From positions 1 to 30,517 of the IMG/VR virus record IMGVR_UViG_3300032282_004196: a DNA stretch of 30,517 nt. The stretch is one strand, 5' to 3'. Shown here one piece after another: positions 1-30,517 of the stretch (positions within the stretch are counted from its first letter, which is position 1; each line of letters opens with the position of its first letter). The position numbers and the translations under genes were made by a program. Under the pieces are notes generated by a model. It searched no databases. It was not told where the DNA came from and worked only from the letters and a program-made list of their open reading frames with translations. The stretch comes from a virus.

Positions 1-536
1 GTTTTGAGTCGTGCTCCGGCAGGGCGGACATTGGACACGTCCCACTTCGGAATTTCTCCAGCCCAGAGGTGGGCGAGGAGTAGACGCAATGACTTTGCCC
101 ATCCTTCTTTGGAGTCGTGGACTGCAATGGTGTGCTCTGACTCGTACAGTTTTTCTGGCACTTCTGGCAACTGATTGATATATTTCGATTCAACACTGAA
201 CCCAACTCCCGTACCGCAGAGCAAAATAAACATTGCTTCGTCGAATGATTTAGGATCATCGACAGGAAGATAAGAGCAATTATAGACACAAGTATTATCA
301 CGATCAGCACTCTTTCCAGCCGTCATCATGGCACGCATGGACGGCATTAGTTCTAAGTTAACGATGGAATTATACAGCTCGCTTTTTAATTTAGCGTTAT
401 CTGTAATATTTGGTGTGCGACTGAAAATGTAATCCACAAATCGGGTTACTGTTTCTGGCCATGTCTCACGACGATGCTTTTCATCTACAAATCGGGCATA
501 TCGACTGGCGGCTATATATTCTTGGTATTGTTCCAT
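1..536 (-). CDS. nrdJ: Class II (adenosylcobalamin-dependent) ribonucleotide reductase, N-terminal part, cut by window edge
   Basis: The frame is open from the ATG at 536 to the window edge, giving 178 residues. The segments MPSMRAMMTAG, NTCVYNCSYLPVDDPKSF, CGTGVGFSVE, DSKEGWAKSLR and GEIPKWDVSNVRPAGARLK are hallmarks of the monomeric, B12-dependent ribonucleoside-triphosphate reductase of the Lactobacillus leichmannii type. The enzyme reduces ribonucleoside triphosphates to deoxyribonucleotides for phage DNA synthesis and needs no oxygen. The cysteines in the NTCVYNCSY segment are placed where the family has its N-terminal redox cysteine; the catalytic C-terminal half lies outside the window. 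The gene is separated from the single-strand-binding gene upstream by a strong terminator hairpin, so it probably has its own promoter, but I see only a weak TATAAC-like box before it. The ribosome binding site (AAAAAGAACT before ATG) is also weak. Family assignment is secure; the cofactor dependence follows from the family. Confidence 0.9.
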   Translation of the reverse strand, partial: MEQYQEYIAASRYARFVDEKHRRETWPETVTRFVDYIFSRTPNITDNAKLKSELYNSIVNLELMPSMRAMMTAGKSADRDNTCVYNCSYLPVDDPKSFDEAMFILLCGTGVGFSVESKYINQLPEVPEKLYESEHTIAVHDSKEGWAKSLRLLLAHLWAGEIPKWDVSNVRPAGARLK

Positions 537-563
537 AGTTCTTTTTAGTTATAGGTTGGAGGG

Positions 564-593
564 AAAAATGCCCCACCAGACTTCGGTGGGGCA
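564..593 (-). terminator. Rho-independent terminator after the ssDNA-binding gene
   Basis: On the minus strand a 9-bp perfect stem (TGCCCCACC at 569-577 pairs with GGTGGGGCA at 585-593, 7-nt loop) is followed by TTTTT. It lies 34 nt after the stop of the single-strand-binding gene and before the reductase start. Confidence 0.85.
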
Positions 594-626
594 AGGCACT
601 ACAGGAGGAGTACTACGGTAAAACTA

Positions 627-1142
627 TTAAGCGAAATCTACAGCAGCTGATACACCGCCACCGCCAAGACGCTCGCCATCTTCAAGCTTTTGCACATTAC
701 CAAGTCCGCATGCAATACCTTTTGAGCCTTCCATGTTGTATGGGTAGAACTCAATTGCAGCACGACCATAGCAACCAGAGTAAAACTCTTCTAAGTCGAT
801 AATGGCATTCATGTCGGCATCAACGATACCTGGTTTTTTAACAGAGTTTGCATTGATAAAGAAAGAGCCAGCGTATGCAGCATCTTCTTTTTCTAAATCA
901 CCGTCACGCAAGCCACCTTTGAGTAGCTTGGGAACAGTGCCTCCAAAGTAGCCAGCAGAATTTGCCTTGGCTTCTTCAAAAGCTTTATTGATTTTTGCAA
1001 TTGTTTCTTTGTCAGATTTTGGGATGATGATAGACACAGAATACTTAGGTGTCTTGCCATCGCCCTTGTCCATTGGGGTGAATACATTGGCATATGAGAA
1101 ACGAACTTTGCCAGTTACAACACGAGGATTTTTAGTAGCCAT
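627..1142 (-). CDS. ssDNA-binding protein, DUF2815 / T7 gp2.5-like
   Basis: The 171-residue product matches the DUF2815 family of phage single-strand DNA-binding proteins, which are OB-fold relatives of T7 gp2.5. It begins MATKNPRVVTGKVRFSYANVF, and has the typical PKYSVSIIIPKSDKETIAKI strand-helix segment and a KPGIVDADMN...EFYSGCYGRAAIEFYPYN core. It would coat single-stranded DNA at the fork and support recombination. Unlike gp2.5, the C-terminus (about residues 155-171) is Gly/Ala-rich and not strongly acidic, so the usual partner-binding acidic tail seems absent. The adjacent Cas4-like nuclease fits a replication/recombination module. A terminator follows the stop. I am confident of the family from overall pattern, less so of the interactions. 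Confidence 0.85.
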   Translation of the reverse strand: MATKNPRVVTGKVRFSYANVFTPMDKGDGKTPKYSVSIIIPKSDKETIAKINKAFEEAKANSAGYFGGTVPKLLKGGLRDGDLEKEDAAYAGSFFINANSVKKPGIVDADMNAIIDLEEFYSGCYGRAAIEFYPYNMEGSKGIACGLGNVQKLEDGERLGGGGVSAAVDFA

Positions 1143-1192
1143 CTTGCTTCCTTATTTACATTAAATTGATTGAACTTTATCGGTGTCAATCT

Positions 1193-1336
1193 CTACCGTA
1201 CTGTCAAAAGGATACCACAATTTCCGATGGTGTACCCTAAAAACATTATTGCAGGCCCAACATTGCTTTTGAAATATTGATCAATTGCAACACCTAAGTA
1301 TATCAGAGTTGAAATGATAATTAGAGGTGTGCTCAT
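1193..1336 (-). CDS. Small two-helix membrane protein (47 aa)
   Basis: An ATG at 1336 overlaps the stop of the nuclease gene as ATGA and opens a 47-residue frame. The product has two hydrophobic segments, about residues 4-19 (PLIIISTLIYLGVAID) and 28-45 (GPAIMFLGYTIGNCGILL), joined by a short polar linker with a lysine. It should be an inner-membrane hairpin. Coupling with the nuclease gene supports that it is translated. I do not recognise the family; holin-like size is suggestive only, and no lysis gene sits beside it. Confidence 0.6.
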   Translation of the reverse strand: MSTPLIIISTLIYLGVAIDQYFKSNVGPAIMFLGYTIGNCGILLTVR

Positions 1337-2460
1337 GCAAAATCTTCCACAGTGTTGTCTGGAACCAACTTTGGTGCAGAATCGGGTCTAACTATCAAGT
1401 CGCCTAATGCACTTTCAATTTGCCCTTTTTTGCCAAGTTTTACAATTTGAGGTACAGACTTTGGTTTAGTCTCATACAAATCATCTTTGGTAAGCCCTAG
1501 TTTTTCTGTAAGGATTACTTCAGCTAGTGCAAAGTCAGTAATTTTACGATGCCCCTTTGGGATAACTAATTTAAAGCCTACGGGAATAATGTCTTCATCA
1601 ATTGCTTTTTGTGTTGCATAAGCTTCGATGTCATTTACATAAGATCTTAACTGAGATGCACGAGACAATACCAATTCAAATTCTTCTTCAGTCAGCAAAG
1701 GTGCTGGTCTGAAATCAAGTGATGCTATTTCGTTGGTGAAGTCCGAACGCGCTTTGCACGTGGCTTTGGCACGGCAGAACTGGCACCAGTCGCCTGGGAG
1801 GAACTCGCCTGTGCCGCCCCACGCTTTCTTGGCTTTTGGTTTGACGAAGTAGTTTGCCCAGTCAAGGAGTTTACTGATGCTTGTGCCGTCTGTGCTGATA
1901 CTATCAAGCCTTGGTTGAACGATTGTATAACTGATTTCTTTAATTTCGGGGTATTCTTCTTTGAACTTGCTCCACGCACCGAGCGCGTAGAGTCGGAGTT
2001 GCGTGTTGTCAACAGCGGAAACAGGGATTCCTTTTCCAAACTTGAGGTCGATGACCCGAATGGCGTGCTTAGAAAGAATAACCACATCGGCTGTACCAAA
2101 GCCATCAGGAACCCAGTCAGAGAAGTCCACACGTTGTTCAAATAGTGGTTTATCGCCTTCACCAATTTGGGAACGAGTGTAAACGACATAGTTGTCGACA
2201 TAGTTTTCGAACTCTTCGTTGTAATACGGGCTGGCTTGGATGGTTTGGACTTCGCTATCATATTCCTCGTGTCCTATTTGATTGAATTGAAGGCGCAATT
2301 TGAGTTCCGCTAGTGAGTGCGCTAGTGTGCCTTCAGCAGAATGGTCAAATGATCCAGTGGGTTTTTTTTGTTCTGGTAGTGTGGCTTCTAATCGGGCAGA
2401 TGGTGTGCAAGAAAGCCACCGCTTGGAACCCGAAGCCGAAAGTATTGCGTGCGCTGTCAT
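1333..2460 (-). CDS. PD-(D/E)XK nuclease, DUF2800 / Cas4-RecB-like, with Fe-S cysteine pattern
   Basis: The 375-residue product has the DUF2800 layout: N-terminal AILSASGSKRWLSCTPSARLE, a nuclease core with GTADVV (D125) and VIDLKFGKG (D138, K140), then QLRLYALG (Q154). One cysteine near the N-terminus (C18) and three near residues 226-235 (CQFC, then C235) make the 1+3 pattern that holds a 4Fe-4S cluster in Cas4 and AddB nucleases. The likely role is 5'-3' exonucleolytic processing in phage recombination or DNA metabolism, next to the single-strand-binding protein. The family name is established; the iron-sulphur cluster is inferred from the cysteine spacing. The gene starts 42 nt after a TTGCATAAGTAG element and so probably heads a transcript with the membrane protein and the single-strand-binding gene. 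Start ATG at 2460 is preceded by AAGGAAAACAGTT. Confidence 0.85.
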   Translation of the reverse strand: MTAHAILSASGSKRWLSCTPSARLEATLPEQKKPTGSFDHSAEGTLAHSLAELKLRLQFNQIGHEEYDSEVQTIQASPYYNEEFENYVDNYVVYTRSQIGEGDKPLFEQRVDFSDWVPDGFGTADVVILSKHAIRVIDLKFGKGIPVSAVDNTQLRLYALGAWSKFKEEYPEIKEISYTIVQPRLDSISTDGTSISKLLDWANYFVKPKAKKAWGGTGEFLPGDWCQFCRAKATCKARSDFTNEIASLDFRPAPLLTEEEFELVLSRASQLRSYVNDIEAYATQKAIDEDIIPVGFKLVIPKGHRKITDFALAEVILTEKLGLTKDDLYETKPKSVPQIVKLGKKGQIESALGDLIVRPDSAPKLVPDNTVEDFA

Positions 2461-2501
2461 AACTGTTTTCCTTGTTTGTCTGAATTTCTATTAGTGTACT
2501 A

Positions 2502-2513
2502 CTACTTATGCAA
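2502..2513 (-). promoter_or_regulatory. Phage promoter candidate (copy a) for the nuclease operon
   Basis: The 12-mer TTGCATAAGTAG reads toward the nuclease gene, 41 nt from its ATG. Its first Ts overlap the T-run of the terminator just upstream. The GGGCGG box seen 14 nt upstream in four other copies is absent here; only TAGGCGT is present, 3 nt too far. Confidence 0.6.
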
Positions 2514-2544
2514 AAAAGCCTAGGTTTTTTACGCCTAGGCTTTT
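2512..2544 (-). terminator. Terminator after the small-terminase gene (probably bidirectional)
   Basis: AGCCTAGG (2517-2524) pairs with CCTAGGCT (2534-2541), and flanking A and T runs extend the stem. On the minus strand it ends in TTTTTT, 25 nt after the stop at 2569. The U-run merges into promoter copy a. Confidence 0.85.
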
Positions 2545-2568
2545 CATAATGTGAGAAAGTTTTGAGGG

Positions 2569-2958
2569 TTAAGTTGCGTTCGCTCGTAACTGCTTAATTA
2601 GGTCATTTACCTCACCCGCAAAGTCAATTTTAACCTCTTGTTTGATGTCCGCTTTGATTTCACGCACATCTTTGTAGTCTTGTGGGAATTGTCCACGAAG
2701 GGCAATTTCGGCAATACGGCTATTAAACAGTTTATTGCCCACATTGGCAAGCATCTCCCGCTCCCAATATGCTTGTGAGTGTACTAAGGCCATGTCCAAT
2801 GCGTCTTTAAATTCGGGGTACTTTTTTTCCCAACCTTTAGCCACATCTTTAGTAATACCAAGATCGGCAAAGATCATTTTTTGAGATGCGCCTTGTGTGC
2901 CCAGTTCAATCATCTTATCGCACATGTCGTGAGTAAATGTATATTTTCTAACTGCCAC
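2569..2958 (-). CDS. Putative terminase small subunit (HTH DNA-packaging protein)
   Basis: The 129-residue product has an N-terminal helix-turn-helix (about residues 9-45: HDMCDKMIELGTQGASQKMIFADLGITKDVAKGWEKKYPEF), then AYWEREMLANVGNKLFNSRIAEIALRGQFPQDYKDV and a charged helical tail. This is the layout of Sf6-like terminase small subunits, which recognise the packaging site and present DNA to the large subunit. The large terminase here is 19 kb away on the other strand, an unusual separation. It overlaps the upstream gene by 11 nt and ends at a terminator. The alternative is a regulatory HTH protein; the post-HTH helices favour the terminase call. Confidence 0.65.
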   Translation of the reverse strand: MAVRKYTFTHDMCDKMIELGTQGASQKMIFADLGITKDVAKGWEKKYPEFKDALDMALVHSQAYWEREMLANVGNKLFNSRIAEIALRGQFPQDYKDVREIKADIKQEVKIDFAGEVNDLIKQLRANAT

Positions 2959-3211
2959 ACTTCCACCTTTTCAGTGCTGCTGCTTTACGTGTTGGTTTAC
3001 CATTTTCGTCTTTCATCGGACCTTTAACGCCAGACATCCGAGCGCAAAATGAATCCTTACGAGAACCGCCTTCTGGTTGTGGCGCTTTCAAATTAGATCC
3101 AGTAGCCGCGTTGTACTTGGCACGTCCTTTGGCTGTTAACCCAGCACCTTGTGATGCTGGTAGCTTTTCACCACGACCAATAGAAAGGGAAGGAGCTTTT
3201 TTAGTTGCCAT
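2948..3211 (-). CDS. Small basic conserved phage protein, DUF6321-like
   Basis: The 87-residue basic protein has the pattern SIGRGEKLPASQGAGLTAKGRAKYN, GSNLKAPQPEGGSRKDSFCARMSGVKGPMKDENGKPTRKAAALKRWKC, which I recognise as a widespread short phage protein (I believe DUF6321). Two cysteines (C56, C85) and many Lys/Arg suggest nucleic-acid binding. Function unknown. Its ATG overlaps the stop of the 49-residue gene upstream (TAATG), and it overlaps the small-terminase gene downstream, so all three are probably translated together. Confidence 0.75.
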   Translation of the reverse strand: MATKKAPSLSIGRGEKLPASQGAGLTAKGRAKYNAATGSNLKAPQPEGGSRKDSFCARMSGVKGPMKDENGKPTRKAAALKRWKCGS

Positions 3212-3360
3212 TATTTCTTTGCAGTCTTTGCTGATTCAACAAATGCTTGTTTAGTTGGGGCGCCTTTGGCACCCGGCTTGCGCATCTTTTCGCCAGATCC
3301 GGCTTTTATGCGTTCTCTCTTTGCTGCGATATTGGCGTACAAGCCAGGTTTAGTTGCCAT
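3211..3360 (-). CDS. Small basic phage protein (49 aa)
   Basis: ATG at 3360 opens a 49-residue frame beginning MATKPGLYANIAAKRERIKAG and continuing SGEKMRKPGAKGAPTKQAF. The pI must be very high. The LYANIxAKRERIKxGSGExMRKPG pattern recurs in phages next to DUF6321-like genes and the terminase, suggesting a shared role, perhaps in packaging or DNA binding. Ribosome binding site AAGGACAAATT. Function unknown. Confidence 0.7.
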   Translation of the reverse strand: MATKPGLYANIAAKRERIKAGSGEKMRKPGAKGAPTKQAFVESAKTAKK

Positions 3361-3375
3361 AATTTGTCCTTAAAT

Positions 3376-3404
3376 AAAATACGGCTCAATTTGTGAGCCT
3401 TATT
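3376..3404 (-). terminator. Probable terminator, with a partial second copy beside it
   Basis: GGCTCA (3383-3388) pairs with TGAGCC (3394-3399) around ATTTG; on the minus strand the stem runs into GTATTTTATTT. The arm ATACGGCTCA is repeated about 30 nt upstream on that strand (near 3411-3420), so one arm can pair with either copy. Confidence 0.55.
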
Positions 3405-3429
3405 GTAAAAAATACGGCTCACATTGTAA

Positions 3430-3687
3430 TTAGAATATTACTGAAACGCCAGTCATTTTCTTGGCTAGGTTAGTTAATTCTCTTGTTGTACTACCACTGA
3501 TAAAGGTATTGATTTCAATAGCCTTGTCAATGATCTCTTCCATGGTTGGAAACTTAGGAGCCAATTCTTCGGCTTCTTTAGAAGTCTTATTAATGACTTC
3601 CCAAGCAGCTAGATTAGCTTCGTGTTGTTTGATCATTAAATCTTTAGCAGTGTTAAATACGGAATAACGGAGTTCAAATGGATTCAT
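3430..3687 (-). CDS. Conserved phage protein of unknown function (85 aa)
   Basis: I place the start at ATG 3687, preceded by GAAAGGTATTACC; the frame is open further upstream but that DNA is a structured leader. The product starts MNPFELRYSVFNTAKDLM, is helical, and has a FPTMEEIIDKAIEINTFIS segment. Short proteins with an MNPFELR start and an EEII..A..I..F helix occur in T4-like and other aquatic phages, from memory; none has a known function to me. It is the first gene after promoter copy b and its 122-nt leader. Confidence 0.7.
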   Translation of the reverse strand: MNPFELRYSVFNTAKDLMIKQHEANLAAWEVINKTSKEAEELAPKFPTMEEIIDKAIEINTFISGSTTRELTNLAKKMTGVSVIF

Positions 3688-3719
3688 GGTAATACCTTTC
3701 TTTGTGTGTTGTGTGTGTA

Positions 3720-3807
3720 ATGCCAGTGTTCTATGCAGGCGCGCTGGCATCCTGTGGCTTTCTTTACAGCCATGGTAGGGATAGGAGCGCTTCACAGCGT
3801 GTCCTAT
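3720..3807 (-). ncRNA. Structured 5' leader: three successive hairpins between promoter and gene
   Basis: On the minus strand, just after TTGCATAAGTAG, come three hairpins: (1) 3781-3807, an 11-bp stem (ATAGGA and TCCTAT arms plus a GCGCT/AGCGT inner stem) with one bulged base and a 4-nt loop; (2) 3755-3772, TGGCT/AGCCA with an 8-nt loop; (3) 3720-3750, ATGCCAG/CTGGCAT with a 17-nt loop. The gene starts 33 nt later. The layout suggests a regulatory leader or a stable small RNA. No tRNA fold or known riboswitch is recognised. Confidence 0.5.
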
Positions 3808-3809
3808 AT

Positions 3810-3841
3810 CTACTTATGCAAGAAAGCGAGGAAATCCGCCC
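3810..3841 (-). promoter_or_regulatory. Phage promoter candidate (copy b): GGGCGG - 14 nt - TTGCATAAGTAG
   Basis: Minus strand: GGGCGG at 3841-3836, 14 nt, then TTGCATAAGTAG at 3821-3810. The first G belongs to the TAG stop of the preceding gene. Counting CATAAG as the -10 hexamer gives a 17-nt spacer, standard for a sigma-70-type promoter. Confidence 0.7.
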
Positions 3842-4110
3842 TAGTTTTTGGTTTTCTTAACACCAAGGCTTTCACGCAACTCATGGCTATGTAGTTTCTT
3901 ACCAGGACTTTTAACTTCACCAACTGCTTTGGCAACTTTGGCTGCACGCTCTCTGGCTGCAAAAGTACCGTCAGAAAGAATGAATCCATGCTCGCCCTTC
4001 TTGCCAGTCTTTTTGATAATCTCATCGTGACTGTACTTGGCGTTCGGTGCCTTGCTGATGGTGCCGTCTGCGTGTTTGATTGCTGGTACTACTACTTTAA
4101 GTTTGCCCAT
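3841..4110 (-). CDS. Small basic conserved phage protein (89 aa)
   Basis: MGKLKVVVPAIKHADGTISKAP, then KKGEHGFILSDGTFAARERAAKVAKAVGEV and SHELRESLGV. The GEHGF..DDGTF..REEAA.VA..G.......SHEL pattern resembles a common phage family of unknown function whose members also have an AAIK.DG...... start. The pI is high. Ribosome binding site AAAGGAAACAAA. It overlaps the upstream membrane-protein gene by 14 nt and is the last gene before promoter copy b. Confidence 0.7.
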   Translation of the reverse strand: MGKLKVVVPAIKHADGTISKAPNAKYSHDEIIKKTGKKGEHGFILSDGTFAARERAAKVAKAVGEVKSPGKKLHSHELRESLGVKKTKN

Positions 4111-4288
4111 TTTGTTTCCTTTGTTCTACGTGCCATTTGCACAAGTCTTTGTAATACTCAATTTCTTTTCGGTACTCAAACACTTTGTTATCGTATATTT
4201 CTTGCTGCTCTTGTAGGTCTTTATCTTTTGGTCGCATGACAAGGCCGACTATAAAGCCGATAAAAAACGATAGTGCTATTTCGGTCAT
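4097..4288 (-). CDS. Single-pass membrane protein with coiled-coil tail (63 aa)
   Basis: Residues 3-18 (EIALSFFIGFIVGLVM) are a transmembrane helix, followed by a positively charged RPKDK stop and a charged helix rich in E, K, Y and Q. It should sit in the inner membrane with the C-terminal helix in the cytoplasm. The size and layout recall phage i-spanin-like or membrane anchor proteins, but no partner gene is present, so function is unknown. Strong ribosome binding site GGAGATAAC. Confidence 0.65.
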   Translation of the reverse strand: MTEIALSFFIGFIVGLVMRPKDKDLQEQQEIYDNKVFEYRKEIEYYKDLCKWHVEQRKQNGQT

Positions 4289-4289
4289 G

Positions 4290-4532
4290 TTATCTCCTAA
4301 ATGATCCGATTGGTTTACGCCTGCCGTATGTCTTACGAATGCGCAGTGCTGTTTTCATGCCAAATATTCTATTACACCAGCCTTGATGCGCACGTCGAAT
4401 CTGTTGCATCTTAAATCGCAACACCAAAGGTTTTGGTTTCTTTCTAGTAATAGTGCGACGAGCGCCGACATTACCAAACACGCTGGTAAAGTCGTTGCGC
4501 TTGATGCGTTTACGAAAGTTAAACCGTTTCAC
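4290..4532 (-). CDS. Very basic small protein, GTG start (80 aa)
   Basis: A GTG start at 4532 overlaps the stop of the upstream gene as GTGA. Lys and Arg dominate (MKRFNFRKRIKRNDF at the start, RRKPIGSFRR at the end), with one cysteine. The protein probably binds nucleic acid. Translational coupling and the ribosome binding site for the next gene lying at its 3' end (AGGAGATAA) support expression, but no family is recognised. Confidence 0.5.
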   Translation of the reverse strand: MKRFNFRKRIKRNDFTSVFGNVGARRTITRKKPKPLVLRFKMQQIRRAHQGWCNRIFGMKTALRIRKTYGRRKPIGSFRR

Positions 4533-4705
4533 TGTTTAATACCAATTCCATGAGCTTGCTCCACCGCTCGACCAATGGCTAAGTGAATATCTTGCAATGA
4601 CACATAGCCTGTTGTCATGGCATAGGTCATCACATCAAACATAGCATCGGCTGCAATTTCGCACATCATCTCGTCTGTTAGTGGTTCTAGAATGTTATTT
4701 GTCAT
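4529..4705 (-). CDS. Hypothetical acidic helical protein (58 aa)
   Basis: I choose ATG 4705 (MTNNILEPLTDEMMCEIAADAMFDVM) rather than an upstream start, because it overlaps the previous stop by only 11 nt and gives a sensible N-terminus. The product is rich in Met and acidic residues and ends HLAIGRAVEQAHGIGIKQ. No family recognised. Confidence 0.55.
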   Translation of the reverse strand: MTNNILEPLTDEMMCEIAADAMFDVMTYAMTTGYVSLQDIHLAIGRAVEQAHGIGIKQ

Positions 4706-4919
4706 CGGGTATGATGATAGTTTTTTTAAGCTCCGATGGGGGTGTGTTACCACCATGTTCTTTACGATACCGAAGAGCATCATTCAAAATCATTTTGGTC
4801 ATTGCCATTGCTTCTTCTTGTATTTTAAGCTCTTGTTCGTCTGTTAATTTTTTCTTTTCAACAGCCGCCACAATATCGTTGCGGACTCCCGCCATTTTAA
4901 GAAGTTGTTTGAGATTCAT
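4695..4919 (-). CDS. Hypothetical charged helical protein (74 aa)
   Basis: MNLKQLLKMAGVRNDIVAAVEKKKLTDEQELKIQEEAMAMTKMILNDALRYRKEHGGN: predicted to be almost fully alpha-helical and highly charged. It starts 23 nt inside the upstream gene and overlaps the downstream one. Function unknown. Confidence 0.55.
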   Translation of the reverse strand: MNLKQLLKMAGVRNDIVAAVEKKKLTDEQELKIQEEAMAMTKMILNDALRYRKEHGGNTPPSELKKTIIIPDDK

Positions 4920-5112
4920 TTTTAGCTTTCAATGCCTCAATAGCGGCTTTAAATTGCGGTTCACCTTGCATCTGGATGTACCCAATTAAATTGGCTGATG
5001 CCAAATAGGGTGCATTGCCTAAGATATGTAAGATTTGGTTTACTTGAGCAACCGTAAACGAAAAGTTAATAATTGCGTCATCCAAAGGATCTTTTTTAAT
5101 TTCTTGTGTCAT
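4897..5112 (-). CDS. Conserved phage protein (71 aa)
   Basis: Contains FTVAQVNQILHILGNAPYLASANLIGYIQMQGEPQFKAA, a pattern that recurs in short aquatic-phage proteins (FTVAQVN..L..LG..PY..S...I..IQ.QG..Q). Single compact helical domain. ATGA-coupled to the gene upstream. Function unknown. Confidence 0.65.
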   Translation of the reverse strand: MTQEIKKDPLDDAIINFSFTVAQVNQILHILGNAPYLASANLIGYIQMQGEPQFKAAIEALKAKNESQTTS

Positions 5113-5411
5113 TTCTTTTTGCCTTTCTTTAATACTCCGCCTAAATTGGCTAGTTCTATTGATGCTGTTCTTCTTGCTAACTTTTCTGGATCCGTGCAGT
5201 ATTCGTTAAGTTCCATCTTACGGCAGTATGTATCCATTAATTTTTCCATGCGCATGTCGTGTAAAACTTTGATACCCCATAAAGCATTAGCCACATCATC
5301 TTCTGTCATCGGAACTGGATGGTCACCATGATGCTTGTATAACAAATCAATGTCTTCACTGGTTTGCCATGCCAACATGATGGCACTTTCTAAATCTATT
5401 TTTGAATTCAT
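5109..5411 (-). CDS. Conserved phage protein (100 aa)
   Basis: The core IDLESAIMLAWQTSEDIDLLYKHHGD and MTEDDVANALWGIKVLHDMRMEKLMDTYCR is conserved among short phage proteins of this kind; the C-terminus is a KKGKKK tail. Mostly helical. Start and stop are both ATGA overlaps with neighbours. Function unknown. Confidence 0.65.
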   Translation of the reverse strand: MNSKIDLESAIMLAWQTSEDIDLLYKHHGDHPVPMTEDDVANALWGIKVLHDMRMEKLMDTYCRKMELNEYCTDPEKLARRTASIELANLGGVLKKGKKK

Positions 5412-5623
5412 TTCTTTTTTGCTTTCTTAATGGCTGATTTAAAATCTGTACAAAAATGTGAACCAACTAATTCCATCGCTGGGATTAATTCTTTCCAATG
5501 TTTTACATCATCTGGATGCCAAGCGTTAGGGTTTTTTTGCATTTGTTTTAGCATAAGATAGCTTTCAGCTAAAACCCCAACTAAAATAGCATCGGCGTAA
5601 TCATCATCGATTTCAATTTTCAT
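5408..5623 (-). CDS. Small protein related in tail sequence to its neighbour (71 aa)
   Basis: Start set at ATG 5623, where ATGA overlaps the stop of the DUF3310 gene; an ATG three codons upstream (5632) is less likely. The product MKIEIDDDYADAILVGVLAESYLMLKQM is acidic at the start and ends FKSAIKKAKKK, like the Lys-rich end of the next gene. Function unknown. Confidence 0.6.
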   Translation of the reverse strand: MKIEIDDDYADAILVGVLAESYLMLKQMQKNPNAWHPDDVKHWKELIPAMELVGSHFCTDFKSAIKKAKKK

Positions 5624-5844
5624 TTTCCGCACTCCACTTCATGGTTAATCATTTTTTGAATGTACCAAATAGCTTTACGCAAATCTTCGACACCGCCTTT
5701 TTTCTTCCAGCGATACAAATATTTGATGGCGTTGCCTGTGCACATGGCCTCCATGCCTTCAAGTCCTTGAATTGCTGACTCAATAGCATCAATACATTCC
5801 ACACCACCTTGATAATGTTTAGGATTGTTCACTGCGTCGTGCAT
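5620..5844 (-). CDS. DUF3310 protein (phage nucleotide-kinase-like)
   Basis: Residues 3-21 (DAVNNPKHYQGGVECIDAI) and the rest (GNAIKYLYRWKKKGGVEDLRKAIWYIQKMI) are the full DUF3310 signature: NPxHY, ECID, the GNxIKYxxRWxxKGGxxDLxKAxWYxxK stretch. Some members are annotated as nucleotide kinases but there is no P-loop here, so the biochemical role is open. Start chosen at ATG 5844, preceded by GGAGAAAGC; an in-frame ATG 8 codons upstream lacks a good site. It overlaps the upstream gene by 26 nt. Confidence 0.85.
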   Translation of the reverse strand: MHDAVNNPKHYQGGVECIDAIESAIQGLEGMEAMCTGNAIKYLYRWKKKGGVEDLRKAIWYIQKMINHEVECGK

Positions 5845-6010
5845 GCTTTCTCCGTAACTCACTTTCAATCACTTCTACCTCTTCGGGGTGCTCGCATACC
5901 CAAAGTGTTTGGATGTCTTTAAACATAGAGAGATCAATATCTTCAACACCAGTAACGGTATCAAACATAGGATAGCCCTTATGTAAGTGTTCAACAACAA
6001 AGATACTCAT
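5819..6010 (-). CDS. Hypothetical acidic protein (63 aa)
   Basis: MSIFVVEHLHKGYPMFDTVTGVEDIDLSMFKDIQTLWVCEHPEEVEVIESELRR: beta-alpha type composition, acidic, ATGA-coupled to the gene upstream. No family recognised. Confidence 0.55.
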   Translation of the reverse strand: MSIFVVEHLHKGYPMFDTVTGVEDIDLSMFKDIQTLWVCEHPEEVEVIESELRRKHARRSEQS

Positions 6011-6306
6011 AGTTTTAGTTCCTCTTTAATAAATTCTACTGCTCGATCGTAATGGTACCGCCAATGTTTTTCTGATACGCCAATGTCCAAATGGGTCATT
6101 CCCATCAAAAAAGCCTCAATAATTTGCTTTGGTTTTTCTGGCATGCGCTCATCAATTATACGCTCAATGTCAATTAAATCATCTAAATCCCAAGGCAACC
6201 AACCATTTTCTAACACACCAGCAAACGCATCAATGTCGTCTAGTTCTAAAGGATCCATCTCCTCATCAGATAAACGCGGCTTACTGCAATTGATTATTAT
6301 TCTCAT
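6007..6306 (-). CDS. Small protein with sigma-region-4-like HTH (99 aa)
   Basis: The N-terminal half is acidic (DEEMDPLELDDIDAF). Residues 57-97 (EKPKQIIEAFLMGMTHLDIGVSEKHWRYHYDRAVEFIKEEL) have the spacing of the sigma-70 region 4 / LuxR-type helix-turn-helix: a helix ending in G.TH..I, a recognition helix beginning SEKHWR and a final amphipathic helix. This would bind DNA or the RNA polymerase beta flap. The window's own sigma factor lacks region 4, which makes this domain notable. The gene is ATGA-coupled to the helicase. The HTH assignment is by pattern only. Confidence 0.6.
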   Translation of the reverse strand: MRIIINCSKPRLSDEEMDPLELDDIDAFAGVLENGWLPWDLDDLIDIERIIDERMPEKPKQIIEAFLMGMTHLDIGVSEKHWRYHYDRAVEFIKEELKL

Positions 6307-7631
6307 TTATTTAAAGCGTCCATTAAAGCATCTTGAATTGTTATTTTGCCTTCTAATACTTTTACTACATGCTCATCGATACTATTAGACACCACTAGAT
6401 GGTGTATGATAACCGGCTTTTCTTGCCCTTGGCGGTAGATCCGAGCGTTAGCCTGGATGTAGTTTTCTGAACTCCATGGTAAATCAAACCACACCGTCTG
6501 GGCTGTCTCTCCAACGTTGCACTGTAGATTGAGCCCAATTCCTCCACTTTGGGGATGGGCAAGGAGCATACGAATCTCGCCACGATTCCACGCTGCAATG
6601 TTGTCATCGTCCAGCACCACAGCCTGCGGGAATTGAAGACGTATCCGTTGGAGCGAGTGTTTGAAGTGGTAGAAGACCAGCGTAGGGGAGGAAGACTCTT
6701 CCATGATCGACTCAAGATATTCCAATTTAGCGCAGTGTATTTCTTGCGCTTTTCCATCTTCGGCATAAACAGCGCCCGATGTGAACTGTAGGAGTTTCCC
6801 CGCCAATGCCGCTGCTGTTGGAGCTGTGATCTGTTCGCCACGGATTTCAGAGACCATGTTTTTTCTAAGTTCATTGTATTTTGCTCGTACTGGTTTATCT
6901 AATTCCACATTGTGAAATAGCGTTGTAAGCGTAGGCAACTGCAAATAATCCTCAGCTTTAAGGCTATAACAAATATCTGAAATCTTATCCGTAATAATTT
7001 TATCCGCACCATCTTTTAATATCCAATTATAAATTACACCAGTATGGCGGTTACGCTGCCCTGGGTTCATGTACTTATCCCTAAAACGGGTAAGGCTTGT
7101 TTCTAAACGCTCACCTAAGTCCAATATACCCACCTGTGACCAGAGATCAGCTAAGCCTTGAGGAGTAGGTGTACCAGTAAGTATGATTCGCCTTTTAAAA
7201 CCCTTCAAATGTTTCTTGAGGGCTTTGAATCTTTTCGTGCTCGGGTCTTTGAATCGGCTGCTCTCGTCTATTACCAAGTTCTGGAACTTTGGGGAATTTT
7301 CCATCAGCCAAACAACGTTCTCTAAATTTACGCAATAAATATCCGATTCGGTTGATATGGCGGTCAATCTTTGCTGAGGAGTACCTAATACCTTGGATAT
7401 ACGCAGATGCTTCAGATGGCTCCACTTTGAAATCTCCTGCTCCCACACTGTCTCCGCCACGCGCTTTGGCGCTATGATTAAGGTCTTTCCCGAAAATTGC
7501 TCGGCAATAATCGTCAAGGTTGTTGCAGTTTTGCCCAAACCCGGAGGCAAAAAGAGCCCTAAGTTCGGGGTCTTGGTCGAAGTCTTTATAATTTGGATCT
7601 GATAAGGATGTAGTTGTGTCCTGCTGAGCAT
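6303..7631 (-). CDS. SNF2/DEAD-type superfamily 2 helicase
   Basis: The 442-residue protein has all main SF2 motifs: LHPYQ near residue 7, Walker A PPGLGKT (29-35), IIAPK (52-56), DESS (122-125, Walker B), LTGTP (151-155), LLAHPQSGGIGLNLQ (356-370, motif V) and QANARIYRQGQ (393-403, motif VI). This is the compact phage SNF2-like helicase without extra domains; it would translocate on double-stranded DNA or remodel forks and recombination intermediates. Neighbours are nucleases and the primase-helicase, so a replication/recombination role fits. The start MLSRTQLHPYQ is that usual for the family, although it lies 437 nt inside the upstream open frame; GGGAACAACTAC precedes it. Confidence 0.92.
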   Translation of the reverse strand: MLSRTQLHPYQIQIIKTSTKTPNLGLFLPPGLGKTATTLTIIAEQFSGKTLIIAPKRVAETVWEQEISKWSHLKHLRISKVLGTPQQRLTAISTESDIYCVNLENVVWLMENSPKFQNLVIDESSRFKDPSTKRFKALKKHLKGFKRRIILTGTPTPQGLADLWSQVGILDLGERLETSLTRFRDKYMNPGQRNRHTGVIYNWILKDGADKIITDKISDICYSLKAEDYLQLPTLTTLFHNVELDKPVRAKYNELRKNMVSEIRGEQITAPTAAALAGKLLQFTSGAVYAEDGKAQEIHCAKLEYLESIMEESSSPTLVFYHFKHSLQRIRLQFPQAVVLDDDNIAAWNRGEIRMLLAHPQSGGIGLNLQCNVGETAQTVWFDLPWSSENYIQANARIYRQGQEKPVIIHHLVVSNSIDEHVVKVLEGKITIQDALMDALNK

Positions 7632-7983
7632 GTAGTTGTTCCCAAATCCAATCTGCTATTGCGTAATGTTCTTCCATCGTTCCGTTGTCTTTAATGCGGT
7701 TTGCTCTTTTTGAAATAAAGGCCACATTACCTACAACATATCCCAACTCGGGAATGATACGATCTAACTGAGCCCCATTTGGTTTTGTTTTACCAAAACC
7801 TAAGCCCGAATATCCCCACTCTAACGGTACACCAAAAATGGGGCAAGTGTTTGTTGCAATGGATCTTAAATAAGTTTTTGTTACATTAAAAGGCAAATTT
7901 TGTTCGGCAGCTCTATCTTTTGCATCACGATACATTGTGCCAATTTGAACATCTCTTTCACTTAACTTATTTTGTTTCCGCAT
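7195..7983 (-). CDS. HNH-like nuclease domain protein with long overlap into helicase
   Basis: The N-terminal 115 residues look like the short phage HNH-type family: YLRSIATNTCPIFGVPLEWG (C47), a zinc-less core with LDRI at 73-76, GYVVGNVAFIS (N86) and KRANRIKDNGT (N95). The first catalytic position is D instead of H, as in many such phage proteins, so activity is uncertain. The frame stays open to residue 262, but residues 118-262 overlap the helicase gene out of frame. The tail is low in recognisable features and Gly/Asn/charged-rich; it may be a true extension, a readthrough of a helicase-constrained sequence, or the product may be shorter in relatives. It overlaps the VRR-NUC gene upstream by 17 nt. 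Confidence 0.7.
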   Translation of the reverse strand: MRKQNKLSERDVQIGTMYRDAKDRAAEQNLPFNVTKTYLRSIATNTCPIFGVPLEWGYSGLGFGKTKPNGAQLDRIIPELGYVVGNVAFISKRANRIKDNGTMEEHYAIADWIWEQLHAQQDTTTSLSDPNYKDFDQDPELRALFASGFGQNCNNLDDYCRAIFGKDLNHSAKARGGDSVGAGDFKVEPSEASAYIQGIRYSSAKIDRHINRIGYLLRKFRERCLADGKFPKVPELGNRREQPIQRPEHEKIQSPQETFEGF

Positions 7984-8248
7984 TTATAAAATCCTCAACA
8001 TCTTCTTTTGAACGCAACACATGAACTGGAAATCCAGCTTCACCCAATTCATCAAACACCAGCTCCTGTCTTGGTGATAGTTTTCCTATCTGTGTTTTTA
8101 GTTCTACGAACAGAATCTTTTGGTTTAGGATCACTATCCGATCTGGAACCCCCGTCACGTTGCTCAGCCATTTGAATGAGAGCCCCGATAACTGTTTGAT
8201 TCTTTTTGTCAAGTATTTCTCTATGTCTTTTTCTAAAATTAGGCTCAT
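7967..8248 (-). CDS. VRR-NUC domain nuclease
   Basis: The 93-residue protein is a stand-alone VRR-NUC domain: EKYLTKRIKQLSGLSFKWLS, GVPDRIVIL (D36), KILFVELKTQIGKLSPRQ (E49, K51, Q61). These are the PD-(D/E)XK catalytic residues; stand-alone phage VRR-NUC proteins can resolve branched DNA such as Holliday junctions. Start ATG 8248 has AAGGG seven nt upstream and the N-terminus matches the family, so it starts 197 nt inside the HExxH gene. Confidence 0.9.
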   Translation of the reverse strand: MSLILEKDIEKYLTKRIKQLSGLSFKWLSNVTGVPDRIVILNQKILFVELKTQIGKLSPRQELVFDELGEAGFPVHVLRSKEDVEDFINAETK

Positions 8249-8606
8249 CTAGTACCCTTTTTATTTGTTTGTAAACATACTCTGTAAGATAGGCTCTTGT
8301 TTCTTCGCCTGGTGTTTCTTCACACATATATTCAAAGATACGGTATACCAGATGTACAGACTCATGCACTAAGGTTGCATCTAAATCATCAATAGCATTT
8401 AGGTCAAGTAATAAACCAATAAAAGTTCTACCATCAGCGGTTGGCACAGAATGGGTTTCTGCCATCGCTCCGTTTTCCATGATTTCTACTTTTTGCAAAA
8501 CATTTTTATCTTTAAGGGCTTGTTTAAATGCCATTTCATCCAAGCACACATGAATGTTTGCTGGAAAAATGGGCACTTTAATTACATGATATGGTTTCTT
8601 TTTCAA
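8052..8606 (-). CDS. Putative zinc metallopeptidase (HExxH), TTG start
   Basis: Residues 81-85 are HESVH, preceded by LDATLV and followed 16-17 residues on by EETRAYLTEYV (E101/E102), the arrangement of HExxH zincins with a downstream glutamate ligand. The N-terminus is KPYHVIKVPIFPANIHVCLD. Similar short phage HExxH proteins are of unknown substrate. Residues 120-184 overlap the VRR-NUC gene out of frame and are basic and low-complexity (RDGGSRSDSDPKPKDSVRR). The start is TTG at 8606, overlapping the primase stop as TTGA; no ATG alternative fits. Enzyme class is inferred from the motif. Confidence 0.7.
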   Translation of the reverse strand: MKKKPYHVIKVPIFPANIHVCLDEMAFKQALKDKNVLQKVEIMENGAMAETHSVPTADGRTFIGLLLDLNAIDDLDATLVHESVHLVYRIFEYMCEETPGEETRAYLTEYVYKQIKRVLDEPNFRKRHREILDKKNQTVIGALIQMAEQRDGGSRSDSDPKPKDSVRRTKNTDRKTITKTGAGV

Positions 8607-10909
8607 AATATTTCCTCTTCCTCAAAGAATACTTGCTTTTCTATATAGGCTTTAGCTTTTTCTGTCAGCTTAATACCTAAGTATTTGTGTTGTCGTTTAC
8701 CATCAACTCGAATGGCGCTTGATACTACATTTTTATCTTGTGTTGCTGCAAGGAATCTACGCTTGAAAGATAAATCATTTCCAGGATTAAGACCATGTTT
8801 TTGTGCCCAACGCTTGTAACACATGAAAGCGTGATCCTTATCTACCTCACCATCAATATCATACTCCATAACTTGGTCAATGAATGTCCCAATTGGGTTA
8901 CTCATTTCTTCCATAGTCTCGAGCAATTCTTTACCGCTGTCTGGTTGCACAAAGTATCCACCACGCTCAATCCGTCTACGCAAACCTTCCATTGCCCAAT
9001 TGAAAATACCCGACAACTCTTCCATCAACTTGTTTGATAGGTTAGTATCTTCTTTATTGTAAAAACTGTGTGTCATTTTTAGCACAATCATGCGACCTGT
9101 TAACGCATTAGAGTTTTCTGTTAACTGTAAAACCTCGTTAGAGTAAATAACAATGCGAGTAGGCAGATAACCATTCCAAGACTCTTTGTTCTTGCGGTTG
9201 ACAGTAATGGTATCACCGCCCACAATACGGAGAAGCTGAGATACAACAGCAGATCGATTTCGTTCAGGTGCTCTTGCATCAGTAAAAGAAGCGAGGAGCT
9301 TACCCAACCAAGGCTGCAGACCAAAAGTATCACAGAGTTCCTCCAATTGGGGTGCTACGGTATTATATTGACCGAGTAACGCCACCAAGATTTTGTTGAT
9401 TGTGCCCTTACCCGAACGGCGTGGCCCAATAATATTAAAAAACTTTTGTTGTGCTGTGTCGCCCGATAAAATGTAACCGAACATCTCTTGCAAACAACTA
9501 ATCGACTGCTGATCTAATTCCCATACATCATTTAAAAACTTGTGCCATAACGGGCACTGTGCCGCGGGATCATACGCAAATGGCAATGAGTTCTGTGTAT
9601 ATAAGCCCAGTGAGTGTGGCAGTAGGATGTTATCTTCTAAATGAAACAACCCATTCTTAACGCTAACCAGTTTACTCGCCTCGGGACGATTGGCACTGTA
9701 ACCATCGAGCCATACTGGTGGACGGGTGTTGGCTTGGTTCTGTAGGTGGGTCAATGCTTTGATGCCATCCATCGCACCGCTTACGCTCGCTGGATTTGGG
9801 GCGAACGCAACAATATTGCCTTTACGGTCTTGCTTTTTACATCTGTCTAAAAACTTATACAACTCGGAACGAATGGTTGACTCTTCTACTTCGGAATAGT
9901 GCGTTCCTTGGTAGCTGAAGAAGTCGCCCGAGTAATGCACTAACTTAATACCTTCTTCAGATGAAAACTTTGACTCTAAAAAAGTCTGTGCATTTTCTAA
10001 TGGTGCAGCAGACAGAATGACATCGCCTTTGGCTAGTGCCTCGTTGCGTTTGTTTGATGATATTTTGTAGGTCAATGTGCGTAGTGTTGCACCACCGCTC
10101 TTTTGACTAAAGGTTTTCCACTTGTTCTCGCATGCATTGCTTGAGTAGCTTTCTACGCTACCATCTCCGTATGACCAGCGATCCCATGCTTCGCAAGCCT
10201 CGATGTCACCTTGGAATTGATGGTGTAGGCACATCCCTACTTGCAACCAGTCTGTGTAAAAAGTAGGGTCAAAGTTCGGTAGTAGTTCTGTTTCAACCCT
10301 AGCCATGTCCCAACCATCAAGTGGCGGATTGTAATCAGCGAAGGCATCACCGGTAAGGCGTACTGTACGCTCGGGGATAATATCGGTAAAGTCTTGCAGT
10401 TCGGTTGGCAATTCACCACGAATCTTTTGACCCGTAACAGTGAAGTACCGACCCATCTTGTACACTTCAAGACCGATGCTATGGTCAACGAATGCGCTGG
10501 GGATGTCGCCCAGTGTAAATATTTTGACTCCCGTACCCGATGGACTAATTTCCATGTAGCCATCGATCTTGTTGGCAATTGCCTCTAAAGTCGGGTTGGT
10601 AAACTGAAGGGTTTGCTCATCAAAGCAATCGTCCATATCAACGCCAACAATATGGTCATCTTTGGTAAATACGAATCCAATGCCGTCAAACTTGGCGGTT
10701 AGGTATGCTGCCTCGACAGAATGAAAGTCTGTCCATGTTGATGCGTTGGTTGAACTGGCTGCCTTGCCAGAGGGCTGTACTGGCAGTTTTGACCAGCGTT
10801 TGTTTTCATTCTCGCCCACTTCCACATAATTCCACAGTGTCCAGCGTGGGATTGTGCGTAGTGCTAGAGGTATATTTTGGAATAATACGGGTAATACTTT
10901 CGGCTTCAT
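8603..10909 (-). CDS. Primase-helicase: AEP-like primase + PriCT-2 + D5/SF3 helicase
   Basis: The 768-residue protein has an N-terminal primase-polymerase domain (WTLWNYV at 23-29, KLPVQPSGKAASSTNASTW 41-59, GVDMDDC 89-95 with the metal-binding acids, SPSGTGVKIF 122-131, YFTVTG 155-160) like the NrS-1-type primases. Then comes a PriCT-2-like segment (about 204-280, TDWLQVGMCLHHQF...ACEAWDRWS), a D5_N-like region (about 310-480), and an SF3 helicase with Walker A GPRRSGKGT (495-503), FTDAR near 542 and the sensor RIVIYSNE (585-592). It would prime and unwind the phage replication fork. The gene follows a TTGCATAAGTAG element and a host-like TATAAT, in an intergenic region containing an AT-rich repeat module. 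Ribosome binding site AGAGGAAAACAG. Confidence 0.9.
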   Translation of the reverse strand: MKPKVLPVLFQNIPLALRTIPRWTLWNYVEVGENENKRWSKLPVQPSGKAASSTNASTWTDFHSVEAAYLTAKFDGIGFVFTKDDHIVGVDMDDCFDEQTLQFTNPTLEAIANKIDGYMEISPSGTGVKIFTLGDIPSAFVDHSIGLEVYKMGRYFTVTGQKIRGELPTELQDFTDIIPERTVRLTGDAFADYNPPLDGWDMARVETELLPNFDPTFYTDWLQVGMCLHHQFQGDIEACEAWDRWSYGDGSVESYSSNACENKWKTFSQKSGGATLRTLTYKISSNKRNEALAKGDVILSAAPLENAQTFLESKFSSEEGIKLVHYSGDFFSYQGTHYSEVEESTIRSELYKFLDRCKKQDRKGNIVAFAPNPASVSGAMDGIKALTHLQNQANTRPPVWLDGYSANRPEASKLVSVKNGLFHLEDNILLPHSLGLYTQNSLPFAYDPAAQCPLWHKFLNDVWELDQQSISCLQEMFGYILSGDTAQQKFFNIIGPRRSGKGTINKILVALLGQYNTVAPQLEELCDTFGLQPWLGKLLASFTDARAPERNRSAVVSQLLRIVGGDTITVNRKNKESWNGYLPTRIVIYSNEVLQLTENSNALTGRMIVLKMTHSFYNKEDTNLSNKLMEELSGIFNWAMEGLRRRIERGGYFVQPDSGKELLETMEEMSNPIGTFIDQVMEYDIDGEVDKDHAFMCYKRWAQKHGLNPGNDLSFKRRFLAATQDKNVVSSAIRVDGKRQHKYLGIKLTEKAKAYIEKQVFFEEEEIF

Positions 10910-10932
10910 CTGTTTTCCTCTTTTGTGCTCTT

Positions 10933-10950
10933 CTACTTATGCAAATTATA
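10933..10950 (-). promoter_or_regulatory. Promoter candidate (copy c) for the primase: TATAAT joined to TTGCATAAGTAG
   Basis: Minus strand: TATAAT (10950-10945) directly followed by TTGCATAAGTAG (10944-10933), 23 nt before the primase ATG. No GGGCGG lies 14 nt upstream. Instead a 9-bp stem (TATAGGTAC / GTGCCTATA, one wobble) ends in the TATA. The two boxes may serve host and phage sigma factors in turn. Confidence 0.6.
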
Positions 10951-11011
10951 GGCACTTTTGGTGGTGTACCTATATAATTTTTAGTTATATAGCTTATTAC
11001 TTTTAGTTATG

Positions 11012-11220
11012 ATTCGCCATAGAAGACAGGGTATCCACGGTCTAAATCACTTTACCCTATATCTTTTTATTTTATTTTAATTTTAAAAAGAAATAATTCA
11101 ATATTACTATGTCTTCTATGGATACTATGGATTTGCAGTATGTTTGCACCCAGTCAACCACTACATCTAGTGCTTTTCGCAGATTATGATGCGCCGCAAT
11201 AGAGACAGGGAAGACAGGAT
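11012..11220. repeat. AT-rich module with GACAGGGTATCC / TCTTCTATGGATAC repeats (copy 1)
   Basis: This noncoding gap (10910-11233) holds AGAAGACAGGGTATCCA (11021-11037), an AT-only-like stretch (about 11061-11100), ATGTCTTCTATGGATACTAT (11109-11128) and AGAGACAGGGAAGACAGG (11201-11218). Read as its reverse complement, these appear in the same order as the module at 20.2-20.4 kb. It looks like an origin (iterons plus unwinding element) or a shared control region. No gene is seen in this gap. Confidence 0.65.
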
Positions 11221-11233
11221 GCAGTGCAGCAAT

Positions 11234-11428
11234 TTAGTTTTCCACTTCATAATCAAGCTGAGTTGCCATTTTATTAGCCCATTTTCGGAAAGCATCTCGG
11301 TTTTCACTGGTTTGCTCATCACGCTTGTCCCAATGTGCTTGGAATTGAAAATTGCCCGCAAAATCGTGAAATTCAATGCGCAGTAGGTTGCCATCTTTGT
11401 CTAATACATCCGTTGGTACTACTTTCAT
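11234..11428 (-). CDS. Conserved small phage protein (64 aa)
   Basis: Start at ATG 11428, overlapping the methyltransferase stop as ATGA and preceded by AAAGGAGTTAGC, the best site nearby. The sequence LLRIEFHDFAGNFQFQAHWD and RDEQTSENRDAFRKWANKMATQL is a pattern I have seen in other phages beside similar genes. Function unknown. Confidence 0.7.
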   Translation of the reverse strand: MKVVPTDVLDKDGNLLRIEFHDFAGNFQFQAHWDKRDEQTSENRDAFRKWANKMATQLDYEVEN

Positions 11429-12717
11429 GCTAACTCCTTTATTCGTTGTCCAATCCATTTCATTACGGGCACAGCCATACTGTTACCCATTGCTTTGTAT
11501 CTCGGCCCATCGGGGCACTTTTCCTTGATGTTGGTGTAGTCATCTGGAAAACCTTGCAACCGCTCACATTCAATGGGTGTAAGTCGGCGTACTGCCATAT
11601 TGTGTGCCATTGCCACTTGGTTGTCACCCATATGAGCACGCAAAGTTGGTGTTTTATTTTCAACAAAGCGAGCTGGATTGCCTTCACGCTTGGCAATTCC
11701 AGGTTCAAAACCATAAGCCACACCATGCACGCCCGTTGCGTTCAATGTATACATAGGTCCATTCTCGGTAAACCCAGTACCATTACCACCATTTAATGGT
11801 TGACGACCGATGGTATTTTCAGCCAACGCAATCGGCTGAACGAATGGTATGTTGCCACCACCCGTACCCCAGCTACTAGTCACAGTTTGACATACATCAC
11901 CCATCTCTTTAACCCTTGAATCCGATGGATGGTTTTCATACACCACCAATCCACGACCATCGGTCAAGTCTTGATTACCAATGCCTTTGTAATCTCTAGC
12001 AAGTAATGAGCCAATAGTGTGGTTGCCATCGGGTGTAGCAATCAAAGTTTCTGATCCGCCACCGAGATCTCCTCCAGCAGCTCGGATTGTCCCGACTCCT
12101 TCACTGTAGCCTCCAAAGCTTGATGAAGTAAAGGCGGGAGCACTTTGTTTCTGACCTTTGCTCTTCGGATTATTCCGGCGCAAGCTTTCGGGCTCAAAAA
12201 GAATCTTTGCGGGACTGTTCCAGTCTCCAAGACACCCAATAACGAAGACTCGACGACGCCGCTGTGGCACTCCAAAGTGTTGAGCGTCAAGCACCCGATA
12301 GGCCCACCCATACCCGAGTTCGCCCAGCGCCCCGAGGAAGGCACCAAAGTCCCTTCCTCCGTTTGAACTGAGGACACCTGGCACGTTTTCCCATACGCAC
12401 CACTTGGGTCTAAACTTGTCAAGAATTCCAACATAGGTAAGCATGAGGTTACCTCTTGGGTCTTCAAGCCCTTTTCGTAAACCAGCGACACTAAAGGATT
12501 GACAAGGGGTTCCACCAACGAGAAGGTCGATTGAGTCATTTAAGTTCCATTCTTTGTATTTAGTCATATCGCCCACATTGGGCACATTTGGGTAGTGAAA
12601 GTTCAACACCTCACTTGGAAATTTTTCAATCTCCGAAAACGCTACGGGTTGCCAGCCAAGGTCATGCCACGCTACTGTGGCAGCCTCAACCCCCGAGCAT
12701 ACTGATAAGTATTTCAT
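11425..12717 (-). CDS. DNA (cytosine-5) methyltransferase
   Basis: 430 residues from ATG 12717 (MKYLSVCSGVEAATVAWHDLG, motif I). Motif IV is GGTPCQSFSVAG with catalytic C72; motif VI ENVPG (110-114); motif VIII QRRRRVFVIG (152-161); motif IX RRLTPIECERLQGFPDDY; motif X MGNSMAVPVMKWIG near the end. About residues 175-370 form a long Gly/Asn-rich target-recognition region. It transfers a methyl group from S-adenosylmethionine to C5 of cytosine, probably to protect phage DNA from host restriction. No restriction endonuclease lies next to it, so it is an orphan. The frame is open 38 codons upstream of this start, but that DNA is another small gene; GAGG precedes the chosen ATG. Confidence 0.95.
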   Translation of the reverse strand: MKYLSVCSGVEAATVAWHDLGWQPVAFSEIEKFPSEVLNFHYPNVPNVGDMTKYKEWNLNDSIDLLVGGTPCQSFSVAGLRKGLEDPRGNLMLTYVGILDKFRPKWCVWENVPGVLSSNGGRDFGAFLGALGELGYGWAYRVLDAQHFGVPQRRRRVFVIGCLGDWNSPAKILFEPESLRRNNPKSKGQKQSAPAFTSSSFGGYSEGVGTIRAAGGDLGGGSETLIATPDGNHTIGSLLARDYKGIGNQDLTDGRGLVVYENHPSDSRVKEMGDVCQTVTSSWGTGGGNIPFVQPIALAENTIGRQPLNGGNGTGFTENGPMYTLNATGVHGVAYGFEPGIAKREGNPARFVENKTPTLRAHMGDNQVAMAHNMAVRRLTPIECERLQGFPDDYTNIKEKCPDGPRYKAMGNSMAVPVMKWIGQRIKELA

Positions 12718-12893
12718 ATGTGTGCCTCGCCTAATTGTGTGAATGCCTCTAAGAATCGATTCACTTTTACTTGCGGGTTGACTTTGACCCATAAGGTCGA
12801 GTCTCTTTTGGCATGGTTGTACGCATCCCACTTACTATCGTGGCATCGCACAATCCCCATTGCATCACGCACTTCATATCTAAATTGTTTCAT
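12714..12893 (-). CDS. Small basic protein before the methyltransferase (59 aa)
   Basis: ATG 12893 overlaps the stop of the upstream gene (ATGA) and its own stop overlaps the methyltransferase ATG (ATATGA). It begins MKQFRYEVRDAMGIVRCHDSK and contains WDAYNHAKRDSTLWVKVNP. Coupling on both sides and an AGGAGAA site support expression. Function unknown. Confidence 0.65.
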   Translation of the reverse strand: MKQFRYEVRDAMGIVRCHDSKWDAYNHAKRDSTLWVKVNPQVKVNRFLEAFTQLGEAHI

Positions 12894-13225
12894 TTCTCCT
12901 CCTTGAAGAAAGTGTCTAATGTTTCAACTTCGTTCGGTTCATCCCAGTTATCTGAATCTCCATAATCGCCTCGGGTTGCCCTTAAGCGTTCTTCATGGCG
13001 GTATCTGGGTTCAATCGCCCACCATGCAGCCGATGCCTCTTTGTATTCAATCCATTCATCGTTCATCACGAAGAGCGGATGGTTCAATCCATTGATATGT
13101 ACACTATCAGTAAAATCACGATGAGGTATATAAGCATTTCTAGTATTCTCTTTGGTTTTTACTAATTTGACTCTGTCACGAGCACGAATAAATCTATTGT
13201 ATGCACGAATCTGTTCTTCAGTCAT
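12890..13225 (-). CDS. Hypothetical conserved-looking protein (111 aa)
   Basis: Charged, with many aromatic residues: YNRFIRARDRVKLVKTKENTRNAYIPHRD, HPLFVMNDEWIEYKEASAAWWAIEPRYRHEERL, then an acidic tail (DYGDSDNWDEPNEVE). It overlaps the sigma gene by 8 nt. I do not recognise a family. Its position directly after the sigma gene in the same transcript could point to an associated role, but that is only position. Confidence 0.6.
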   Translation of the reverse strand: MTEEQIRAYNRFIRARDRVKLVKTKENTRNAYIPHRDFTDSVHINGLNHPLFVMNDEWIEYKEASAAWWAIEPRYRHEERLRATRGDYGDSDNWDEPNEVETLDTFFKEEK

Positions 13226-13823
13226 CGTATCCTTCTTGTTCTAAATGTTCGGAATTAAAAATCTCTAAGCTGACTGGCTCTTTACTGATTATGGAATTAA
13301 TGTAAGCAATGCGAGTGGTTGACACCCCTAGTTTATCAGCAAGCTCTTTATCAGAAGGCTGGCGCTGGAGGGCTTGGCTGAGCACACGCTCGTTGTATTT
13401 GATTCTACGGATCTCTTCAGTAATGTTTACTGGCAATCGAATAATGTTTTTGGTATTGGCAACACCCCGATTGACATCGAAGTGTATGAATTTTTTGGCA
13501 TAGGAGGCAAACCGGATTCTACCCATCGGTTTCCAGGAACGAGCTGCGTTGAGCAAGGCCTCGTTGCCGAATGATAAAAGGTCTTCCATCGGCATATTGG
13601 AATGCGCCCAGTTCGGCATCTTTTTAATGACCGAGACTACAAAGCGAAGGTTGTGGGTTACTAGTTTATCGAGGGCTGCCTCATCACCTTGAGCGATCAG
13701 AATCCCCAGCTTTGCCTCTTCTTCAAGGGTTAGCGTGGGGATCTTGTACAACGACTGCATATAATCAGTCAACGCATTTTTGCGGTTTCTCAATGGGGGT
13801 TCTCCAATCGGATTGGGGGTCAC
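13218..13823 (-). CDS. Phage-encoded sigma-70-family factor lacking region 4
   Basis: 201 residues from a GTG start. Region 1.2 is DYMQSLYKIPTLTLEEEAKL through AQGDEAALDKLV (about 19-56); region 2 is HNLRFVVSVIKKMP...DLLSFGNEALLNAARSW..... RIRFASYAKKFIHFDVNRGV (57-121), including the helix that reads the -10 box; region 3 is VNITEEIRRIKYNERVLSQALQRQPSDKELADKLGVS (132-168). The chain ends after EPVSLEIFNSEHLEQEGYDD, where region 4, the -35 reader, would start. T4 gp55 also lacks a canonical region 4. It should bind host RNA polymerase core and redirect it, plausibly to the TTGCATAAGTAG sites, which resemble a long -10 element. Family assignment is firm; target promoters are inferred. Confidence 0.9.
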   Translation of the reverse strand: MTPNPIGEPPLRNRKNALTDYMQSLYKIPTLTLEEEAKLGILIAQGDEAALDKLVTHNLRFVVSVIKKMPNWAHSNMPMEDLLSFGNEALLNAARSWKPMGRIRFASYAKKFIHFDVNRGVANTKNIIRLPVNITEEIRRIKYNERVLSQALQRQPSDKELADKLGVSTTRIAYINSIISKEPVSLEIFNSEHLEQEGYDD

Positions 13824-13825
13824 CC

Positions 13826-13834
13826 ATTATAGCA
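13826..13834 (-). promoter_or_regulatory. Extended -10 host-type promoter candidate for the sigma gene
   Basis: TGCTATAAT, a perfect extended -10, ends 2 nt before the GTG of the sigma gene. The -35 position (TTTATT at 17 nt) is poor, as is tolerated for extended -10 promoters. Transcription would start almost at the GTG, making a leaderless mRNA, for which the absence of a ribosome binding site fits. It could be chance in the 3' end of the neighbouring gene. Confidence 0.4.
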
Positions 13835-14117
13835 TATTTCTTTTTAGAATAAAGTCTTTCTTTTCCATGTAACGCACATTGCCTTCGGAATCTTGGAAGT
13901 AAATCACCTTGTTTCCAAACCAATAACACCCATAAGATTTTTCATTCTTTTGGTTAGTAGCGTATGCCTCGGGTAAAGTTTTATTGTATCGGCAAGCGTT
14001 CTCAGTTAACATCGTCCACCCACCAATTGCATTGGGAGCATAGGCAAAGTAATCATCAGCGTGTGCTGGATGGAAAGAAGTTAGGATGAACGCAACACTT
14101 AGGGTTTTTAGAATCAT
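13827..14117 (-). CDS. Small exported protein with signal peptide (96 aa)
   Basis: Start at ATG 14117, an ATGA overlap; an ATG two codons upstream is possible. MILKTLSVAFILTSFHPAHA is a clear Sec signal peptide (basic residue, hydrophobic core, AHA-DD cleavage site near residue 20). The mature part is about 76 residues with two cysteines (in NACRY and YGCYWFG), able to form a disulphide in the periplasm. It is the only visible exported protein in the early region. Function unknown; roles in superinfection exclusion or envelope modification are guesses. Confidence 0.75.
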   Translation of the reverse strand: MILKTLSVAFILTSFHPAHADDYFAYAPNAIGGWTMLTENACRYNKTLPEAYATNQKNEKSYGCYWFGNKVIYFQDSEGNVRYMEKKDFILKRNML

Positions 14118-14401
14118 GTGCACTCTCGCTCGTTGATATGTTGGGCTACATCATACCAATAAGCTACCACTTTGTCACGCAACTCTTGGGGCGCGGTTAC
14201 TGGATCGATATCTTGGAGTTCTTCAGCGAGCCCCAACTGAGAGATTGCCTCTGCCCAGTTCGGTGCAAAAAATGGGTAGCATCTACCATCGGGTTTGAGA
14301 TCTGCCTCCACCCAGTAAGCAATCTCTTCTGCCCTTGAATCTTGCTCATCGTAGCCATCCTGAATTCCGGATTCTAGCCAATTGTCGTACATATTACCCA
14401 T
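14114..14401 (-). CDS. Acidic hypothetical protein (95 aa)
   Basis: MGNMYDNWLESGIQDGYDEQD... with WVEADLKPDGRCYPFFAPNWAEAISQLGLAEELQDIDPVTAPQELRDKVVAYW. Start ATG 14401 has AAGGAG seven nt upstream; it overlaps the gene before it by 8 nt. Acidic, tryptophan-rich. Family not recognised. Confidence 0.65.
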   Translation of the reverse strand: MGNMYDNWLESGIQDGYDEQDSRAEEIAYWVEADLKPDGRCYPFFAPNWAEAISQLGLAEELQDIDPVTAPQELRDKVVAYWYDVAQHINERECT

Positions 14402-14603
14402 TGTTCTGCTCCTTCATAAATTGTTCTGCCTCTTCCAAAGTAAATACATTACACCCATTACGGATATCCCACAAGCACTCATTGGTAGTCGTGTCGATTA
14501 CCTTATAACCCTCCTCCGATACTTGTTCTAATCGGTGTTTTGATTTGGGCTGCAGTAGGGTTGCAATAAAATGATCTGCGAATTGTTGTTGCCAGTTCAT
14601 CAT
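14394..14603 (-). CDS. Hypothetical protein (69 aa)
   Basis: MMNWQQQFADHFIATLLQPKSKHRLEQVSEEGYKVIDTTTNECLWDIRNGCNVFTLEEAEQFM. The start overlaps the preceding stop (ATGA) after GGAGTTAGT; either of two adjacent ATGs could be used. Two cysteines. Looks like a small alpha-beta domain. Function unknown. Confidence 0.6.
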   Translation of the reverse strand: MMNWQQQFADHFIATLLQPKSKHRLEQVSEEGYKVIDTTTNECLWDIRNGCNVFTLEEAEQFMKEQNNG

Positions 14604-14755
14604 ACTAACTCCACATCGTTAACAAACAAGTAACCCTTGATAAAACCAGTTACAAACAAAATGCGATCTTCGTCGGAAAAAGGTTTGTCCTCTTTTTCCT
14701 CCCAACTGTAGAAAATCTCATTACCTTTTTGCCAAAGAGTTGAATAGTCCATCAT
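14600..14755 (-). CDS. Hypothetical protein (51 aa)
   Basis: Start at ATG 14755, overlapping the stop upstream as ATGA after AGGAGAAAAGGC. MMDYSTLWQKGNEIFYSWEEK, then DRILFVTGFIKGYLFVND. The frame is open further upstream but that lies inside the preceding gene. Function unknown. Confidence 0.6.
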   Translation of the reverse strand: MMDYSTLWQKGNEIFYSWEEKEDKPFSDEDRILFVTGFIKGYLFVNDVELV

Positions 14756-15066
14756 GCCTTTTCTCCTAAGTGAATAGTTAATGTTACTGGGGTATCGTCT
14801 ACATTGTTTTCCAAAAGCCAAAGCACCATAGAGTCCACATCATCAAAGCGAATTTTGTGGTCGAGTGCCTGGTTTTGGTCGGGCTGCGGAAGGCTATCAG
14901 TTCCGCAAACAAGGCAAGTGTTACCCTCGTGCGGGGTTCTGTCTTCGCATGGGGTACAGTCACGCATCGAGTCAGCCTTGAGAATGCCAGCCTCGACTGC
15001 ATCATAGACTGCGTACTGCCCACCTTGGTTGTAAATCTCTACTGCCTTATCGTAATTACTCTTCAT
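14752..15066 (-). CDS. Conserved phage protein with CxxC pairs (104 aa)
   Basis: Start at ATG 15066 with GGAG seven nt upstream. NYDKAVEIYNQGGQYAVYDAVEAGILKADS is followed by DCTPCEDRTPHEGNTCLVCGTDS, two CxxC pairs about 12 residues apart that make a zinc-ribbon-like knuckle. The combination of a YDAV.AG helix and the CxxC...CLVCG motif recurs in phages. A protein- or nucleic-acid-binding role is likely but unproven. Confidence 0.7.
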   Translation of the reverse strand: MKSNYDKAVEIYNQGGQYAVYDAVEAGILKADSMRDCTPCEDRTPHEGNTCLVCGTDSLPQPDQNQALDHKIRFDDVDSMVLWLLENNVDDTPVTLTIHLGEKA

Positions 15067-15202
15067 CATTTTCTCCAATAAAATGTTTACACACCCGATT
15101 TAAAATTGCTACTGCCTCTGCATAATTGATTTCACCTTCATCATACTGAGTGTAAATATCAGTTACTGAGAAAAACAAATCATCAACATTGTTGGTAATC
15201 AT
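15056..15202 (-). CDS. Small acidic protein (48 aa)
   Basis: ATG 15202 with AAGGGGCAAGC upstream opens a 48-residue frame, MITNNVDDLFFSVTDIYTQYDEGEINYAEAVAILNRVCKHFIGENDEE. Coupled to the gene before it (ATGA) and overlapping the next by 11 nt. Amphipathic helices; function unknown. Confidence 0.6.
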   Translation of the reverse strand: MITNNVDDLFFSVTDIYTQYDEGEINYAEAVAILNRVCKHFIGENDEE

Positions 15203-15369
15203 GCTTGCCCCTTGTTTAGTCTTGAATACAGTTCGTTTACTTTACTACTCATCTCTTGATAAAACTCTTTCTTGGTATCGTAGCCTACATCTTTATAGGT
15301 GTGACCCAAAGCCAAATCATTAAAATCAAATAGCATCTCTGTTACTAGCTCTTCTACATATTTGTTCAT
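15199..15369 (-). CDS. Small acidic protein (56 aa)
   Basis: ATG 15369 after AAGGACACAAT, ATGA overlap on both sides. MNKYVEELVTEMLFDFNDLALGHTYKDVGYDTKKEFYQEMSSKVNELYSRL: helical, charged. Its general size and composition resemble the 48-residue neighbour. Function unknown. Confidence 0.6.
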   Translation of the reverse strand: MNKYVEELVTEMLFDFNDLALGHTYKDVGYDTKKEFYQEMSSKVNELYSRLNKGQA

Positions 15370-15578
15370 ATTGTGTCCTTATCTCTATAGGGAATGTTTA
15401 ATTGGTACTCGACTACATATACATCGTCCTTGTACCACCAGTTAGGCTCGCACTTGTATTCTTTACCATGATCCCGCAAACCCTTGATGAGGGTTGCCTT
15501 TGCTTTTTCGGGGTCATCGCTAAATGCCTCGAATGAGAAATTGCGACTGTCATAAAACGCTCCGAAGATTGCTTTCAT
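15366..15578 (-). CDS. Conserved phage protein (70 aa)
   Basis: IFGAFYDSRNFSFEAFSDDPEKAKATLIKGLRDHGKEY and NWWYKDDVYVVEYQLNIPYRDKD follow a pattern (FGAF....FSFEA....P.KA...LIKGLR.H...Y....NW......V...... PYRD) known in short phage proteins. It is a small alpha-beta fold. Function unknown. Confidence 0.7.
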   Translation of the reverse strand: MKAIFGAFYDSRNFSFEAFSDDPEKAKATLIKGLRDHGKEYKCEPNWWYKDDVYVVEYQLNIPYRDKDTI

Positions 15579-15748
15579 AATTTCACCTTAATGATTTCTA
15601 AATGTTCAGTCACAAATTTGCCCATCTCTTCACCATACTCGATGCCATGATCTGAGGCACATTGTTTTAGTGCTGATGTGGGTTCAATATCAAAACGCAA
15701 CATCATGTAAAGTGCATCCTCAAAAGCTTGTTCGTATTTATTAGTCAT
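15575..15748 (-). CDS. Hypothetical protein (57 aa)
   Basis: Start placed at ATG 15748 (MTNKYEQAFEDALYMMLRFDIEPTSALKQCASDHGIEYGEEMGKFV), seven nt after GGAG; an ATG one codon upstream is equally reachable. Overlaps the previous gene by 8 nt. Function unknown. Confidence 0.6.
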   Translation of the reverse strand: MTNKYEQAFEDALYMMLRFDIEPTSALKQCASDHGIEYGEEMGKFVTEHLEIIKVKL

Positions 15749-15923
15749 CATCAAACTCCACATCAAACCATGCAATCTTTACATCGTTGTCGTTGTACAC
15801 AACACCATATGCATCACCACCCAAAATACGAGTTTGGATTTGTTTCATTATGTTGAAAAAATAAATCTGTTTATTGTTGTCAAATAAATCATCATCTGCC
15901 AACATCTCGATCATCATTTTCAT
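15741..15923 (-). CDS. Hypothetical acidic protein (60 aa)
   Basis: ATG 15923 overlaps the upstream stop (ATGA). MKMMIEMLADDDLFDNNKQIYFFNIMKQIQTRILGGDAYGVVYNDNDVKIAWFDVEFDDD; the end is a beta strand and an acidic tail. Function unknown. Confidence 0.6.
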   Translation of the reverse strand: MKMMIEMLADDDLFDNNKQIYFFNIMKQIQTRILGGDAYGVVYNDNDVKIAWFDVEFDDD

Positions 15924-16117
15924 TCTGTTTTCTCCACATAGGTTTCACAGATACCAAAATCAAACATACGCATGATGATGGCATTCGTACAATCCAATCC
16001 CAAGTAACACGCATTGTTCAATCCCATTTTGACATCGGTGCGTGTCAATGCTGGGTTCTCAAGTAAATACTCATCGATGTAAAAATCATCAATGTCCACT
16101 ACTAAATTAAATTTCAT
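15920..16117 (-). CDS. Hypothetical protein (65 aa), first gene after a repeat-bearing gap
   Basis: Start at ATG 16117 with a strong GGGAGGTAGT site. MKFNLVVDIDDFYIDEYLLENPALTRTDVKMGLNNACYLGLDCTNAIIMRMF. The 90-nt gap upstream contains repeat R1, so this gene may head a transcript. Function unknown. Confidence 0.65.
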   Translation of the reverse strand: MKFNLVVDIDDFYIDEYLLENPALTRTDVKMGLNNACYLGLDCTNAIIMRMFDFGICETYVEKTE

Positions 16118-16195
16118 ACTACCTCCCTTGTAAAAGTTCAATCGTACTGGTACTACAACAAAAGTACATAGGTAGTTACCCTAGGTCGTGGCCCC

Positions 16196-16213
16196 AGGGT
16201 AAACCCCTATTGA
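16196..16213 (-). repeat. Short palindromic repeat R1
   Basis: TCAATAGGGGTTTACCCT on the minus strand, in opposite orientation to the other clear copies. It overlaps the last codons and TAG stop of the gene at 16207-16380. Confidence 0.75.
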
Positions 16214-16380
16214 CTCTTATAAAAATGTCTTTCGGCATTTCTCCATCCCGATACAAAATCAATACAACTGGCTTTTAAATCGGAAGAAAAAAGTTGCTGC
16301 CCATCGAGAGTCACAATAAATCCTCCACGATGATCAGTTCGAGGTTCGATAATGAGGTGTGCCATATCAGCGATATTCAT
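16207..16380 (-). CDS. Hypothetical protein (57 aa)
   Basis: ATG 16380 overlaps the upstream stop (ATGA). MNIADMAHLIIEPRTDHRGGFIVTLDGQQLFSSDLKASCIDFVSGWRNAERHF: looks like a beta-beta-alpha unit, similar in composition to short DUF-type phage proteins. Its stop lies in repeat R1. Confidence 0.6.
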   Translation of the reverse strand: MNIADMAHLIIEPRTDHRGGFIVTLDGQQLFSSDLKASCIDFVSGWRNAERHFYKSQ

Positions 16381-16577
16381 ACTTCTACCTCCGCTACTCG
16401 CCAATCGTGGGCATCGTAGTCAATCATAAAACCCTCTTCGACTGCCAATGCCATCGACTCGATGTGATCTTGCAATTCAAGTTCTGCCTCTTCCTTGCTA
16501 TCGTACAAGGTTGGAATATCTTCGGGGCATTCCCACCCTTCATTAAAAAACAATGCTTGGATTTGCCATTTTTTCAT
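16377..16577 (-). CDS. Conserved-looking phage protein (66 aa)
   Basis: Start ATG 16577 (ATGA overlap, GGAGGATAGC). MKKWQIQALFFNEGWECPEDIPTLYDSKEEAELELQDHI...EEGFMIDYDAHDWRVAEVEV: the beta strand - turn - helix - beta strand layout with a final WRVAEV strand is common among small phage proteins. Function unknown. Confidence 0.65.
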   Translation of the reverse strand: MKKWQIQALFFNEGWECPEDIPTLYDSKEEAELELQDHIESMALAVEEGFMIDYDAHDWRVAEVEV

Positions 16578-16774
16578 GCTATCCTCCGCACCCAATGCTC
16601 ACCGCTTTCATTAAATTCTGCACGATCGCCCACCTCAAGCATATCGACAATGTGAATTTCTTCGTCACCATACCCACGCAATTCATTAAAAAATTCTAAA
16701 TCGTAATAAGCAAGGGTTGACTTTTTATCTGCATGGCGATATCCATCACCCCAAAAGCATTCAAACTGTTTCAT
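16574..16774 (-). CDS. Conserved phage protein (66 aa)
   Basis: MKQFECFWGDGYRHADKKSTLAYYDLEFFNELRGYGDEEIHIVDMLEVGDRAEF: the start (FECFWGDG..HADKKSTL.YY...FFNE..GY...DI..I..L..G) is a pattern I recognise from several other phages. Function unknown. Confidence 0.7.
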   Translation of the reverse strand: MKQFECFWGDGYRHADKKSTLAYYDLEFFNELRGYGDEEIHIVDMLEVGDRAEFNESGEHWVRRIA

Positions 16775-16934
16775 CGCTCAATACCTCCATTGTTTCGGTG
16801 ATTAGTTTTCTATTGTGGTTTCTAAAACAATGCTTTAATACTTCCACCATTAAGTTATTTTGCAATGCCTTAAGATAATCATCTGATACTTCGACATACA
16901 TCGATATATCAATTTTTACTTTATTTTTTGCCAT
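16761..16934 (-). CDS. Hypothetical protein (57 aa)
   Basis: ATG 16934 with GGGAG seven nt upstream opens a 57-residue frame, MAKNKVKIDISMYVEVSDDYLKALQNNLMVEVLKHCFRNHNRKLITETMEVL. It overlaps the next gene by 14 nt. Two beta strands and a helix; function unknown. Confidence 0.6.
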   Translation of the reverse strand: MAKNKVKIDISMYVEVSDDYLKALQNNLMVEVLKHCFRNHNRKLITETMEVLSDETV

Positions 16935-16954
16935 CTCAACTCCCTAATTTTGTG

Positions 16955-16997
16955 TGATCAATATTGATCCAGTAAAGCACTCTCAGAATGCTTTACT
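16955..16997. other. Intergenic hairpin and adjacent palindrome
   Basis: AGTAAAGCA (16971-16979) pairs with TGCTTTACT (16989-16997), a 9-bp stem with a 9-nt loop. Next to it is the palindrome GATCAATATTGATC (about 16956-16969). No T-run follows on either strand, so this may be a processing or operator site rather than a terminator. Confidence 0.5.
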
Positions 16998-17005
16998 AGG
17001 CAACA

Positions 17006-17455
17006 TTACACAAGTTCGTACTTACCCTTACCGAAGGTTTTATCTAAATGTGCAACTGCTAAATCCATATCGTGGGTTTTAATGGTGCGGAATGAATCCT
17101 CACTATCGTCTGTCAATCGAAACAAAATGCCCTTTTTACGATGTTTAGACATCTCATACTCTTCCAACAAAATACCAATGGCGGTATCAGTATCGTGATC
17201 AAAAAATTCTGATCCATTGATTGCACCCCAAGATGATTTCCATTGCCCTAATGATTTGACATAGTCATCCCATATGGTTTTGAATGGTGACTCTTTCCAA
17301 TTTGAGTCTGAGTCGGCAAAGGTCATATCAATACATCCACCATTGCCATCGTTATGCACCCATGCAAACTTTTTATTGTTGAGATAGAGATTGAATTGAT
17401 ATCCACCTCCGTCTTCAGTTTGCCAATGTTTAAAAGCTTTAATTTGAAAATTCAT
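17006..17455 (-). CDS. Hypothetical protein (149 aa)
   Basis: Start at ATG 17455, an ATGA overlap; the frame is open 8 codons upstream inside the neighbour. MNFQIKAFKHWQTEDGGGYQFNLYLNNKKFAWVHNDGNGGCIDMTFADSDSNW... DTDTAIGILLEEYEMSKHRKKGILFRL. Similar in layout to short phage proteins with a beta-rich domain and a K-rich strand. No family name known to me. It ends in front of a hairpin. Confidence 0.65.
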   Translation of the reverse strand: MNFQIKAFKHWQTEDGGGYQFNLYLNNKKFAWVHNDGNGGCIDMTFADSDSNWKESPFKTIWDDYVKSLGQWKSSWGAINGSEFFDHDTDTAIGILLEEYEMSKHRKKGILFRLTDDSEDSFRTIKTHDMDLAVAHLDKTFGKGKYELV

Positions 17456-17745
17456 GCTATCTCCCAAGTGTTTATCCAAATACGATTTGCATCACAAAAA
17501 TCATAGAGTTCAGACAACAATATGTCGATCTCTTCCACATTATCGCAATACTTTAAATTGTCGATAGTGTCCTCTGTGGAATAATCATCCTCAAACATAT
17601 CGGGATGAGCATCCATAAATTTTGAAAACTTCTGATAAATATCCATTGCAATTTTTTGGATGGGTTCATCGGTTACGATTTGACCCCCATCGTCAAATTT
17701 GCTAAAGATATCTGACAGATCAATTTGATATTTCCAATTTGCCAT
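17452..17745 (-). CDS. Conserved-looking acidic phage protein (97 aa)
   Basis: MANWKYQIDLSDIFSKFDD... ends NVEEIDILLSELYDFCDANRIWINTWEIA. The W.Y.IDL.DI start and the final LYD..D..R.WI segment recall short phage proteins that begin WKH.V.L.D and end D..W...YDWAD..R.WI. Acidic, helical. Ribosome binding site GGAGGATTGAATT. A terminator and repeat R2 lie just upstream, so this gene may head an operon. Confidence 0.65.
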   Translation of the reverse strand: MANWKYQIDLSDIFSKFDDGGQIVTDEPIQKIAMDIYQKFSKFMDAHPDMFEDDYSTEDTIDNLKYCDNVEEIDILLSELYDFCDANRIWINTWEIA

Positions 17746-17787
17746 AATTCAATCCTCCATTGTTTAAATTAAACTACTGACTCCAAC

Positions 17788-17813
17788 AAAAACCACTCTA
17801 TAGAATGGTTTTT
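17788..17813 (-). terminator. Terminator hairpin after the 57-aa gene
   Basis: AAAAACCA (17788-17795) pairs with TGGTTTTT (17806-17813) with a 10-nt loop; on the minus strand the arm ends in TTTTTG. It lies 36 nt after the stop at 17849. The stem is weak in GC. Confidence 0.6.
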
Positions 17814-17819
17814 AGTAGG

Positions 17820-17837
17820 TCAATAGGGGTTTACCCT
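17820..17837 (+). repeat. Short palindromic repeat R2
   Basis: TCAATAGGGGTTTACCCT, perfect consensus, between two minus-strand genes. On the minus strand it reads AGGGTAAACCCCTATTGA followed by CC, which supplies a TTGACC box upstream of the gene at 17745. Confidence 0.8.
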
Positions 17838-17848
17838 AGTTAGGCTGC

Positions 17849-18022
17849 CTAGGGGTTGATCAATCCCTCTTCCAATAATTGGTTGAGGGTTCGACCAAAA
17901 AACCCTTGTAACCCATAACCTATGCGAGTGTCATGCAAGTATTGCCATGCCTCTAATACTTGCTCTTCTGAGTCGCATTCAATAAAACCCTCTGCAATCC
18001 CTACTGCTTGAAAATTATCCAT
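17849..18022 (-). CDS. Conserved small phage protein (57 aa)
   Basis: ATG 18022 opens MDNFQAVGIAEGFIECDSEEQVLEAWQYLHDTRIGYGLQGFFGRTLNQLLEEGLINP. The pattern AEGF(I)E......EAWQ.L.DTG....LQG.FGR....L...G.I is familiar from many phages. Function unknown. It ends at repeat R2 and the terminator. Spacing of 2 nt from the gene upstream indicates one transcript. Confidence 0.75.
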   Translation of the reverse strand: MDNFQAVGIAEGFIECDSEEQVLEAWQYLHDTRIGYGLQGFFGRTLNQLLEEGLINP

Positions 18023-18024
18023 AA

Positions 18025-18264
18025 TTAATTACCCTTCAATAAGTTTTTTAATTCAAGTTTTAATACTTTGGCATCATTGCCTCTAAAAGTGCTGGCATTA
18101 GCTAAAAAATACATAATGACATTTTTTGCATCATCATAAATATAAGTGTCATTAATGTTATCTAGATATTCCATTGCATCTAAATAGGGTTTTGCTCCGA
18201 AATATGGTTTAATCCATACCTTTTTAATATCTCTCGCAATGCTTGAGATTGATCTATTTTCCAT
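18025..18264 (-). CDS. Conserved small phage protein (79 aa)
   Basis: Start at ATG 18264, preceded by CGGGAGAATAAACTA. MENRSISSIARDIKKVWIKPYFGAKPYLDAMEYLDNINDTYIYDDAKNVIMYFLANASTFRGNDAKVLKLELKNLLK: the SI..IAR.I...W...YFGA.PYL.AM..L......Y..D.AK....YFL.NA...RG..A...K.ELK pattern is a recurrent one in phages of Gram-negative bacteria. Function unknown. First gene downstream of repeats R3 and R4. Confidence 0.75.
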   Translation of the reverse strand: MENRSISSIARDIKKVWIKPYFGAKPYLDAMEYLDNINDTYIYDDAKNVIMYFLANASTFRGNDAKVLKLELKNLLKGN

Positions 18265-18331
18265 TAGTTTATTCTCCCGTAATATAGGCACAATTGCCCT
18301 ATATCTATCTTATCGGAATGGTATAAAATTG

Positions 18332-18353
18332 ATATTAGGGGTTTCCCTAATAT
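18332..18353. repeat. Short palindromic repeat R3 (long-arm form)
   Basis: ATATTAGGG - GTTT - CCCTAATAT: 9-bp perfect arms with a 4-nt centre, the strongest palindrome of the family. Confidence 0.7.
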
Positions 18354-18370
18354 GACCCAAAATGCAAACC

Positions 18371-18384
18371 TAGGGTTTACCCTA
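18371..18384. repeat. Short palindromic repeat R4
   Basis: TAGGG-TTTA-CCCTA, 5-bp perfect arms, 13 nt before the left 107-bp direct repeat. Confidence 0.7.
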
Positions 18385-18396
18385 ATATATGCCTAG

Positions 18397-18503
18397 AATC
18401 GATTTAACGGGGTTTTGGCGGGTTTTTTAGGTTTAGCTCACAAGTGCATTAGCACCTAGTCAATCGTTCAATCTGAGCGGTTTTGATCGTTAGGGTTTAC
18501 CCT
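18397..18503 (+). repeat. 107-bp imperfect direct repeat, left copy
   Basis: It aligns without gaps to 19470-19576. Shared blocks: AATCGATTTAA.GGGGTTTT, GGCGGGTTTT, GCATTAGC at offset 50, then TGAGCGG..., GATCGTTAGGGTTTACCCT. The last block is repeat R5. The 415-nt gap 18265-18679 has no gene; it contains R3-R7, this repeat, a 10-bp-arm palindrome at 18510-18530 (ATTGCTTAAA / TTTAAGCAAT) and a terminator. Confidence 0.8.
18491..18503 (+). repeat. Short palindromic repeat R5
   Basis: TAGGG-TTTA-CCCT at the end of the left 107-bp repeat, in the context GATCGTTAGGGTTTACCCT, the same as R9. Confidence 0.7.
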
Positions 18504-18539
18504 TACCGGATTGCTTAAAATTTAAGCAATTCGATTGTG

Positions 18540-18557
18540 TCAATAGGGGTTTACCCT
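18540..18557 (+). repeat. Short palindromic repeat R6
   Basis: TCAATAGGGGTTTACCCT, perfect consensus. On the minus strand it runs into TTGACA, a perfect -35 box, but no good -10 follows at 16-18 nt. Confidence 0.8.
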
Positions 18558-18590
18558 TAGGCCCGATTGATCATAAAATTTTGGATTTGA

Positions 18591-18607
18591 CAATAGGGGT
18601 TTACCCT
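18591..18607 (+). repeat. Short palindromic repeat R7
   Basis: CAATAGGGGTTTACCCT, preceded by A in place of T. Confidence 0.8.
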
Positions 18608-18631
18608 GGGTTGTGGCTGCCACGCAACAAT

Positions 18632-18660
18632 CAATAAAAAACCCGCCTATTGGCGGGTTA
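18632..18660 (-). terminator. Strong terminator after the GP88-like gene
   Basis: AACCCGCC (18640-18647) pairs with GGCGGGTT (18652-18659) around TATT; the minus strand continues TTTTTTATTG. It follows the stop at 18680 by about 20 nt, so the GP88-like gene is a single-gene transcript. Confidence 0.9.
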
Positions 18661-18679
18661 CTTGTGATAGTAGATTGAT

Positions 18680-19327
18680 CTAGTGATATTTATAGGATAC
18701 ATTAGGGATTGATTTATCCCAACAATTGCGACAATCTAAGCATTTTCCGCCTTGTTTATAACTAGGGCATTCTGTACCCATTGCATTATTAGCTAGATGT
18801 ACTGTAGATGTATGCTCGAATTTTGGGGGTTTACTATCCCGTTTTGTTGCGGATACTCTCACAATCAAATTATTAGGGAATGCTCCAAAATTATCTAAAT
18901 ATTGTTTTACTAGGTTACTCTCTTTTGTTGGTATCCAAAATTGAGTATTAGGGCAATTATCCGCAACGCTCACAATATTAAGTAAGTGCTGGAATGACTG
19001 GATATCTCCACTATCATGCCACCTAAAATATTGCATTGCTTGTTTATTAATAATAAAAGACATTGCCTCCACCCATTGCGGGTTAGTTAAGCTTTGATAT
19101 CTCCGCTCATGAGCAATATCTATAGTTTTAGCATAGCGGATATAATTGCCTTTTAATGCATAGCAATTGTGGCAAACTGTACCCTCTATTTTGGCAAGCT
19201 TTGATCCAGTATTGCAACGCTTTGCACTTATTGAATAGCTAGAACATGGCATTTTACTAGGTGCTGATAACCCGCCAATAATATCCATTGCTTGTTTAAT
19301 GGTTTTAATTAATTGCTTTTGTTGCAT
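18680..19327 (-). CDS. GP88-like cysteine-rich phage protein (215 aa)
   Basis: Cysteines fall in recognisable pairs: KMPCSSYSISAKRCNTGSKL, EGTVCHNCYALKGNY, and C-terminal TECPSYKQGGKCLDCRNCW. Between them come QWVEAMSFII, YFRWHDSGDIQS, PNTQFWIPTKES and PNNLIVRVSAT. These segments match the GP88-like phage family (named from a mycobacteriophage gene product). CxxCYA and the FRWHDSGD motif are its hallmarks; the cysteines may bind metal or an Fe-S cluster, which is inference. It is a monocistronic gene in the middle of repeat-rich noncoding DNA, with its own GGAGG site and terminator, and flanked by the 107-bp direct repeats. TTGCAA - 17 nt - TATTAG upstream could be its promoter, adjacent to repeat R8. 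Confidence 0.75.
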   Translation of the reverse strand: MQQKQLIKTIKQAMDIIGGLSAPSKMPCSSYSISAKRCNTGSKLAKIEGTVCHNCYALKGNYIRYAKTIDIAHERRYQSLTNPQWVEAMSFIINKQAMQYFRWHDSGDIQSFQHLLNIVSVADNCPNTQFWIPTKESNLVKQYLDNFGAFPNNLIVRVSATKRDSKPPKFEHTSTVHLANNAMGTECPSYKQGGKCLDCRNCWDKSIPNVSYKYH

Positions 19328-19404
19328 AAATCCTCCGATAGTTAGTTAATTAGGATAATGCTTACCTAATACTCTATATTTTAGACACTTGCAACAATAT
19401 CTAT

Positions 19405-19419
19405 ATAGGTGTTTACCCT
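19405..19419. repeat. Short palindromic repeat R8
   Basis: ATAGGTGTTTACCCT, one arm mismatched, upstream of the GP88-like gene's putative promoter. Confidence 0.6.
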
Positions 19420-19469
19420 AAGGCCATGACATACAATTGCATTGCTTAAAAAATAGGCAATGCCTCTAA

Positions 19470-19576
19470 AATCGATTTAATGGGGTTTTGGCGGGTTTTG
19501 TTGCGTGTTGATCTACTTGCATTAGCTCATTGTTGATTGTGCAATATGAGCGGATCTGATCGTTAGGGTTTACCCT
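19470..19576 (+). repeat. 107-bp imperfect direct repeat, right copy
   Basis: Partner of 18397-18503, ungapped, 1073 bp apart, ending in repeat R9. Both are preceded by a short palindromic repeat (R4 or R8), so the duplicated unit is a control region rather than random DNA. Confidence 0.8.
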
Positions 19577-19577
19577 A
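19564..19577 (+). repeat. Short palindromic repeat R9
   Basis: TAGGG-TTTA-CCCTA at the end of the right 107-bp repeat. Confidence 0.7.
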
Positions 19578-19617
19578 GGTTGTTGCGTGTAAAAATAGGG
19601 CAAATTGTGCAGCAAAA

Positions 19618-19634
19618 CAATAGGTGTTTACCCT
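19618..19634 (+). repeat. Short palindromic repeat R10
   Basis: CAATAGGTGTTTACCCT, one mismatch to consensus. Confidence 0.65.
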
Positions 19635-19664
19635 TAGTTGCCGGAAAACAACACTATTGGATTG

Positions 19665-19682
19665 TCAATAGGGGTTTACCCT
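19665..19682 (+). repeat. Short palindromic repeat R11
   Basis: TCAATAGGGGTTTACCCT, perfect consensus; last copy toward the structural genes. On the minus strand it runs into TTGACA, as does R6. Confidence 0.8.
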
Positions 19683-19776
19683 AAGGCCATATTGTTGCAT
19701 TGCATCATTGTCGCATTGTTGGGAAATTGTGCCCACCCCCTCCCACTCTCTCACGCACGCATAAACAGACTGCTAA

Positions 19777-19992
19777 GTTAGTAAGCACTAACATTATCAG
19801 CGTGACAAATTGTTGCGTTGCAATATGTTGCGTTGCACCAAGTTAGTAGCCGCTAACCTGGCAGTTAGTAAGCGCTCACTAACTTAGCAGATTGTTGCGT
19901 TGCAATATGTTGCGGTGCAACAAGTTAGTAGTCGCTAACTTGTAAGTGAGCACTCACTTGCAGCCTGGTTAGTAAGCACTCACTCACTTGTC
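19777..19992. repeat. Interleaved inverted and direct repeats (GTTAG/CTAAC cluster)
   Basis: Palindromes: GTTAGT-AAGC-ACTAAC (19777-19792), GTTAG-TAGCCG-CTAAC (19842-19857), GTTAGT-N8-ACTAAC (19864-19883), CAAGTTAG-TAGTCG-CTAACTTG region (19921-19942), AAGTGAG-CA-CTCACTT (19944-19959). A 51-bp direct repeat (19809-19859 and 19891-19941, few mismatches) starting ATTGTTGCGTTGCAATATGT carries two of them. This dense arrangement suggests protein-bound iterons, such as an origin or partition-like site. The gap 19328-20511 has no normal-sized gene. Confidence 0.7.
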
Positions 19993-20137
19993 ATATTGCT
20001 GCGTTGTTTCCTTGCAACATGGCTGGGCGGTGTTGTTTTGACGCCACACCCCCAAACTTGACTCCCTAACCCCGAACCGGGGGAGGCTCCAACCAAAAGC
20101 AAGTTCTTTGCATTTCCGTTGTAATTTTTTATTTTTT

Positions 20138-20165
20138 TTGTAAATTATGAGAAGACTTGTATAGA
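20138..20165 (+). promoter_or_regulatory. Weak host-type promoter candidate toward the structural genes
   Basis: TTGTAA - 16 nt - TATAGA, directly after a T/A-rich stretch. Only a moderate match to sigma-70 consensus; listed because it reads into the plus-strand operon. Confidence 0.3.
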
Positions 20166-20476
20166 ACTAGGCTCAACGCAACACTAAGTTCTATACACTC
20201 CCTGTCTTCCCTGTCTCGGTTCTATACACTCCCTGTCTCCTAAATTGTCAATTAGAACAAAGACTTAGTGTTTTAAAAGACAGGGTATCCATAGTATCCA
20301 TAGTATTTTTTAATTTATTTAATTTATTAAATAAAATAAAAGAGATATCTTGGAGGTAATATGCGTTTTGACCCTGTCTTCTATGGATACCCTGTCTTTT
20401 AAAGTAGAATTTACTTTGGAATCAATGGGATAGCCGAGCCATAGAATGTATAGAACTACGATGAACGCAACAGTAG
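20159..20476. repeat. AT-rich repeat module (copy 2), inverted relative to 11.0-11.2 kb
   Basis: In order: GTATAGAACTA...AACGCAACA (20159-20185), GTTCTATACACTCCCTGTCT twice (from about 20189 and 20219), CCTGTCTTCCCTGTCTC (20201-20217), GACAGGGTATCCATAGTATC (about 20279-20298), a run of A/T (20303-20341), CCCTGTCTTCTATGGATACC (20372-20391), and again GTATAGAACTA...AACGCAACA (20448-20473). The order CCTGTCTTCCCTGTCTC, ATCCATAGTATCCATAG, AT stretch, CCTGTCTTCTATGG equals the reverse complement of the module next to the primase gene. Confidence 0.7.
20361..20402 (+). CDS. Possible 13-residue leader peptide
   Basis: GGAGGTAAT followed by ATG gives MRFDPVFYGYPVF and a TAA stop. The ribosome binding site is nearly perfect, but most of the codons lie in the repeated CCCTGTCTTCTATGGATACC sequence, so the reading frame may be incidental. 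A function as a leader peptide is only a possibility. Confidence 0.25.
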   Translation: MRFDPVFYGYPVF

Positions 20477-20507
20477 GGCGGTTGTTGTATAGAGTTTGCA
20501 TAAGTAG
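20476..20507 (+). promoter_or_regulatory. Phage promoter candidate (copy d): GGGCGG - 14 nt - TTGCATAAGTAG
   Basis: GGGCGG 20476-20481, 14 nt, TTGCATAAGTAG 20496-20507, then only GTGT before the ATG at 20512. No ribosome binding site fits in that space, so the transcript is predicted to be leaderless or nearly so. This is the first promoter of the structural operon. Confidence 0.75.
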
Positions 20508-20511
20508 GTGT

Positions 20512-20748
20512 ATGAAGAGACTTAATCCCAAAACAAAGCAACCATTCAAGCTCGGTGATATACACGAGGGTATGGTGTTTTACAACTACCGCACTGATGT
20601 GCTTGCCAACGGTTTTCGTGGCGAACGCTGGCTCAGTCTGGAGGCGTTCCAACGAGCCCTTGAGCGAGACAAGGCAGCGAAGTGTAAAAAACGACGGCAA
20701 GCTGGGAAGCTGCCACGGGTGTTCAAAATGACGCCAGCCCATGCCTAA
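20512..20748 (+). CDS. Conserved small basic phage protein (78 aa), first gene of structural operon
   Basis: Start at ATG 20512: MKRLNPKTKQPFKLGDIHEGMVFYNYRTDVLANGFRGERWLSLEAFQRALERDKAAKCKKRRQAG. The (M)KR.NP.TG.PFK.GD....G..F..Y.......G...E.WLS...F..A pattern is found in other phage proteins, often fused to or near HNH nucleases. Here only the small domain and a basic tail are present. Upstream in-frame codons exist but would overlap the promoter. It overlaps the next gene by 8 nt. Function unknown. Confidence 0.75.
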   Translation: MKRLNPKTKQPFKLGDIHEGMVFYNYRTDVLANGFRGERWLSLEAFQRALERDKAAKCKKRRQAGKLPRVFKMTPAHA

Positions 20749-21031
20749 TTTTTACGTTTACCAAATCAAGGGCATACTTGAAAAACCCAACAAGGAAATC
20801 GGCGGTATGAGGGTATTACTCTGTTCTAAAGACTTCTTTGATTCAGTTGATGTACCAGCAAATATCTTTGATAAAGAAACATTGAAGTATTTAAAGTTTC
20901 GTTTGGCTGTTAATGAGTTTATTGATATTAAGAAACTGCCCGTCCATATTGTTAATAAAATCCGTGCTCCCCTAAATCAGTGGTTAGATAATTGGGTGAT
21001 TAGAGAGAATATCTTTGGGCATAGCAAGTAA
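20741..21031 (+). CDS. Hypothetical protein (96 aa)
   Basis: MPNFYVYQIKGILEKPNKEIGGMRVLLCSKDFFDSVDVPANIFDKETLKYLKFRLAVNEFIDIKKLPVHIVNKIRAPLNQWLDNWVIRENIFGHSK. Alpha-beta composition; not recognised. It ends inside the intein-like gene, and a +1 shift at ATC-TTT-GGG near 21011-21019 would join it to that frame. Confidence 0.6.
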   Translation: MPNFYVYQIKGILEKPNKEIGGMRVLLCSKDFFDSVDVPANIFDKETLKYLKFRLAVNEFIDIKKLPVHIVNKIRAPLNQWLDNWVIRENIFGHSK

Positions 21032-21992
21032 TACTCCAGTCCCCGTATTGGGAGGATGGAAACTCGCTGGTCAATTAACTACGAAAGATTATGTATTTTC
21101 GTGGGATGGTTATCCCTTGCCGATTAAAACCATTCAGCATTATGTACCCCATCAGATGTTTGATATCCAGTTAAAAGACGGGGTTTATTTGGAAGTCGAT
21201 GGGCACGCAAAGTTTCCAGCATTTACAACCCGTAATCGCCAAAGAGAATCCCGCCATCAAGGTAAATATAAAAGGCATTACATTCAGCGTTACTATAGCC
21301 CAGATGATTTGCTTGAAAAGGGATTAACAGATAAGCGGGGCTGGAATGTATTCTCGATTGAAAATACCGACCCCATTCAGTTTCCCTTTGAGGATCATCC
21401 TGTGCCCCCGTTCATCGTGGGGTTGTGGGCAGCCAAACAACGAGGCAAGGTGAACTTTACCTTTGAGACCGATTGGGTTGAGCCAGTGCAAAAGAAGATC
21501 CGCGCTTTGGGGTGGCACACAGATCGCAAAGGAAACACCCTCACATTCACGCAATCCATTGGTGTTTCATTTCTCACCCGCTATTCACGCATCCCAACAA
21601 CCATCCCAATTGAATACACCTTTGGATCGGTAGAACAGCGCATTGAGTTCCTTAAGGGGATTGTTGCGATGAAACCAGGATCTTATAACGCACGCTTAGA
21701 TCGGTTTCTTATCTATGCTAGGGACTTACGGTTCCTCATCACACTGCAGTCGATCTGTGAATCGCTGGGGATGAAGAGCTATGTGTTTGATAATAAGTCA
21801 TCACTCACGCACCAACTTACGTTTAAGACCGACATCCAGTTACATCCCAAGCAGCAAACACAAAAAGGGATTAAAGGTCATAAACGCCGCATGATAACTA
21901 AAGTGGAGAAAATAGATCCCGCGCCCACAGTGCACATCGAAACAGATGCGCCGTTCGTGGTCGGTCAGGGGTTTCTACCAATATGGCATTAA
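21015..21992 (+). CDS. Orphan intein-like (Hint) protein with degenerate LAGLIDADG endonuclease, before terL
   Basis: 325 residues from a TTG start. Residues 3-33 (IASNTPVPVLGGWKLAGQLTTKDYVFSWDG) look like intein block A; LEVDGHAKFPAF (59-70) like block B with its His; FIVGLWAAKQRG (133-144) and EQRIEFLKGIVAMK (207-220) like the two LAGLIDADG helices, but the catalytic acidic residues are replaced by A/K; YARDLRFLITLQSICESLGMKSYVF (234-258) is the typical block after the second; PTVHIETDAPFVVGQGFLPIWH (304-325) like blocks F and G, ending in His instead of His-Asn. The usual first Cys is absent. So it resembles a complete intein with splicing and cutting residues lost, encoded as a free-standing gene that overlaps the large terminase by 10 nt. 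It may be a domesticated relic or a packaging accessory. The domain reading is by pattern only. Confidence 0.6.
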   Translation: MGIASNTPVPVLGGWKLAGQLTTKDYVFSWDGYPLPIKTIQHYVPHQMFDIQLKDGVYLEVDGHAKFPAFTTRNRQRESRHQGKYKRHYIQRYYSPDDLLEKGLTDKRGWNVFSIENTDPIQFPFEDHPVPPFIVGLWAAKQRGKVNFTFETDWVEPVQKKIRALGWHTDRKGNTLTFTQSIGVSFLTRYSRIPTTIPIEYTFGSVEQRIEFLKGIVAMKPGSYNARLDRFLIYARDLRFLITLQSICESLGMKSYVFDNKSSLTHQLTFKTDIQLHPKQQTQKGIKGHKRRMITKVEKIDPAPTVHIETDAPFVVGQGFLPIWH

Positions 21993-23425
21993 GTAAAACC
22001 CAAGAAAAGTTGCTTGCCAACTTTGCACTAAAAAACAAACACTGGCCAAAGCCAGAACTAGACCTAGCTTTATGGAGAGTACGGTGGGAACTTCAAGCAC
22101 TACCACACCAGCGAGAACCCGAGGACGGCGAGTATGATGTCATGCTTATGCTTGCTGGTCGTGGCGCAGGTAAAACTTACACTGCTTCCAATTGGGTTGG
22201 ACAGCGTGCAGCTCTTTACAACGGAACGAGATGGTTGGTTACAGCCCCAACTTCCAACGACATACGGGCAACTTGCTTTGAAGGCGATTCTGGTCTTTTA
22301 AACATCATCCCCAATTCGCTCATTGAAACCTATAACAAATCGCTCTTTGAGATTACGCTCAAGAACGGTTCCATCATCCAAGGCATCCCAGCGTCTGAGC
22401 CAGAGCGTTATCGTGGTAAGCAGTTCCATGGTGGCTGGTATGACGAGTTAGCCGCGTTTGACTACCTAGATGATGCATGGGATCAAGCGCAGTTCACCAT
22501 GCGTCTGCGTGACCCCCGTATCCCACGAGTTCAGCAGATTGTTACTACAACACCAAAGCCCCGAGAACTGATCGTTGATCTGAACGAAGGTAAAGTCGGT
22601 GGTGATGTGTATGTGGTGAACGCCAGTTCGTATGAGAACCGAGCCAACCTCTCCTCATCGTTCTTCAAAGCATTAGAAACTTACGAGGGCACCGATCTTG
22701 GTAAGCAAGAGATTTACGGCGCCATCCTTGATCCAGAAGATGCGGGTATCGTTAAGCGTAAGTGGTTTAAAACATGGCCAGCGAAAAAGCCCTCCCCCAT
22801 TCTTGAGTATGTGATTGCTAGTTACGACCCTGCTACCTCAGAGAAAACCGCCAACGACCCGACAGCGTGCGGTGTGTTTGGTATTTTTGAAAGCATGGAT
22901 TCTGGTACGGGAATCATCTTGCTTGATGCTTGGGATCAACATTTAGGTTACCCAGAGCTACGCCGTAAAGTAATTAACGATTTTAAAGAAGTGGTGTACG
23001 GTTCAGACAACGATTTTGCTAAGGGGCGTAAAGCTGACCTTATTTTGATGGAAGATAAGTCCGCTGGTATTTCGTTGATTCAAGAACTTCAAGGATCTGG
23101 TGTTCCTGTGCGAGGTTACAATCCTGGGCGCGCTGACAAAGTGCAACGGATGAACATTGTGGCTCCGCTCATTGCCAAAGGTAAAGTCTACATCCCCGAA
23201 GATCCCGACAAACCCGGCGAAGTAGCGCCATGGGCAAAACGGTTCATACGGCAAGTGTGTTCGTTTCCAGAGTCTGGTGGGCATGATGACTATGTCGATG
23301 TGCTTTCACAAGCATTGCGCGTCCTTCGTGATTCTGGATGGATCCAGCTTGATTTCCTTCCTTCTCGTGACATAGACTACGCAGATGACCGCAGTAAGCA
23401 GCGTTACAATCCCTACGCTGTTTAG
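21983..23425 (+). CDS. terL: Terminase large subunit
   Basis: 480 residues. ATPase: LAGRGAGKT (58-65, Walker A), GGWYDELAAFD (150-160, Walker B), TTTPKP (188-193, coupling motif). Nuclease: IASYDPATSEKTANDPTACG (D282), LILMEDKSAGISLIQEL (E357) and GGHDDYVDVLSQAL (D435, D436), the RNase H-like three-acid site of the Terminase_6 type. It drives packaging of DNA into the prohead and cuts concatemers. It continues the operon starting at 20.5 kb, and its TAG stop overlaps the GGGCGG of promoter copy e. The start ATG lies 10 nt inside the intein-like gene. Confidence 0.95.
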   Translation: MALSKTQEKLLANFALKNKHWPKPELDLALWRVRWELQALPHQREPEDGEYDVMLMLAGRGAGKTYTASNWVGQRAALYNGTRWLVTAPTSNDIRATCFEGDSGLLNIIPNSLIETYNKSLFEITLKNGSIIQGIPASEPERYRGKQFHGGWYDELAAFDYLDDAWDQAQFTMRLRDPRIPRVQQIVTTTPKPRELIVDLNEGKVGGDVYVVNASSYENRANLSSSFFKALETYEGTDLGKQEIYGAILDPEDAGIVKRKWFKTWPAKKPSPILEYVIASYDPATSEKTANDPTACGVFGIFESMDSGTGIILLDAWDQHLGYPELRRKVINDFKEVVYGSDNDFAKGRKADLILMEDKSAGISLIQELQGSGVPVRGYNPGRADKVQRMNIVAPLIAKGKVYIPEDPDKPGEVAPWAKRFIRQVCSFPESGGHDDYVDVLSQALRVLRDSGWIQLDFLPSRDIDYADDRSKQRYNPYAV

Positions 23426-23456
23426 GGCGGACACCCCGCTATTTTTGCATAAGTAG
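23425..23456 (+). promoter_or_regulatory. Phage promoter candidate (copy e): GGGCGG - 14 nt - TTGCATAAGTAG
   Basis: GGGCGG 23425-23430, 14 nt, TTGCATAAGTAG 23445-23456; the ATG follows after 8 nt. GCGG...CCGC with TTTTT (about 23426-23446) also forms a small terminator-like hairpin between the two boxes. Confidence 0.75.
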
Positions 23457-23464
23457 TTATAGAT

Positions 23465-24364
23465 ATGACGATATCCCTAATTAAAACTCCTCATCAGATG
23501 ATTCTTGAGCAGGCTGGCATTCCTCATATGCAAGCTGGTGGCAAAACTCCACCGTCTACAGCAACCATGAATGCTGCACTAGCTTTAGGTGCTACATCGG
23601 GATTAGGTGGTGGCAAAATGGCACCAAAGGATTTACCCGAAGGTGTGATGATGCCGATGTATCATGGAAAGCCAGAATTTTATTATTTCCAAGATCCAGC
23701 ACCCGTAAAGTATTATCGCCGAGGAACCATTCCAAAGCACACCACAAAAGAAGGCTTGGAAACACTACCAAGCGAAATAAACGCCAATGAATTAAAAAAT
23801 TGGATTAGCGTGATGCGTGCAGGTGAAAAACATGGTGTGCCTCAGTTCTCTCCAGAGCAGTTAGCTGCTATGGTGTTTAAAGAAGGCAGAACAGATCTTG
23901 GGTTTAATCAGTTTAATTATCGTGACCCTAAGTCACTAGAGATTTATCGTAAGCTGGTAGACGAAGGCTACGATCCAGCAGCAGCTGGCTTTGGACCAGC
24001 GATCTATGATGCTCACGCAAAAGCAAAACAATTTGGTGGTGACCCATCAAAGTATTGGTTTGGCACCGGCATTAGCGAAGACAAACAAACTAGCCCTCAG
24101 TATGTGCAAGCAATGAAAGCTAACATGCAATATGTTAGCCATCCAAAAAATACTGAATTACTAAACACAATTCGGGATGCATACAACAATCCCGTTCCCC
24201 CTCCCCCAATCCCTGTGATTGATAAAGATGCACCGCAAGAACCAGCACAAATGCCAAATGTTGATATAATGGGCAACCCCTCTGGTTTTAAAAAAGGCGG
24301 TAAAGTAAAACCATTTAAAGATATTAGCAAAGTGCTAATTCAAAAACATATTTCTGGAAAATAA
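23465..24364 (+). CDS. Putative virion lytic (transglycosylase-like) protein (299 aa)
   Basis: Residues 1-26 (MTISLIKTPHQMILEQAGIPHMQAGG) are a conserved phage N-terminus; residues 51-105 give linker; residues about 115-205 (ISVMRAGEKHGVPQFSPEQLAAMVFKEGRTDLGFNQFNYRDPKSLEIYRKLVDEGYDPAAAGFGPAIYDAHAKAKQFGG...YWFGTGIS) resemble lysozyme-fold transglycosylase-like domains of phage particles, with E138 in KEGR placed like the catalytic acid. After a Pro-rich linker (PVPPPPIPV) the end is FKKGGKVKPFKD. It could open peptidoglycan during DNA entry. Position between terminase and portal fits a virion protein. The fold is inferred. Confidence 0.55.
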   Translation: MTISLIKTPHQMILEQAGIPHMQAGGKTPPSTATMNAALALGATSGLGGGKMAPKDLPEGVMMPMYHGKPEFYYFQDPAPVKYYRRGTIPKHTTKEGLETLPSEINANELKNWISVMRAGEKHGVPQFSPEQLAAMVFKEGRTDLGFNQFNYRDPKSLEIYRKLVDEGYDPAAAGFGPAIYDAHAKAKQFGGDPSKYWFGTGISEDKQTSPQYVQAMKANMQYVSHPKNTELLNTIRDAYNNPVPPPPIPVIDKDAPQEPAQMPNVDIMGNPSGFKKGGKVKPFKDISKVLIQKHISGK

Positions 24365-24367
24365 TTA

Positions 24368-30517: not shown

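Follow-up and report, generated by a model that had tools for sequence, protein, structure and literature searches.

Paired modules of nine-nucleotide repeats in a freshwater phage group as probable replication origins read by the phage primase-helicase

Two inverted copies of an A/T-centred repeat module in a phage genome fragment are probably paired iteron-type replication origins read by the phage's own primase-helicase, or else an origin together with an origin-like second cis site. At the sequence level this is supported by the anatomy of the modules, their pairing, their fixed positions, the identity of the units within one phage, the enrichment of host-factor sites and the co-variation of the units with the wing of the primase-helicase, and from these we infer binding, melting, initiation and a division of work between the two sites. 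The main doubt is whether the sites initiate replication or regulate two operons, and the binding partner, the primase-helicase, is better supported than the function of the modules.

The stretch of DNA analysed, here called the window, is a complete IMG/VR record of 30,517 bases and represents a fragment of a tailed phage. Its minus strand encodes a DUF2800 exonuclease, an SNF2-type helicase, a 768-aa primase-helicase, a C5 cytosine methyltransferase and a sigma70-like factor, and its plus strand, from 20.4 kb, encodes the terminase, the portal and other head genes. No near-identical phage was found for the window among named phage records, and many freshwater relatives were present among viral contigs, whose scans gave 188 primase and 147 terminase candidates (the best 80 of each were retained). 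A search of genome contigs returned two relatives only, both inside beta-proteobacterial MAGs, which is a hint, and only that, of a beta-proteobacterial host. By terminase, the nearest named phages were MW202545 and Caulobacter GB2A, and no comparable module was found in the scanned stretches of these two or of Salmonella phage Sergei.

Each copy in the window is a module of about 120 bp, in which an A/T tract lies between two inverted arrays of three 9-bp units each, the gap between the arrays being 66 nt in module A and 68 nt in module B. Both modules are anatomically complete, with six units, spacer and A/T tract, and are made up as follows.

11014..11133, minus strand: module A core, A/T tract between inverted 3-unit arrays, upstream of the primase gene
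11014..11040, plus strand: module A array 1, TCGCCATAG AAGACAGGG TATCCACGG
11041..11057, plus strand: module A spacer of 17 nt, TCTAAATCACTTTACCC, which recurs on one side of the module in relatives
about 11058..11106, no strand: module A A/T tract, the proposed unwinding element
11107..11133, minus strand: module A array 2, three inverted units, AATCCATAG TATCCATAG AAGACATAG
11202..11218, minus strand: outlying unit pair near module A, CCTGTCTTCCCTGTCTC
20277..20398, plus strand: module B core, A/T tract between inverted 3-unit arrays, upstream of the terminase operon
20277..20303, plus strand: module B array 1, AAGACAGGG TATCCATAG TATCCATAG
20304..20351, no strand: module B A/T tract, the proposed unwinding element
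20352..20371, minus strand: module B spacer, TCAAAACGCATATTACCTCC
20372..20398, minus strand: module B array 2, three inverted units, AAGACAGGG TATCCATAG AAGACAGGG
20200..20240, plus strand: outlying units of module B, CCCTGTCTTCCCTGTCTC and CCCTGTCTCC

A sequence-only reading of this DNA had described colinear, inverted blocks shared by two loci, one beside the primase-helicase gene and the other at the divide between the minus and plus operons. Indeed, every named block was located: CCTGTCTTCCCTGTCTC at 20201-20217 (plus) and 11202-11218 (minus), this pair being two extra outlying units, ATCCATAGTATCCATAG at 20287-20303 (plus) and 11116-11132 (minus), and CCTGTCTTCTATGG at 20373-20386 (plus) and 11017-11030 (minus). 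Module A precedes the primase-helicase gene, and module B the terminase operon, at 20.4 kb. Beyond what that reading described, the blocks are 9-nt units in register. Five exact inverted matches of at least 17 nt (with at least 6 G/C and more than 200 nt apart) occur in the window, where 100 dinucleotide shuffles averaged 0.02 and never gave more than 1, which rules out a chance origin of the repeats. Tandem short repeats beside an A/T-rich element, one of the marks of an iteron-type origin, are found in these modules.

The pair recurs across the group. Fourteen records, the window included, hold both the primase and the small-terminase region, arranged as usual, and every one of them carries exactly two modules at fixed places, A upstream of the primase-helicase gene and B upstream of the small terminase region, and among the relatives the two are 5-12 kb apart. 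Long records were also scanned without bias for A/T islands flanked by inverted or 9-periodic sequence, and this likewise gave two modules per genome. Where a module was missing, its region was absent from the record or the record broke within module B's A/T tract (G005, G013, G018); in G008 the module is present below the scan threshold. The anatomy upstream of the primase gene is kept in nearly all the relatives, as far as a primase identity of about 62%, and of 70 primase-proximal modules 66 scored best at period 9 when periods 5 to 14 were compared; the unit finder returned no module above threshold at 27 of 115 primase loci. According to the sequence-only reading, copies scattered over many gaps would have spoken against a special pair. 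In the 14 records, a genome's own units cluster at the modules or no more than about 200 nt away from them, with a lone exception of 5 hits at G007:33956, and the scattered-repeat reading is ruled out apart from this small exception.

The units themselves differ between phages: relatives of the window carry TTGTCAGGG, TAGTCACAG, TAGTACTAG, TTGCTAGGG, TTGCAAGGG, TTGTCACAC and others. The 9-nt unit varies among phages and agrees at both sites of one phage, 8-mers common to A and B outside the A/T tract averaging 26.6 within a genome versus 3.7 between genomes. Such agreement is expected if one trans-acting protein reads both sites. Some close relatives have units in common, as expected.

These comparisons bear on two other explanations. 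As the two copies in the window are inverted, the sequence-only reading had also considered an invertible or exchangeable segment of 9 kb bounded by them. We give this almost no credence: the relative orientation of modules A and B is not conserved among relatives, and the enclosed sigma-factor gene lies on the strand of the primase gene in 16 of 16 other records in which both were found, a constancy that speaks against inversion. It is also very improbable that the modules serve packaging (pac/cos) or partition, with the site at B, next to the small terminase gene, and a duplicate at A. Module B does always adjoin the terminase operon, and some contigs break inside it; these breaks, however, fall in homopolymer-like A/T runs and reflect assembly difficulty, module A, built the same way, lies far from the terminase genes, and the units co-vary with the wing of the primase, as described below.

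The putative reader of the units, under the paired-origin interpretation, is the primase-helicase, whose relevant parts are the following.

8603..10909, minus strand: primase-helicase gene, 768 aa, with a primase domain matching the AEP type, PriCT-2, D5_N, an SF3-type helicase region and a C-terminal winged helix
8666..8896, minus strand: codons of the C-terminal winged helix, residues 672-748, the proposed origin-binding domain
8645..8737, minus strand: codons 725-755, the wing and following residues, co-varying with the 9-nt unit

In the profile search the primase matched 7ola, 6k9a and 6a9w, which we take to be phage and SaPI primases of the AEP type, and gave no Toprim hit; the best PDB sequence match was 7ola, a homologous primase-helicase of known structure. 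Structure prediction placed a winged helix at residues 672-748 of the full-length model, in which the helicase core was poorly predicted, and the isolated C-terminal domain, modelled along with those of 33 relatives, had a mean pLDDT of 83. The top structural match of this domain was RFX1-DBD (Z 10.3, rmsd 1.8 over 76 residues); RFX5 (Z 10.1), the P4 origin-binding domain 1ka8 (Z 8.4, rmsd 2.9 over 84 residues) and the tail of African swine fever virus PrimPol (Z 7.5) also matched. A published comparison links the PrimPol tail, the P4 domain and RFX1 (PMC10516667). RFX1 is an exceptional winged helix whose wing reads the major groove (PMC4333399); it offers the closest fold, with a DNA-reading wing, yet it is a eukaryotic transcription factor, and the evidence does not support a common origin with the phage domain. 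Among the relatives there is almost no variation in the helix that an ordinary winged helix would use for recognition. On the basis of these models we propose that the C-terminal winged helix is the origin-binding domain, a common fold not being proof of function.

Co-variation was measured with phased units from 30-66 sequences, by comparing sliding stretches of the whole primase with unit change after removal of overall divergence. The best-correlated stretch was always the wing, at residues 725-749 or 731-755 (r 0.35-0.39), and the top single residue was 732. This signal was reached in 0 of 1000 permutations at 97, 90 and 85% dereplication and in 0 and 3 of 1000 at 80%, and the maximum at the wing persisted when only pairs under 72% identity were used; r is moderate, and shared ancestry is incompletely removed by permutation. 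An earlier and cruder measure of unit similarity was significant with 59 sequences, and with 21 dereplicated sequences it again had the wing as its top stretch, not significantly. The test set comprised the primase and six neighbours. At the same loci the neighbours gave r of at most 0.17 in any stretch versus 0.27-0.39 for the wing, and as candidate unit binders the 184-aa, 93-aa, 74-aa and 111-aa ORFs, the sigma factor and the SNF2 helicase were rejected, as they showed no co-variation signal. The wing signal is indirect evidence that the unit may be specific to its cognate initiator.

Analogous modules occur in cultured phages. The Flyfo podovirus Tbat2_2, whose primase is about 30% identical to that of the window, has two A/T-centred copies about 14 kb apart (92.7% identical over 398 nt), and Morganella phage Henu15 and three Proteus phages have at least two module places each; no annotated feature lies under the best module match in the Morganella and Proteus phage records. 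The Proteus phage modules share the skeleton of those in Tbat2_2 and the Morganella phages and differ in the unit: Tbat2_2 repeats the word GTTGCAG where Proteus phage RS10pmA, a Gorganvirus, has TGTTTCA at matching relative positions. The RS10pmA modules are located near 12.3-12.6 kb and 50.0-50.2 kb. The primases of these two phages are 87% identical, with identical recognition helices and a different wing strand. The open-access papers covered do not describe paired origins for Gorganvirus, an absence that is weak evidence.

Across the relatives, sites for host factors are concentrated around the modules. Within 300 nt of them we counted 33 sites fitting WATCAANNNNTTR, taken as the IHF consensus, spread over 22 of the 33 regions; dinucleotide shuffles gave 1.7 (maximum 6), and the excess over this expectation is about 20-fold. 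Perfect DnaA boxes (TTATCCACA) numbered 9, in 4 of the 33 module regions, against 0.18 in shuffles, and four of them stand in tandem alongside module A of one relative (G012). Near the window's own modules there is no perfect IHF or DnaA match. GC skew, named as a check by the sequence-only reading, has its extremes consistently at neither module; they follow gene direction, which confounds the measure.

The modules might instead be operators, bound by the primase or another regulator, that govern the two divergent operons, primase and terminase, and play no part in initiation. This reading, close to the shared regulator sites suggested earlier, draws on the place of both window modules in promoter regions upstream of operons and on a promoter-like TTGCATAAGTAG motif between module and gene, and the co-variation of the wing would also be compatible with autoregulation of the primase. 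However, TTGCATAAGTAG heads four other operons that have no module, the upstream module of two relatives (G013 and G018) is about 3.4 kb from the primase gene, and in the Proteus and Tbat2_2 phages neither module adjoins the primase gene, other gaps being used, which argues against a mere operator of that gene. The long A/T tract between inverted arrays and the IHF and DnaA sites are origin-like as well, and we consider the operator reading unlikely. Paired replication origins, another suggestion of the sequence-only reading, are the best supported, by the fixed pair, the iteron arrays flanking the A/T tract, the IHF and DnaA sites in relatives and the wing co-variation.

Phage P4 needs two separate cis sites, ori and crr, with the same repeats, and two separate sites with the same repeats are found here too. 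By this precedent, one module could be the true origin and the other an initiator-binding partner site, as crr is for the P4 ori. The two modules of one phage are indeed unlike in their outlying units and flanks, but the anatomy is complete at both; we rate this possibility somewhat short of even, as a sub-variant of the paired-origin explanation and not its opposite. The 9-nt lattice, the inverted arrays around an A/T tract and the full module at both sites are unlike P4. The P4 initiator is a multidomain primase-helicase whose C-terminal winged-helix origin-binding domain binds the origin repeats (PMC4234260), and the window enzyme resembles it in its predicted C-terminal winged helix, with a fold matching 1ka8. 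Its primase domain matches the AEP type, in contrast to the Toprim-type primase of P4 alpha (PMC4234260). For SaPI Rep/ori and staphylococcal SF3 initiators (SCCmec Cch2), the C-terminal domain of the helicase recognises iterons at the cognate origin (PMC7581432). The putative initiator here likewise has, by prediction, an AEP primase, an SF3 helicase and a C-terminal DNA-binding domain. The SaPI origin, however, lies downstream of the helicase gene, whereas here one module precedes the primase gene and the other the terminase operon, and specificity is ascribed there to the whole C-terminal domain and here to the wing. By analogy, the modules may work like the P4 and SaPI origins, and they are not filed in either class: the P4 type would call for a Toprim-type primase domain and the SaPI type for modules downstream of the initiator gene, and the window has neither. 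Iteron plasmid origins such as those of RK2 and pSC101 have tandem iterons, an A/T-rich unwinding element and IHF and DnaA sites; the first two have counterparts in the window, and the host-factor sites are concentrated near the modules of relatives. Unlike the modules, these plasmid origins use RepA/TrfA-type initiators, not primase-helicases, and one-sided direct-repeat iterons.

If the modules are paired origins, the primase-helicase would bind the 9-bp units through its C-terminal winged helix, and its sequence specificity would come mostly from the wing. Once loaded on both inverted arrays, copies of the protein would form helicase rings around the A/T tract, while host IHF would bend the DNA and DnaA would help in some relatives. 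The A/T tract would then be melted and the DNA unwound outward, and priming would follow. We suggest, tentatively and with the balance rather against it, that origin identity is a 9-bp lattice read mainly by the RFX-like wing of the primase-helicase, wing and units diversifying together at the two sites and possibly preventing cross-firing among co-infecting relatives.

In conclusion, these modules provide predicted origins for a large group of uncultured freshwater phages and for cultured Proteus and Morganella phages. The dozens of natural initiator-iteron pairs are a set from which the recognition code of the wing could be read, and why some phage replicons, P4 included, have two origin-like cis sites is now a testable question.

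The motif (T)TTGCATAAGTAG was found at six operon heads of the window, a short distance ahead of the gene starts, and the phage also encodes a sigma70-like factor:

2502-2514, minus strand, motif copy
3810-3821, minus strand, motif copy
10933-10945, minus strand, motif copy
20495-20507, plus strand, motif copy
23444-23456, plus strand, motif copy
27496-27508, plus strand, motif copy
13218-13823, minus strand, sigma70-like factor gene

Because the phage carries this factor, (T)TTGCATAAGTAG may be the promoter element that its own sigma70-like factor uses. In relatives, TTTGCATTAGTA-like forms of the motif lie upstream of the primase gene.

Between the primase gene and module A, ATAACTTTTAGTTAT-like palindromes occupy 10972-11010, and in other relatives TTTCACATTGTGAAA-like palindromes replace them in this interval. 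Near the modules of some relatives (upstream of primase at loci L041 and L049) there are AATGATAATGATT-like stretches that resemble the Fur box consensus.

A second repeat family, GTCAATAGGGGTTTACCCT, is dispersed across the gaps of the accessory region, with others besides these:

16196-16214, minus strand, GTCAATAGGGGTTTACCCT copy
17819-17837, GTCAATAGGGGTTTACCCT copy
18539-18557, GTCAATAGGGGTTTACCCT copy
18589-18608, GTCAATAGGGGTTTACCCT copy
19664-19682, GTCAATAGGGGTTTACCCT copy

Ahead of module B, within a stretch of about 870 nt that lacks a long ORF, five AGTTAGTAAGCACTAAC-like copies are clustered with GTTGCGTTGCAATAT repeats (19764-19983). TTCTATACA repeats flank module B on both sides, and the word also occurs close to module B of the relative G019:

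20158-20166, minus strand, TTCTATACA repeat
20189-20197, plus strand, TTCTATACA repeat
20220-20228, plus strand, TTCTATACA repeat
20447-20455, minus strand, TTCTATACA repeat

Large-terminase families are matched by each of two neighbouring ORFs, 21015-21992 and 21983-23425, a pattern that looks like a split gene.

Contig ends of three metagenomic relatives (G005, G013 and G018) fall within module B, in its A/T tract; assembly may therefore be the reason why a record begins or stops at this point. The only relatives from genome collections, L372 and L373, are both contigs in beta-proteobacterial MAGs, a membership that weakly hints at a beta-proteobacterial host.

Follow-up and report, generated by a model that had tools for sequence, protein, structure and literature searches.

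Lambda CI bound at OR2 activates PRM, a case of a phage dimer acting from about −42. Class II activator sites are centred at −41.5 (PMC5957442). In T4 middle promoters a missing −35 hexamer is made up for by the MotA box, an asymmetric TGCTT element centred at −30 and lying 12 bp from a good −10 (PMC2988021). The stoperators of Cluster A mycobacteriophages are asymmetric 13-bp sites that are mostly not associated with promoters and are read by a phage repressor (PMC6550527).

The window analysed here is the entire IMG/VR record IMGVR_UViG_3300032282_004196 (30,517 bases). The genes up to 20.4 kb run along the minus strand and include those for a sigma factor, a C5 methyltransferase, a primase-helicase and many small ORFs, and the structural genes are on the plus strand; the same genome plan is seen in a complete-looking relative of 67.8 kb (G001). 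We also note an Rfam match to the DUF2815 RNA (44.5 bits) at 1140–1199 on the minus strand, and a plus-strand ORF directly before the terminase gene (21015–21992) that has weak PHROG terminase matches and, by eye, an intein/Hint-like start.

Twelve copies of a palindrome occur in the window, all between 16.1 and 19.7 kb (Table 1). An earlier sequence-only reading had listed eleven of these, every one of which is confirmed in its place, and it had correctly described four exact copies of TCAATAGGGGTTTACCCT (that at 16196 being on the minus strand) and a near-exact fifth; the twelfth, AGGGTAACTACCTA, lies 13 bp from the 16196 site and had been overlooked. Two spacer forms are present, TAGGG-N5-CCCTA (N5) and TAGGG-N4-CCCTA (N4), and in its minus-strand reading the N5 form is AGGGTAAAC[AC]CCTA followed by TTGAC. 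The family is real and far above chance, with 17 matches to TAGGGNTTTACCCTA at up to three mismatches in the window, compared to 1.8 ± 1.4 in dinucleotide shuffles (maximum 5 in 100 shuffles). The claim that the sites lie only in the gaps of one region also holds, as all twelve are between ORFs, with that at 16196 overlapping a stop codon, and a genome-wide scan found no sites elsewhere in the window. Similarly, all eight exact box copies of G001 fall within a single 3.8-kb stretch (15.3–19.1 kb), and a reversed-pattern control gave no matches in any of the 29 records searched.

Table 1. Palindromic boxes and associated genes in the window.
Feature	Coordinates	Strand	Details
Phage sigma factor gene	13218–13823	-	Regions 1.2, 2 and 3, no detected region 4; conserved in the window's phage family
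Twelfth box, AGGGTAACTACCTA	16169–16182	-	TGTACT, 16-nt spacer, −10 TACGAT 16146–16141, ATG 16117
Box AGGGTAAACCCCTA-TTGAC	16196–16209	+	Opposite orientation, paired with the 16169 box
Box AGGGTAAACCCCTA	17824–17837	-	TTGACC, 17-nt spacer, −10 TAGAGT 17800–17795, ATG 17745
Box AGGGAAACCCCTA	18336–18348	-	ATATCA, 17-nt spacer, −10 TAAGAT 18312–18307, ATG 18264
N4-form box AGGGTAAACCCTA	18371–18383	-	35 bp from the 18336 box
Distal array N4-form box AGGGTAAACCCTA	18491–18503	-	
Distal array box AGGGTAAACCCCTA-TTGACA	18544–18557	-	Without −10
Distal array box AGGGTAAACCCCTA-TTGTCA	18594–18607	-	Without −10
GP88-family gene	18680–19327	-	Between two box arrays; Pfam PF17338, E=3e-25
Box AGGGTAAACACCTA	19406–19419	-	Hexamer TATAGA 19405–19400, 16-nt spacer, −10 TAAAAT 19383–19378, GP88 gene ATG 19327
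Distal array N4-form box AGGGTAAACCCTA	19564–19576	-	
Distal array box AGGGTAAACACCTA-TTGTTT	19621–19634	-	Weak −10 TATTTT at 17
Distal array box AGGGTAAACCCCTA-TTGACA	19669–19682	-	Without −10

The gene-proximal boxes of the window (19406, 18336, 17824 and 16169) share a common layout, each of the four having a −10 at 16–17 nt and an ATG 51–78 nt downstream. The −10 hexamers are only moderate (TACGAT, TAGAGT, TAAGAT and TAAAAT), and taken alone these four boxes are only suggestive; the argument is carried by counts across the viral collection. The 19406 box and its −10 are identical in a relative (L153/L077), and promoters orthologous to that at 18336 occur in L011, L052 and L074, with the palindrome kept and a different centre (AGGGTTTCCCCTA). 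The 17824 promoter has orthologues in nine other loci, with TAAA, TTTA or TATA at the centre of the box, and the 16169/16196 pair is conserved in L011, L025, L074 and L120. Throughout these orthologous promoters the AGGG/CCTA ends are kept and the upstream flank is unrelated, and this combination of constant ends with a variable centre and flank is as expected if two half-sites are read by a dimer.

Complete counts over the whole viral collection show how rigidly the box is placed. The pattern AGGGTAAACACCTA-N22/23-TAYAAT occurs in 62 stretches, many of which are related copies (29 have independent flanks), and 26 of these 29 independent cases have an RBS-ATG shortly downstream. Shifting the gap to N26/27 leaves no stretches and shifting it to N18/19 leaves three, and the reverse complement of the box at N22/23 likewise gives three. 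TAYAAT was used for these scans because the looser TANNNT is permissive, giving 107 stretches in a control at N29/30; exact-pattern scans of this kind detect consensus sites only. A motif scan for the N5 form found at least 119 stretches of viral contigs, and among the matches listed, 56 independent N5 sites are followed by TTG; a −10 (at least 4/6) lies at spacer 16 in 15 of these and at spacer 17 in eight, with about one at each other offset. Since the −10 follows the box at a constant 22 or 23 nt, the box is centred at about −41.5 or −42.5. When box promoters are picked by a looser scan without any −35 criterion, TTG is present in seven of 67 independent cases among the matches listed, and TTGAC in one, although −10s of at least 5/6 are found in 33 of the 67 as against two of 33 in an offset control. 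The −35 is thus mostly missing and the −10 good, and the promoters appear to depend on the box instead of a −35. Some box promoters do have a TTGACA, as in L032 (TTGACA-16-TATAAT). Elsewhere in the collection, a siphophage-like contig (L274) has one early region at 2600–6069 with four box promoters.

The geometry, conservation, promoter spacing and orientation bias of the sites are read directly from the sequences, and from these we consider it probable that a dimeric transcription factor binds the palindrome, with the gene-proximal copies most likely serving to recruit RNA polymerase in the manner of class II activators. These boxes would directly precede the −35 hexamer in promoters of sigma70 type, or replace it, with their centre at about −42, and the promoters would drive small phage genes of early type. 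The same factor probably also binds the distal arrays (two to four boxes at intervals of about 50 bp), which would then act as auxiliary or titrating sites. Two features of class II sites were found, namely a centre at about −41.5 at a fixed distance from the −10 and a weak or absent −35, and the weak −35s favour activation over repression. Against the activator, most boxes of the distal arrays have no −10, the TTGACA behind some boxes makes repression possible, and a perfectly symmetric site does not demand the strong orientation dependence that is seen. The sequence-only reading had offered operators for a phage regulator, or replication iterons. That the box is a regulator's site controlling operons of small genes is now strongly supported, as it abuts the −35 hexamer and keeps its fixed 22/23-nt gap to the −10, and the iterons gained no support; that the regulator is phage-encoded is left unproven, since the box occurs in unrelated phages and the search for a regulator gene common to them found none.

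The box is carried by unrelated phage groups with different portals, mostly from freshwater. A DNA-binding protein co-occurring with the motif, as had been proposed, did not emerge among the box-bearing phages, whose shared genes are only general phage genes or specific to a family; likewise, sequence clustering gave no shared regulator among them, and Pfam and PHROGs gave no HTH regulator among 55 window-family proteins, the sigma factor aside. This sigma factor is a candidate partner of the box. As a general reader of the box, a sigma factor lacking region 4 was rejected, as it is restricted to the window's own phage family and the other box groups are without it.

A variant of the activator reading, to which we give a minority share of our confidence, is that the activator is encoded by the host and borrowed by many phages, the host regulon being small or degenerate. 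An element common to unrelated lineages without a shared gene would fit this, as would the named relatives of some box-bearing contigs, which infect Betaproteobacteria (Limnohabitans, Curvibacter and Burkholderia); a betaproteobacterial MAG also contains a related phage contig. However, the motif is rare in bacterial and archaeal genomes: 257 Gb of sequence contain only eight matches to TCAATAGGKGTTTACCCT, where by our estimate chance alone would give about 15 if base composition were even. No excess of the box over the reversed control was seen in 369 genomes of the class; the 120 genomes of the family have a modest excess, and the ten host-family matches inspected lack the promoter layout. 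The promoter-spaced pattern is found in one of 300 Burkholderiales genomes, and enrichment in host promoters was not found in these presumed hosts, which may not be the actual ones. As separate observations, intergenic clusters of DnaA-box-like sequences (TTATCCACA) at L061 1480–1550 and L174 5970–6085 are shared between a T7-like contig and phage DC31 of Limnohabitans, and Curvibacter phage P26059A has a stretch that matches; palindromes beside phage boxes at about 1357–1377 of L061 and near 6801 of L064 resemble, by eye, what we take to be Fur and LexA boxes.

It is unlikely that the box is instead the operator of a repressor, belonging to the phage or to a co-resident element, that binds beside the −35 and shuts early promoters, with the arrays serving cooperative repression. 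Palindromes in arrays at steps of about 50 bp, the perfect sigma70 promoters behind some boxes (that of L032 above) and the paired sites at 16169 and 16196 are what such a protein might use. But most box promoters have no −35, which is unexpected if they are to work unaided, and a centre at −42 is the usual place of an activator. Furthermore, Pfam found no HTH repressor among the 55 proteins scanned, and neither an integrase nor a CI-like repressor was seen by eye in G001.

The distal arrays (18491/18544/18594 and 19564/19621/19669) have steps of 48–57 bp and are part of regions duplicated around the GP88 gene (18393–18608 and 19466–19683). Relatives carry similar arrays, in which the slot of 39–40 nt between the N5 and N4 boxes often has differing palindromes; in L019, L112, L052 and L010, as in the window at 18510–18530, the palindrome in this slot differs by phage, and one resembles an NtrC site (GCACCATATTGGTGC). 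Beside the arrays, at 19775–19986, lie TTGTTGCGTTGCA repeats and the members of another palindrome family, GTTAGTRAGYRCTYACTAAC; the GTTAGTRAGYRCTYACTAAC palindrome is absent from the 120 host-family genomes. We think it improbable that the distal arrays, at least, are iterons of a replication origin beside the divergent junction of early and late genes. Two to four boxes about 50 bp apart adjoining such a junction, with the further repeats nearby, would suit an origin, but other phages have the same box at single promoters, and G001 lacks a sharp GC-skew extremum at the location of the arrays. An RNA hairpin or attenuator in place of a DNA site is very improbable, for although the N4 form can fold a 5–6 bp stem with a UAAA loop and a terminator scan lists two N4-form sites, the box precedes the promoter that it goes with, the stem is disrupted by the common A variant (G-A), folding of the spacers does not improve on that of shuffles (mean z of −0.4) and no Rfam match was found at box sites.

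Returning to the dimeric activator, we suggest, tentatively and at somewhat less than even confidence, that the box marks a widespread and so far undescribed transcription-activation system, mostly of freshwater phages, in which one box would serve unrelated lineages and its factor would have essentially no bacterial chromosomal targets. Text searches limited to open-access literature found no paper describing the box, and a search with the box letters returned unrelated papers only. A rigidly placed promoter element conserved across unrelated phages points to a common step in the takeover of host RNA polymerase. The box offers a direct handle, as a DNA bait or in a reporter, toward its regulator, and a sequence rule for locating activated promoters in uncultured phage genomes.

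How does this locus compare with the described systems? A T4 MotA/AsiA middle promoter was rejected, as no MotA/AsiA match was found and the box, unlike that of MotA, is palindromic, lacks a TGCTT core, and is centred at about −42, 22–23 bp from the −10. Cluster A stoperators resemble the box in having many copies in one region, largely in one orientation relative to transcription, but they too were rejected, as the box is palindromic and promoter-spaced and no repressor was found by Pfam in the proteins scanned. No homologue of lambda CI was found, and unlike the CI operator the box is common to unrelated phages. Class II promoters of CRP/FNR type differ in that the phage box is found in phages and shows no enrichment in those bacterial genomes that were tested, and its half-site (AGGG/TAGG) is presumably distinct from that of CRP or FNR; what they have in common with the phage box is a dimer-like palindrome near −42, a weak −35 and a good −10 at a fixed distance.
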